From Perkinsus olseni (Eukaryota; Perkinsozoa; Perkinsida; Perkinsidae), in assembly GCA_013115135.1 (NCBI GenBank), contig JABANP010000223.1:17181-81180 (forward strand): DNA of 64,000 bases. The letters are read 5' to 3'. The notes beneath the pieces were generated by a model. That model did not search any database, was not told where the DNA came from, and was given only the letters and a program-made list of their open reading frames with translations. A program made the position numbers and the translations under genes. Shown piece after piece: positions 1 through 64,000 of this stretch. Every line of letters begins with the position of its first letter. Position 1 is the first letter of the stretch.

Positions 1-79
1 GCTGTGCGTCCCCAGTATCTTGCTCATTCTTGCATTCTTGCGATTCCTCAACGGCAGCACCAGCTCCTTCATCATCTCC

Positions 80-343
80 CCGAGTTCTCATACTCATCAT
101 ACAACTTGTGTAGCTCCTTCCCACGCAAGCCTTCGACCATATTCCCGCGGGCCTGACCGAAATCAGATCGCCGAAAAACTGCCACCCGCCGACCAGCACC
201 ACCTTAGTCTTAATAGCCTGTGTTTGATAATAGATTTTCTTCAACTCCTTCTCCGTAGTGCCGGGGAACTTGGACACATCATCGTGGAACAGAGCTTCGC
301 AGATCTGCATGAAGGTGACCAAGTCGATCGAGCTTTCTTGGCC
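80..343 (-). CDS. Unknown conserved-looking protein, two exons seen (partial)
   Basis: I do not recognise the family. Minus-strand exon 203-343 (47 codons, bounded by CAG and a GTGGTG donor) encodes a soluble helical stretch with IDLVTFMQICEALFHDD and ELKKIYYQTQAIKTK. A 50-nt intron (153-202) leads to a second exon starting at 152 with MVEGLRGKELHKLYDEYENSG. The joined reading is in phase and free of stops until the second exon reaches a TGA near 83-85; the true exon end may lie before it at an undetected donor. The upstream part (343-485) has a splice acceptor but no clear coding. The GT-AG ends and phase make this a real spliced gene rather than a chance ORF. Function is unknown; the charged helical character would suit a cytosolic scaffold or EF-hand-like protein, which is inference only. 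Confidence 0.5.
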
Positions 344-485
344 CTGAGAGACAAAGGAGGTAAAGAGACAACGCTCGGCGATTCGGGCGAAGAGTGGTAT
401 TCACCCAACACGATTTTCATATCATTACCGATTCAGACGGTCCTATCAATTCTGCGGGGACCCGCAAAGACGACAAGACAGTAAT

Positions 486-885
486 GCATGATTTTATCAC
501 TGATAAATACGGAATCGCAACCCTCTCCTACAAAACCATACCACATTTCTCCTAATTCTTCGACACCTGTTGCACTTCAACCGAGTACAAACCCCTTTTA
601 TACTGTCAAGTGCGCGTAAAAACAGAATCTCCTATCTTCACGATCACCAATAGAGCTGCATTTCGGCCTACCAAAGGCTACTAAGGCTACACCATAGTAA
701 CTGCGCGTGCTTTACCCCCCCCCCTCTCACGAAACACTAAAACCCTTCATGACGCTTGCCCAACTCGTTAAGAATGGGTACTATGCCTGTCGGCTATGAT
801 TTCAGTCTTCGAGTTCATCTGAGCCCTCATTCGGCCGTGTCACATCAACGCCACAATGTCTTCCATCACAACGCTTTCATTTCTA
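486..885. other. Non-coding stretch left of the duplicated block
   Basis: No coding exon or RNA gene is supported here. A run of nine to ten C residues lies at about 714-723. The sequence becomes homologous to 9355 onward at position 886. Confidence 0.4.
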
Positions 886-911
886 ACGACGCTTCATGCT
901 CTATGCGAGAA

Positions 912-1963
912 TCAGAGCAACTGCCACCCCAACCACTCTAACCTACTACCGTTAAAATATCTCACGAGTAATATTTTTTCGACCTCAGCGTGAGAAAATT
1001 CATAGGGGAACTCTAAAGCCCATAGCAGCGTAATCGACCGATCGAATTTTCTTCTCCTAAATTTTGATTCTAGATCCCGACTTCCCTCCAGCTTACCACG
1101 CCCCGAGCGTCGCATAAGTATTGGATTTGAGCGTGAACCGGCTGCAGCTTCCCTCCAGCGGTCGCCAACTCGGCCAGAATTCCTTTCACGTATCTTCAGC
1201 GGAGGCAAATTGGCGCTCGGTGAGACGAAGTGACCCCACTTGACAGGCAGCTTCCCTCCTTCATCCTTGTTCTCCGCCTGGTCAAATTGAGCTGCATAGG
1301 TAGGATACTTCTCGCGGTACCTTTGCAGTAAATGAAAAATAACCATACCAACTTTCCGTCAAATCGCTAAAGAATGATAGCCGACCATGCGCAGGAACAA
1401 AGTGCAGCGACCGATGGCGCTGTGAACCAACCGATAAGAGTCGACCGCTGCTCACCCTTCCTCGCCTAACTCCGCTGCTGCAGCTGCTTGGCCGTCCGCC
1501 GCCGCTTCAGCGCCACTGCTGTTAGCTTCGACCTGAAAACAATATATGTAACGAGAATCGAACCCACGACCTCGGCATAGTAAACGTGTGTGACTGTCCA
1601 ACTGAGCTAAGCTCGCTGACATTTCAACGGTGTGGGAGAATGAGGACCCACCTGAGTTTGCTCTCCTCCCGCCTTCTCCTAACAACAAAAGTAAATCCTC
1701 CCGCAGCCACGATGCCCCTCCAAACTACCTCAGCATTCGAGTTCAACTGCGGGAGCTCTTCCTGCGTCTGCTGAGTAGGATCTTCACCGGCCTGTTCGGT
1801 CTGACCAACGGCAGGTCGCCCTGCAACTCACTGTAGCCCGACAGCCATCCTCTTCTACCGTAATCGGTTTGGACCCTTCCACTGCTTCCTTAGCATCAGC
1901 TGTGTCCTTGGCAGCCACCACTGCATTAGAATTACCTTTAGCGGCAGAAGCCCCACAGCCCAT
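912..1963 (-). CDS. Putative N-acylated acidic protein, MGCGAS start, copy A
   Basis: The protein begins M-G-C-G-A-S-A-A-K-G, a Gly2/Cys3 arrangement typical of proteins that are N-myristoylated and then palmitoylated, so membrane-inner-face location is likely (inference). Exons that join in phase are 1859-1963 (35 codons), 1729-1800 (24 codons, Gln/Glu-rich), 1652-1678 (9 codons) and 1456-1532 (Ala/Glu-rich), separated by introns of 58, 50 and 119 nt. A probable next exon encodes KVGMVIFHLLQRYREKYPTY and KWGHFVSPSANLPPLK, which is well conserved in copy B, but copy A has a TGA (about 1370) just upstream where copy B reads TGC. The 3' end near 912 is unsure because the copies lose common frame. 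Family not recognised; the tail may be a separate domain. The 119-nt intron carries a tRNA-like sequence. Confidence 0.5.
1533..1651 (-). other. 119-nt intron containing a tRNA-like segment with A and B boxes
   Basis: On the minus strand the intron runs from GTGGGTCCTC to TTTTCAG between two in-phase coding exons. Within it, at about 1550-1615, lies TTAGCTCAGTTGGA (a good pol III A box) followed about 30 nt later by GTGGGTTCGATTC (a good B box/T-arm). Acceptor pairing is reduced to about five bases (GCGAG with CTCGT) and the anticodon arm does not fold cleanly, so this is a decayed tRNA or tRNA-derived element, not a functional tRNA gene. The same intron is present at 10000-10118. Confidence 0.7.
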
Positions 1964-1986
1964 TAGAGTAAAGGAGTGCGCTAATA

Positions 1987-2024
1987 CTGAGAAGAACCCG
2001 GGTTCGATTCCTAGCCTTTGAACA
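1987..2024 (-). other. Possible 38-nt 5'UTR intron with antisense T-arm
   Basis: Just upstream of the MGCGAS start codon the minus strand reads GTGTTCAAAGG...TTCTCAG. On the plus strand this is CCCGGGTTCGATTCCTAGCC, a tRNA T-arm/B-box core, antisense to the gene. The copy-B equivalent is near 10455-10490. The splice assignment is weaker than for coding introns because no coding sequence lies upstream. Confidence 0.4.
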
Positions 2025-2276
2025 CCCACGAGAGTGGTCAGGTTTTATATCGGGCCAACGGTAAAGTCCCGCTCACCTACGTCCGACGACGAAGAGACTT
2101 CCGACGGAGACTTGGAAACCAAACAAAATAATCGATTGCAATGGCGAGCGCTTTTTGCAACATCATCAGCGCGCGCCCGGGTTCGTTTCCGTTTTGAAAG
2201 CCTGTCATATTCATGACGTTTGTGGATGATGGTGAGCCGCTTGAGCAGCTCAGAGCTCCTTCATCGGCACTGTTAG

Positions 2277-4846
2277 GTGATCAGTAGCCCACCTCGATGC
2301 TTGCATGCTCAACTGGAGGAACTGGAAAGGGCGTTACAAACCCCTCACCACCGTGAGTTACCAAAGGAGTGGTATGGACACGTCCTGGGTATAATAACCC
2401 GCCTGTACAGATCCGATGAGGCGGATCTCTTGTCTTGTCAAGTTGGCTGCAAAGATGCTTTGCCTCACCCGTCGGAGTCCCAGCCAGCCCATCTTCTTAC
2501 TGCCATCGTTCTCTCCTGATTTCCCAAAAATGTGGTATCTAATTTATTTCGTTTTTTAATATTGTATACTGAATTATAATTGTATCTGAAGTCAAGATAT
2601 ATCTGATCCTGAGTGTAAAGGAAGAAGCTCGTACAGGTCAAATCCGATCTGTTTCAGTCCGGGGTGACAAGGACGCCGCCAAGGGAACTTTTATCTCACC
2701 GACGGGCCGAGGAGGAATCTTGAGGTCGGGACTCGACCTGGCCAGACTCGAGTTCAAAACCAGCAAGTTGGAAGCGCTATTAGAGGTGTCCTTGAAGGCC
2801 TTCCAGTGGGCGTGATTACTCTCGTATGAGCAGGCTAAAGGCCTCAGTGAAGAAGCGGAGTCTGTGATAAAAGAAGTTGATGAAAAATTTGTGATGTCGA
2901 AGTGAGTGATACGTCCGCACGAACGATGGCCACGCGTGGTGCAGGATGCTACCGGAAGATGAGATCAGGCAGTTTAGCGATTTGACACAAAAGCTAGCGC
3001 GGATTGAACAGGAGAGGAAAGAGCAAGAGGGTGAGTCGACAAGGGAGGGTGAGGAAATGGGAACTGAGTTTGCAATGGATAGAGAAACAGGTCAGTTGGG
3101 GGAGCACCGGGTGGCTAGGGTTGTGAGTAATCGTATGGCTAAGGGTTCGATTACGGTTGACATATATTTTCCGCACGATTAATTTCACCCGCCCTTCTCA
3201 GACGAGACAAACAGACTAGTGCAGGAGCTGAGTATCTCCCACCAGAAAATAGCGGAAATCGAGAGACAACACGGTCGTGTGGTAAAAGACTCCACCGGCA
3301 ACACTCCTAGTGAACGCCACCCTATAGGTGCTAGAAGGCGATGAGCAGCTCCAACCACCTCCAGAGAACCTCTACGATCTATACGCCCGACAGGAGGACC
3401 TCGATCGACGCATCCTCCTCCGTGAGCTTGCTAATAGCGATTCTGTAGGGAACACTCGTGGGTGCGGACTAGCGAGGCATGAGGTTTGCCTCAGCCGATG
3501 GACCGCCTCGAGGCGGAGAAATACCACTGGATAACGCACAAGCTGACCGCGGGGCCAGCGCAGTTCCAAAACGACAGTGAGGATTGGTTTTGTGGAAAGA
3601 CGTGGGAGTATTGTCGTTTGCACAGAATGGCTTGATGAGCAAATTGAGGAACTGAAGCGAGCCAGCTTAGAGAAAAACGGAGAGGAAGAGGGAAGAGATT
3701 GATACAAAACGATTTCTTGAACTCGCGCATAAACAGCGCATTACCATTGAAGAACGGGTACGTTATTGTGATTTGCCCGGGGATTGTTAAATGTTGGGCG
3801 AAAGAGTTTGATGGTATCTTTTCGTCCTTGCCAGCGCGAGGCCATTCACGCGAGGAGGGGGAGGGATGAGGGTGTGAACAGGGGAGATCTCCTGAAGGAG
3901 GTCATGTACCCTAATCAGTTCGAGGAGCTCATGTGAGTGCATGGGCGGAGTTCTGATCTGGTGGAAATGTGGTACGGCGAAGTCGGTCTTGCGGCACCGG
4001 CTGATGGAAGAACAGTGGCAGTAGCGGACGATTAGATCTTATTCTCAATTTTGTCCTCGCATCTTCCCGTCATTGCATTAGACCTCCTCTCGGCACGTTC
4101 GAATGACTTGTGCTCTCGTTCCCAGTTGTCATCTCCCCTCAGAGTCAGAGCTCAAGCAGAGAAACTGTTGATGACTTCACAGAACACGCTAGTCGACAAT
4201 TACCTAAACTCTCGCAAGGTGCAGCCTGGCGGTGTAGCGAGTTGAACAGGGAACGCCTTCAGGGCCGTGAGCTAGATCTACCAATAGCAGATCCGGTCGT
4301 TGAGAAGACCTTCCATCCACCGAAAAAAGACCGCAGGAAAAAGGCCAAGGTTTTCCTCTTCCTCGTTCTACACAAACGCCACTCCCGCCTCTCTTTCAGG
4401 CGTTGTTGCACGACCGAGCGGGACCTCGTGATGGTGCTGAGGAGGAAGCGTGCGAAACATGGGCCAAATATGATCCTGCTGTGAGCGTCAAACCGGTCTC
4501 GCGTGGTTTCGATGGGAAACTCGCAGGTTGTGAATCCGATGACACGCGAGGCTCGAGAGATGTTGGACGACCTCAAACGAGAGAAGGAAGAGTGGGTTAA
4601 AAGTAGCTCTTGAACAGTGGGAAGAAGTTGCAGAAAAAAATGAAGGTGAGAGGCTGTGAAATCGGGCTGTTCTTTTATTTTCATCCGTCAGCTCCGAGGA
4701 GGAGATCATCTGTGATGATGTGCCGTCACCAGACGAGAGAGTTGCTGATGATGATTCGGTCGTTTTAGTCGGCATTGACGATCCCCATGAGAGTACTGTT
4801 GTTGTGCAGCACATTGTTGACCATGACGAAAATAATAATGCCTGAT
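2277..4846 (+). CDS. Multi-exon coiled-coil protein (model incomplete)
   Basis: Several plus-strand exons encode charged heptad-rich segments: QLEELERALQTPHHRELPKE (from about 2307), LPEDEIRQFSDLTQKLARIE (2949 on), LYARQEDLDRRILL (near 3380), LDEQIEELKRASLEK (3633 on), EEIDTKRFLELAHKQR (near 3690), EAIHARRGRDEG (3838 on), a basic stretch HPPKKDRRKKAK (4315-4350), LDDLKREKEEW (4564 on) and an acidic C-terminus ending DHDENNNA with TGA at 4844-4846. Introns are clear at 3123-3201 and about 4351-4400. Continuous reading needs one fewer A in two A-runs (about 3673 and 4600), so this is either a decaying gene, an assembly with indels, or a model with missed micro-introns. Long coiled coil plus basic and acidic tails suggests a cytoskeletal or centrosomal structural protein; function is inference. 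Confidence 0.45.
3123..3201 (+). other. 79-nt intron with sense T-arm core
   Basis: GTGAGTAATC to CTTCTCAG inside the coiled-coil gene. At about 3140-3150 it reads AAGGGTTCGATTACGG, matching the B-box core GGTTCGATT. No convincing A box is present. Confidence 0.45.
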
Positions 4847-5123
4847 GTGACAAGGATGTTGTTTTTGTTATCAGTGTAGTCGGTCAGCAGCTCGCGTGGT
4901 CCGTGTTTCCGCTCCGAGTGTACGAGGTAACAGTCCAATGCAACTACCGTGAGGGTGTATCACATACAGGCCCTCATCCCGAAGCTCATTCGGCGGTCGC
5001 ACTAGTATCGTACTCATACCTCTCGACCTTCATACTAGGGCCGGCCACGGTTGACCAGCAGCCACTAACGCAACACTGGCCGAGTGCACATCAACAACAA
5101 CAGCCTTGCCACACATACACCCT

Positions 5124-5879
5124 TCAATGCCTTCTTGGACGCTTTCTCTCCCCATCCTCCTCATCTCTCATCTTTCTCTTGTGCGAGGACCGAGAGGCCT
5201 CCTGTCGTTCCTTCTTGCGTTTTATTTTATCAATCTCATGCAACATGTCATCTCTGACACCTTCATAGAACGCCGTCAGCCAGCTCAAGCCCCGGAAGCG
5301 GCCCACGTACTTCCCCGGGGGGTTGTCAATCAGCTCCTCTGCAATGCTGATGCATCGTTTCATATTCGTGTGCACGTCCGTGCTGTTCTTCAACGCGTTG
5401 CTCATCAGAATTTCCTTGCTCGTTTCAGTGAGCATCCTCCAGGGCGAAAAGCGCTGCATCGACTCACGGTGTCGAGTCCTACCACTCCTTGTCCAACTCC
5501 CAACGCTTAGCTACTATCAGTAGGACGTTCTCGTCTGTGAACTCCCTGAAAGGGATTCTGCGGAATACGGGTGATGTCGCAGCGACCTTACACGGTGTAT
5601 GAGTAATCATGGACTGAGTCCAACAACCACGATGTAGCGAGGCCATCTCTTTCATCGATTTTAACGGTGTACGACAAGGAGGGTTCACTTTGATAAAAGG
5701 CACACTCCAGTCTCTCGGTGGGGCTGACCATGATCTGAACAAGAGGACAAGTAGGAAGAGGGTCTGGGGTGATATCGTCGTACTCCCTCATCTCTCAAGG
5801 TCCTTTCATCAACGATGCGGGCAGTGGACGACGCAACCGATCCGACGGTAGACGCGAACAGAATAAAGTTGGAGATCAT
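5124..5879 (-). CDS. Putative secreted protein, PP-x-x-Y/W-repeat family (paralogue of 14750-15668)
   Basis: The start at 5879 gives a hydrophobic leader (MISNFILFASTVGSVASS), so export through the ER is likely. Exons 5592-5791, 5483-5557 and 5124-5436 join through introns of 34 nt (5558-5591) and 46 nt (5437-5482); the junction after the leader exon is unresolved. The C-terminal domain reads NMKRCISIAEELIDNPPGKY ... WLTAFYEG ... LHEIDKIKRKK and matches the gene at 15.3-15.67 kb in the pattern A-x2-II-D-x-PP-x2-Y...W...Y...M...K. The last 25 residues are very basic (KRKMRDEEDGERKRPRRH). No enzyme motif is visible. Likely a lineage-specific secreted family; function unknown. Confidence 0.55.
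5558..5591 (-). other. 34-nt intron
   Basis: GTAAGGTCGC...ATTCCGCAG. Removing exactly these 34 nt joins ...HDYSYT to VIPFREFTDENVLL in phase. It is one of several introns of this size in the window. Confidence 0.6.
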
Positions 5880-6068
5880 GATCACGATTCGGACACGCGG
5901 AAAACAGGCGAGAGTACAGGGTGTCAAGCACATTCTGCTGATGATCAGCAGCAGCTGATCCTATCTTGCTTCTACGCTGAAGCGGGCTAAGTGGAGGGGA
6001 TGACAAGAAGACAGCAGATGAAAGATATGATCCCGGATGGCAAAACTCGGGTGTTGTGCTCTTAATGA

Positions 6069-6323
6069 GTCGGCCCCTAACCAGGGGTTTCATGCGAGTA
6101 AACACAACAAAGACAACGTCATGCATCATCATGAAATAGCATCTCCGACCGCGAGGTCGTAGCTGGTGGGAGGTAGCATGTCTCGCCATACTCAGTAGCG
6201 TCGTAGCAGCACCAAACTCATCTCGAGTCCACAAGAACACCTACCTTAACAGGGCTACATGCATATCTTATCTTCTGGCTTCTTCCACATCATCCTTTTA
6301 CGATTTCATCCACCCCTTGTTTC
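6069..6323. repeat. Segmental duplication block R3, copy A (partner 10929-11200)
   Basis: GTCGGCCCCTAACCAGGGG through CACCCCTTGTTTC is repeated at 10929-11200 with few changes. Copy B has an extra 19 nt that create a 21-nt palindrome. A much more diverged third copy can be followed at about 11610-12040 against 6120-6560. Confidence 0.85.
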
Positions 6324-7487
6324 ACTAGATTCTTCATCGACGACCGGAACCAGCTGAATTGGCGAGGGAGTAGCAAACCGTCTGCAAGGGCGTCCTGTTA
6401 ACTCGAAACCCGAACTCATACACCTGTGTCTGTTTTCAAAAATGGCGGTCCATCTTCGGCAAGTTGCGGTAAAGTAAACCTCGACCAACTCCCGTGGGCT
6501 GAGCTTGGGGCCCTCACACTTTAAAGGACCCCCACACTACAGGACTCATGACTCGTGTCAATGCCCCCTCATCCTCAGCTGACGAACGCGCCATGAAGAC
6601 ACGGGAAGCAGAGCTGAGCTAACCGTAGCTGAGTTGACTGGAGCCTTCTGGAAGCCAAGCTAGCACGGCATAGCTGCCGTCTCCGCGTTCCCCAGGGAGG
6701 CGAGACGTGACCGCCTTGGTGAGGCGTGCGCGCAAGCCCGCCAGCTACGAGTGGGGAGATGATAGCCACTACAGCGAGCATCCGCCGAGCGTAGAGCATA
6801 TGCGCTCATTGTGTTGCGTGCGCACTCGCTTTGTCCCCGTATTTCACTGACGTACCAGTACGCGCACTGACCAAAATCCAGGGAAAAATTCCGCTCGTCC
6901 GCACTGGCCAAAGGCATCCGACCAGAATCCAGGACTCTGACCGAAACCCAAGGCGGGCGACCAACGTGCTTCCTGTGAAGTTTACACTGCGCGGCCCTCG
7001 GGCTTTAGGTGAAGGTCGCGCGGAAGGCGAGCTGAGTCGGGTTCACAGGGGTTACGGTCAGCACTCCCCCAGACTGGATAACAGCCTTGCCCTGGGTGAG
7101 ACGTTTTCGCTCACCCTGCGCTGTCTCCGGGGACAGCGCCCTTGGATTTTGTACTTTTCCTTCGATTTTGTCAGGTGTCCCGGAATTTGCGCTTTGCCCG
7201 TTCACAGCGCGTATTTTTGTGCGCAAAATGGTAAAGAGGAATTCCGGTAGAGTAATTACCAAAACACGTTCAAAATGCTTCCATGGAAGCATCTTCAGGG
7301 ATCGCCCCGGGTAACAGTTCCGGGACCGGGGTTTCGGGAAGGGTTTCTAATGTCCCGTTCCTGCCTTCACCCGCAATTCAGGTTTCTTGTCTTGTCTTGA
7401 AGACAACACGAGAAACCTGAGTGTCTTCGGCGAAGAGTCTTCGCCTGCTTGTCGCACGTGTTCGCGTGGGTCTTGCGTGGCCTGCTT
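6324..7487. other. Gene-poor spacer
   Basis: No coding exon is supported. Around 7139-7165 the phrase CTTGGATTTTGTAC occurs and recurs inverted near 34850-34870, suggesting a short dispersed repeat. The part up to 6560 is an old copy of sequence at 11850-12040. Confidence 0.4.
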
Positions 7488-7793
7488 GGCGTGAATCTTG
7501 ATAGTGAGGTAGAAGGAGGGATTGGCGTGGTAGAAGGCACATCTGCTCCCTCTAGGGGGCGTACCATAACATCAGCTAATCGTGGTGGTGGTAGTGGTGG
7601 TGGTGAGCATCAGTGCACTCCTTCTTGCATGATTATCAAAAACCCGAGTGGAGGTCCCCAAAGCTGAGCTGAGGACCAAGGCCGCTCGGACGCTGGCGTT
7701 TAACAGTCTTCTCTGTTTCGAAAGTCCCCAATAGGTGACACAACAGGGTTGAAGAGGATATGAAAAATCACGTAACAATGATATGCTGTTGCC

Positions 7794-8924
7794 CTACGGC
7801 TGTTGCTGCTGTCCCTGTCTCTCCAGAGAGACCATGCCCCCCTCAATGGCATCACTATTAGCCGGCACGAAGCGGCCTGTTTGCTCAGCTATGGTCTGCT
7901 GTACCCCTCCCAAATCGGGCTGGTACCTACCAGAGGCCACGGTCGCATTGATGGCTCCAAAGAAAAGCGTGGATGTAGCAGGTTTGTAGCCCATGGTCGC
8001 TGACGGTAGAATCGGGCGGTCGAGTCGTCCGGTATGCAGTACGACAGATGGCAGTGTTGAACTTCCCAGTACGGTGAGGCCACTGGAAAAGCACCCTAGC
8101 AATATTCGTGTGATATATAGCAAAAAACTTTGATTCGCTTTGCTCACATTTAATCATCATAATAAAGAAGTCTACGGCCTAACCTCCCTGGGGAAGCGAG
8201 AACCCCTGCGCACCCCTTCCACATCGCTATGCACAGCACGCCCATAACGACCATGTACACGCCAACTATGGCGTAGAGGAGGGTGAACTGCACCAACGCC
8301 AAGGAACCTTGGAAGAGGTAAAAGAGGCCTCTACCCCACAGCAGAGTGAGGAACTTCGCATGCTCGTATCTGGCCAGCCCAGAGGCAGATCTTCATGTCG
8401 ACTCAGAATCGGAATTTCCTACATCTTCTCCTGCCAGTGAACTCGCTCTCTCAACAACTCCGGGTTAGCCTCGAGAATGCAGGTGATCACACCGAAGAGA
8501 AATTGGTAACTACAATGACGGTTCGAAAACCAAGATCTGCAAGCCCAGCTCTCACGCGTTGCAAAGGTAATCGATAGGGTGCAGAATAGTGGAGAAGATG
8601 TTCAACACGCCTAGGGCGCCAGTGAGGGTGACGCCAAGACCTCCGACGAAGCAGAGGACTCGAAGACCGTTCGGGCCCTGTTGGATGTAATGATGGACCT
8701 GGGAGGGTGTGTGAGTACAATCAAGAGACCTTCACTCACCTGCACGAGGCCTTGCTGTGCCGCGTTGGAAGCCGCCAGAAGGGTTTGTCGTCCCATCTCC
8801 AGGGCCACCTAGCATTGGGGAAGCCGTGTGCGGGGTTGTTGCGTTTCGGAAGCACCTGGCCGGTAGCCTCGTTGAAGACAGGATTACTAGGATTGCTGCC
8901 TCCGCTGCTGCCGGGCATGGCCAA
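7794..8924 (-). CDS. COPI-associated family membrane protein, copy A
   Basis: Exons 8856-8924, 8740-8808, 8556-8698, 8423-8509 and 8369 downward are separated by introns of 47, 41, 46 and 53 nt and all join in phase. The product starts MAMPGSSGGSNPSNPVFNEA, has VHHYIQQGPNGLRVLCFVGG and a four-helix membrane core (GLGVTLTGALGVLNIF; QFLFGVITCILEANPELL; FLTLLWGRGLFYLFQGSLAL; LLYAIVGVYMVVMGVLCIA). This order and the KFLTLLWGRGLFYLFQGSL block match the COPI-associated protein family (Golgi/vesicle traffic, exact role unclear). The end is uncertain: reading on gives a stop after LLYYDD, but a probable tail exon at 7794-7999 (YKPATSTLFFGAINATVASG, Gln-rich end) is strongly conserved between copies and may be joined by a donor I could not fix. 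Confidence 0.7.
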
Positions 8925-8999
8925 TGGGCAACTGAACCAGGAGGGGGTCGAGGTTTCAGGCTTTCCTTTCTCGAAAATAAATTAATAATTTCCCATGTT

Positions 9000-9354
9000 T
9001 TTCTTCGGAGCAGTTATTGATCACCATTGCTGATTGATTACTCATCACACTTGTACTTTCTCGAGTTTTCCCAACTATCATGTCCCCCGGTAACTGTCAG
9101 TCTGCGTTGCGGTTGAATACTGGATAATATAATGATTCAAGTCCCATTTCTGCAATAGCAAGCTCCGTTTAACAAAGCTCGACCATCACCGCTCAGTGTT
9201 ACAGTGTTTCCTGGGAAGGCTAAAGTTATCACTGCATTCAACAACAAAATTTTCGCCGCATTGATGTTCGCCCTATCCACGACTGTACTCAACATCAGTG
9301 ATGTACACAAACTCACCAACTCCCACCGCGAAGTTGTGTCGTTCGAGGCAAGTC
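9000..9354. other. Upstream flank of COPI-associated copy A
   Basis: No convincing exon. Short ORFs on both strands (e.g. plus 9204-9389) are shared with copy B only because the DNA is duplicated. It probably contains the promoter of the minus-strand gene. Confidence 0.3.
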
Positions 9355-9537
9355 ACGACGTTTCATGCTCTATGCGAGAATCAGAGTAACTGCCACCCCA
9401 ACCACTCTAACCTACTACCGTTGGAGATCTCACGAGTAATATTTTTTGGACTTCAGCGTGAGAAAATTCACAGGGGAACTCTAAAGCCCATAGCAGCGTA
9501 ATCGACCGATCGAATTCTCTTCTCCTAAATTTTGATT

Positions 9538-10430
9538 CTAGTTCCCGACTTCCCTCCGCTTACCACGCCCCGTGCGTCGCATAAGTATTGGATTTGAGCG
9601 TGAACCGGCTGCATCTTCCCTCCACCGGTCCCCAACTCGGCCAGAATTCCTTTCACGTATCTTCAGCGGAGGCAAGCTGGCACTCGGTGAGACGAAGTGA
9701 TCCCACTTGACAGGCAGCTTCCCTCCTTCATCCTTGTTCTCCGCCTGGTCAAATTGAGCTGCATAGGTAGGATACTTCTCGCGGTACCTTTGCAGTGAAT
9801 GAAAAATAACCATACCAACTTTCCGGCAAATCGCTAAAGAATGATAGCCGACCATGAGCGGGAACATACAGCAGCGAACGATGGCGCTGTGAACCAACCG
9901 ATAAGAGTCGACCGCTGCTCACCCTTCCTCGCCTAACTCCGCTGCTGCAGCTGCTTGGCCGTCCGCCGCCGCTTCAGCGCCACTGCTGTTAGCTTCGACC
10001 TGAAAACAATATATAGAACGAGAATCGAACCCACGACCTCGGCATAGTAAACGTGAATGACTATCCAACTGAGCTAAGCTCACTGACATTTCAACGGTGT
10101 GAGAGAATGAGGACCCACCTGAGTTTGCTCTCCTCCCGCCTTCTCCTAACAACGAAAGGAAATCCTCCCGCAGCCACGATGCCCCTCCAAACTACCTCAG
10201 CATTCGAGTTCAACTGCGGGAGCTCTTCCTGCGTCTGCTGAGTAGGATCTTCACCGGCCTGTTCGGTCTGACCAACGGCAGGTCGCCCTGCAACTCACTA
10301 CAGCTCTAAAACCATCCTTTTCTACCGTAATCGGTTTGGACTCTTCCACGGCTTCCTTAGCATCAGCTGTGTCCTTGGCAGCCACCACTGCATTAGAATT
10401 ACCTTTAGCGGCAGAAGCCCCACAGCCCAT
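9538..10430 (-). CDS. Putative N-acylated acidic protein, MGCGAS start, copy B
   Basis: Same exon structure as the copy at 912-1963, starting at 10430 with M-G-C-G-A-S. The 119-nt tRNA-like intron is at 10000-10118. The exon containing YREKYPTYAAQFDQAENKDE and KWDHFVSPSASLPPLK is open upstream (AICRKVGM) where copy A has a stop, so copy B is more likely the functional one. Divergence from copy A is highest in the first intron (about 10290-10320), supporting that splice assignment. The true 3' end is unsure; the continuous reading stops at 9538. Confidence 0.5.
10000..10118 (-). other. tRNA-like intron, copy B
   Basis: Duplicate of 1533-1651. A box TTAGCTCAGTTGGA and B box GTGGGTTCGATTC are unchanged, while the anticodon-arm region differs at several bases (TCATTCACG against TCACACACG), with no compensatory pairing. 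It is therefore not under obvious tRNA selection. Confidence 0.65.
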
Positions 10431-10928
10431 TAGAGTAAAGGAGTGCGCTAATACTGAGAAGAACCCGGGTTCGATTCTCGCCCTTTGAACACCCACAAGA
10501 GTGGTCAGGTTTTGTATCTTTCCAATAGTAATGTCCCGCTCATCCACATCCGACGCAAAAAAAGAGACTTCCGACGGAGACTTGGAAACCAAACAAAATA
10601 TTCGATCGCAATGGCGAGCGCTTTTTGCAACATCATCGGCGCGCGCCGGGGTTCGACTCCGTTTTGAAAGCCTGTCATATTCATGAAGTTTGATGGTCCG
10701 CTTGAGCTCAGAGCTCCTTCATCGGCACTGTTAGGTGATCAGTAGCCCAACTCGCTGCTTGCATGCTCAACTGGAGGAACTGGAAAGGGCGTTACAGACC
10801 CCTCACCACCGTGAGTTACCAAAGGAGTGGTATGGACACGTCCTGGGTATAAAACCCCGGCTGTACAGATCCGATGAGGCGGATCTCTTGTCTTGTCAAT
10901 TTGGCTGCAAAGGTGCTTTGCCTCACCC

Positions 10929-11200
10929 GTCGGCCCCTAACCAGGGGTTTCATGCGAGTAAACACAACAAAACAAGTTGTTTTGTTTTAAACAACGTCAT
11001 GCATCATCGTGAAATAGCATCTCCGACCGCGAGGTCGTAGCTGGTGGGAGGTAGCATGTCTCGCCATACTCAGTAGCGTCGTAGCAGCACCAAACTCATC
11101 TCGAGTCCACAAGAACACCTACCTTAACAGGGCTACATGCAAATCTTATCTTCTGGCTTCTTCCACATCGTCCTTTACGATTTCATCCACCCCTTGTTTC
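10929..11200. repeat. Segmental duplication block R3, copy B with palindromic insertion
   Basis: Partner of 6069-6323. At 10966-10986 the sequence AACAAAACAAGTTGTTTTGT (extended by one T) is a 21-nt perfect inverted repeat around a single G. In copy A the same place reads only ACAACAAAGACAACG. Confidence 0.85.
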
Positions 11201-11230
11201 CCTACACCTTTTCAACATCTACTTCGACAG

Positions 11231-11505
11231 TGGAACCATCAAGTTCGCCGAAGCGAGCGAAGTTGGATGTACGAATCTGAAACGGGAATATCTATTCCGC
11301 ACGTGGAACATTCAATTTCCAGATGGGACTTTCGAATCCGCACGTAGGCCCTTCGTAAGTTCAATTTCGACATGATGGGACTTTCAACTTCGCAATAAGG
11401 AACTTCAATTTCACATTCGAACGTTCAATATTCGTGAGCGGTCCTTGGAACCTTCAATTTCGCGGCACTGGAAAATTCAACTTCGCAAATGGGATGTTCG
11501 ATCTC
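11231..11505. repeat. Degenerate ~22-nt tandem repeat
   Basis: About 12 loosely conserved units follow one another with the core GGAACNTTCAATTTCGCA, for example GGAACATTCAATTTCCAGAT, GGGACTTTCAACTTCGCAAT, GGAACCTTCAATTTCGCGG and GGAAAATTCAACTTCGCAAA. Spacing is about 20-30 nt. No protein reading is supported. Confidence 0.6.
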
Positions 11506-12095
11506 GTTGCCCGCAGCACTTTCTTGCACTTCAATCCCCAATGAACATGAGAAGAACGCGAATGCTGAAACACAGTGCAAATCAATTTTACCGTTGCCTC
11601 ATGCACCACCACATGATAGCATCCTCGCTGAAGTCGTAACTCACGCGTTGCATCGCCACCTTCACACTCAGTGTACGTCGTACCAGCACCAAACTCAACC
11701 CCTCTTGAGCACACAAGCACACCTTGAGAGCTTACACAAACCCTCTTCATTGTCTCTTCAATCGTCTTCGTCCGCATCACCCTTTCGGACTTGTTCTACT
11801 TTCTCGATGGTTGAACGCAACGCAGACAATGGCAAACTGTGTCATGGTGTCTCCACTACTCTCCACTTCGATGGATGACCAGAACCGGTTCAGAGGGCGA
11901 GAGTGACTAGCACAGTTGCGGTCTAGTATTGTCTCGGGAAGTTATACCACTCCTCGACCAACTTTCGACCGATTTGACCGTCGGTTGAGCTTCAGGCTCT
12001 TACACTTTGTAGTACTCTTTCATTAAACGACTCATGACTGGTTAGACGACAGCCAAGACAGTGAGCACTCGCAGGGGGAGAGAGAGCCCGATCAC
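11506..12095. other. Old diverged copy of the 6.1-6.56 kb sequence; no gene
   Basis: Short matches in the same order (CAGCACCAAACTCA, CACAAG..ACACCT, CTCGACCAACT, GACTCATGACT) show that 11610-12040 derives from the same ancestor as 6120-6560. No coding exon is supported. Confidence 0.55.
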
Positions 12096-13955
12096 GGCGT
12101 GAATCTTGATAGTGAGGTAGAAGGAGGGATTGGCGTGGTAGAAGGCACATCTGCTCCCTCTAGGGGGCGTACCATAACATCAGCTAATCGTGGTGGTGGT
12201 GGTGAGCATCAGTGCACTCCTTCTTGCATGATTATCAAAATCCCGAGAGGAGGTCCCCAAAGCTGAGCTGAGGACCAAGGCCGCTCGGACGCAGGCGTTT
12301 AACAGTCTTCTCTGTTTCGAAAGTCCCCAATAGGTGACACAACAGGGTTGAAGAGGATATGAAAAATCACGTAACAATGATATGCTCTTCCCCTACGGCT
12401 GTTGTTGCTGTCCCTGTCTCTCCAAGGAGACCATGCCCCCCTCAATGGCATCGCTATTAGCCGGCACGAAGCGGCCTGTCTGCTCAGCTATGGTCTGCTG
12501 TACCCCTCCCAAATCGGGCTGGTACCTACCAGAGGCCACGGTCGCATTGATGGCTTTAAAGAGAAGCGTGGATGTAGTAGGTTTGTAGCTCATGGTCGCT
12601 GACGGTAGAATCGGGCGGTAGAGTCGTCGGGTATGCAGCTCGACAGAGATGGCAGTGTTGAACTTCCCAGTACGGTGAGGCCACTGGAAAAGCGCCCTAG
12701 CAATATTCATGTGATATATAGCAAAAAACTTTGATTCGCTTTGCTCACATTTTATCATCATAATAAAGAAGTCTACGGCCTAACCTCCCTAGGGAAGCGA
12801 GAACCCCTGCGCACCCCTTCCACATCGCTATGCACAGCACACCCATAACGACCATGTACACGCCAACTATGGCGTAGAGGAGGGTGAATTGCACCAACGC
12901 CAAGGAACCTTGGAAGAGGTAAAAGAGGCCTCGGCCCCACAACAAAGTGAGGAACTTCGCATGCTCGTATCTGGCCAGCCCAGAGGCAGATCTTCATGTC
13001 GACTCAGAATCGGAATTTCCTACATCTTCTCCTGCCAGTGAACTCGCTCTCTCAACAACTCCGGGTTAGCCTCGAGAATGCAGGTGATCACACCGAAGAG
13101 AAATTGGTAACTACAGTGACGGTTCGAAAACCGAGATCTGCAAGCCCAGCTCTCACGCGTTGCAAAGGTAATCGATAGGATGCAGAATAGTGGAGAAGAT
13201 GTTTAACACGCCTAGGGCGCCAGTGAGGGTGACGCCAAGACCTCCGACGAAGCAGAGGACTCGAAGACCGTTCGGGCCCTGTTGGATGTAATGATGGACC
13301 TGGGAGGGTGTGTGAGTACAATCAAGAAACCTTCACTCACCTGCACGAGGCCTTGCTGAGCCGCGTTGGAAGCCGCCAGAAGGGTTTGTCGTCCCATCTC
13401 CAAGGCCACCTAGCATGGGGGAAGCAGTGTGCGAGGTTGTGGAGTTCCGCAAGCACCTGGCCGGTGGCCTCGTTGAAGACAGGATTACTAGGATTGCTGC
13501 CTCCGCTGCTGCCGGGCATGGCCAATGGTCAACTGAAACAGGAGGGGGTCGAGGTTTCAGGCTTTCCTTTCTCGAAAATAAATTAATAATTTCCCATTTT
13601 TTTCTTCGGAGCAGTTACTGATCACCATTGCTGATTGATTACTCATCACACTTGTACTTTCTCAAGTTTTCCCAACCATCATGTCCCCCGGTAACTGTCA
13701 GTTTGCGTTGCGGTTAAATACTGGATAATATAATGATTCAAGTCCCATTCTTGCAATAGAAAGCTCCGTTTAACAAAGCTCGACCATCACCGCTCAGTGT
13801 TAGAGTGTTTCCTGGGAAGGCTAAAGTTATCACTGCATTCAACAACAAAATTTTCGCCGCATTGATGTTCGCCCTATCCACGACTGTACTCAACATCAGT
13901 GATGTACACAAACTCACCAACTCCCACCGCGAAGTTGTGTCGTTCGAGGCAAGTC
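12096..13955. repeat. Segmental duplication block R1, copy B
   Basis: Partner of 7488-9354, with a few percent divergence and small indels, mostly in inferred introns and flanks. After TTCGAGGCAAGTC the sequence becomes unique. Confidence 0.92.
12393..13525 (-). CDS. COPI-associated family membrane protein, copy B
   Basis: Exons 13457-13525, 13341-13409, 13157-13299, 13024-13110 and 12970 downward correspond one to one to copy A, offset 4601. The four membrane segments are intact. At the end of the main reading copy B has YYDDKM then TGA where copy A stops two codons earlier; the tail exon ending at 12393 keeps its frame (YKPTTSTLLFKAINATVASG). An indel between the copies near 12645 lies in the inferred last intron. 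Both copies look functional. The same uncertainty about the tail exon applies. Confidence 0.7.
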
Positions 13956-14749
13956 GAGCGGGACACAGGATTTCCCTTTCTCGTTGAGATCACTTCACCC
14001 GGCGTCTCCGGAATACATTTTCGCCATCTTTTCGCATGAGTAATTGATAGGAATTGTCACCGAGCACGCTGGACCCTGATGTTGGTGGATCCGGATAAGT
14101 TTTTAAAACCAGCCCGAACACGGTGAGAACAAGCAGCAGCCGCTGCTTCCACGCCCCTCCCGCGTAAGGCTGCTCAATTAACTAATTCAGAGTATCAGAG
14201 TCGACTCTGGAATTGCTTTCTACACGTTGAACGCTGTTTTGAAATCGATCCTGAGTTTCACAACGAGCGAACACCGTCCACCGTTTTCAGGAAGGATCTA
14301 CACCTGCAGCCGCTCGTCAGGCATCGTTTATCCGTGGAATACGATTCAAGTTCAATCCTGAGGTCTTTGACGAAACTCAGGAAAGGGCTTTAGAACACGT
14401 TGAGTGGTCAACCCTATCAAATTCAGTGACGGTCTTTCCACTTTTGCTGAGATGCTTTTTTTCTGGGCGAGCGCACATTTCGGCGCAAGATTAGAAATTC
14501 CGGAGCGGGGATTGCTCGACTCGAATTTGCGCTCGTGCGTCTTGATGCTTCCGCTGAACCCCTCCGCCTCCGAAGGCCGTTGGTGGCGCGGCTGCCTGCT
14601 CAGAGACTCTGAATCAGAGTTGTTTAGAATCGTCAATAGTTTAGTTTGCCTCCCCTAGTAGCTGCAAACCCTGTAATAACTCTTTACTCGTTGCTTGCAT
14701 TGCCTACCATCTCCCCGTATCAGTTCGTCGAACGGTTACCGCGGCTCTT
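13956..14749. other. Spacer without supported gene; palindromes
   Basis: No exon supported. CAGAGTCGACTCTG (about 14197-14210) is a perfect 14-nt palindrome, and a related CAGAGACTCTGAATCAGAG cluster lies near 14601-14620, so these could be ends of an old inverted-repeat element. This is suggestive only. Confidence 0.3.
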
Positions 14750-15668
14750 ATGTCCCTTCATCACTTGTTGCTAGCACTGCTCCCCAGCCTCTGCCGAGCC
14801 GCCTTTTCCCGGAAAAGTTCGGAAAAGTTTCCCGACAACTTCTCCCTACTGTACAAGTACAATCATGGCAACACTGGATACAGATCGGTAAGGGTCCATC
14901 GTTCATGCTTGCCGTGTTCAAGGTTGAAAGATTCTCCACCAGGTCCACTCTTTCAGTACGGAAACGGGATGTGGAATCACCGAGGAAAACTTCGACTCTC
15001 TCCGTATGGGGAAGCCCGGCAATACGAGGGAGTTTCGCTTCACTCTAGACCCGCAGATGGGCGTATCTACTACTACTTACAGCCACTTAAGGACTGGGCA
15101 ACAAGCCCACTTGTAAGTTACTTCGGACCAGCGACGTTGTCAGTGACCGACTCATCTACAACACTACGCTCGAGTCTCGCCGTTTGTGATTCAAATTATT
15201 GCTCTCATCCGTTCTCTTTCGTCCACTTATCGGAGCAAGATAGGCACAGGCGGGTGTACGTTGAAACATGGTCATCACTTTCCTTTTCTCAGCTCCCGAG
15301 CTAACGGTCATGTGGAAGTTTCAGTGACAGAAGACCACAGGATGGAGAGAGCTACGGGCAAGGTTGGGGACTTGTCTGACGACTGGAATATCGTTAAGGA
15401 CTTTTTCCCGTTGAAGCATCTTTCCAGTGCGAGCATTGATGCGCTGAAGAGTCTGTCACCCACTAAAGAGGATTGCGCAAAAGCGGCGAGGATTATTATT
15501 GACGATCCCCCACATGAATACTTGAGGTACTGGGACTCGGCTACGTGGATTTGGAGGTACCACCAGAAATACGCGGACAAGATGAAGCGAAATGTGGAGG
15601 CGTTGAAGTCGAAGGTGATTGAGTCTATCATCCGTCAGAGGCGGGCAACAAGTCGACCCTCAGCATAG
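14750..15668 (+). CDS. Secreted protein, four exons, 258 aa (paralogue of 5124-5879)
   Basis: Exons 14750-14887, 14931-15112, 15144-15181 and 15250-15668 are separated by introns of 43, 31 and 68 nt and total 777 nt, an exact 259 codons including TAG. The leader MSLHHLLLALLPSLCRA is a clean signal peptide. The middle reads GCGITEENFDSLRMGKPG, EFRFTLDPQMGV and DRLIYNTTLESRR; the C-terminal domain reads DCAKAARIIIDDPPHEYLRY ... WIWRYHQKYADKM, matching the family member near 5.1-5.4 kb. Several Cys residues fit an extracellular fold. No catalytic motif seen. Probably a lineage-specific secreted family expanded in this genome; function unknown. The model is well supported by phase. Confidence 0.75.
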
Positions 15669-15683
15669 CCAACCCCCTTTGCT

Positions 15684-15745
15684 GTTCATGTCGTTGTTCA
15701 TGTCGTTGTTCATGTCGTTGTTCATGTAGTTGTTCATGTCGTTGT
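15684..15745. repeat. 12-bp tandem repeat, about five copies
   Basis: GTTCATGTCGTT is repeated about five times right after the stop codon of the secreted-protein gene, with one T-to-A change (ATGTAGTT). It lies in the 3' UTR or just beyond. Confidence 0.85.
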
Positions 15746-15749
15746 ACAG

Positions 15750-16379
15750 ACGTGCCGTGTTGAGTTGCTATGTTGTACTTTTGCTAGGCTCAAGTGTTTG
15801 ACCATCTCTGCAAGCTGATGACTTAGGATTGAGGATAGCCTCTTCAAAATCTGCGCGATGCGGTGATGAGCAACTTAGCGTCAACCGAAGTTCCCGTGAT
15901 GCTGAGGACGGGAGTGTGAACAATGAATAGGTCTGTTCCGACCTGTTCGACCTTCATCAGTGTCAGAGCCAGCAACCAGGCAGTAGCCTGTGTCCTCTGC
16001 CAAGTAGCAGTTGGAAGCCGCCACGGTTCAGTAGGACACCAGAGCTGCCCGATTCCATACTCTGTCCGGGTCGAGGCAGTAGTCTCTATCATCCTACCTC
16101 CACATCCAGGGAGCGGAGGACAGGGTCGAGCTCTCCTCCGCCATCATCATTACAATCATAACGGTCATGGCTGTACCCATTGCCTAGCTCCTGGCTAGCC
16201 TTAGCTACGTTGAACCACTGCAACTCTCTTGTATCCGTTGACGCACACAAGACCCTGTTGTCCGCTTATGCGCAACAGCGCTCTGCGTGGTAACTTCGCT
16301 CACGCCGATCCTCCTGCGTAGGATTGCTGCCAGCAACGAAAGACAATAGAAAACAGAAACGATGGGGTCCATGCTGCGG
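15750..16379. other. Intergenic, nothing clear
   Basis: Only short overlapping ORFs on both strands. It is bounded by two genes whose 3' ends face each other (secreted protein, plus; cyclophilin, minus). Confidence 0.4.
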
Positions 16380-17518
16380 TCACTCTGTTGCCAGTTCTCC
16401 ACAGTCGGTGATAATTACGTCATCTCGCGGAGTGCCATCTGAGACGAAGGCGGGGGTGGAACGAATGGAGTGTGGGAGACTCACGATTAGTCCCAACGGC
16501 TTCCATCTTCTTGACGACATCAATGCCCTCCACGACCTTTCCGAAAACGGTGTGCTTGCCATCTAACCTGGAAAGCACGTTTGCAATAAGAACAACGAGA
16601 ATACTATTTTTTTCAAAACAGCGTTACCAAGGGCACGGCACGGTGGTGATGAAGAATTGGCTGCCGTTAGTGTTGGGACCAGCGTTGGCCATTGAAAGTA
16701 GAAACGGCTGAATGGAAGTTGACGAGAACAGAGAACAGCCAGCAGTAACAGAGCTTACTTCGTTGTGTTTGAGGTCGAAGTTCTCATCATGGAACTCGAA
16801 TCCGAAGATAGATTCCCCGCCGGTACCGTTGCCCTTGGTGATGTCTCCGCCCTGAGAGAAGCACACCAGCATCCATATGCCGCATTGCGTATCATGAAAA
16901 GCATACTCCCTGAAGTCAGAGGGATTAGTTCAACAAAAGCTAGTATAAGCCGATAACGTGGAGGTCACTACGAGCTTATCGAGTTAACAAGGTCACCACC
17001 GGGCGCGCTTGCCTGTATCATGAACTTGGGTATTATACGGTGCATGTGGGAGCCTTTGTAGTGAAGGGCCTTCTTAGACAGACCAATGCCCTTCTCGCCA
17101 GTGCAGAGGGCTCGGAAGTTCTCGGAGGTGCGGGGGCAGACGTCTGAAAGGGGGCAGCAGTCATGGCTGAGTTGTGATGCGGCGAGAAGGGGGAGAGCCT
17201 CCCCCGGAGAGGAGCGTGTGTCCCTGTGCTCAGTAGACTAATTCCGAGACTCGGAGGCGAACCGTAATTTCGGCTTCACAATCAATCTTGGGTTTAAGAG
17301 GCAGTTTATTGAAACTCTTTGCGAAGCAAGAAAATACGGTAGGGCTCCTGCGCATGCGTGCGGGTACCGGAGTATCGTTCACCCTCCCACATGTTGACAG
17401 GGAGAAGATACTCACCGTTGAAGAGCATGAACTCCACTCGGCCGGCGGGGGTCTTCCCGATTTTGATATCGAAGAACACGCGGGGCCTTGCTAAGCACCG
17501 GAAGCTTCTCCTTAGCAT
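16380..17518 (-). CDS. Cyclophilin-type peptidyl-prolyl cis-trans isomerase
   Basis: Six exons (17416-17518, 17013-17143, 16759-16851, 16628-16707, 16485-16567, 16380-16438) total 549 nt, giving 182 residues. The joined protein carries the cyclophilin order: [102 protein letters not shown] and [10 protein letters not shown]. The active-site Arg (in HRIIP), Phe and Gln (FMIQ) and the cyclosporin-contact Trp (in PWLDGKH) are present, so catalysis is expected. There is no clear signal peptide; a short basic N-terminus ([10 protein letters not shown]) could be a targeting extension or an artefact of start choice. Introns are 272, 161, 51, 60 and 46 nt; the 161-nt one starts with GC instead of GT. 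Confidence 0.93.
16852..17012 (-). other. GC-AG intron in cyclophilin
   Basis: The donor is ACAG|GCAAGC and the acceptor TCTCTCAG|GGCGG. Joining here gives [11 protein letters not shown], exactly the family sequence, so the non-GT donor is well supported. Confidence 0.8.
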
Positions 17519-17572
17519 GGTAAAAGACGCAGCCGTACCCCGTACCGAGTTGGTTATATTAAAATGTGAAAC

Positions 17573-19600
17573 ATGAATCTGAAACTGAGCGGAGCGATGC
17601 TGTCGGAAAGTGCTTCAACGCGATCATTCTTCATCTGCAGTTTAATCCATGCAATGTCAGGAGGTCCTTCGACGACTGTCTCGCCTCTCACCCTCATTCT
17701 GAGCGTCATCGCCGGCCTCTATGTTATATGGAACTATCGCACCCCAACGTGGAGCGCAGTACTGAGGGAGCCGCCCCTCAACTTGACCTCTTCTGTATCC
17801 AGCACGGTTGAAGTCGAAGATACTCTTGAAGAGTGTAGCCGCCGTGCGATGATTGGTCCTTCTGGAGAGGCTGATGGCCCTCGTGGAAAGAAGGTTTACA
17901 TCGACCTCGGAGCCAACGACGGATCCTCTTTAAAATATTTCTTCACCGAGTTCGCACCGGACAAACTGGGAGAGGTGAGTTCATCCTTCGTAGCCTTCCT
18001 TGTGCGTTGGCAGTGGTTAATAACATCATTCTGTATCATCCACATTTTGCGAAAAATTACGTAAAAAATTTTTTTCCGATTCAAATTGAGGAGGCTCTCA
18101 GGTCGAGTCTGCTAGGCAGGCTGCTGCATTCTCTTGAGTACAAATCACCAGATGTATCCTGTGGCGTGGAAGGTTGACCGTCTTGGATTAGACAAGCCTC
18201 CTTTCAACGCCCATCGAACCGACTGCTGGCAGAATTCGTTCTGCTGATCTGCCTACGGCTGCTCATTTCGCTGGCCGTTGAGAGTCTATTTATTTCGCCT
18301 TGATGGTTTGCAAGAGTACACAACTCTTCGTGTCTTTTGCGTACGCCCGGTTGCGACCTCGGATGCTCGGTCGTCTTCCTTTCAGCGGCAACTGAACTTG
18401 AGCGAGTGGGAGGCGTATCTTTTTGATCTCAACCCATTATGGAAGGACGACCTTAGAGCCCGATGCGCATTTTTCATCGATTTGGCTCGGTGCGAGGTCA
18501 TATTGGCCGGAGCATGGAATAATACTAAAACGATTGGGTAGTAGGGCTTCGATAGACGACGGTACCACTCTTGTTCCTTGAGAGAGGGCGAGTGCTGGCC
18601 AATCACAAAAGATAGGATCGTCGTGTTCGCGGCGATCTATTTTGAGATCGTACTGAGTGTCTCTTCAGTATCTTGGAATAGGGCTGAACGACCTCAGGAA
18701 AGGCTTCTCAGATTGTGCGGGATTAGCATCTTGAATTTTCGTTTCGAGAGCGCAGTGAGGGAGGGCACAATAGCTGGGAGCAGCGGAGGCTTCCTTGTTC
18801 CATCAAGAGCAATTCGACGGTCGAGCCTGCAGGCTATAAGAGCGCCATTTTCGATGGTCCGATTGCGCATCTGAGGGTTGTTGACGTTCATGGTACAGCT
18901 TGGCAGGTATTTTCATGACTTGACTGTTCATGACCGAGCTGATAGGAAGGACGCCGAGGCGAGGAAGGACAGGTCGGTTGGAACTAGCCTGTATGACCGG
19001 CAGTCTATGGAGAGAAAAGAAGGTCGGTGGGGATCGAACCTGGGTGTATTTCACGACTAATGCGATGCCCAGCCGTCAGGAGCACATCGCTTCCTTCAAG
19101 GAATGGTCCTCTGAAAGTGTAAGAGGATTTGTGGTCGCCGGCGTAGGTGAATGGAAGACAGATGGCTGCGTGGTCGACTTTATTGGATGGGTCAGAAGGG
19201 TTGTGCAGAACGATCATCGGCAGCAGGTGTTCCTCAAGGTCGATATAGAAGGAGCGGAGTAGTACTGTTTTGGCCTCCTAGAAGTCGCGGGTTCGATCCC
19301 GGTGGGTGGTATTTTTCAAGGTATACAGTTGTACGGGAACTCCTAGATTCGGGCGTACTGAAGGGCAGAGTCAAATGGGTCGCCATTGAGTGGCACGGCA
19401 AAATCGTGAGGAAAATAAAAGGCTGTAAAACGACGTGGATCTCCGCCATTCCGGATGGCGAATGATCTCATCTTAGTCGACCACAAGGCTCGTCAGGAGG
19501 CGATCATCAATGATCTGCAAGGCCCAGGGAGTCGAGTACATTCAATGGGGCTTTTAGTTATCAGCGGAGCGAAGCATGTACATGTTGTAATCTTTTCTGT
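17573..19600 (+). CDS. FkbM-like methyltransferase (multi-exon)
   Basis: Exon 17573-17974 (134 codons) has a hydrophobic anchor near residues 37-53 (PLTLILSVIAGLYVIWN) and the SAM-binding motif KVYIDLGANDGSSLKYFF. Exon 18386-18537 continues WEAYLFDLNPLWKDDL ... VILAGAWNNTKTI. Later exons carry VVDFIGWVRRVVQNDH and the family signature FLKVDIEGAE (to 19258), then after a 62-nt intron YTVVRELLDSGVLKGRVKW and WHGKIVRKIKG; an exon from about 19471 reads FDHKARQEAIINDLQGPG. This motif order is that of FkbM-type O-methyltransferases; the N-terminal anchor suggests a Golgi/ER type II protein acting on glycans or lipids (inference). The middle (18616-19200) is not fully resolved. Introns are 411 nt, then about 50-80 nt; two contain tRNA T-arm cores. 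Confidence 0.72.
19023..19072 (+). other. 50-nt intron with antisense T-arm core
   Basis: GTCGGTGGGGATCGAACCTGGG ends at GATGCCCAG, with a CTAAT branch-like site. Its reverse complement reads CCCAGGTTCGATCCCC, the canonical tRNA T-arm. It sits between SLYDRQSMERKE and the next exon of the FkbM-like gene; the splice call is moderately supported. Confidence 0.55.
19259..19320 (+). other. 62-nt intron with sense T-arm core
   Basis: Donor GA|GTAGTACTG, acceptor TTTTTCAAG|G. Removing it restores DIEGAE-YTVVREL, the family-typical order, so the intron is secure. Inside at about 19286-19302 is CGCGGGTTCGATCCCGG, preceded by CCTAGAAGT, as in the variable loop plus T-arm of a tRNA. Confidence 0.75.
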
Positions 19601-19679
19601 AGCTTTCACCCTTGTTTTGCGTTATATCAGTCCCAGTGTGGCCCCCCTTCGCGATTCTGTCGATTTCCTTTGAATATGA

Positions 19680-21030
19680 TGTTCTCTATTGATCACCGAT
19701 ATTTGTACCGTTGTGGGCAAATACGAGAGCTGAGAGTCGTCTTGGCGCTCAGGACTGGGGTCCCACAGACCAAGGGTGATCGTTCTTCCAGTTTTTATAG
19801 AAGTCCTATGACCCAGCCGGCATCGGTGAGGACGAAGGAATGACTACTGACGCTTATGAAGGTTATATAGGAGGGGATGGATTTCGGGCCGCGCGACGGT
19901 CTTGGGTTTCTTGTAGATGTACACGCTGGGGAAGTTGCTTACTTGCTAGAGCCTTTGGAAGATCGAAGATTCGATATACTGCTGTTGGTAATCGAAAGGC
20001 CGTGGGTTCTATCCCTGCGGACGACGTCAATGCCAGATACTCGTGGTACTGCTCGTAGTGTGTTGTTGCCGAAGGCATCGTCATCGACGGTATCGCCAAT
20101 TGCCTCAAACACAATATGTGGTAATATGGCGCTGGTTTTCTCCCAAAAAATGTACGAAGCAAACTCGCCTAACCTGGCTCGGTTGTCGGGCGGACTGGAT
20201 CTTGTAGGGGCGTTTCGCTCGCTGTTCGTCGTTAGAATCCTCTCCGAAATTTGAAGACAAAAAACTAAACGGTTTTGGTCAGAAAGCGACTCGCCAGGGA
20301 GCTAAACCAACCCTTTCATAGCAAACGTCTTCGTTGCAGAGAATTTTTAGACATTCAATGGTGCGCCCTTTGTGGGATATGCTCCTACGGGCCCTTTTAC
20401 CGAAGCTTTTCCCGTGCAAGTTTGGCACTATACTGTGCAGGCAATCCTTCTTTTTTCCTTAGGAACAAACACGACAAATTCGGGAGGGAAAAATATCGAA
20501 AAATCGCTGTTGCTAGAAATTTGTTGCGCAGTATACCTGGGCGAGCGCGACAAGGCACATCAGAGCCTCTGATTCAGAGGGTTGCGCAGCCTCGTGGTTG
20601 CTATTCTGACGGAGCTGTCGATGACGCCACCCAGTATGGCGTCTGCCAGTTGGAATAAGCTCTCTTAGGAATGACCGAGAAGTAGATGAAACTAACGCAA
20701 CGCGGTGTCTGGTGGAGATGACGCAGAACAGATGTGACGAAAAAGATATTTTCCATACAAGGCTGATTGCCGACAGACTACACTCGTTTTGGAGTTCCTT
20801 GCCTCCTGATTGTCCCCGGGGCCAGCGCTACTCGAGGCTCACCGGGAAGATGAGTCGATCGAACAAACACCTTGGGAGCCGAGATGAGGAGACTATGCGA
20901 TAGGGCCGGTGTAGAACGCAAGTTGGGGTGAGATACGTGGATATGCGTGAAAAAGAAAGGACAATATCTCGGGACCCAACTGGCTGGTCGAGTAGCACTA
21001 CACGTCACGGGGTGATAGTATCAAAATGGA
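19680..21030 (+). other. Unresolved region with a candidate T-arm intron
   Basis: Short open stretches exist but no recognisable protein. At about 19988-20039 the plus strand reads GTAATCGAAAGGCCGTGGG followed by TTCTATCCC and ends in ATGCCAG, which looks like an intron containing a tRNA 3' half (anticodon-loop end, variable loop, T-arm). Coding on either side is not established. Confidence 0.35.
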
Positions 21031-21035
21031 CCAGC

Positions 21036-21956
21036 TTACTGGCAGAAAAGATCTAAGCTTTGAGGTTGATGAGTCGACCGATAGACGGGAGTTGACAATG
21101 GACTAATAAGTTTGGGGATAGATGATGCCACTCGCGGCGTTTGCGGGAGGCAGACTACTGAACTCGAGAGAGAGCTCGTGTGCGTCCTCCGATAGTCACA
21201 AAGATCGTATCCTTTAGTAATGAAAGTGACCTGTAATAGATCGGTGCTCTGTACACCAGCCTTGGGGCAATCAGACTGTACCATCTGGATAAGTGCATAT
21301 GGCGGGGTGAGTCCTACGGACCTCACATTGTAGGGCATACCCCAGTCGGGTCGAGTGAGCTTGAAGACGAAACGGGGAGTGATGCTGCCGCCGTCACACG
21401 AAGCCTGTATACCCACAGCACCAGCCGAATGAACGCGATAGCTGAGCCTTAGGTGAGGAGCCTTGGTCTCGTAGTACTCGAACTCACCGGGAATGAGGGG
21501 TATGGAACCCTCTCGAACTCGATCACCTCGTTACGGAAGTTGGTGGTGAGGGTGTCACCACTCGTGTAAGTCAAAGTGGTCAAGTCTCCAGTCTGGATAC
21601 CAGCCAGTGGCTCGTCAGCCTTCGCGTCGCCAGCCTCTTGTAGTTGAAGCTTAATGGATTCATACCAAGACATAACGCTGATCCTGCTGAGGTCGAAGGT
21701 GTAGGTGTTATCTCTGATGTTCGAGAGGGGGTATGGTCCGAAGTAATTCCGCAGGTGGCGGGAGGGAGTCCCTGGTGGGGACCCGGGTGGAGGAGGAGCT
21801 GTCGAGGCGAAACCAAACGAAGCTTGACCTTGCTCGTCCACTCTGTAAGTTATGTTGTAGACACCCACCTCTGTGGACGAAGTTGCCGTAAGGCTGAGCC
21901 GTAGTGATGACCAGAAGTTGAGCGGGGATGAGCCAAGTTGAGATGAAGTTCATCAT
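21036..21956 (-). CDS. Putative secreted protein, lineage-specific (frame shifts or micro-introns)
   Basis: The start at 21956 gives a leader MMNFISTWLIPAQLLVITTA. Downstream segments read YGNFVHRG, VYNITYRVDEQGQASFGF, TYTFDLSRISVMSWYESIK, TGDLTTLTYTSGDTLTT, IPGEFEYYETKAPHLRLSYR, GIQASCDGGSITPRFVFKL and PYALIQMVQSDCPKAGVQS, which together look like one beta-rich extracellular domain. Two one-base frame changes (about 21866 and 21520) separate the segments; they could be removed by introns of about 23-28 nt, but these would be extremely short, so pseudogenisation or sequencing error is as likely. No enzyme motif. I class it with the other exported families in this window. Confidence 0.5.
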
Positions 21957-21959
21957 TGA

Positions 21960-22900
21960 GAGATTGAGTTGAAGGCCAGTTTCAAGAAGCTGAGGCGAGT
22001 TTACTGAGCTAGCCTAGCTCCTCTTAGCTAGGCTCGGCGATGCCTCGGAATGCGATAGGCATTCAATGAGGTTAGCAGCCGTGACGCTGACGAGCGACGT
22101 GCACTGTAACTCGGTACAGTGTGGCGAACTGAGACAGGGTTCAAAGGGTGGTAGAACCGTGAGGCTCGAGCGGAGTAGACCGATATCGACATCCTGTGGC
22201 GGAAGCTAGCCTAGCGTGAGCTCTAGCCTAGAACGCATACTCATGCAACGCGAGGTCAGACGGTTATCTGAGGCAAATGATACTCAGTAGGAGTAAAGGC
22301 AATTGCAGCGATGGTAGTCAAACAGCTGTCGTGAAGGTGTCCCCTGGTGGAAGAATGCACTCCAGGGCGTCGTATGGTATCACCGGTGTTGATGACTTGA
22401 TTATTGTGATTCGCAAGGGAGAAGACTTACATGAGTTAGTATGCAGGCTGCGGTGGACGAACTTCGCGAGAGTGCCGAATCGTGATACCCCGAAGACTTC
22501 TGCCAATCGACCCTTTAGGCGCTTGCTCATATGATCAGCTAACTTAGATGAGCTAGGCTTGAACGTTCATCGTTTGCTTGGAAGTGTCTTTCTTGGCACG
22601 GGGAAAAGGCAACGTTGGGTGGCCACACTGACAGTGCTTGGTTGAGCGATGTTGAGCGATGTCCTCCGGCCTGGCTTTCATCTGAGCAACCCGACCTCTC
22701 AACCAACCTTCTGAGTATTGGGATTGAGGTCTTGAAGGACTGCTGTGACGTAAATGAAGCATGAATGATCAAAGTTCCAAAGCTCAGGTGGCGCATCACA
22801 CTCAGGCTTTCAACTGGCGTGCCACATGAGTTCCGTCATTCTCGATTGATCCGAGTCGGTGAGCGTTGTCATTCTCGAGCGGTAATCATGGAAAGGCTTA
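21960..22900. other. Mostly unassigned; weak small ORF on minus strand
   Basis: A minus-strand reading at 22318-22530 (MSKRLKGRLAEVFGVSRFG...) has a basic N-terminus and might be a small mitochondrial-type protein, but nothing else supports it. Repeats of GAGCTAGCCTAGC-like short words occur around 22005-22230. Confidence 0.25.
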
Positions 22901-22909
22901 TTTTTGATG

Positions 22910-22992
22910 AGGAGCCTTCGCACTTTCTATCAGACATAACAAGCCTTGATAAGGCTGCCTTCAGATGTCTGATAGAACGTGCGAAGGCTCCT
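22910..22992. repeat. 28-bp inverted repeat forming a long hairpin
   Basis: The arm 22910-22937 (starting AGGAGCCTTCGCAC) and the arm 22965-22992 (ending GTGCGAAGGCTCCT) pair over 28 bp with one mismatch. The 27-nt spacer contains its own small hairpin AGCCTTGATAAGGCT. An ORF (22765-23265, plus) runs through it but resembles no protein. Confidence 0.9.
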
Positions 22993-23269
22993 GCGAGTCG
23001 CTGGAGGGGCCGCGGGACAAGCGATATGCCACCACAGAATTTGCTGATGAGTCGATGTATGCCACATGAATCGGCGGACAGTTATCAGCATCAGCTGATA
23101 TCTTCATCGTTTGTAGTTCCTGCATGGTGGGCCGCCGCGAGAGCCGAGTGGGGGGCAAGGGAACATCTACTCAGTAAGAAGAGGGCCTCTCACAGACCAT
23201 TGGTATTGCTCTTGTTCAAGCATCGTCTTGTTCCCGGCCAATGGGCTCTTCTCGGTTATCAATGATCTC

Positions 23270-23900
23270 GCCGTGCGAGTTGCCATTTGTCTTGAACAGC
23301 AGAGCGTATCTTTTTGGCAGGGTCCCCGAGCGCTCCCTCAAGGCTTCGACCCTAATGCACGGCCACCGCCCTTCAACCCTCAGTATTGATCTAAGCTGTT
23401 TCCTGTGATGACAGCGTTCGAGTTTCGCGGGTATATGAGGAGCTGTCGTTCTGTCAGTGATTGTTATGCATCAAACGGTTCATGTAATGGGCTCGTCGTC
23501 GGACTCAGCGCACAGCTCTGATGCTTCGCACACTTATGTGGAAGATCGGAAGAGACGAAGCGGTACGCCAAGGATACGCGGACTCCTCATTCTTGTTTGG
23601 AGAGCATTCGTCTGTTGTTGTTGTTGATACGCTTCCATCGCTCCCTGTAGAGTCCGATTCCTTCTACAATCACTCGGTAGCGCTCGGTTGTCGAACGTTG
23701 ACGGGACGCTCTCAGCCTGCGACTGCTAGTGTGGCACCCTGGGGTCTGCTCCTTAACCTGTCCCTGGTTACAGTCGAGATCGGATACACCCGGGCTGTGT
23801 TCTGCGGTTCACACTTCGAAGTGATGATACTCGCGATTCTACGTTCTCGTCAGGTCTGGTGTCGCTGAGTTTGCTTTTTCCGGTGGTTGACGACTTCACG
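23270..23900. other. No supported gene
   Basis: Only short ORFs. It may hold upstream exons or the promoter of the small membrane-protein gene that starts at 23901. Confidence 0.3.
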
Positions 23901-24254
23901 ATGGTCCAGTGGATAGGAGTTGGCTCGATTGCCGCTGGTGTTCTCGGAGTCATCACTAAGGTGCATTTCAAAGTCACTTGTTGTTCGATGGCTGACTGTA
24001 TCCTCGTCAGATTGTCGTCAACTACCCGCTTGTGGTTGCTGTGGCAGTGGGCGCAGTTGTTATGACGGTGGGCATATACTGCAAAGTAAGTTTCATGCGA
24101 AAGGTCCCTGGTTCGATCCGGGCGAAGACCTTTTTAGGTTCGGTCGAGAGGGTTATTGGTATACCTCCCAGAGGGTCTTCAGAGTCTTCTTTTACATTCT
24201 TCAGTATTTGACTTGCTGGTTGATCGCAGAGGCGTTACCAAGTTCTCCCGGTGA
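23901..24254 (+). CDS. Small two-helix membrane protein, three exons
   Basis: Exons 23901-23960 (20 codons), 24011-24085 (25 codons) and 24138-24254 join in phase across introns of 50 and 52 nt. The product begins MVQWIGVGSIAAGVLGVITK and continues IVVNYPLVVAVAVGAVVMTV, two Gly/Ala/Val-rich hydrophobic segments, then a basic stretch. The reading stops at a TGA (24252-24254) that overlaps a good donor (CCG|GTGAGAAG), so further exons may exist and the C-terminus is unsure. No family recognised. The second intron carries a tRNA T-arm. Confidence 0.6.
24086..24137 (+). other. 52-nt intron with sense T-arm core
   Basis: GTAAGTTTCATGCGAAAGG...GACCTTTTTAG. It contains TCCCTGGTTCGATCCGGGCG, a T-arm preceded by AAAGG as in a tRNA variable loop. 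The run of five T before AG may double as a pol III stop or as the polypyrimidine tract. Flanking exons keep frame. Confidence 0.72.
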
Positions 24255-24597
24255 GAAGAAAAACTGCAATCGTGAATCGCTTCGCTCCGCCGCGGATGTT
24301 GAAATGATTCCCTCAGATTGATGCAGAGATTGATATTCATCGCTTTCAATCCTCGGTTGTCGGAGAAGTCTCTGCGAGAGTGCCTCATGGGAATGGACGA
24401 GGTGGGAAGGGGGACGGCTGGAGGGTGCTTTCCGACGTAATTATCCTATCTGAGCTAGGAGAGATGATGTAGAACACTGGGGGCTCTACGGTAGTTGCAT
24501 GTGAGAAAAAACTGAACGTGCAGCGACGGTGGGGCGAGCACACCCAGATGTCGGTACTGCGGAGCAACCGACCATGGGTTTGAGAGAACTCGGTATT

Positions 24598-24692
24598 GAA
24601 GGGAGTTTCAAACCTTGAACTCTTGAATTTCCTCAACGAGTGACTCTACAAAAGTGGAAGCTTTGTGGGATTATTGTTGATAAGTAACTAAG
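24598..24692. repeat. Dispersed repeat related to the arms of the 57.95-58.95 kb palindrome
   Basis: GAAGGGAGTTTCAAACCTTG ... TTTCCTCAACGAGTG ... GGAAGCTTTGTGGGATTATT parallels GGGAGTTTCAAAACTTCGTG ... TTTCTCAACGACCG ... GAAACTTTGTGAGCTTATT at 57958-58045. This gives a third, diverged copy of that sequence. Confidence 0.7.
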
Positions 24693-24897
24693 CGGCGCGT
24701 CATGAAGGATGCTGCCTTTGAGGGAGTTGACGGCTGTCGAGGTTCGGCATCGTTATTCAGAGCATAACGGGAAGATGAGTCCCGCTCGTGGCGATCATCA
24801 TTGTTTTGCCAGAGTTGGTGGTGAAATAACTCGTGTGCGACCTCGACAGCGGTGGTGATGGTCGAGGCAGGCCTCAGCGGGATGTTCTCTCGTTCAG

Positions 24898-25123
24898 GAT
24901 TTCCTAGAGAAGGTGCTCCAGCCGGGACTGGCTCATTTGCTCCCGAGGAAAGTGCAGAAAGCGCTGATGCCTCCATCTCGCATTAGCGAGCAGTATGAGG
25001 TGAGTGGTGACGGGGTTGAACCACGGGCCTTCGGGATGAGAGGCTGCTGCATTGATTCAGGCACCAGCGGGTCTTCCGAGCATCCGGATCGACCGGAGAA
25101 TGGCTGGTGATATAATTGAGTGA
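24898..25123 (+). CDS. Unknown protein, last two exons seen
   Basis: After an acceptor TCGTTCAG the exon 24898-24999 (34 codons) reads DFLEKVLQPGLAHLLPRKVQ and SRISEQYE. A 61-nt intron (25000-25060) leads in phase to APAGLPSIRIDRRMAGDIIE and a TGA at 25121-25123, which could instead be part of a donor (GA|GTGAGTATAC). Basic and Pro/Leu-rich, no family recognised. Upstream exons were not found. Confidence 0.45.
25000..25060 (+). other. 61-nt intron with antisense T-arm core
   Basis: GTGAGTGGTGACGGGG ... TGATTCAG. Its reverse complement reads CTCATCCCGAAGGCCCGTGG followed by TTCAACCCC, that is anticodon-loop end, variable loop and T-arm of a tRNA in antisense to the host gene. Confidence 0.6.
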
Positions 25124-25129
25124 GTATAC

Positions 25130-26230
25130 TGGTCGGCGTCGCGCGCCTCGAAATCCGATTTTCGGTTACAGCCGCATCCGAACATTCTCTTGACCTATTG
25201 TCATAGAAATGATACAATCCCGTACAGGATACCTTCACTTCGCTTTTACGATGGTATTGTACAGATTCGATGGCAATCTTTACTAGTGGCCTTTGTTGAT
25301 AGTGATGTAGTGTTTTCCAACTGCGCTGGCCCGGCCAGGTGAAGTCGCTAACTCATATGTTTTTCTATTGTATTCAGATACAAACGGAGACACAAACCGC
25401 AATCGGACAGCAAGATGCCTCCGCCGATTTACAGAGTCCTGGCCATCATAGCACGACCAACACTCGCCGTTGTCAGCGGTAAGAAACTGTCGCTGGGGCG
25501 TTTCATAGTTTTTGTGCGGAAGGGTTGTACGCCAAACCCGTTATGAGAGTGTTGACAAAAACTGGCCCAGGGTGGAGCCATAGTTCTCCCAATGGCTACG
25601 CCTTCATCTTCTCAGGTGCCAGTGTAGGCCTGGCGGTCACGTTCTGCTGTGTCCGGAGTTTCACCAGACATGGTAAGTGGGTCGCTGGTGGCGTTTGCTC
25701 CTTTTCCTGAGTTCTTCGTCTGTTGTTGAATGACACCCTAGCATATTCCCCACCGATCGAAATGTTCCGCTTCGTACGCATTTCGTCTTCGTCAATTGCT
25801 GGCAATGCTCGCCGAGCAATATGCTCTCAGTATGTTTGACGAGACTGCAGGAGAATATCGTTCCGAATTTTGCAGCGTAGTGAACTAGTTCGATCCCGAT
25901 TACAGTCGTTAAAAGGGGAAGCCGCAGATTTTGATACGCACTAGCGCCGCGATCTGAACGACGCAGCGCAAATTCCGAGTCGGGGCAAATATTGTTTGGT
26001 ATGAAGACAAACTCTACATTGCTTGCAGCTCGGATTCCAATGGTGGGTTAAAAATATAGTCGGAGCCTTCGGGGTCACTTCAGGGAAGAATCTTCTGAGT
26101 TGGGGAATTAGATGCGTTGTAGATTGTTTTCTCGGTGTATTCGCTGTAACATTTTCGTATCATACGTATGGAGAAATGTCCATGGGCGAGATTATTCCCC
26201 CTTCAAGACCCGCCCACGGAGCAAAAAAAT
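25130..26230. other. Unassigned; possible T-arm near 25878
   Basis: No exon chain established. At about 25873-25905 AACTAGTTCGATCCCGATTACAG looks like the 3' end of another T-arm-containing intron, but its host exons are unknown. Confidence 0.25.
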
Positions 26231-26234
26231 TTTC

Positions 26235-26561
26235 ATGGATTTCTTCGCACTACCGATACTTGGTGTCCTTCTTTCAGTCGATTCCTCGCCGTCCGCCGGT
26301 ATCCTCGTCCGAGCACTAACTTCAAGGCTATGCTCCGGCGCTACTGTACTCGCTGGTGGTTGCGCCGCTGCTACCGCGGCTTACAAATACTTCGAAGATG
26401 ATGATGACCGCAGCGTGGCCACTGCTGACCATGCATCTCCTGCAGCGCTGACTGACCGGTCGCCGACGTATGAGACTGTCGTCCCCTCGAGGCTGTGCCC
26501 ACCACTGCTAACTTCAACCTATTTAGCCTTCCACATTGGACAAAGAAGGGCAACGAATTAA
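26235..26561 (+). CDS. Small membrane-associated protein
   Basis: From ATG 26235: MDFFALPILGVLLSVDSSPS, then LCSGATVLAGGCAAATAAYK (Gly/Ala-rich hydrophobic segment), then an acidic stretch FEDDDDRSVATADH. The C-terminal third differs in composition and may not be coding. A diverged copy of the 3' part of this locus lies at about 30440-30750. No family recognised. Confidence 0.4.
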   Translation: MDFFALPILGVLLSVDSSPSAGILVRALTSRLCSGATVLAGGCAAATAAYKYFEDDDDRSVATADHASPAALTDRSPTYETVVPSRLCPPLLTSTYLAFHIGQRRATN

Positions 26562-26860
26562 ATGATCGTGTTTCTGATTGACTATATACCGCGAAATTCC
26601 CTGATATATGTTACATTTTGCCGGGGTTGCCCAATGGCGCCTTTGGCCTTGCGAAACCACTGTCTTCTGAACAATAACAATAGGTGACCCGAGATTAGTC
26701 GCATGGTGATTTTACGGCGAGTGAAGCTAGTCCAGTGCGATATCCACTGAGAAACTCGTGAAGCCATATTGTGAGTTATAATTACTGGTATTCTATTCAG
26801 CTAGCCGTCGTAAATTATATAGCTAGAGGTGTCAGAATGGAGGTCACTTACACTCAGTTG
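26490..26860. repeat. Diverged duplication (partner about 30440-30750)
   Basis: Ordered matches: CCACTGCT..(G/A)TTCAACCTAT, ACCGCGAAATT, CCACTGAGAA(A/T)CTCG, TATTCAGCTAGCCGTCGTA and ATTATATAGCTAGAG. Substitutions and indels are frequent, so the duplication is old. It may be the tail of a mobile element or of a duplicated gene. Confidence 0.7.
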
Positions 26861-27199
26861 GGTATTCGTGTTGTCAATCGTCGATATGGCGTGGCGAGCT
26901 TCGACGGACGCGCGCTCCCTGTGGTTGCGATTGACTGGAAGTAGGCTGCACTGCACAAACTACACGTTAGCTGCCGGATGTGATTTGGTGGTCATCGTGA
27001 TTCACGAGTCGTGAAGTAGCCTGCTTCTCAACTTCAGTGGAGGTTAGTTGTGGATGATAAAAATGCCAGAGCAGATACACCCGAGGCGCAGTAGCATGAC
27101 GGTCAACAGGGCTATTTTCACCCATGAACGTGTACGCAGAATGGGATCTAGGCATGGCGGCACAAACTGTACGCGTGGCGCCACGCAGTTCCTTCGCTC

Positions 27200-27362
27200 T
27201 GGCCACGGGCTTGATCTTGTTGGCGTCAGGTATCTGTACGCAATCGGAGGAGAATCTGAGAGGCAGTTTGTCGCCACGGTGGAAGCCCTCAATACCCAAA
27301 CTAATGAATGGCATCCAGAACCCCCGACAGAGACGCCGCGGCCTCTGGTTGGGGCCGCGTAA
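27200..27362 (+). CDS. Kelch-repeat protein fragment
   Basis: The reading GVRYLYAIGGESERQFVATV followed by EALNTQTNEWHPEPPTETPR is a textbook kelch blade (hydrophobic-Y-x-IGG ... ve-x-n-x-t-x-x-W ... R). It begins after a probable acceptor (GGCGTCAG, 27229) or runs in from 27048. Further blades were not identified with confidence downstream (27470-27640), although short exons are possible. Kelch propellers serve in protein binding; partner unknown. Confidence 0.55.
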
Positions 27363-27375
27363 TCCAGAGGGATGA

Positions 27376-29430
27376 TCTGCTTCCCTGCGCCAACGTCATC
27401 GGTGGTGATCTAGTAGATCAGATCTACGGTCAACTCCTCCCCGTTTCTCGGACCTAATCTAGATCTTGGATACCACTGTCGATCCCCATATATGGTCGGT
27501 TCTTTCAGTACGTTTGAGCATGGGGAAGTCAGGATGCGCTGCTGCATGGCTTGACGAGTCTAAGGAGTGCCTTGGTGTGTTTGTGCCCAGACTGTCTCTA
27601 CCTCGGAGCCTCCGAGTCGGAGGTAGTGCCGTTGGAATTCACTCATTTCATACCACTCGAAGTGTAGAGGTTGTCCCTATACTGCACAATAATTGTCTCC
27701 GATTTCAAGTTTTTGCTGTGTCGTTTATAGCGTGACGCTAGAGCGCATTACTCAGATGTTATTGTTATTCGAGCTCGTGTAAAGCCTACGACCTTTACTC
27801 AGAACGAGTGCTTTGGGTTCAGTTAAATTTACTACAAAGTCGTCGATATTCCTATGCGAGTGACTTTGGTGGTTTCTACGACAATCGTGCCCGAGATGCC
27901 TCCGCCAAGGGCTCGTTGCCATCGTGTTATTTCGGTGAGCGGTGTGAAGCCTCCGGCCGCTGAGGACGTTGGGACCGCTGGGAACCGAAGGGATCCGTTC
28001 TCCGTATCACGAGTGTATCGGTCCGCTGAGTTGGTCGGTGAATTGGCTGAGCATTGAGGTTGAGCATTAGGCTGCTGCCGCTCATCCTGTTGGAGTCTGT
28101 ATGTTTTCTAGTTTCGTGGGTGACAGTGTCATCGTGACATGCCGAACCCTCGCCGGAACAGCGTACAGAGTGTGATGGAGAATATAGCAATGCTGGCTGA
28201 GTTTCACAATCGTGGGGTTTTTGATAACCCTCCTTCTCGTGTAGAATCTTGCGAGTCTTTGTCTCTCTTACGCTAGGAGATGCTATCTCCGAGATAGAAG
28301 TCTTGGGATGCGTGGATGCGTGACGCGGCGCATAATATGCGCTTTGGGCATGTCTGGGCCTTCAAGGCTAAGCCGCGATGGCTCACTTATTTTTGGCCCT
28401 TCTGACTGGGCCCTGGGTCTCCGATGGTGAGGCGGAGGAAGCTTTGTTCCAAGGCCGGACGGCTCCTGCTGTATGCGGCGGATTACCCGACTCGAGTCAG
28501 TTCACCGTCTCTCCTTCGACTATTCACGGCATGAGAGAGTTAGCCAGGCTCGATCAGAAAAGCGAAATTGCGATAATTTGACTCCGAGGAGCTCGGCGAA
28601 GAGGAGGTAGATCTTCGATAGCCTTTTGATAGTTGTTGCTATCAATGATAGCCTATCATAGTACGGACAAGAAATCGTAGCAATGCTATGCATGCATACA
28701 AGTTAGTTATGTGCGCTCAATGCACTGTACGTTATATTGTGGTTGAGTGATTAATTAAACTTCGGTCATAGAGCGGTATACCGGCCGTATTCTTAAATCG
28801 CATTCTACGAGTTGAAAATTTCAACTTGAAACCAATTCGGTTGGTGAGAGCCTCAGTGGTGTGTTGTGGATGACGATCGCATCGTATCTTATGGCATATC
28901 TTATCACACCTCGCTCGGCCCATCGGTTTCTCCATGAGCCATTTCGTAACCCCATTTGCCCACACTTCATTCCATCAGTGTTTGCGATGCATCACTCGTT
29001 GCACGCGTATGAACTCTAATAAAGTTACTCTATAGTCTTAGTCCTATAGCTTTAGGCTGGAGCCTTTAGCCTAGTTTATCTACCCCTTCCTGATATCGCA
29101 AAACGTGCTCTCCTCTTGCTGGCTTTTCGTTCTTGTGATTTGGTTGGAGCGGATCATCACGATTTCGTTCTTCAACGGTTGAACCGCTCCCAAGTTGGGA
29201 ATCTGCAACTCAGCTGCACCTAAGAGAGTGCCTCCTCGGGGGAGTGGGCGGGCTATGGGCATGGGTATTCGTATGCCGCCCGGTTGTGACAGTCCTCAAC
29301 CACTCGTGGTGCGCGAGCTCTCCCGAACTGCAACTTGATATGTTCAGTCTGGTTTTCGCCCAACCTTCCGCCGACTCCCAACTCGGAAACATCCTCAATG
29401 AACATCAACATCACAACAGTCATGATAGAT
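27376..29430. other. Gene-poor stretch
   Basis: Only short ORFs on both strands. Around 28600-28700 there are several short inverted words (TGATAG/CTATCA, GCATGCATAC). Nothing recognisable. Confidence 0.35.
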
Positions 29431-29436
29431 ACTCCT

Positions 29437-30029
29437 CTACTGTTTTACCATCGCCACGCGCCCGTGTCGCTCAGCAAGCTCCAATGCTGCAGCCATGTTG
29501 TTATCAACGAAGGACTTGATCCAGTCGTTCTCTCCTTGATACCATTCGGGAGGGCTTGCCTCAATGAGCGTGACCAGAGCTTCACACTGCTCGTCACCAT
29601 TACGTATAGGAATGAACGTTAGGATCGCGTCCTTCATGTGAGCGAAAGGAAAGACTCTAGCGAAAATCCCGTCGATATTTTTCTTCTGCCCTTCGACTAT
29701 TCCCATGCGTGCACGGCCCTCTCTAAATCTGATTTTGGCACGTTTCCCGTCTGTCCTGAAAGCGACATACTCATTATCAGCCGCGGGAGCTGCTGAGCTT
29801 GAATACTACTCATATGTAACTGAGTTGTTCGACACGGTGTCCTCCCAAAAAATTGCTTTTCCTGGGTCGAATTCTAGTTCAAGCAAGTACAAGCGGCTGC
29901 CCGAATACCTAGCCACGCAGTCGTTGCCGGAAAGGAATACTCGTTCACGTTGGAGGCCACTCTGCAAGGCCGCCGCTGAGGACAAAGGCCGAGATGATTA
30001 TCGAAGAGTACGCGGAGAAGGCGAGCATG
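29437..30029 (-). CDS. Putative secreted protein, spliced through very short introns
   Basis: The start at 30029 gives MLAFSAYSSIIISAFVLSGG, a signal peptide. A 40-nt intron (GTGAACGAG...GTGGCTAG) brings the leader into frame with YSGSRLYLLELEFDPGKAIF. An in-frame TAG near 29808 could be removed by a 30-nt intron (GTGTCGAAC...ATGAGTAG), leading into SSSAAPAADNEYVAFRTDGK, RAKIRFREGRARMGIVEG and an open stretch to the stop at 29437 (SPPEWYQGENDWIKSFVDNN). No domain recognised. If the 30-nt intron is not real, the gene carries a nonsense codon. Confidence 0.5.
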
Positions 30030-30439
30030 ACAGGGCGAATACCAAAATACTTAATTTTGAATACCGATAGTTTTCACCGAGCTGAAACTTGATTAGCCTT
30101 GAAGGTGCGTTGATGAGCAACGATCTGTAAGGATGGCAACGCAGCAGGCGTGGAATTCCGTTTCGTTCACGTCGGGGGCGCTTGCCGTGCTGATCGACAC
30201 CATGGGCGGGCGGTCCTAGAAGCGTGAGTTGTATGGTTGCACCGCCTCTCTTGACTCAAGCGCACACGGCAGGCTGCTCTCAAGTATGATCTGCCAGGTT
30301 ATTGCCCTGAGGGCAGCGACCTACTAGCCCTGCTGACTCAGCGGCAATGCTGATCCAGCAGATGACCATGCCTCGGCCATCTCGGAAACCGATAGAATTT
30401 TACTACCGACCGAAACCAAGATATTAGCAACAGCAATGA

Positions 30440-30750
30440 TGAGCGGTACACCACTGCTGAGTTCAACCTATCTACCCTCTCAGACTAGATAGAGTAGAGC
30501 TACAAATTGAAACTTCGTGTATCGTATTGTTTTTAGACCGCGAAATTGCATTTTTCTCAATTACGTCAAATGACGACGGAGCCACCATGTAGCCTTTGCC
30601 TGAGCACTTTCGTTTGCGTGCTGCCAACCAATAGCCGCATGGAGCTACTCATTGTGACGCCCACTGAGAATCTCGCGGAGCTATTTATGAGTTATTGGTA
30701 TCCTATTCAGCTAGCCGTCGTATATTATATAGCTAGAGAATGAAGATCAC
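30440..30750. repeat. Diverged duplication (partner 26490-26860)
   Basis: See the partner entry. The copy keeps the same order of short matches, ending with GCTAGCCGTCGTATATTATA. Confidence 0.7.
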
Positions 30751-31137
30751 AGCGCACACAGTTGGCTGGTCGCGTTGTTAATACCGTATGTTGTGCCATT
30801 TGGGTGTATCGGGTGACATAGGACGCAATACACAGGAAAGGTGTGCTAAGCAATGTTAAGCCATATATTTCATAGTGGAAGTGTCTCGTCTCGAGCACAG
30901 CGGAGCGAAGCGCATCACCGTAGTTCCTGAGCATCACGCTATGATGCGTGTGGGTTCATGTGTCCAACGCACCGCCGGTAGCCGAATCGCATAGTGGACT
31001 GTCAGCCCGAGTGAACTTCTATTCTGTTTTGCCACTATCTTATGTCGAATCATGAGAACGCCCCAGTACAGCCTAGGTGTAACGTATCGGGATGCATGGC
31101 CAAGAAAGAGTAGGAGCAGGCTCCTGCGGCTCTTGTC

Positions 31138-32430
31138 TTGGCGTGCAATACCTGTTGCGTAACTCGAGAGGGCACCGTGATTATGACCAAATTTTCTCGA
31201 GGCTTCATTCGAACCTTCAGGTTGATTCACTTGAAGACTTGCCATCATCTCGCGTGCGTTGAGCATAGACCGCGTGACGGCCGCTGCTGCGTTTGCCGAA
31301 CTTCAGTGAGAAGTCGGCAGGACATGGAGAGGGTGGCGGACCACTCGAGTGAGACTCTCTTGCTCGCGATGAGCCGCGTCACACACGGTGATTCCCAAAC
31401 GCCTTCCTGAGGATACTCGAACGTCGAATTAGAACACGCCGGATCATAGTGGGAGATCGCTCTCTCGCGAGAATTCAGTGAAGATATCATCTCGTCGGGT
31501 TGCTGATTGATTCGAACTCAAGGCCATCCTGCCTTACTGGATGGGCATACCTTGCCCCACCTCGCTTCTCATTCACCGGTCCTCTCACGGAGGCCTCATT
31601 CTTGGCTAACTGATCACCACAACGCAATTGGCGCAGTAGCGCCAGCAAACTTCTACCAAGTGCCCGGAACGAAATGGCGGGAGATCGCGTTTCGCGATTG
31701 AATCGAATTAATGTCAGATAATGGGTCTCTCACTTCTAGTCGAGTAGCACCGACTGACTGGCTCATCATAATGCCCACTCGGTCCATCACTGACTACGTC
31801 GTGGAAGCGGGGAAGTTCTGGGTGAACACTGGCACTGCACGTGTGATTACCACCCATCTCTTGCCCAGGAGACTCAGAGGCTCAACACATACTGGCAGAG
31901 AATGGAGTCGGAGGAGCGCGACATGGCAAGGTTAGTATCCTACTGCTGTGAACAAGTCGTCTCGACGGCCTATTGTGATCCGTTAGGAGGAATCAGGCGA
32001 TCTCGAAAATTCGGGCGAGGATAGAAGAAGCCAGAAAAGAGCTGTGAGTGCCCAATGGCCGTCGCCGGCTGAGTTGGACTCGTAGCCGATGCGCTTGCAA
32101 CTGAACGCTGAACTCTGTTTCGCTTTATTGATTCTGAGCTTTTTGAGAGTATTTGTGAGAGCTGTGAGTGGCATAACTTTTTTTCCTGAGAAAACAAGTA
32201 GACGGGACTGATAGTGGGCCATGATTCGCGGCGTATCTTTCCTACGTACGGTGCCCTTGCATCGACCTGGTCCCACTTCTTTGATACTCAGGAGATCTCT
32301 AAAGCAAGAACTGGATTCGAGCAGAGCCACCAATCTCCAGCTGGAGAAGCGACTGTCGACCGGTTCGGCAGATGCTCTCCGAGATGCCCGAGAATTCGAG
32401 GTTGACGACTTCGACTTGTCAATACCCTAG
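31138..32430 (+). CDS. RING-finger plus coiled-coil protein, possibly Zip3/HEI10-like (partial model)
   Basis: An exon ending at 31158 encodes ACNTCC; after a 62-nt intron (31159-31220) the next reads LIHLKTCHHLACVEHRPRDG and RCCVCRTS. Together this is a RING spacing: C-x2-C, C-x-H-x2-C-x2-H, C-x2-C. Downstream plus-strand exons (about 31870-31930 and 32305-32430) encode coiled coil: TQRLNTYWQRMESEERDMA and KQELDSSRATNLQLEKRLST, ending DDFDLSIP. RING followed by coiled coil is the layout of the meiotic Zip3/HEI10/RNF212 group and of other E3 ligases; the naming is inference. Exons between 31290 and 31870 are not resolved, and it could be two genes. Confidence 0.4.
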
Positions 32431-33239
32431 GAATTCCGAGATCGCCTCGGACGCGGTTCACAGAGCGCTTGATATTGGCTTCTCGTTGTCACCTGTCGTG
32501 GCCGGAGCTGCTGCCTGGATGGAGCCCGTCACTTTCGATTCTTCAAGCTTTGCCTGGTGTTTCTCGAGGTCCTACACCGTAGTGTCGTGTTAACGAACAA
32601 TAGTGATCATGTAATCGGAGTCTCAGTTCAATTCTATTCATTCAGTATAGATCAACTCCAAGAAAGCCTTTGGCATTATACGGTTCGAAGTGTGTCCGTC
32701 AGTTAAGGGGTCAACGCCGTCGCCGGCTTAGTCAGGCACTGATGGGCTAGCAACTTGACGGTTAGAAGTTCCGGTGGAAAAGCAGAATCATTCCGCCGTA
32801 TCACTGCCGTCTCTTGGCGATCTGAACTGCAAACCAGAACTTTTCTCCTCAAGGATAGAGGCTGGCGCGAGACAGATCAATGAGTTTGGTCGAACTCATC
32901 AATGAGTCTCACGCTCGACCAAGCCCGTTGCTCTGAAGTCACACTGTGTGAGTCGTAGAATCTCCATCCGAAGTTCAGTATGGCTCTACCGTTCACCCAT
33001 CCTGAGTGCGGCAACGTCTTCCCCTGGGGAAGTTCCTCAGATGTGGCAAAACGACGCTTTGAAAGCCTAGGCAGAAGAGCTCTCAAGAGGCACTTGTCAC
33101 GGATGGCAATATCCTCTTCCGCCGTTATTTACTACATCTGCAACGAAATGAAGAGAATTACATCATCAACGTCAACGAACATGCAACATCCGTGCAGATC
33201 TAAGAGCAGTCGCGGCCCTAGGGGCACTTAACACAGAGA
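32431..33239. other. No supported gene
   Basis: Overlapping short ORFs on both strands (32877-33086 minus, 32980-33231 plus); neither shows a recognisable domain. The region lies just beyond the 3' end of the aspartyl protease. Confidence 0.35.
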
Positions 33240-34568
33240 TCACCACTCGTCTGTTCGCCTCCTACTGCACCCTAGTCGAACAAGCCAGGCTAGAGCAGAG
33301 GAGAGTCGCGTTGCTCGTCTGCAGCGAGCTGAGTGATGCTCTTCCCACAACTCGGGCTTCACAGCTTCGTTCACAACGGGCCTTGGCGGAGTTGCAATAC
33401 CGACTTTATTGCCATCAAAGTCGACATACAAGTCGTGTTCTATGAAGAAGGGCTGGCCCAGTTGGAACGCATCGAAAGTCGGATAACTCTTCAAGCCTTT
33501 CTGCAACGAAATTTCACACCAACCCACCTCGTCGCAAACTTGCACATGATTGCTCAGATGGAGCTCAAAGAATGTGTCCGCGTCTTCTTTAAAAACGATA
33601 ACAGGGAGCTTATCGACTATAGTCCTGCGTACCACGATGCAATCATCACCCCTTAGGATGGCATCCAGCCCCAGGACATCTGTAGGGTGTGTCCTCACCG
33701 ACCTCCAGCCGACACGTTGCGGGCCAACCTCGGCTTGAATAGCATCCAGGACCATTGTAAAGAACTTGTCAGGAACCGTGGTCCAACTACTGCCAGTGTC
33801 AATCACCACTTCAAGAGGCTTTTGCGCGTCCGCGTGGCTGAAGTCGCTCACTCGATCCCGGATGGTAGGGCTCCTCACTTGAACGCTCGATACCGTTATC
33901 GCGAAGGGGGCTTTAGCAAACGAGAACCCCACCAGGGAAAAAATGGTCATCGCTGATGTTTCATCGGGGAACTCGCCTAGCACTAGCTGACCCGTTATCG
34001 TCACAGACAGCTTTGATGCGTGAACCGAGAAAGCAGTCTGAGGGATTTGTCGTAAACTCGTGAGCTGTTTGAGGAAGGGCGGCATCACAGCTCCTCCTTC
34101 TCCTGCGCTGCTACGTGAAGGTATGCTCAGCCCGAGGAGAGCATACGGTTGAAGGCCGCTTTGAGCACGCGTGCATCCCACCACGAGACCCATCTGTAGG
34201 TTTCTGATCTCTCGCTCGCCAACTTTCATCGTCACATTACGAATAACGAAGTCTACGCTGTGGCCACTGCCGAAGTAAGCTGGGTGTATCTTCTGACTGA
34301 GCAGGGTGGTGAGGTTGCACGGGTTGGTCCGGGGGCAAAAGTAGCAACCCGTGCGAAGGTACTGGCAAGACCCAAGGCCGTAGATGCTCTCATACCAACC
34401 TCCATAAACTATATACGACTTAGCGCTTCCAGTGTCCACGCGCAGTCTCACAGGCCAGCCATCAAACTTCATCTCTACTTCGTTGCGCTCCATCGGAACA
34501 CGAAGCGCTAAGGAAACCGAAGCCGACTGCAGAGCAGCCGTCAAAGAGAATATTGCGGGTATTGACAT
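33240..34568 (-). CDS. Pepsin-like aspartyl protease (A1 family), single exon
   Basis: An intact 442-residue reading frame. The leader MSIPAIFSLTAALQSASVSL indicates entry to the secretory pathway. The first catalytic motif is R-V-D-T-G-S-A-K-S-Y (about residue 44) and the second V-I-D-T-G-S-S-W-T-T-V-P (about residue 256); both Asp residues are present. The C-terminal lobe has LGQPFFIEHDLYVDFDGNKV, the usual end of the fold. Between them lie MGLVVGCTRAQSG and YALLGLSIPS, the hydrophobic-hydrophobic-G element. There is no long pro-segment, so activation may differ from pepsinogen. Length fits the family. It is the longest clean ORF in the window outside repeats and has no introns, unlike its neighbours. 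Confidence 0.93.
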   Translation of the reverse strand: MSIPAIFSLTAALQSASVSLALRVPMERNEVEMKFDGWPVRLRVDTGSAKSYIVYGGWYESIYGLGSCQYLRTGCYFCPRTNPCNLTTLLSQKIHPAYFGSGHSVDFVIRNVTMKVGEREIRNLQMGLVVGCTRAQSGLQPYALLGLSIPSRSSAGEGGAVMPPFLKQLTSLRQIPQTAFSVHASKLSVTITGQLVLGEFPDETSAMTIFSLVGFSFAKAPFAITVSSVQVRSPTIRDRVSDFSHADAQKPLEVVIDTGSSWTTVPDKFFTMVLDAIQAEVGPQRVGWRSVRTHPTDVLGLDAILRGDDCIVVRRTIVDKLPVIVFKEDADTFFELHLSNHVQVCDEVGWCEISLQKGLKSYPTFDAFQLGQPFFIEHDLYVDFDGNKVGIATPPRPVVNEAVKPELWEEHHSARCRRATRLSSALAWLVRLGCSRRRTDEW

Positions 34569-34599
34569 TAGTGTTGATAAGGGAGAACTCTAAGACTTA

Positions 34600-35214
34600 G
34601 GGTCTAAGTCTGCCGATAGCCATCGGGCTTCAGTTCACGACGAGTGGCCGGTTCTCCACTCATGAGCTAGGGTTCTTGACTCTAATTAGGTAACCCCTTC
34701 AGTTGATTCTCAGTGGCCTCAGAAGGCGCGGATTTGTTGGTATGTCCGCTCGTACACTCTGAACTTCACAGTCCTAACTGTAAACTGCTGTGAGGTACAA
34801 AGTCCTTGAGAGCCTCCGAGGATAAATGAAGCAAGGGAAAATCCAAGGGAAAGGTACAAAATCCAAGGAAGCGCGTGCGACAGGAAGGCAAAGGTACCAG
34901 AAAAAACCCTGAGTTGCGGGTGAAGGCAGGAATGAGAAAACCGAAACCTCTCTCGAAACCCGACAGGGCAACCCGATCCCCGAAAATGCTTCCTCGGATT
35001 TTGGGGAATTACCCGATAACCGCTGCTTGCAAATTGCAATGCCACAATGCATCTGCCCGCTCACTAAGCGCGCGCCCCGGGCAAATACTTGAAATACCCT
35101 AAGAGTTCAAGACTATCCCCGCAGTTTCTACCAGGATACCCGATTTTTATGATTCCCTCCCCTTTCGCTCCTCGAAACACGTTGGGAGCTCGCGTCTCTC
35201 ATATCGTGGACAGC
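34600..35214. other. Promoter-side flank of protease; no gene
   Basis: No exon supported. AAGGTACAAAATCCAAGG (about 34851-34868) is an inverted match to sequence near 7140-7160. Confidence 0.35.
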
Positions 35215-35740
35215 TTCTGTAATCAGTACTACTAGAACCACTATGATCTCAACTTTACCTCCTTCGGCGCCGAGGGCCCTTGTAACCAGCATCACTACAA
35301 CTGATATGCCTCATCTTCAATTACGTTGGCTCCGAGGGCCCTTGTAACCAGCATCACTACAACTGATATGCCTCATCTTCAATTACGTTGGCTCCGAGGG
35401 CCCTTGTGACCCTTTAACTAGAACTACGATGACCTCAACTTCAACTACGTTCTCGCCGAGGACCCTTGTGACCCTTCAACTAGAACTACGATGACCTCAA
35501 CTTCAACTACGTTCTCGCCGAGGACCCTTGTGACCCTTTATAACTGGAACTACGATGACCTCAACTTCAACTACGTTGGCGTCGAGGACCCTTGTAACCA
35601 GTACTACTAGGACTAATATGCCTCATCTTCAACTACGCTGGCTCCGAGGGCCCTTGTAACTAGTACTAATAGAACTGCTATGGCATAAACCACAACCACC
35701 CTCAAATGCGTTGACCCTTGCGATCAGCACTACTGCAGCT
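35215..35740. repeat. 62-bp minisatellite, about eight units
   Basis: The phrase GAGG(G/A)CCCTTGT recurs at 35272, 35334, 35396, 35458, 35520, 35584 and 35646: period 62 with one 64-nt interval. Units fall into two types (AACCAGCATCACTACAACTG and GACCCTTTAACTAGAACTAC), arranged in blocks, which indicates local duplication of pairs. Confidence 0.93.
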
Positions 35741-36440
35741 ACGACGGTCTCAACCCCAGCAGGTGGCCAAACCTCCTATTTTCTAACGTTCTTTCACGTA
35801 GCCGTGTTGAATATGAAAGTTTCATCGTGAAACGCGACAAATGTTACTTGAAAGGGGCTGCTGCACAGAGCAAAGCATCATGTATAGTGCTGTGTTAATT
35901 GACTAAGATTGATATAAGGTTGATTAAGAGCGATTCGTGTATGTCCACTCGCCATGATGCAGACGATCATAGTCTGGCCTTCGCCCTTTACGGAGTCGCC
36001 GCTTCAGAGGCGGCGTGCTGGCTTCGCTACCTGCGGATGATGGAATCTTCGCTCGAATTAGCGGTAAATGGAGCTCGTGGAGACGCTAGCTACTGAGCTT
36101 ACCCCTGCATTCATCATCTTCGCGGCCTCTTTTCAGGTTTTCGCTGTGGCTTGGCTCCCGAACTGTGTCCACCATCGAAGCGCTCAATTCCGAGGCCGGA
36201 TGTACCTTAGTGTGAGTGTGTTCTCAATGTTGTGGTAGGAGCTTGTTCACCTCTCGAGTATGGCCTTCAGGGCTCCCACATGAATGCCGTTGATTAGTTG
36301 TGGCCGAGGAAGGCGCACCACCTAACAACTGTGATGTAAGAGTCTTCAATAGGACCCCGTGATGAGTGAATTCGCGATGAGTGCTCAGTAGTTATCAATC
36401 TAAGATTTACTGCTTGGTTGTCCTTGACCAGGTTCTGGCA
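35741..36440. other. Spacer, no gene seen
   Basis: Short ORFs only. It ends near the C-terminus of the MULE transposase gene. Confidence 0.35.
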
Positions 36441-36442
36441 GC

Positions 36443-38689
36443 TCAATCGGTGGCAACATGTCCTAGTGAGAGACAACACATACATGCTAGCTTCTTCGCT
36501 AGTCCTACATCGGGTAATTCTGCATCCTCCTCGTCCGAACCATCGTCCGCCGAGCGGTTTTGTGCTGTTGCGGGAAGTTCCTTGCTCCCATATGAATGTG
36601 CCTCTGTGGTCTCAGGTAATTCTGCCGCCATTGCTGAGTCTCCCATGAAGAGACGCCGAGGTACAGGCAAACCAGGCTTCGGCGGTCTGGAGCGCTGTCG
36701 TCCACGCACATCTGGTTTGTTACTGGACTCCTGCGGTGGTGATCCTATGGCCTTCGCCGCTTGTGGTAAGGTCAGCCTCGGAGGGTCCTGCCCGACCAGT
36801 GATGCCACGAGTTCTTGATTGCGCTTAGCATACGACTTGTCAATCTCTCTGGCCGATGTTCGTGTGTACCTGAATGCCGGAAGTGCTCGCACTCGACTGA
36901 GGAGGTCTATCTAGTCTATTTTATCTGCTCGCTCGATATTCTTAGTATGTGTATGGCATTAGTATAGTGGAGCGATTAGTCATTGGGAGTCATAGAGAAA
37001 TTCAATCTTCCCACAATTCATGCATGCTCAACATTCTTATCCTAGGTACATCACCGGATTCCATTACTACTGTGGTTGACCTCTTGGAGCTCCTCCCGGT
37101 ATCTGGAGCAGCCGCAAGTCGTGACCAGGTAAGTTTGATTCCATCAGTAGAACTCCGATAACATGAACGCATTTCCCGCTCCTCCCAGAATAGCAATTGC
37201 ATTGGTATCTTGGTGTTGATCTTTGGACCACAGTCACATTCTTGTTCAGAGATAAGTACTCTTCCCAATCAGTCCATGCGGTTACCGTCTCAGAATGATA
37301 CTTCCTCGCGAATTCACTCATCTTTTTGTCCAGCTCGTCCGTACCCTTCCGACACACTGATATCATCCCGCTAGATGGAATATAGTAGGTAGCGGAATCC
37401 TCGCTGATGTAGATGTGTTGCGCGGGCCGACTCCTTGTCCAATTTGACCCTGCGATAGCGATGCTCCTCTCCACAGGTTTCTCGGCCGTTCCTCTTTGCG
37501 CATCCATTGCGGCGTTGGCTTCGTGGCGTCTGCTATAATAGAAGCACGCATTGGTCTGCTGGGCAACCAACTCTGCTATCGATGAGCCTGGGATGATGAG
37601 ACCTGACATAGACGTCGAGATGAATACTACTACTACCACAACTACTACTATGACAATGACTACTACTATGACAACGACTACTACTATGACAACGACAACT
37701 ACTATGACAACGGCTACTACTATGACAACGGCTACTACTATGACAACGGCTACTACTATGACAACGGCTACTACTATGACAAGGGCTACTACTATGACAA
37801 CGACTACTACTACTATGACAACGACTACTACTATGACAATGACTACTACTATGACAACGACTACTACTATGACAACGGCTACTACTATGACAACGACTAC
37901 TACTATGACAGGGGCTACTACTATGACAACGACTACTACTATGACAATGACTACTACTATGACAACGACTACTACTATGACAACGGCTACTACTATGACA
38001 ACGACTACTACTATGACAGGGGCTACTACTATGACAACGGCTACTACTATGACAATGACTACTACTATGACAATGACTACTACCATGACAACGACTACTA
38101 CTATGACAACGACTACTACTATGACAACGACTACCACTATGACAACGACTACCACTATGACAACGGCTACTACTATGACAATGCCTACTACTATGACAAT
38201 GACTACTACTATGACAATGACTACTACTATGACAACGACTACTACTATGACAACGACAACTACTATGACAACGGCTACTACTATGACAATGACTACTACT
38301 ATGACAACGACTACTACTATGACAACGACAACTACTATGACAACGGCTACTACTATGACAACGGCTACTACTATGACAACGGCTACTACTATGACAACGA
38401 CTACTACTATGACAAGGGCTACTACTATGACAACGACTACTACTATGACAACGGCTACTACTATGACAATGACTACTACTATGACAACGTCTACTACTAC
38501 TACTACTACTACTACTACGACAACGACAACTACTATGACAACGGCTACTACTATGACAACGGCTACTACTATGACAACGGCTACTACTATGACAACGACT
38601 ACTACTATGACAAGGGGCTACTACTATGACAACGACTACTACTATGACAACGGCTACTACTATGACAATGACTACTACTATGACAACGT

Positions 38690-38720
<31 letters not shown>

Positions 38721-41074
38721 GACAACGATAACTACTATGACAACGATAACTACTATGACAACGACTACTACTATGACAACGGCTACTACTATGGCAACGA
38801 CTACTACTATGACAACGGCTACTACTATGACAACGACTACTACTATGACAATGAATACTACTATGACAATGACTACTACTATGACCACGACTACTACTAT
38901 GACAATGACTACTACTATGACAACGACTACTACTATGACAACGGCTACTACTATGACAACGGCTACTACTATGACAACGGCTACTACTATGACAACGGCT
39001 GCTACTATGACAACGGCTGCTACTATGACAACGACTACTACTATGACAATGACTACTACTATGACAACGATTACTACTATGACAACGGCTACTACTATGA
39101 CAACGACTACTACTATGACAACGACTACTACTATGACAACGACAACTACTATGACAACGACTACTACTATGACAATGACTACTACTATAACAATGACTAC
39201 TACTATGACAATGACTACTACTATGACAACGACTACTACTACTATGACAACGATAACTACTATGACAACGATAACTACTATGACAACGATAACTACTATG
39301 ACAACGACAACTACTATGACAACGACTACTACAGTGACAACGACTACTACAGTGACAACGACAACTACTATGACAACGACTACTACTATGACAATGACTA
39401 CTACTAGTGCAGCTACTCAACCTGACTCGAGCTATCACCTGCTTTGAGTGCACGATTAACGCCTTCATTTGCATTATTCTGCCTTTTCCAGTTGTAAGGC
39501 ACCTGCTAGGGGATATATGTCGCTACTAAGCTGTGGTTTATTACATTATTGGGGCAGCCTTGTGCCCAAAAGCAGTGCCTGCGGACCCAGTTATCCAGCC
39601 AGTAGTCTACGAGCCCTTGGTGCGCCACCCTCCAAGATCTGGCTAGGAGAATGCAAGCTGCGCGGAAGTGAGCTTCGTTTGGAGTAGCCTGGACGCTTCT
39701 GACTGCTAGTCGGAAGGACTCCCTTTCAGATTCAACCCATTCCTGGCTGTCTTTGCCCTGGCCGCGGATATGCTTGACGCTCGCCTTAGCAACGTTATCT
39801 GCCATATGTTTATGGCAGTACAGCCGCACGTTGTTCGCCTGTTGGTCGTCAACCCAATTCAAGTCGGCGTCCAAACCCTTCCTGAATGGACCATGTACCT
39901 GTAAGACTGCATTTTTCTGCAAGATTGTTCCTTGGCCGAAAACCATGGTAGCAATCTTGCCTACCGGAGAGTTGAGTTTTCATGAGTGATTGCAACTGCA
40001 CGAGAGTGTAACCGAACCCGTTAATGATACCTTTTTGAACGCTTTCGTAAAAGCGTCCGCACCATCCGCTAACAATATCCATGGATGGTGGTTAATATGT
40101 AACTTCTCGCACCAGCCTTTGATGCCGTCCAACGCCGCATGAACAGAGATAGCGTCTTGCTTCGCCGAAAATCCAATACAGAGTAATTTGAATCTTCCAT
40201 CTTCATCGTGGGTGCCCACCAACAAGGTGGCACAACCGACCCACGTTAGGTCGTTAGTGTGGTCCATCACAAGCATAGGACAATCGGCAAAAGCTTTCAG
40301 AAGACCAGCCGTGGAGAAATAGGCATAGAACTCTTGGCTATTCCCAATGGACGAGCATAGACAGATTGGGTCGTGATCGGTAGCCGGCTCGGTAGATATA
40401 GAATCTATGTATTCTTTAAGCTCGATAAAGGTTTTGCCGAGCCCTCTAGCCAAATTCTCATCATTTCGAGTCTTAGATCGTCTTGTATAGACTTGTTGGC
40501 GAACCGCATCCGAAGGCTCAATCAACCCCTTCCGAGTGAGTTTTGCGATAGTAGCCACAGCTGGTACATTCGCCCGCACATCTTCGTCTATCTCCTCTTT
40601 AGCTTCGAGCGAAAGTGGTTCCAATCCAAGTTTGATACCAGGGAAGGCCTGATGCTCCTCGTGTGTGAGCGGCAGTTCAAGGTGGTATGTGCTATCTGGA
40701 TTTTTCACCAGGAATATGGTATAGTTGCATGAACGCCAGCCATGCTTCTTGTGATAAGGACACCGGTATGTAAAGACCACCTGGTTCATTTTGCTCCTCA
40801 CGGTAGTATCCTTGTAGTGCAGTTGAAGGGTACGCAGACCGAGCTTTTTGTTCGCTTCGACGAGAGCCTCCTCCTTATTGCTGAATGAACCGAACACCTG
40901 GCGCTTAGGGGGTGGTCGATACGGGGTTCCATGACCATTCATATCTTCGACATTTTCGTCGTCGTTGTGGTGTTGCAATGCGCTGTCATCGCTCGATCGT
41001 GAGGCATCCGAGCTCCTAGAGCGACTAATTTCTTCCCTTAAAAGTTGTCGAAATTCCTCCTTGTTCATATTCAA
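36443..41074 (-). mobile_element. Mutator-like (MULE) transposase gene, split by a minisatellite
   Basis: On the minus strand, from 41074: an N-terminal zinc-binding DNA-binding domain (YRCPYHKKHGWRSCNYTIFL ... HLELPLTHEEH), then the MULE core with D1 (VMDHTNDLTWVGC), D2 (ILLADGADAFTKAFKK, ending in an in-frame TGA at 39980), a C-x-x-H block (VRLYCHKHMADNV, in 39506-39946) and the E block (NNANEGVNRALK, about 39450). After about 1.8 kb of 18-bp repeats, 37067-37620 supplies the linker and a SWIM zinc finger (CNCYSGRSGKCVHV), and 36443-36892 a Pro/basic tail with an acidic patch. Two in-frame stops lie next to possible GT-AG introns (57 or 75 nt; 39 or 42 nt). Domain order and all catalytic blocks are present, so it is either a spliced, possibly active gene or a recently disabled one. 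Terminal inverted repeats were not found. Confidence 0.8.
37618..39407. repeat. 18-bp minisatellite inside the MULE gene (about 99 units)
   Basis: The unit ACTACTACTATGACAACG is repeated with variants (GGC, AAT or AGG in place of ACG; extra ACT triplets at 38489-38520 and 38686-38720; a one-base insertion at about 38615). Because 18 is a multiple of three, two frames on each strand stay open: Thr/Met-rich or Tyr/Asp/Asn-rich on plus, Val/Ile-rich or Ser/Arg/Cys/His-rich on minus. I treat the 618-codon plus ORF (37551-39407) as a by-product, not a gene, because it overlaps transposase exons. Confidence 0.93.
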
Positions 41075-41079
41075 TAATA

Positions 41080-42620
41080 GAGCCTGACTTCAATCAACCG
41101 TACTCGGAACCTCGCAAGAGCGCTCCCTCTCTCAAATTCCCCAAATATACGGATATTCAGATTTTGCTAGCTCGGTCGATTGAAGTATTCGTGACTCGTC
41201 ACCCTCTCCCTACCGGACGTGTCTGAAGAACTGCCTATGTAAGGTCACATGCATTGCAGACTATTGACGATATTATTGCGAGCGTGGGAGACGCAGTCAT
41301 GATTCTAAATCGTGATCGAACGATGTGCTAATCGCGAAGACCCAACTGAGTACGACTATGACGATTATTTGTTGATGATTAAATATATAGCCTTGACCGA
41401 CTGATCATTCCCACTTAGCGGAATTGACTACTCAACGAGACTCATGATCCATGATTGTAATGCAGACAACAAGGGGATGTCTGTTACGGATATACGCAAT
41501 CTGAAGTTAAAATACCACCTTGCTTACCGTGAGCAGGGCGGTACGATATCGCGCATGAAAGAATGAGCTTGTTGAGGGGCATGATTTGCCGAACCCCAGG
41601 GGGCTTGATACCGAGAGTATCCTGAAGTGGAAGGAAGATGCCTTACGATCATCATGGAATGATGTACAATCTGACTTCCATGTGAATCTGACTGTGAGAT
41701 TTGGGCACAGACTGTGACTGTGCCGCGCAGTCGTGACTCGCGGTTCGTGATGGTTTGTCAAGCATTGGGATTGTATGCGTTTTAGTGGATTCCGCTACCC
41801 TGGTTTGCCGACCCTCTGCCTTCTCAGTCACCCCAGTACCCCTTCTTCGGGAACGATTACTACTCTTTTGTTGACTTCTAAGTTAGAAGTTCTAACATGC
41901 TGAAGCACAACAAGTCCGTAGAAACAGTCTACACGCACTACTTCACTACAATACCCCGACCGACTATGCATATGCATAACATCACCGTCACGCTCCACGA
42001 AATAATTTCACGGTCACTTACGAAGGCACACTATGGATAGTCGACACTGAGCCAGTGTCACCGACAGTGTCACGCTGTCTTTGTCAAATTGTGTGGAATG
42101 GCCATTTTCAGTGCTTCCAGAGAGGCCTCGCTTATGGGGCGGTCCCTAACGAAAGGAGGCGTTAAGGGAGCCATATCTGTAAAGCTATATCAACAAGCGA
42201 GAGTTTCATCCCATCCCCAACACGAGCCTGATTTCATTATTATGTGCAAAATGGCGCGATGCCATCAGTTGGCAAACCGATGGCTCACTGAGCGGCGGAA
42301 GCCGCTTCGTACTCATGTAATTATCGATGACTCATGTAAGACGAGGTCGATGAAGGCGCAGAATGCCACATCGTATGCGTGTAACTGTGTAAGGGGCATA
42401 CTTACTGGCGAGACAGCGCAACTTCAATTAATGGTGCGAGGACAACCGTTCTCAGCTCCCCACACCAGAGTTGCAATCAAGAAAGTTAAGCTCAAGCTTT
42501 GTTGAAAGATCGACTACGCCAAAGGACATTCGACAAGTCAGATCAGCGGATCAATGACGGTACTCAGCATCCGGTTTCGTGACTGTCGACAGTAGACAAC
42601 CAGGCATGTAGTTCATTGAT
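41080..42620. other. Spacer with a dispersed-repeat fragment
   Basis: No gene supported. GCGCGATGC(C/A)ATCAGTTG(G/A)C plus CGATGGCTCACTGAGCGGCG at 42254-42300 is repeated at 56036-56080, so this is part of a dispersed element. Confidence 0.45.
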
Positions 42621-42633
42621 GCAGGGATGCGTG

Positions 42634-43172
42634 GGGTTCACCTACGGAAACCTCGTATGTCAAGGGAGAGCCCCTCTGCGGGGGCTGGATCCCAGTCGCT
42701 GGAGGCTTCCCACCTTGACTCTCGCATCAGAGTCCACCGCGAGAACAGGCGGAGTCTCGTCAATTTGCGATGAGCTGATGATCTTCGCATTGCCGATCAG
42801 CAAGAGCGTCTGTGAGGCTTCGAGCTCGCCTCTACTACGAGTGAGTCGGCAGATAGCTCGAATGGCGTCCTAAACTTACCGGTGAGCCCAGCCCGTGACC
42901 TGGATGACTCCAGTTTGATCCTCGATCATGATGTTCGTCCCGCGACCAGCATCAGCTCCGTGATCGGCGCCCTGAAGTAGACTCCAAACCTTAGTCTTAG
43001 CCAGGCCGATCCGCTGGTCTCACTTCCCGGACAACAACGCCGCGTACATCTACTCTGGTTCTGCCCTCTGACGCGAGTTCCGGGATGGACGCGATATCCC
43101 GTAACCTGATATTCGGGTAGGCACCGGTCGCGCAATCCGGAAGAATCGAAAGGCATTACTTGTATATAGACG
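42634..43172. repeat. Segmental duplication R4, copy A (partner 60585-61123)
   Basis: Close copies starting at GGGTTCACCTACGGAAACCT and ending near CATTACTTGTATAT. They cover the last three exons of the RPA1-like gene. Confidence 0.9.
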
Positions 43173-43860
43173 TTGGGAGATGGCAATCTTGAGCACCTTC
43201 AATCCTCACGTTAGGGGAGTTAATGGCTAACTAAAAGGGCTGAGAGCTTAGCAGAATCCTCATCAATGTAACGTGTCTCAGACCTCGGAAGCACCATCGG
43301 GATTGAAGCTCTTGTTGGCAGGTTTAATCACGATTCCCCGACTTGACTGCATGATGTACACGTTACCCGGCTTGATCTTCGGCGAGAACTCAGCACAAGC
43401 CTGAAAACAACACCAGATAGAAATCAAGGGCGATTTTCGACTACTCGTTCATCAGACATCTTCGCATAACACAGGCAGCCAGCCAACCTGAAGTTCCCAA
43501 CGGTACCTTATCCCAGCATACCGCCTTGATCCACCCTCCTTTCGAATCCACTAACTGCATGGTGAAGAACTCCCCGTCAGCACCCACACGCGCTTTGTGA
43601 AAAGTGCGACGGGGAGTTCTTTCGACCACTCGCACTTTCACCGTCCACCTGCGAAGAGAACGAAACGATATCGTGATACGCGGTCGTGGTCATATGTTGC
43701 TCACTCTTCTTTGAGGCCTGGAACAAGGGACTTCAGCGGTCTGTATAGCTCCCCATCCTTCGACGGCTCATGTTGAATCTGAGATTCATTTGCCTTGGGC
43801 TTGTCCTTCGCAACGTCAGCATCTGCGCTGCTCGACGATCTCGCGTAGCTGACAAAAACC
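42660..43860 (-). CDS. RPA1-like (replication protein A large subunit) single-stranded DNA-binding protein
   Basis: Exons on the minus strand: 43705 to about 43860 (linker, ends YRPLKSLVPGLKE), 43507-43648 (EWTVKVRVVERTPRRTFHKA, FFTMQLVDSKGGWIKAVCWD), 43284-43400 (FSPKIKPGNVYIMQSSRGIV, ANKSFNPDGASE), 43024 upward (IASIPELASEGRTRVDVRGV), 42880-42989 (WSLLQGADHGADA, IMIEDQTGVIQVTGWAH) and 42660-42834 to a TGA. The order matches DNA-binding domains A and B of RPA70, including the linker before W-T-x-K-x-R-V and D-x-T-G-x-I-x-V-T-x-W in domain B. Introns are 56, 106, 34 and 45 nt; one exon between 43172 and 43284 is unclear. The C-terminal zinc domain (DBD-C) is missing, so it is either a short paralogue or truncated. 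N-terminal exons not found. Confidence 0.7.
42990..43023 (-). other. 34-nt intron in the RPA1-like gene
   Basis: GTGAGACCAGCGG...GACTAAG. Removing it joins VDVRGVVVRE to VWSLLQGADH in frame. The duplicated copy near 60941-60974 keeps the same ends. Confidence 0.65.
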
Positions 43861-43929
43861 AGATACTATCTGGCAGATAGTCCCGGCTGTTGCTAAGCTG
43901 ATCAGGAATGATGTTCTCCCCTGTCACCC

Positions 43930-44307
43930 TCACCCTTGTTGCGGAACTGCCTGGCTCTCTCGAGTGTGCGGCAGATGGGGGGCGCTCACCGCCTCCACCG
44001 TGAACCGGCCGCTTCGAGGACTCTGTACCGTTCTCGCCGCGAAGTCACACGACGCCCAGCCTCTCTTGTTGGCGAAAGTACAGACGTATCTCCGTATGCG
44101 AGCGCCACCCTTGACGCAATACTCGCCGCCCTTCGACCGCATAGAACACCCCGCGAATTCTTCCATTGCTTTTCGAGCGCTGCTCTCATCGGGGAAGTTC
44201 GCTTCGAGCTCTCGGACGTAATTCTTCGGACGGCATGGCACCGTGGTATCTGACTCGCCAACTTCAGGCCGTGTACTTTGTATGCGAGGCTGGATCCCCA
44301 CTTTCAC
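43930..44307 (-). mobile_element. Second MULE-type DNA-binding domain (fragment)
   Basis: Reads FPDESSARKAMEEFAGCSMR and RRYVCTFANKRGWASCDFAA followed by GRFTVEAVSAPHLPH: the same C...W-x-S-C...H-x-x-H layout as the N-terminal domain of the MULE transposase at 40.6-41.0 kb, but a different subfamily. No catalytic core follows; the frame ends at 43930 against the RPA1-like gene. A fragment of its DNA recurs at 55640-55735, and its N-terminal half in copy B at 61128-61340. Probably a remnant of a transposon or a domesticated DNA-binding exon. Confidence 0.6.
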
Positions 44308-45099
44308 TGTTCGAAGACTTGTCTGGCGTTGTGAGATCTATGACCATCCGTGAGTCTGGTATGATTACATATGAAGCGAACTACAAGAGCAACGACTGGA
44401 AGTTCCCTGTGTTTCTCCGAGATGGCGACCAACACAAGGCGAGCATGATTGAGAAGCATTGCACCAGGGGCCTTCACGCCAGTTTTTCTCTAGGATCCGC
44501 ACTTACACCCCATCCCCTCCCGCTGATAACTAACAACCCAAGACGATTATGGTTGCCAAAAGCGGCGATGGTAGCGGTGGTAGTTGATGTAAATATAACA
44601 ATGTTCCATATTCATTACCGTCCACTCCTGCAGCTGCTGCATCGAGCCGCTTGTAGCCTCTGCTGAGTAGTTCACAGCGACCAGTCTCAGGCTTGAAAAC
44701 AACACTCACGGCGTGGAGTACGCGAGCCACGTCCGCCTCCTTGGGCTCCCTACAGTTCCCAAACGGCATGTCCGTGACGATCTAGTCGATGCTGTCTTCA
44801 TCTGCCGTACATGTTTTATTGAGAGGAATCAACCGGGTAACCAGATCCTGGTTCCAGTGATGTTTAACATCACTGAACTGAGAATCGAGGATCAGAACTG
44901 TCATGAGCGTAATTCTCTACGCTAATCATGTACCCATCTCCAAAACCGTGAAACACAACTGTACATGGTCGAGGAAAAAGACGTGCAGAAGCGTGAGTAT
45001 GATCGCCCAAATAGCGACCAGATCTAGTATCGCGTAGCTCCCGTCCACAGTGGACGGTCCACTCCGGACGGGGCTGGGCGATGATTGAATCCGGACACA
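44129..45099. repeat. Segmental duplication R5, copy A (partner 61128-62092)
   Basis: Near-identical segments. In copy A R4 and R5 are separated by 956 bp (43173-44128); in copy B they are adjacent. Confidence 0.9.
44530..44925 (-). pseudogene. THUMP/Trm14-type RNA methyltransferase fragment, with nonsense codon (copy A)
   Basis: The minus strand encodes VLILDSQFSDVKHHWNQDLV ... CTADEDSID-stop-IVTDMPFGNC ... VLHAVSVVFKPETGRCELLS. I-V-T-D-M-P-F-G-N-C is motif IV (D-x-P-F-G) of the amino-methyltransferases that modify tRNA guanine or adenine N2/N6 (UPF0020/THUMP group). In copy A a TAG (about 44783-44785) replaces the TGG (W) seen in copy B at 61776. It is only the C-terminal part of such an enzyme; no THUMP domain or SAM-binding motif I was found nearby. 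Confidence 0.55.
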
Positions 45100-45120
45100 A
45101 TGGGCAATGATTGAATGCGA

Positions 45121-45730
45121 CTAGGGGAAAGAAACATCCCTCACGTTTATGACTCTTGGTAAAGAAACCACGGATTCGTCATCGCCGAAGTACTCCAACG
45201 GGTACCGCCAAGTGATCGGCTCCCCTCGCGAGATCTCCCTGATCGCCCTCACAGCGACACCACCTCTCAGGCCATGAAACCGAGTGTTAGGGCGATCAGA
45301 GTGATTCACCAAATACCACAAGTCTCCGCTGCCGACCGGGTCCGCTAAATCAAATTCAGAGTTGTAGTACACCGATAGGCGGTCACTGCCGGCTGTTGCC
45401 ATCAGTAAGTAGGAGTCTTCTGGGGGATCACGGCGGAGAAATTCCTCAGGTACTCCTGCTCCGGTAACCCGAAATTTTTGAGAAGATGATACACTCCCCT
45501 TGCTCGAACACCCGAGAGGCCACAAGAACCCGACCACAAACTTCATGACGCACTACTCGAAGCCCCATAGCTTCTAGGAAAGGCCGATGGATACGATCTA
45601 GGGGACTAGGTGGCAGGCTCATTACCGTTTGGCGGGTGCCACTACCCCAGTGCACTCCATCCTCAGTGCTCAGAGACCCACATTCCGCCATGATTAGATG
45701 AGTGGCCGAGAGTCCTTCGACGAGAACCAA
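45121..45730 (-). CDS. SET-domain protein
   Basis: Two minus-strand segments join through a 34-nt intron (45459-45492). The first has LRVVRHEVCGRVLVASRVFE followed by QGE (the GRG-x-VA-x-x-x-F-x-x-G-E start of a SET domain). The second has PEEFLRRDPPEDSYLLMATA, WYLVNHSDRPNTRFHGLRGG and AVRAIREISRGEPITWRYPL. N-H-S-x-x-P-N and G-E-x-I-T-x-x-Y are the SAM and catalytic motifs, present and intact, so lysine methyltransferase activity is plausible; the substrate is unknown. There is no post-SET Cys cluster. Without the intron the frame changes by one base at an A5 run, so an indel is the alternative. Confidence 0.7.
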
Positions 45731-46097
45731 CTGAGCCGGGCATTTCGGGAAGTTAGTAGACAGGTTGCGAGCTTCAAGTCTCGGTGGACTCCTGTCTGGC
45801 TGGAGCCCGGGAGCGGCGTCCGAAACCTAGAATAGGTCGATGAGTAATCAAGCTTACTCAGATCGTCCTTCTAACCCACCTGTTGAGCCGTATCCACCTG
45901 ACGCTCGGCATATTCCTTAGGATCTCTTACTGACCGCCCCTGAGAAGTGTGACGCGCCTCACAGCCTACGAGTGGGAGGCTGCGAAGCTCCTACCTGTGC
46001 ATTCCGGAGATCGTCGAGCGCCCTCTGAACAACTGCTGCCCTCCTGAGCCTTTCCTCTGCGTCGAGCATTCCAGCGAGCGGGAGTCCTGCCAACGCG

Positions 46098-46559
46098 CTA
46101 GTTCAACTCAGCGATGTTCAACTGCTGGTCAGCTGCCGAGATCAGTGAAACACCGGCGAAAACCCTCTCACCTTGAACAGAAATTTTCCCTGTGACCTGT
46201 TCTTCTTCGACTGTCAAGGCGTCCTCCTCGGCATTCTCGTCTGATGTCGAAACGGCGATGGAGACGGACGTGGTAGTTGGCTGGTTGATGTTCGAAGCCG
46301 AGGATGGCACTTCGAAGCCAGTCCGCTCCGAGTTCAAGGTGCATTTCTCTTCTATCCAGTCAAGATCGAGAAGTCCACCAGATGCGAAGACGACTTGGAG
46401 CAGTCGGCCCTGAAACACTTCTCTCATGCCCACTGCAGCACTCAGCCGATAGTTGGCGTACCTTGTTGAATCGCTTCCTACACTTTCGCTCAACCCTTGC
46501 CCTGAGCAGTAAGTAATACGGCGGCCGGTTACGTTTTCGGAACAGCGATAGAGCCTCAT
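46098..46559 (-). CDS. Unknown acidic protein, open frame of 153 codons
   Basis: Reads GLLDLDWIEEKCTLNSERTG, then Ser/Thr- and Glu-rich sequence (SVSIAVSTSDENAEEDALTV) and ends DQQLNIAELN. Composition is protein-like with no hydrophobic segment. A probable acceptor lies within the first third, so the upstream part may be intron. No family recognised. Confidence 0.35.
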   Translation of the reverse strand: MRLYRCSENVTGRRITYCSGQGLSESVGSDSTRYANYRLSAAVGMREVFQGRLLQVVFASGGLLDLDWIEEKCTLNSERTGFEVPSSASNINQPTTTSVSIAVSTSDENAEEDALTVEEEQVTGKISVQGERVFAGVSLISAADQQLNIAELN

Positions 46560-47306
46560 CCAGTCTGAGAGGAGGAGTGCTATCTACACCAACTGTTGGC
46601 TATTAATACTTCTTGAATTGGTCGAATACAGTCCTGTAGTAAGTGGGGAATTGTAGACTACTGGTGATTGCTCTGTGAGAATCGATGGGCACGTGGACAG
46701 TATGCGTCGCCGCGCTCTGCGTCAGATGGCCGCAGTCTTCGCAAACGTCAACCCCAGATGATGTTGCAGGAGTATGCTGCAGCGTTCCCTATGAAAGAAG
46801 TCTCAAACGAGAGCACGTTCACACGAAGATGGCTCACACTCATCGAAGTGGGTTCATCGACAACTGCCGACTCCGAGAATGGCCGATCGGGACCGACATC
46901 GTCTGAGGTAACCTACATAGAGTAAGAAATTAAAGCCTAACTGGCACGGAAAAGAATCTCACCTCGACCTCGTAAGCCGGACTACTGAAGGACTGCTCTG
47001 AGTCGCACTGGCGCAGGTTTGCATCACACCAATGCGCGTAATAGCGCCCCAACCGCTTCAAGCAGTGATCTCTGACGCTAGCAGTATCTCGCTGCCGGAT
47101 AGAGAGGAACAGAATAAGGATAAGATGTGGAAACTAACTATTCGAGGACCAAAGAGCGCTCTACGTGAATGAAAAGGTCTACTCTGACTGATCATGCCAG
47201 CCAGCCATCATCAAGTATCATTCATCATTCCTTGGACAAGGAGGAGATCTATCCCCTCGTTTTCTCCTACCGTCTGAAACGGGCCCACTTTCATTCCGAT
47301 AAGTCG
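46560..47306. other. Left flank of the satellite array
   Basis: No gene supported. The words AGTATCATTCA and CAAGGAGGAG (47213-47245) recur just beyond the right end of the array (54717-54782). Confidence 0.35.
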
Positions 47307-50300
47307 CGGTCCATAATCAATCATGGGTTCGAGAACTCAAAGATAACAACATCTCTGTGACCTACAGGGCTCCGGGTCATAATCCGATATTGAAATCTGT
47401 AGTGAGAAGGCAGTCAACTGAGACACTACAACGCGACCATAATCAATCATGGGTTCGAGAACTCAAAGATAACAACATCTCTGTAACCTACAGGGCTCCG
47501 GGTCATAATCCGATCTTGAAATCTGTAGTGAGAAGGCAGTCAACTGAGACACTACAACGCGACCATAATCAATCATGGGTTCGAGAACTCAAACATATCA
47601 ACATCTCTGTAACCTACAGGGCTCCGGGTCATGGTCCAATCTTGCAATATGTAGCGAGAAGGCAGTCAACTGAGACACTACAACTCGACCATAATCAATC
47701 ATGGGTCCGAGAACTCAAACATATCAACATCTCTGTAACCTACAGGGCTCCGGGTCATGGTCCAATCTTGCAATACGTAGTGAGAAGGCAGTCAACTGAG
47801 ACACTACAACTCGACCATAATCAATCATGGGTTCGAGAACTCAAAGATGACAACATCTCTGTAACCTACAGGGCTCCGGGTCATGGTCCGATCTTGAAAT
47901 CGGTAGTGAGAAGGCAGTCAACTGAGACACTACAACTCGACCATAATCAATCATGGGTTCGAGAACTCAAACATATCAACATCTCTGTAACCTACAGGGC
48001 TCCGGGTCATGGTCCGATCTTGAAATCTGTAGTGAGAAGGCAGTCAACTGAGACACTACAACTCGACCATAATCAATCATGGGTTCGAGAACTCAAACAT
48101 ATCAACATCTCTGTAACCTACAGGGCTCCGGGTTATAGTTCGATCTTGAATTCTGTAGTGAGAAGGCAGTCAACTGAGACACTACAACTCGACCATAATT
48201 AATCATGGGTTCGAGAACTCAAACATATCAACATCTCTGTAACCTACAGGGCTCCGGGTCATGGTCCTATCCTGAAATCTGTGGTGCGAAGGCAGTCAAC
48301 TGAGACACTACAACTCGACCATAATCAATCATGGGTCCGAGAACTCAAACATATCAACATCTCTGTAACCTACAGGGCTCCGGGTCATGGTCCAATCTTG
48401 CAATACGTAGTGAGAAGGCAGTCAACTGAGACACTACAACTCGACCATAATCAATCATGGGTTCGAGAACTCAAAGATGACAACATCTCTGTAACCTACA
48501 GGGCTCCGGGTCATAATCCGATCTTGAAATCTGTAGCGAGAAGGCAGTCAACTGAGACACTACAACTCGACCATAATCAATCATGGGTTCGATAACTCAA
48601 AGATATCAACATCTCTGTAACCTACAGGGCTCCGGGTCATGGTCCAATCTTGCAATACGTAATGAGAAGGCAGTCAACTGAGACACTACAACTCGACCAT
48701 AATCAATCCTGGGTTCGAGAACTCAAACATATCAACGTCTCTGTAACCTACAGGGCTCCGGGTCATGGTCCGATCTTGAAATCGGTAGTGAGAAGCCAGT
48801 CAACTGAGACACTACAACTCGACCATAATCAATCATGGGTTCCAGAACTCAAACATATCAACGTCTCTGTAATCTACAGGGCTCCGGGTCATGGTCCGAT
48901 CTTGCAATCTGTAGTGAGAAGGCAGTCAACTGAGACACTACAACTCGACCATAATCAATCATGGATCTTGAAATCTGTAGTGAGAAGGCAGTCAACTGAT
49001 ACACTACAACTCGACCATAATCAATCATGGGTTCGAGAACTCAAACATATCAACATCTCTGTAACCTACAGAGCTCCGGGTCATGATCCGATCTTGAAAT
49101 CTGTAGTGAGAAGGCAGTCAACTGAGACACTACAACTCGACCATAATCAACTCGTCCATAATCAATCATGGGTTCCAGAACTCAAAGATAACAACATCTC
49201 TGTGACCTACAGGGCTCCGGGTCATAATCCGATCTTGAAATCTGTAGTGAGAAGGCAGTCAACTGAGACACTACAACGCGACCATAATCAATCATGGGTT
49301 CGAGAACTCAAAGATAACAACATCTCTGTAACCTACAGGGCTCCGGGTCATGGCCCGATCTTGCAATCTGTAGTGAGAAGGCAGTCAACTGAGACACTAC
49401 AACTCGACCATAAGCACTCATGGGTTCGAGAACTCAAACATATCAACATCTCTGTAACCTACAGGGCTCCGGGTCATGGTCCGATCTTGCAATCTGTAGT
49501 GAGAAGGCAGTCAACTGAGACACCACAACTCGACCATAATCAATCATGGGTTCGAGAACTCAAACATATCAACATCTCTGTAACCTACAGGGCTCCGGGT
49601 CATGGTCCAATCTTGCAATATGTAGTGAGAAGGCAGTCAACTGAGACACTACAACTCGACCACAATCAATCATGGGTTCGATAACTCAAAAATAACAACA
49701 TCTCTGTAACCTACAGGGCTCCGGGTCATGGTCCAATCTTGCAATATGTAGTGAGAAGGCAGTCAACTGAGACACTACAACTCGACCATAATCAATCATG
49801 GGTTCGAGAACTCAAAGATAACAACATCTCTGTGACCTACAGGGCTCCGGGTCATGGTCCGATCTTGCAATCTGTAGTGAGAAGGCAGTCAACTGAGACA
49901 CTACAACGCGACCATAATCAATCATGGGTTCGAGAACTCAAACATATCAACATCTCTGTAACCTACAGGGCTCCCGGTCATGGTCCAATCTTGCAATCTG
50001 TAGTGAGAAGGCAGTCAACTGAGACACTACAACTCGACCATAATCAATCATGGGTTCGATAACTCAAACATATCAACATCTCTGTAACCTACAGGGCTCC
50101 GGGTCATGGTCCGATCTTGAAATCTGTAGTGAGAGGGCAGTCAACTGAGACACTACAACGCGACCATAATCAATCATGGGTTCGAGAACTCAAAGATAAC
50201 AACATCTCTGTAACCTACAGGGCTCCGGGTCATAATCCGATCTTGAAATCTGTAGTGAGAAGGCAGTCAACTGAGACACTACAACGCGACCATAATCAAT

Positions 50301-53300
50301 CATGGGTTCGAGAACTCAAACATATCAACATCTCTGTAACCTACAGGGCTCCGGGTCATGGTCCAATCTTGCAATATGTAGCGAGAAGGCAGTCAACTGA
50401 GACACAACAACTCGACCATAATCAATCATGGGTTCGAGAACTCAAAGATAACAACATCTCTGTAACCTACAGGTCTCCGGGTCATAATCCGATCTTGAAA
50501 TCTGTAGTGAGAAGGCAGTCAACTGAGACACTACAACTCGACCATAATCAATCATGGGTTCGGTAACTCAAAGATATCAACATCTCTGTAACCTACAGGG
50601 CTCCGGGTCATAATCCGATCTTGAAATCTGTAGTGAGAAGGCAGTCAACTGAGACACTACAACGCGACCATAATCAATCATGGGGTCGAGAACTCAAACA
50701 TATCAACGTCTCTGTAACCTACAGGGCTCCGGGTCATGGTCCAATCTTGAAATCTGTAGTGAGAAGGCAGTCAACTGAGACCCTACAACTCGACCATAAT
50801 CAATCATGGGTTCGATAACTCAAACATATCAACATCTCTGTAACCTACAGGGCTCCGGGTCATGGTCCAATCTTGCAATACGTAGTGAGAAGGCAGTCAA
50901 CTGAGACACTACAACTCGACCATAATCAATCATGGGTTCGAGAACTCAAAGATAACAACATCTCTGTAACCTACAGGGCTCCGGGTCATAATCCGATCTT
51001 GAAATCTGTAGTGAGAAGGCAGTCAACTGAGACCGTACAACTCGACCATAATCAATCATGGGTTCGATAACTCAAACATATCAACATCTCTGTAACCTAC
51101 AGGGCTCCGGGTCATGGTCCAATCTTGAAATCTGTAGTGAGAAGGCAGTCAACTGAGACACTACAAGGCGACCATAATCAATCATGGGTTCGAGAACTCA
51201 AACATATCAACATCTCTGTAACCTACAGGGCTCCGGGTCATGGTCCGATCTTGAAATCTGTAGTGAGAAGGCAGTCAACTGAGACACTACAACTCGACCA
51301 TAATCAATCATGGGTTCGAGAACTCAAACATATCAACATCTCTGTAACCTACAGGGCTCCGGGTCATGGTCCGATCTTGAAATCTGTAGTGAGAAGGCAG
51401 TCAACTGAGACACTACAACTCGACCATAATCAATCATGGGTTTCGAGAACTCAAAGATAACAACATCTCTGTAACCTACAGGGCTCCGGGTCATAATCCG
51501 ATCTTGAAATCTGTAGTGAGAAGGCAGTCAACTGAGACACTACAACTCGACCATAATCAATCATGGGTTCGAGAACTCAAAGATGACAACATCTCTGTAA
51601 CCTACAGGGCTCCGGGTCATAATCCGATCTTGAAATCTGTAGCGAGAAGGCAGTCAACTGAGACACTACAACTCGACCATAATCAATCATGGGTTCGATA
51701 ACTCAAAGATATCAACATCTCTGTAACCTACAGGGCTCCGGGTCATGGTCCGATCTTGAAATCGGTAGTGAGAAGCCAGTCAACTGAGACACTAAAACTC
51801 GACCATAATCAATCATGGGTTCCAGAACTCAAACATATCAACGTCTCTGTAACCTACAGGGCTCCGGGTCATGATCCGATCTTGCAATCTGTAGTGAGAA
51901 GGCAGTCAACTGAGACACTACAACTCGACCATAATCAATCATGGGTTCCAGAACTCAAACATATCAACATCTCTGTAACCTACAGGGCTCCGAGTCATGG
52001 TCCGATCTTGAAATCGGTAGTGAGAAGGCAGTCAACTGAGACACTACAACTCGACCATAATCAATCATGGGTTCCAGAACTCAAACATATCAACATCTCT
52101 GTAATCTACAGGGCTCCAGGTCATGGTCCGATCTTGAAATCTGTAGTGAGAAGGCAGTCAACTGAGACACTACAACTCGACCATAATCAATCATGGGTTC
52201 GAGAACTCAAACATATCAACATCTCTTCAACCTACAGGGCTCCGGGTCATGGTTCTATCCGGAAATCTGTGGTGCGAAGGCAGTCAACTGAGACACTACA
52301 ACACGACCATAAGCACTCATGGGTTCGAGAACTCAAACATATCAACATCTCTGTAACCTACAGGGCTCCGGGTCATGGTTCGATCTTGCAATCTGTAGTG
52401 AGAAGGCAGTCAACTGAGACACTACAACTCGACCATAATCAATCACGGGTTCGAGAACTCAAACATATCAACATCTCTGTAACCTACAGGGCTCCGGGTC
52501 ATGATCCGATCTTGAAATCTGTAGTGAGAAGGCAGTCAACTGAGACACTACAACTCGACCATAATCAATCATGGGTTCGAGAACTCAAAGATAACAACAT
52601 CTCTGTAACCTACAGGGCTCCGGGTCATAATCCGATCTTGAAATCTGTAGTGAGAAGGCAGTCAGCTGAGACACTACAACGCGACCATAATCAATCATGG
52701 GTTCGAGAACTCAAAGATAACAACATCTCTGTAACCTACAGGGCTCCGGGTCATAATCCGATCTTGAAATCTGTAGTGAGAAGGCCGTCAACTGAGACAC
52801 TACAACGCGACCATAATCAATCATGGGTTCGAGAACTCAAACATATCAACATCTCTGTAACCTACAGGGCTCCGGGTCATGGCCCGATCTTGCAATCTGT
52901 AGTGAGAAGGCAGTCAACTGAGACACTACAACTCGACCATAATCAATCATGGGTTCCAGAACTCAAACATATCAACATCTCTGTAACCTACAGGGCTCCG
53001 GGTCATGGTCCGATCTTGAAATCTGTAGTGAGAAGGCAGTCAACTGAGACACTACAACTCGACCATAATCAACTCGACCATAATCAATCATGGGTTCCAG
53101 AACTCAAAGATAACAACATCTCTGTGACCTACAGGGCTCCGGGTCATAATCCGATCTTGAAATCTGTAGTGAGAAGGCAGTCAACTGAGACACTACAACG
53201 CGACCATAATCAATCATGGGTTCGAGAACTCAAACATATCAACATCTCTGTAACCTACAGGGCTCCGGGTCATGGCCCGATCTTGCAATCTGTAGTGAGA

Positions 53301-54708
53301 AGGCAGTCAACTGAGACACTACAACTCGACCATAAGCACTCATGGGTTCGAGAACTCAAACATATCAACATCTCTGTAACCTACAGGGCTCCGGGTCATG
53401 GTCCGATCTTGCAATCTGTAGTGAGAAGGCAGTCAACTGAGACACTACAACTCGACCATAATCAATCATGGGTTCGAGAACTCAAAGATATCAACATCTC
53501 TGTAACCTACAGGGCTCCGGGTCATGGTCCAATCTTGCAATATGTAGTGAGAAGGCAGTCAACTGAGACACTACAACTCGACCACAATCAATCATGGGTT
53601 CGATAACTCAAAAATATCAACATCTCTGTAACCTACAGGGCTCCGGGTCATAATCCGATCTTGAAATCTATAGTGAGAAGGCAGTCAACTGAGACACTAC
53701 AACTCGACCATAATCAATCATGGGTTCGAGAACTCAAAGATAACAACATCTCTGTGACCTACAGGGCTCCGGGTCATAATCCGATCTTGAAATCTGTAGT
53801 GAGAAGGCAGTCAACTGAGACACTACAACGCGACCATAATCAATCATGGGTTCGAGAACTCAAAGATAACAACATCTCTGTAACCTACAGGGCTCCGGGT
53901 CATAATCCGATCTTGAAATCTGTAGTGAGAAGGCAGTCAACTGAGACACTACAACGCGACCATAATCAATCATGGGCTCGAGAACTCAAACATATCAACA
54001 TCTCTGTAACCTACAGGGCTCCGGGTCATGGTCCAATCTTGCAATATGTAGCGAGAAGGCAGTCAACTGAGACACTACAACTCGACCATAATCAATCATG
54101 GGTTCGAGAACTCAAAGATAACAACATCTCTGTAACCTACAGGTCTCCGGGTCATAATCCGATCTTGAAATCTGTAGTGAGAAGGCAGTCAACTGAGACA
54201 CTACAACTCGACCATAATCAATCATGGGTTCGATAACTCAAAGATATCAACATCTCTGTAACCTACAGGGCTCCGGGTCATAATCCGATCTTGAAATCTG
54301 TAGTGAGAAGGCAGTCAACTGAGACACTACAACGCGACCATAATCAATCATGGGTTCGAGAACTCAAACATATCAACATCTCTGTAACCTACAGGGCTCC
54401 GGGTCATGGCCCGATCTTGCAATCTGTAGTGAGAAGGCAGTCAACTGAGACCGTACAACTCGACCATAATCAATCATGGGTTCGATAACTCAAACATATC
54501 AACATCTCTGTAACCTACAGGGCTCCGGGTCATGGTCCAATCTTGCAATATGTAGTGAGAAGGCAGTCAACTGAGACACTACAACTCGACCATAATCAAT
54601 CATGGGTTCGAGAACTCAAAGATAACAACATCTCTGTGACCTACAGGGCTCCGGGTCATGGTCGATCTTGCAATCTGTAGTGAGAAGGCAGTCAACTGAG
54701 ACACTACA
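47307..54708. repeat. 126-bp satellite array, about 59 units
   Basis: The unit starts for example at AATCATGGGTTCGAGAACTC and returns every 126 nt. Main variants are AAAGATAAC or AAACATATC after AACTC, GGTCATAATCC or GGTCATGGTCC, and TTGAAATCT or TTGCAATCT. Length variants are a 60-nt deletion at about 48964, 15-nt insertions at about 49148 and 53070, a one-base insertion at 51442 and a one-base deletion at about 54663. In one plus frame a unit reads 42 codons (TYRAPGHNPILKSVVRRQST, ETLQRDHNQSWVRELKDNN), open across many units but stopped about 11 times by TAA at the GAGAAC/GATAAC variant. I see it as satellite DNA, not a gene. Function (centromeric, heterochromatic or none) is unknown. Confidence 0.95.
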
Positions 54709-54750
54709 GCCGCCATTGAGTATCATTCAACATCAGTATCATTCTGTGGC

Positions 54751-54769
54751 TCCTTGCGAAGGAGCCAAG
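54751..54769. repeat. Short perfect hairpin at the array edge
   Basis: GGCTCCTTGCGAAGGAGCC: an 8-bp stem with a 3-nt loop, just outside the last satellite unit. Confidence 0.7.
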
Positions 54770-54968
54770 CTCCAAGGAGGAGCTGTTATTGCGACAAGCC
54801 ACGGCAAATGAGAATTCGGATAGCATTGCATAGATTGATCTTCAGGGCATCAGTTGCGATATGGTCAGAGTAGGAATCAGCACCATTCGCCGGCAAGCAG
54901 CAAGCAGAACCTCCTCCCTCGATAGCCTGGCAACGAAGATTTGAGGGGGTGTAAGATGGTTGTGCGCT

Positions 54969-55535
54969 TCACCTCCTCAACAGTGGGTGCCGCGGCCGGC
55001 GCGCCTTCGAGTGGATTCGGTGGAAGAATTGCCTATCCGTGATAGTCAGCGGCCACGCCGAGCGGTCTAAGCTTACTTGTGGGACTGGATCTAGCTGACC
55101 GTCTAGATACTCCTGCTCATCGGGCAGATCCTTAAGCATGGATTCCACTGCCTTCATTCTCTTTCTTCTGTGCTCCACATCAGTTCGCGTTGACACCGGC
55201 AGCGAACTCGTCCGACTCTTTTCCTGAAGAACGATTGAAGGAGTCGAGACCGAGACAATTCGTAGATAAAGAATTTTTGTTACCTCGTCGACCATCGCAG
55301 ACTCAATCGCATTATTCCTGGTATCTGTTTTATCTCTCTCCTAGCTAGACGAGCACATCACGCCGTTCGTCTGGAACCAGCTCCAATGCTCCGGGGATAA
55401 CTTCTTTGCAGCCGCTGCAGCCGTTGAGATATCGGACCTTCGAATCCACAAGCCGTAGGGCCCTTGAAGGATGCCACTCTGGCTGATCAGTAAGCACCAC
55501 CGCTCGAGCAGAGCCGCACACATTCCTCTTGGCAA
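54969..55535 (-). CDS. Unknown protein, two exon-like stretches
   Basis: The 55535-55341 stretch reads MPRGMCAALLERWCLLISQS, GPYGLWIRRSDISTAAAAAK and LSPEHWSWFQTNGVMC. After a probable intron, the 55295-55070 stretch reads RTDVEHRRKRMKAVESMLKD and LPDEQEYLDGQLDPVPQ before a donor. Both look like protein, but the junction and ends are not fixed. Family not recognised. Confidence 0.35.
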
Positions 55536-55639
55536 CTTCTCAGCTATATCGCGCTCTAATTTCTGAATCTCGGCTTTTGTGTGACCGTCCCGTGACGGGA
55601 CGGGACGGGACTAAGCTGAGCAGGGATGAAATTCTCCAG

Positions 55640-55740
55640 TGTGCCCCTCACCCTTGTTGCGGAACCGCCTGGAAAACCGGAGCATGCGGCAGATGGGGAG
55701 CACTTGCTGCCTCCACCGGGAACCGACCGTATTGAGGCAG
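55640..55740. repeat. Fragment of the 43.92-44.02 kb sequence
   Basis: CTCACCCTTGTTGCGGAAC and GCGGCAGATGGGG match 43926-43980. This is a dispersed copy of the end of the MULE-type DNA-binding segment. Confidence 0.7.
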
Positions 55741-56279
55741 ATCATGCGCCTTGAAGGTGTCGTGGTTCGACTGTCAAGACCAAAGATCTTACAACGTTGG
55801 ACAGCTCATTATTCTTACAAGGGCCATATTCTTCCACTGTGTTTTCACCGCTCCCATACGGTTGCGCCGTCCATACATCATGATGGCCGAATGATAAACA
55901 ACAAGCAATTTCCTAAAAGGATCGAGACAACCCCGACTCGGGGTCCCCGAGCTATATCATTGAGTCGAGGATCAATACCATACTCAACATGAGGCTGAAT
56001 TAATTCTTGGGCGTGAAATTCAGACTGCGAATTGGCGCGATGCAATCAGTTGACAAACCGATGGCTCACTGAGCGGCGGGAGCCGTTCCATACTTATGCA
56101 AATATCAAGACTGATCAGGGTCCGTTAACATGCACCAACTGGATCGGCTACGTGAAATCCCAGCTATGCTGAGCTTTGAGACCGGTTCATGCCAGTAGGT
56201 TAACGACAGTCCCAAAGTTTAGATCTCCGAACCATCACTCTCGCCGGAAGAATCTGATGAGAAACGATCAGTGTATATG

Positions 56280-56570
56280 CCGTGCCGCCCAACAGCAAGC
56301 ACCACCTTTATCGAGCCCATTGCTATGGTCCCCGAAATCTTCGGCCTGGCGGTAAAGAGCACTTCGCCATTTCTGAACACCAAGGCCATGATCGATATCT
56401 AACGCAATATGTGTACCTCGAATTCCTTTCCTTCCACTTCCACCACGGAATTGTCGAATGCCCTGAATTCCATCATCGCTCCGCTCTCAGTACTTGCATC
56501 GTCAAAATGTGTGGCGAAGGTGCTGAATGTGGCGATACGGAGATACTACACTTGTTTAGATCGTGACATA
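56280..56570 (-). CDS. Possible exons of a secreted-type protein
   Basis: Minus-strand stretches THFDDASTESGAMMEFRAFD and NSVVEVEGKEFEVHI, and separately RNGEVLFTARPKISGTIAMG and SIKVVLAVGRHGIYTD, look like extracellular beta-sheet sequence. The splice between them is not resolved and no leader was found. Confidence 0.3.
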
Positions 56571-56949
56571 GGGTTCTTACCTCCTGTCTCTGGTTCCCTC
56601 TGATACGCTGGTGGGCATCTGGAGCGAAACCCAGCGGACCTTCCTCAAACTCGCGATGGGCCTACCACTCTAACACAGAGATAATTCCCTGAGGGTATCC
56701 GACAGCAGATGATGTAAGGCAGAGGGCTCCTGCAAGCCTCCCGGGACGAGCATTTGTGATGAATTATTTGGAGCACGAATAGCGCTAAGCGACGCAGGAC
56801 TCCTGCGGAACTGATAACAACGACACGGAATTCAGCAGAACAAAAACATTTTGCTCACTAAATGACAGAGTTGACCACGCCGTGTAGAACAGTGATCCTA
56901 AAACTTCCATTCTCTCCGCATAAGGTATTATACATATTGCGATCTCGTA

Positions 56950-57518
56950 TGTACTTAGCCTGACGTGAGCAGATACTTGGCCACTAAACGAGGGTAATAC
57001 TCGACTAACACAGGTTCCAACCCAGAACAGCAATACACCCACCTGAGCTACGACTTGACGGAGCATGTTGAGCCCGCGCAGTAAGGCAGTTCGAACCCCA
57101 CCACGATTGTTGCTGAAATCAAGTTGGCCCATCATCAATGATGGCGCTTTGAAAGTGCCACTTTCGAAACGATATACACTCGAATTACTCACTTCTGGAT
57201 AATGTCAAGTGCATCGAAGAACGCCCTGCGGCATTGGGAGCTTGTCCGCACACCTTCGTTCTCCTCATTGTCAACTGAAGAAAGGAACATAATACTAATA
57301 ATAGTGCCAGAGAGTGCCGGTGCGATCACACCCCTCGGTGACGTTCCTGCTTCAAGCACGGAAGACACAAGAGCTGCCATATCTGAGGCGGATATTTCAC
57401 TCAGGTTGAGATGATCAACTTGACCGGCTGCCGATGGCCCTGAGAGGAGGCTCTTCTCAAGAGCGTTCGGTGCCGCAATATGGATGCCCGCGAGCTCGTG
57501 ACTTTCACCGCTCAGCAA
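56950..57518 (-). CDS. Unknown protein, two exons
   Basis: The 57518-57197 stretch reads HIAAPNALEKSLLSGPSAAG, ISASDMAALVSSVLEAGTSP and ends FFDALDIIQ before the donor AA|GTGAGTAATTC. The next exon, after TTTCAAAG (about 57153), reads PSLMMGQLDFSNNRGGVRTA and LLRGLNMLRQVVAQ before GTGGGTG. Helical, no motif recognised. Confidence 0.4.
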
Positions 57519-57952
57519 GAGGCGCCTTGAAAATCAATCCAAAGCAAGGCTACTCAGTCGTTTCTGACGGATCTGTAATGTCCCCTTCGGCTCTTTGGAA
57601 ACCCTCGGCCGAGGAACCCCAAGATGACATCGATACAGACCCAAAGTGTCGGAAGCAGTATCACCTCCATCTTGAATCGCAACTGAGTTATCTCTTCTCA
57701 AGAAGTCATAGTGTGTCATCTCGAACAGGCCACGACAGTTACCGTATTTCCTAACACGTAAAAAGATCAATCATGATTGCTTTGTTTCACTTGGCCCACT
57801 TGAGTTTCTCAATTAAATTCAGTCGCACGGGCAACTGAGGTAGAAGAACAATACACATCACGTGATGATCAACGGGAGAAGCCGTACTGGCATGGAAATA
57901 TACACTTGGTTATAGCTGTCGGGCTGCAGTCCAGATTCTGCGAAATATTGCA

Positions 57953-58947
57953 GTAAAGGGAGTTTCAAAACTTCGTGAACAACTTTGAACTTTTGAAATT
58001 TCTCAACGACCGACCGTACGAAACTGAAACTTTGTGAGCTTATTGTCAATATCGTGAGGAACGAACATGGCGAAAGTGGCATTTCCGTTCGTGCTCTCCA
58101 AGGCGTGACCGCCAGAAGAGCTCATCACGTCAGAAGGGCCGTGGAACACTGAAATTTTTCTCCTTCGAACTGATCATGTCTAGGGGTTTCCGAGTCCGCT
58201 GATTAACGTGAGATAAGTTTCCAGTCTCGTTTCTCACCCCAATGCCTCTCAATCAACTCAAGCCAAGCGCATCCCCACCAGCGTGAGATGAAACCGACAG
58301 GACATGGCATGCTCATTGGTCCCAAAAGAGAGAGTCTTCATCGGATGATGACAATGATGATGATGCGATCGAAGAATCTTCGATCTTCGACGAAGATTCG
58401 CCCCGGGTCTTCCACTCGGTGACCAATCTGCGCGGATTCTCCCGCCTTGCAGCCTGCCAGATGTGCACTTCAACGGACAGCGAAGAATCTTCCGAGGACG
58501 AATCTTCGTCGAAGATCGAAGATTCTTCGATCGCATCATCATCATTGTCATCATCCGATGAAGACTCTCTCTTTTGGGACCAATGAGCATGCCATGTCCT
58601 GTCGGTTTCATCTCACGCTGGTGGGGATGCGCTTGGCTTGAGTTGATTGAGAGGCATTGGGGTGAGAAACGAGACTGGAAACTTATCTCACGTTAATCAG
58701 CGGACTCGGAAACCCCTAGACATGATCAGTTCGAAGGAGAAAAAATTTCAGTGTTCCACGGCCCTTCTGACGTGATGAGCTCTTCTGGCGGTCACGCCTT
58801 GGAGAGCACGAACGGAAATGCCACTTTCGCCATGTTCGTTCCTCACGATATTGACAATAAGCTCACAAAGTTTCAGTTTCGTACGGTCGGTCGTTGAGAA
58901 ATTTCAAAAGTTCAAAGTTGTTCACGAAGTTTTGAAACTCCCTTTAC
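57953..58947. repeat. ~448-bp near-perfect inverted repeat with ~98-bp centre
   Basis: The left arm 57953-58400 and right arm 58499-58947 are reverse complements with essentially one difference (five T at about 58160 against six A in the other arm). The centre 58401-58498 is unique. Each arm contains acidic Ser/Asp coding-like sequence (DDDNDDDDAIEESSIFDEDS on plus in the left arm), so a gene piece appears to be inverted and duplicated. A diverged relative of the outer arm ends lies at 24598-24692. Confidence 0.95.
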
Positions 58948-60584
58948 ATCTCGTTTACCACTCGCCTGAAAACTGTAAGATACTTAGTGCGATTTGCACC
59001 ACAACCAACCTACGCAGTGCAATCCCGCAGCCGCATAGGTGTACGGCGTATGCATGAATGCTTCCAATAGTGAGCAATGGCGATAGAGAAGCAATCGGAG
59101 ACTGAAGAAGTAAGAGACTGGCAGAACGATGGTGGCCATCGGAAGACCTTGTGCACAAGACGACGGTAGAGCAACTACAAGCAGAGACGATATTCGCCGC
59201 AGATATTAGAAGAAATTAAGATTAGGAACATGATTATCGACGACAGTACATGACATTCACATCGGAAGCTGACTTACTCCTCGCTATACTCCAAGCTAAT
59301 ACTTCCATCCCCTCCCTTGGCCAGAAGGTGGGGAGTTGGACGAGCTTCGCCGTCGCCCGTCGCACTGAAAGGGGAGCCTGTATGTAACATGATTTTCCCA
59401 ATAAGACCACAAGGATACTATGCACGAGGTGTCCTTCAAATTCTCTTACACTCGGTACTCCACATTGTAAACCGATAAACGAACGCCTGTGCTCTTTTTA
59501 GACCCCCACGCCACCCGAAGGCTCACCTTGGCGACTGCGGTGGTCGAACGTCTCCATGTGTATTGTCGAAATGTTGGCCGAACTAAGAACGACGGGATGA
59601 GCTTGGACAGGACGTGCTCGCTGGAATGAAAGAGACTCTAGAGGCAAGCCAGAGCAGAGCTACTAGTAGATCGTCACGGGACGGCCCTCATAACGAGATA
59701 TTAACGAGGTGTATGCAACAGAACGTGCTTGGTTGAATGCATGCATTTTCCCCGTCTGAAACCTCTAGTCGTATTCCGATAACAACAGTGGAAGTAGACC
59801 CGGTCTATCGCCTCTAGTCCCTGTGTCTTGGGTGGATGCCACCGGTCCGCTCCAAGATCAGCCCATTGTTGAAACAGAGGAATACCCGTCGAAATAACAC
59901 AAACCACCTTCAACCTGGGGTAGGTTGCCCACCTGTCGGCAAACTTGGTAACTCATCTCCCGATGACGAGCTTCGGTCATAGACCCTGAATCTGCTCCCG
60001 AAATATTATCGGCTATGCACAAACACAGTATGTCGTCATTCACCTAAGTGTCCTGCAAGGGCAACACAGGCTGCCCATAGATTCGACAACCCACGGTATT
60101 GGTGCTCTGCAGCTATTCGATACCTATTTGGGGGAGCTGCGGGCAAGCCCTAAAACTCGCGAAGTACATCTTACAGAATGATGGATGCAGGAGTTGTTTT
60201 ATAATGCCCATAATAATACCTGAGACATTGAACGGGAGCCTTAACGAACAATTGGGGAGGGGGGCAACCGGTCTACGATCTAGAGAGAGCGCGATTCAAT
60301 CCTGGAGTGCTGCCTTACACTTCCTTCATAGCCTCTCTCTGAAAACCGATCTCAATTCGGCGTTGTTTCGCCTCTGGGGTCGTCCCCGTCCTACCCCTAG
60401 GTCGCTTCCCTGCTCGCTCTGAACATGAAAGGTTCCCCATGGTCAATCACAGAGGCTCTTCGGTAGCTTGCCTCCATCCGAACCAGTTTCGGACCTATGC
60501 TCATCTTCGTCGTCATTGTCCTCTGTCAATAGCTCTCGTCGGCCGGGAGATCCACCAGTCGATCTTTCAGATCCCAATATGGTT
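58948..60584. other. Gene-poor stretch
   Basis: Short overlapping ORFs only; no domain recognised. Possibly regulatory or degenerate. Confidence 0.35.
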
Positions 60585-61123
60585 GGGTTCACCTACGGAA
60601 ACCTCGTATGTCAAGGGAGAGGCCCTCTGCGGGGGCTGGATCCCAGCCGCTGGAAGCTTCTCACCTTGACTTCCGCGCCAGAGTCCACCGCGAGAACTGG
60701 CGGAGTCTCGTCAATTTGCGATGAGCTGATGATCTTCGCATTGCCGATCAGCAAGAGCGTCTGTGAGGCTTCGAGCCCGCCTCTACTACGAGTGAGTCGG
60801 CAGAAAGCTCTTTCGGCGTCCTAAACTCACCGTTGAGCCCAGCCCGTGACGTGGATGACTCCAGTTTGATCCTCGATCATGATGTTCGTCCCGCGACTAG
60901 CATTAGCGCCGTGATCGGCGCCCTGAAGTAGACTCCAAACCTTAGTCTTAGCCAGGCCGGCCCGCTGGTCTCACTTCCCGGACAAGAACGCCGCATACAT
61001 CAACTCTGGTTCTGCCCTCTGACGCGAGTTCCGGGATGGACGCGATATCCCGTAACCTGATATTCGGGTAGGCACCGGTCGAGCAATCCGAAAGAATCGA
61101 AAGGCATTACTTGTATATGGACG
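60585..61123. repeat. Segmental duplication R4, copy B
   Basis: Partner of 42634-43172; joined directly to R5 copy B. Confidence 0.9.
60611..61120 (-). pseudogene. Truncated RPA1-like copy (last exons only)
   Basis: Carries the equivalents of the exons VDVRGVVVRE, WSLLQGADHGA...GTNIMIEDQTGVI and LEASQTLLLIGNAKIISSSQ, ending with a TGA at 60611-60613. Exons for DNA-binding domain A are absent because the 956 bp that hold them in copy A are missing. The remaining exons are open, so loss was recent, but the copy cannot make a complete protein on its own. Confidence 0.6.
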
Positions 61124-61127
61124 GAAG

Positions 61128-62092
61128 GCCCTTCGATCGCATAGAACAGCCCGCGAATTCTTCCATTGCTTTTCTAGCGCTGCTCTCATCGGGGAACTTC
61201 GCTTCGAGCTCTCGGACGTAATTCTTCGGACGGCGTGGCACCGTGGTATCTGACTCACCAACTTCAGGCCGTGTATGCGAGCATGGATCCCCACTTTCAC
61301 TGCTCGAAGACTTGTCTGGCGTTGTGAGATCTATGACCATCCGTGAGTCTGGTATGATTACATATGAAGCGAACTACAAGAGCAACGACTGGAAGTTCCC
61401 TGTGTTTCTCCGAGATGGCGGCCAACACAAGGCGAGCATGATTAAGAAGCATTGCACCAGGGGCCTTCACGCCAGTTTTTCTCTAGGATCCGCACTTACA
61501 CCCCATCCCCTCCCGCTGATAACTAACAACCCAAGACGATTATGGTTGCCAAAAGCGGCGATGGTAGCGGTGGTAGTTGATGTAAATATAACAATGTTCC
61601 ATATTCATTACCATCCACTCCTGCAGCTGCTGCATCGAGCCGCTTGTAGCTTCTGCTGAGTAGTTCACAGCGACCAGTCTCAGGCTTCAAAACAACACTC
61701 ACGGCGTGGAGTACGCGAGCCACGTCCGCCTTCTTGGGCTCTCTACAGTTCCCAAACGGCATGTCCGTGACGATCCAGTCGATGCTGTCTTCATCAGCCG
61801 TACATGTTTTATTGAGAGGAATCAACCTGGTAACCAGGTCCTGGTTCCAGTGATGTTTAACATCACTGAACTGAGAATCGAGGATCAGAACTGTCATGAG
61901 CGTAATTCTCTACGCTAATCATGTACCCATCTCCAAAACCGTGAAACACAACTGTACATGGTCGAGGAAAAAGACGTGCAGAAGCGTGAGTATGATCGCC
62001 CAAATAGCGACCAGATCTAGTATCGCGTAGCTCCCGTCAACAGTGGACGGTCCACTCAGGACGGGGCTGGGCGATGATTGAATCCGGACACA
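61128..62092. repeat. Segmental duplication R5, copy B
   Basis: Partner of 44129-45099. It ends at GAATCCGGACACA and then diverges. Confidence 0.9.
61523..61897 (-). CDS. THUMP/Trm14-type RNA methyltransferase C-terminal fragment (copy B, open)
   Basis: Same reading as 44530-44925 but without the nonsense codon: DEDSIDWIVTDMPFGNCREP then ADVARVLHAVSVVLKPETGR. The D-x-P-F-G motif IV is intact. The upstream SAM-binding part is missing from the visible sequence, so it is a partial gene or further exons lie upstream (plus coordinates above 61900) unrecognised. Confidence 0.5.
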   Translation of the reverse strand: MTVLILDSQFSDVKHHWNQDLVTRLIPLNKTCTADEDSIDWIVTDMPFGNCREPKKADVARVLHAVSVVLKPETGRCELLSRSYKRLDAAAAGVDGNEYGTLLYLHQLPPLPSPLLATIIVLGC

Positions 62093-62800
62093 GCTTGTTG
62101 TTCTGAGCTAATTCACTTGAGACAATGACCACCTCACCTTCTTCGTCGTCATCAAGTCTTAGAAGGTTATCTCAAGCGATTGTTCGCGGCATTGTGCGCA
62201 TCATGCGCGGCGCATGGAGCAAGCCTACTGGGGATCGGCGAGATCTAACAGAACGCGGAAAAAGCAGGATTCCCACCAGTGTGCCTCTACAAGGCAAGCT
62301 GGTCAGCTAAGTAGGCGGATGCGCCGAGCTAGTCTGATCGAAATCGGTGAACGGCATGTGACATGCCGCATGTCTCATGTAATCCACCTCACAGCGAGCA
62401 AAGATGTCGTTGAGTTCGACTCACCCCTCTTGATCATCGTCAATAACGATGACACGATTTTGTTTCTCATATATGTTGCTCAGATGGATCGGCCTGAGAT
62501 ATTCCACGAGGGGACAACTAATGATCTGCCCTGAACCTGGGGGTAGTCGGAGTTCTAAGCTAGAGTTCAGATCAAGATCATCCACACCCAAGCGAACGAG
62601 CAGTCATCGCCAGTCCCACGTAGACCCATAAGACCAATCATCTAGTCTTTTCGTATTGCATACCCCAACAGAACAAGAATCCCCCGGGGATTATCCCCCG
62701 GTACTCCTATGCCCTACATGCTAACTCTAATGCTGCGGGCAGATCCATCGAGATAGCTCACTATAAAGGCTACTACCCTAACCTGCAAGGACAAGAGCCC
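62093..62800. other. Spacer; possible small exons
   Basis: Ser-rich plus-strand stretch at 62125-62160 followed by basic sequence; not assignable. AGTTCGACTCACCCC at about 62414 resembles a T-arm core, without support for an intron. Confidence 0.3.
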
Positions 62801-62810
62801 TTGACCCGAC

Positions 62811-63580
62811 CTGTGTGAGTCGAAAACGTAGATGACCAAATCATCGGCATTGCATCCACTTCCAGGGAGCCCACTCTCCTCCAAAATTCCATCCAAATCC
62901 TCGAGACAGCCGCATCCAATCATCACAATCTGAAGGTAAAGACTATCGGAAAGGGCTATCTGCTCGGAAGACCATTGGTTATGACAGAAACGACAAAAAT
63001 TACATCAGGCCAAGGGTAGCAGAGATGATTATCTCCTCCACGTGAGACTGCACGGAGCCGAAGCGGCCTTTAGACTTGACCGTACTATGTCGATAGTCAA
63101 ACTTATGCGACACTCCCCAAGTCATACCATGTAGTTTGAACTGATACGTTAACGATTGGGCACAGGACTAAAGTGAAGTCCGCCTTCTTCTATACTACAA
63201 TACGCCGACAGCCCCGACTACACTTCGAACATCCCTATGCCTTGTGGCTTCTGCCTGTCCCACGCGAGCTCTAGCGATATCAAAGACAGCCGCTCTCGCC
63301 TCGAGCATATGGCTGATGGGCTCCACAGCAAACTTCACACCTTCTCGTGTGAGCAGTGACTGAGTAGAACAGCCGCGAGTGCGATGCTCATTCATATCCT
63401 ATACTACAGAGAGTATTGCAGCTCCGCAAACTCCATCACTATCAATAGCAGCCAATATGAGCACTGTTGCCCCTGATGGTTGCCGCCGAGCACGTAGCTT
63501 CAGGTCGGTGATGACTTGAAACTGAAGCGTGAGCAAGATCCGCGCATACAACTTACATCTTCCAGGAAGATGTAAGTTGT
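62811..63580 (-). CDS. CDC45-like replication initiation protein, 5' exons (partial)
   Basis: Minus-strand exons: one ending at 63405 reads LRARRQPSGATVLILAAIDS and DGVCGAAILSV, the N-terminal block of CDC45 (hydrophobic strand, then D-x-D-x-x-C-x-x-x-I-L). After a 45-nt intron (63360-63404) comes SLLTREGVKFAVEPISHMLE. Exon 62811-62959 reads IALSDSLYLQIVMIGCGCLE, DLDGILEESG and DDLVIYVFDSHR, the CDC45 G-C-G and D-S-H-R block. These three motifs in this order identify a CDC45/RecJ-like DHH protein of the CMG helicase. Later exons would lie at lower coordinates but none is recognisable below 62800, so the gene may be truncated or have a long intron. The start codon is unclear; a 37-nt palindrome sits at the 5' end. 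Confidence 0.65.
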
Positions 63581-63582
63581 AT
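63546..63582. repeat. 37-nt perfect palindrome
   Basis: ATACAACTTACATCTTCC, a central A, then its exact reverse complement. Arms are 18 bp with no mismatch. It lies at the 5' side of the CDC45-like gene. Confidence 0.95.
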
Positions 63583-63589
63583 TCCGGGA

Positions 63590-64000
63590 CTAGGTGGCAT
63601 TCTATGTATCACGCCCTGTAGCCAGTATGTATCCAGACCCGCTGTTGGAAATCATAATGAAGCATTTCTCCCAAACCCCAAGGGGCACCAAGCTCTCGCT
63701 ACCGCCGTTTTCCGCCGAGACAGAGCCATAAGCCTCAAAGCGTTCTCGACTTCACTATCAGTTCAATTAACAAGCAACCCAAGTACAAGAAGTCGAGAAC
63801 AGTCCTCACAGAAATATTTCAGTTGCGAACTGGAATTACGATTCTACGATGATTTGCGGGATGTCGGACTGTTCGTGGTCGACTCACCTACCCGACCTAT
63901 CGATCATGTTCTACGAAGCTCTCACCAACTATTACCGCGTAATTGTCATTTCCTGTCTCTGAGTTGATGTTCAATCGTACCATATTATTGGGAGAAGTAA
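63590..64000. other. Right edge, no gene seen
   Basis: No coding exon supported. Probably upstream of, or in an early intron of, the CDC45-like gene. Confidence 0.3.

Follow-up and report, generated by a model that had tools for sequence, protein, structure and literature searches.

Perkinsus, a parasite of oysters and clams and an early-branching relative of dinoflagellates, contained an element of about 45 bp that is scattered in large numbers through its genome and whose consensus, TGGTAATCGAAAGGTCCCGGGTTCGATCCCCGCAnnnGGCATTTTT, is a tRNA 3' half. The parts of the consensus follow in the order anticodon loop, AGGTC variable loop, T-arm, acceptor strand, discriminator A, and T-run. The copies probably belong to one diffuse tRNA-3'-half-like family that, within genes, is removed as part or most of short spliceosomal introns. 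The existence of the family is established, as are its excess over expectation, the tRNA spacing of its parts, and splice signals on both sides of the element. A scattered tRNA-half repeat that often forms most of an intron suggests an unusual source of introns.

The core of the element, GGTTCGATCC, which is the B-box consensus, occurred 1,682 times in the 61.5 Mb Perkinsus genome (845 and 837 on the two strands) compared with 97 times (45 and 52) for the reversed control, and a longer tRNA-spaced motif occurred 1,644 times compared with 7 for its control, the counts of 1,682 and 1,644 both taking in some true tRNA genes. With at most one mismatch, 8,540 copies of the core were found genome-wide against 3,162 for the control. 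The excess of the core that had been claimed in the original prediction was thus real, both genome-wide and in the window (the whole stretch of 64,000 nucleotides of P. olseni DNA that was analysed). The window contained 3 exact cores, and its matches with at most one mismatch numbered 11 against 4.54 expected, a count reached in 1 of 100 shuffles; two pairs among these 11 matches belong to one duplicated segment. In a weight-matrix scan, 45.5 kb of the window (the repeat stretch 36000-54500 was omitted) yielded 8 elements scoring 14 bits or more, and the 95.5 kb scanned in total yielded 36 against 0.67 expected, a comparison that is partly pre-selected because the scanned DNA includes 10-kb loci chosen for containing cores. 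The copy number of the tRNA-like element looks to be of the order of 10,000.

Conservation among aligned copies was limited, in two sets of loci, to approximately tRNA positions 33-73 and the T-run. The tRNA likeness spans about 40 nt with single-base spacing; the T-arm is constant and the acceptor-strand positions are highly variable. The acceptor-region composition of the sense and antisense sets differs, in line with the strand of the intron, and the divergence of copies is about 20% per site by our own estimate. The A-box form tested was missing from more than 97% of the exact-core copies; this genome count refers to the TAGCNNA form alone, which lay at a gap of 27-46 nt in 39 of 1,682 cores, 18 of these 39 being plain tRNA-Thr or tRNA-Asn by eye. 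Searches of the window for a whole cloverleaf gave 0 matches with ARAGORN and 0 matches with Rfam at E up to 5. Flanks shared among 131 copies were confined to four duplicated pairs, one of them single-sided. Near-duplicate copies were removed ahead of counts, and the 170-element set leaves out 11 loci: L054 and L072 as chance matches in coding sequence, L050 as a palindromic match, and L081, L105, L113, L153, L167, L175, L176, and L179 as true or suspected tRNAs.

In 12 of 19 loci picked by hand, a Pfam domain spanned the predicted junction (introns of 46-74 nt; 11 sense, 1 antisense), and 8 of these 12 domain matches exceeded the Pfam cut-off; the 12 loci thus show, by homology, predicted splicing across the element. 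No Pfam match over the junction was found in 7 of the 19 loci, and the antisense loci L087 and L114 had no match across it. The 12 homology-supported introns lie in unrelated genes and fit one consensus. Six of them (L137, L142, L165, L166, L169, and L203) are 46-53 nt long and consist almost entirely of the element; elsewhere there are longer introns that are not filled by it.

Donor-like sites facing into the element numbered 44 against 9 (p = 6e-7) when both sides of 153 elements were considered, and this asymmetry, found in the first set, was found again in the second. The donor test left out 16 copies selected through a GTAATC-like motif and, like the T-stem test, one further true tRNA-Ile. 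Introns predicted ab initio contained 19 of 33 elements (36 matches minus 2 true tRNAs and 1 opposite-strand duplicate) compared with 6.4 by chance, and 0 of 2,000 randomisations were as high; 14 of the 19 were sense and 5 antisense. Another 14 of the 33 lay outside predicted introns. The median length of ab initio introns was 71 with an element and 66 for the rest; because element-bearing introns are not shorter than others, some copies may sit in longer introns. An early simple splice caller, superseded by the donor-asymmetry and ab initio tests, gave a weak enrichment (17 of 76 at a score of at least 10, compared with 5.6% of 800 controls). Introns of unrelated genes therefore contained sequence resembling a tRNA 3' half much more often than chance would give, as had been proposed; its occurrence in both orientations was borne out by the statistical tests, whereas homology supported only 1 antisense case among 12.

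All six segments of the window that had been named as introns contained the core, either exact or with one or two bases changed. One of them, 19259-19320, was shown to be an intron, whereas the other five are so far candidates or predictions. The loci of the window were as follows:

19259..19320, plus strand: intron of 62 nt in an FkbM-type methyltransferase gene; element sense, core 19290-19299; largely element and T-run.
24086..24137, plus strand: candidate intron of 52 nt, GTAAGT...TTTTTAG; element sense, core 24110-24119; 32.8 bits.
19023..19079, plus strand: candidate intron with GT...CAG ends; antisense element, core 19031-19040 on the minus strand; 21.4 bits.
25000..25060, plus strand: candidate intron of 61 nt; weak antisense element, core start 25022 on the minus strand; 12.1 bits.
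19988..20058, plus strand: predicted intron of 71 nt, start GTAATCGAAAGGCCGTGGGTTCTATCC; element sense; ab initio; 28.9 bits.
1533..1651, minus strand: predicted intron of 119 nt; element sense; ab initio; 26.8 bits.
10000..10118, minus strand: second copy, within a duplicated segment, of the intron at 1533-1651; ab initio; 25.7 bits.
1981..2076, minus strand: predicted intron of 96 nt; antisense element, core 2001 on the plus strand; ab initio; 23.6 bits.

The spliced peptide of 19259-19320 had a PF05050 match over the junction (4.5e-4, under the curated cut-off), and in two deposited P. olseni protein models, P0010 and P0011, both of them predictions, the residues KVDIEGAE/YTVVRELLD run across this segment, which fits its removal. 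The candidate at 24086-24137 was missed by the ab initio caller, and that at 25000-25060 has the ends GAG/GTGAGT...TTCAG, with a good donor. The antisense element (21.4 bits) expected in 19023-19072 was present, but the splice sites would give an intron at 19023-19079; P0010 reads in frame through this interval, and P0011 is without it inside a larger missing piece. The 1533-1651 intron keeps an A box and a T-arm, that is, nearly the whole tRNA-like sequence, and the element of 1981-2076 has a second copy at 10468. In 3123-3201 the core was found with two mismatches, but the segment was not among the best 45 weight-matrix matches listed and was left uncounted.

In the sense orientation, the anticodon-loop region (GTAA, GTGA) could act as the 5' splice site, and the pyrimidine tract ahead of AG could be supplied by the T-run; in the antisense orientation, the donor would come from the tRNA end and flank, and the acceptor from the anticodon-loop end. 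The favoured mode of copying is that a tRNA-like RNA would be reverse-transcribed by one of the many retroelements of the genome, in which at least 150 reverse-transcriptase matches were found. Systematic target-site duplication was not detected in 112 elements (mean match score of 5.77 compared with 5.62 permuted, p = 0.08), and suggestive duplications at L142 and L121 were set aside, as the pattern did not generalise. No empty site was found in one paralogue family, in which 3 of 3 kinase paralogues carry the same intron. The introns would have arisen through insertion of the element, and equally in both orientations. More tentatively, spliceosomal introns of Pol II genes may have come in large numbers from parts of Pol III genes: a tRNA 3'-half element with its terminator would have spread through a Perkinsus genome and turned into introns by the thousand, the anticodon loop serving as donor in sense and antisense copies being spliceable too. 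As to the source, no full tRNA with the acceptor GGCAGGT/CACCTGCCA was found in a search, and truncated LINE 3' ends were rejected since the copies are without common upstream sequence.

An ordinary dispersed tRNA-derived repeat (an old SINE or tRNA pseudogenes), tolerated in introns without making them, would be in keeping with the excess on both strands genome-wide, with the 14 of 33 elements that are not in predicted introns, with the A box kept in a few copies such as 1533-1651 of the window, and with a median intron length that does not differ. However, introns of 46-53 nt that are nearly all element leave no space for an older host intron, the element is faced by donor-like sites on both sides, and the A-box form tested occurs in less than 3% of copies, and such a repeat is an unlikely explanation. 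Selection for a signal in DNA or RNA, such as a TFIIIC B-box or a signal for splicing, could also maintain the T-arm-like core, with the tRNA likeness secondary, but this is very improbable. The core matches the B-box consensus and the acceptor-region composition of the sense and antisense sets follows the intron strand, but the resemblance to a tRNA covers about 40 nt and holds to single-base spacing, an RNA signal could not function in both orientations, and the intron of the three kinase paralogues (about 85% alike) is no better kept than their exons (about 90%), both figures being our own counts.

Independent captures of the 3' halves of many tRNAs, for instance as filler when DNA breaks are repaired, were also considered. 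The acceptor strand varies widely beside a constant T-arm, target-site duplications were not detected in 112 elements, and flanks are not common to copies except in duplicated pairs, all of which suits such captures. On the other hand, copies of assorted working tRNAs should retain paired T-stems, and the three variable T-stem pairs were formed 77, 102, and 70 times in 169 elements compared with 74.8, 103.9, and 77.1 times in permuted data; covariation between copies beyond the permuted data was thus not detected in these elements, which speaks against separate tRNA sources. True tRNAs also gave no close match, the best identity to 58 true tRNA 3' halves, a set from which several isotypes are absent, having a median of 0.70. 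The capture of many tRNAs is therefore improbable, and the earlier suggestion of separate events from different tRNAs was not supported. Its other suggestion, a tRNA-derived intron-like mobile element, is near the best explanation: the elements look to form a single family, or a small number of families, old and diverged and with introner-like behaviour.

The origin of introns is a long-standing question. A tRNA-like family would add an RNA-gene source of introns beside DNA transposition, would show how some 45 bp can hold a large share of the signals for splicing, possibly in either orientation, and would give an early-branching relative of dinoflagellates its own case. The matches listed in a literature search with little coverage of subscription journals included no report of tRNA-derived introns from Perkinsus.

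Cellular tRNA genes resemble the Perkinsus elements in the spacing of the variable loop, T-arm, acceptor strand, discriminator, and T-run, whereas the elements are mostly without a 5' half and without stem covariation. Common to tRNA-derived SINEs and the Perkinsus elements are tRNA-like sequence, high copy number, and both orientations. SINEs usually retain the 5' part of the tRNA, including the A and B boxes; in contrast, more than 97% of the exact-core copies in Perkinsus are without the A-box form tested, and 131 copies have no common body, tail, or flank except in four duplicated pairs. According to a recent survey, introner families vary from 5 to more than 2,000 copies per genome and have median lengths of 30-654 nt, and most introners are, per its abstract, consistent with DNA transposition (Gozashti et al. 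2022, PNAS, PMC9860276). Like the Perkinsus elements, introners are related sequences that form whole introns of unrelated genes, and in the six homology-supported loci of 46-53 nt the element and the intron have nearly the same extent. Target-site duplication, not detected in the Perkinsus elements, occurs in part of the known families described there, some being without both target-site duplications and terminal inverted repeats (PMC9860276), so it is not required. Compared with the introners surveyed, the Perkinsus consensus is a tRNA 3' half, with copies diverged by about 20% per site; a term search of the main text of PMC9860276 gave no mention of tRNA, SINE, or Perkinsus. Dinoflagellates are known for introners, according to a review (PMC11453091), and the introner elements of Amoebophrya and dinoflagellates are mobile introns in relatives of Perkinsus (PMC7789003; PMC11453091). 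Those of Amoebophrya make up some of its non-canonical introns and carry both inverted and direct repeats (PMC7789003), whereas the Perkinsus introns look GT-AG and tRNA-like.

The 10-mer core of the tRNA T-arm (B-box) was present well above chance, as the original prediction held: the exact core occurred 1,682 times in the 61.5 Mb (968 contigs) that contain the window, compared with 97 for the reversed pattern used as a control, and 8,540 versus 3,162 times when up to one mismatch was allowed. The window itself held three exact cores; with up to one mismatch allowed the count was 11, where 4.54 would be expected. A longer pattern, AGGTYNNNGGTTCRANNC, which joins the T-arm to a variable loop placed as in a tRNA, was found 1,644 times in the genome and seven times for its control. 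These genome counts contain true tRNA genes, including at least 18 among the exact cores, 11 among the first 100 places matching AGGTYNNNGGTTCRANNC (all within a single array of contig C14), and 5 among the 60 loci retrieved next. Rough hand estimates gave about 13,500 copies with a core identity of about 81% per site (from the exact and one-mismatch excess), or about 8,000-11,000 copies from window hits (8 in 45.5 kb; 6 if a duplicated segment is counted once). This segment, at 1500-2100 and 10000-10500, 8.5 kb apart, bears two tRNA-like elements.

The repeat is a short tRNA 3'-half-like element, because conservation is confined to the 3' half, an A box is rare, and flanks are rarely common to different copies. 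When 101 distinct exact-core copies were aligned on the core, conservation was limited to about -12 to +26, which corresponds approximately to the span from position 40 of a tRNA to its discriminator base, plus a T-run. A second set of 60 loci, from which five true tRNAs were afterwards removed, agreed with the first and extended conservation back to the T preceding the anticodon. The consensus of 170 copies was TGGTAATCGAAAGGTCCCGGGTTCGATCCCCGCAnnnGGCATTTTT, in which n marks open positions and some bases of the first part are below 40%. TAGCNNA, the one A-box form counted, lay at A-box distance in only 39 of the 1,682 cores, 18 of which were by eye plain tRNA-Thr or tRNA-Asn genes. Flanks were common to four duplicated pairs only among 131 copies, and no tRNA was detected in the window by ARAGORN or Rfam.

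Suggested introns were spliced out of 19 loci, which were then searched against Pfam. A domain match spanned the junction in 12 of these, a fraction that gives no rate for all elements because the loci were hand-chosen for a recognisable protein or attractive splice sites.

Pfam matches across the junction left by removal of an element-bearing intron
L003, kinesin, 1.4e-16
L065, GTP cyclohydrolase, 5.6e-27
L045, metallophosphatase, 6.2e-4, below curated cut-off
L129, helicase, 1.6e-16
L137, kinase, 4.2e-10
L142, ketopantoate hydroxymethyltransferase, 2.5e-20
L169, SNF2, 2.6e-25
L203, Tudor-knot, 5e-12
L165, alpha/beta hydrolase, 5.1e-5, below curated cut-off
L166, zinc ribbon, 4.5e-23
L118, tubulin, 9.9e-6, below curated cut-off, element antisense
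Window gene, FkbM, 4.5e-4, below curated cut-off

The element was sense in 11 of these introns and antisense in one (L118). These introns were 46-74 nt long, and those of L203, L165, L169, L137, L142 and L166 (46-53 nt) consisted almost wholly of the element. The other seven loci lacked a junction-spanning match: in L084 and the antisense L087 the match was confined to one side, L078, L097, L104 and the antisense L114 had no Pfam match, and L174 matched at chance level only.

The FkbM-type gene of the window matched two P. olseni proteins (84 and 90% identity), both of them deposited predicted models. Both read KVDIEGAE-YTVVRELLD, fitting exact removal of 19259-19320, and together with the Pfam match (4.5e-4) they uphold this segment as an intron. 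The antisense candidate at 19023-19079 was read through in frame by one model and was absent from the second within a larger missing piece. Elsewhere in the window, a pepsin-like (A1) protease gene (33240-34568) belongs to a family with nine or more relatives in P. olseni; all nine listed homologues were from this species, the best being 86% identical. Tandem-repeat open frames occurred in two stretches (37067-39474 and 47357-53606), as frames of simple repeats on either strand and as a recurring SVTYRAPGH...QSWVRELK unit.

Splice signals were directional around 153 elements. GTRAG outnumbered its reverse complement upstream of the element (23 versus 5), and the reverse complement outnumbered GTRAG downstream (21 versus 4; combined p = 6e-7). 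Inward versus outward donors were 13 versus 3 and 14 versus 2 in a first set (n = 92), and 10 versus 2 and 7 versus 3 in a second (n = 60) picked without regard to splice sites. Inward-facing donors are thus about as frequent on one side of the element as on the other, the pattern predicted if copies become introns in either orientation. The two forms were nearly even in the far upstream flank (16 versus 14), and GTRAG was commoner 70-120 nt past the core (17 versus 7), perhaps as donors of the next intron. Acceptor-region base composition differed between sense and antisense copies with inward donors, the strand of the intron being rich in G and T in each group.

Ab initio gene prediction covered 95.5 kb, of which 50 kb were 10-kb loci selected for having cores. 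It used a small dynamic-programming gene model whose training set comprised 1,846 codons, and it called 205 introns, amounting to 15.6% of the bases. Of 33 elements, 19 lay in these introns, where random placement would give 6.4 and none of 2,000 trials reached 19. The count of 19 may be low because the caller missed the supported intron 19259-19320, and the caller may also produce false introns. This bears out the predicted enrichment of tRNA 3'-half-like sequence in introns; its predicted occurrence in both orientations held in the statistical tests, with 14 sense and 5 antisense copies beside the inward donors on both sides, but confidence is slightly lowered by there being a single antisense case among the 12 introns with homology support. 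On the plus strand of L039 (1856-8694), 35 introns, maybe from more than one gene, were predicted, nine of them with an element (five sense, four antisense). Median length was 71 nt with an element and 66 nt in the other 186, so this sample is no proof that each copy made its own intron.

The original prediction ascribed the elements to separate events from different tRNAs, and this was not supported. No T-stem pair covariation was found in 169 copies (one true tRNA-Ile excluded), and median best identity to 58 true tRNA 3' halves, a set lacking several isotypes, was 0.70, with a maximum of 0.80 apart from one true tRNA-Ile. Consequently, many working tRNAs do not seem to have been the source one by one. 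A Thr-type arm as a founder is hinted at, rather than proved, because the anticodon loop of a true tRNA-Thr(AGT) in L179 has AGTAAGC, by its sequence a ready 5' splice site, and G precedes TAATCGAAAGGTC in 30 of the 32 copies bearing it, giving GTAATC. True tRNA genes also occurred in tandem arrays whose units recur roughly every 170-185 bp, for Thr(TGT), Ile(TAT) and Arg(TCT):
tRNA tandem arrays, L037, L038 and L022 (G000:C179, C778 and C823)

Regarding movement, at least 150 reverse-transcriptase matches in the genome indicate that copying machinery is present, and no target-site duplication was found among 112 copies. Reverse splicing by itself is disfavoured as the mode of spread, given that copies lie in both orientations. 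The intron of the L137 kinase family was common to three paralogues; its insertion therefore predates the duplications.

A SINE-derived intron has reportedly been described in a rice catalase gene. The closest known kind to this element is the introners, mobile elements that make whole introns of unrelated genes. The main text of a survey of 548 introner families in 175 genomes describes some families without target-site duplications or inverted repeats, and a term search of that text gave no mention of tRNA, SINE or Perkinsus (Gozashti et al., 2022, PNAS; PMC9860276). The Perkinsus element likely belongs to the introners.
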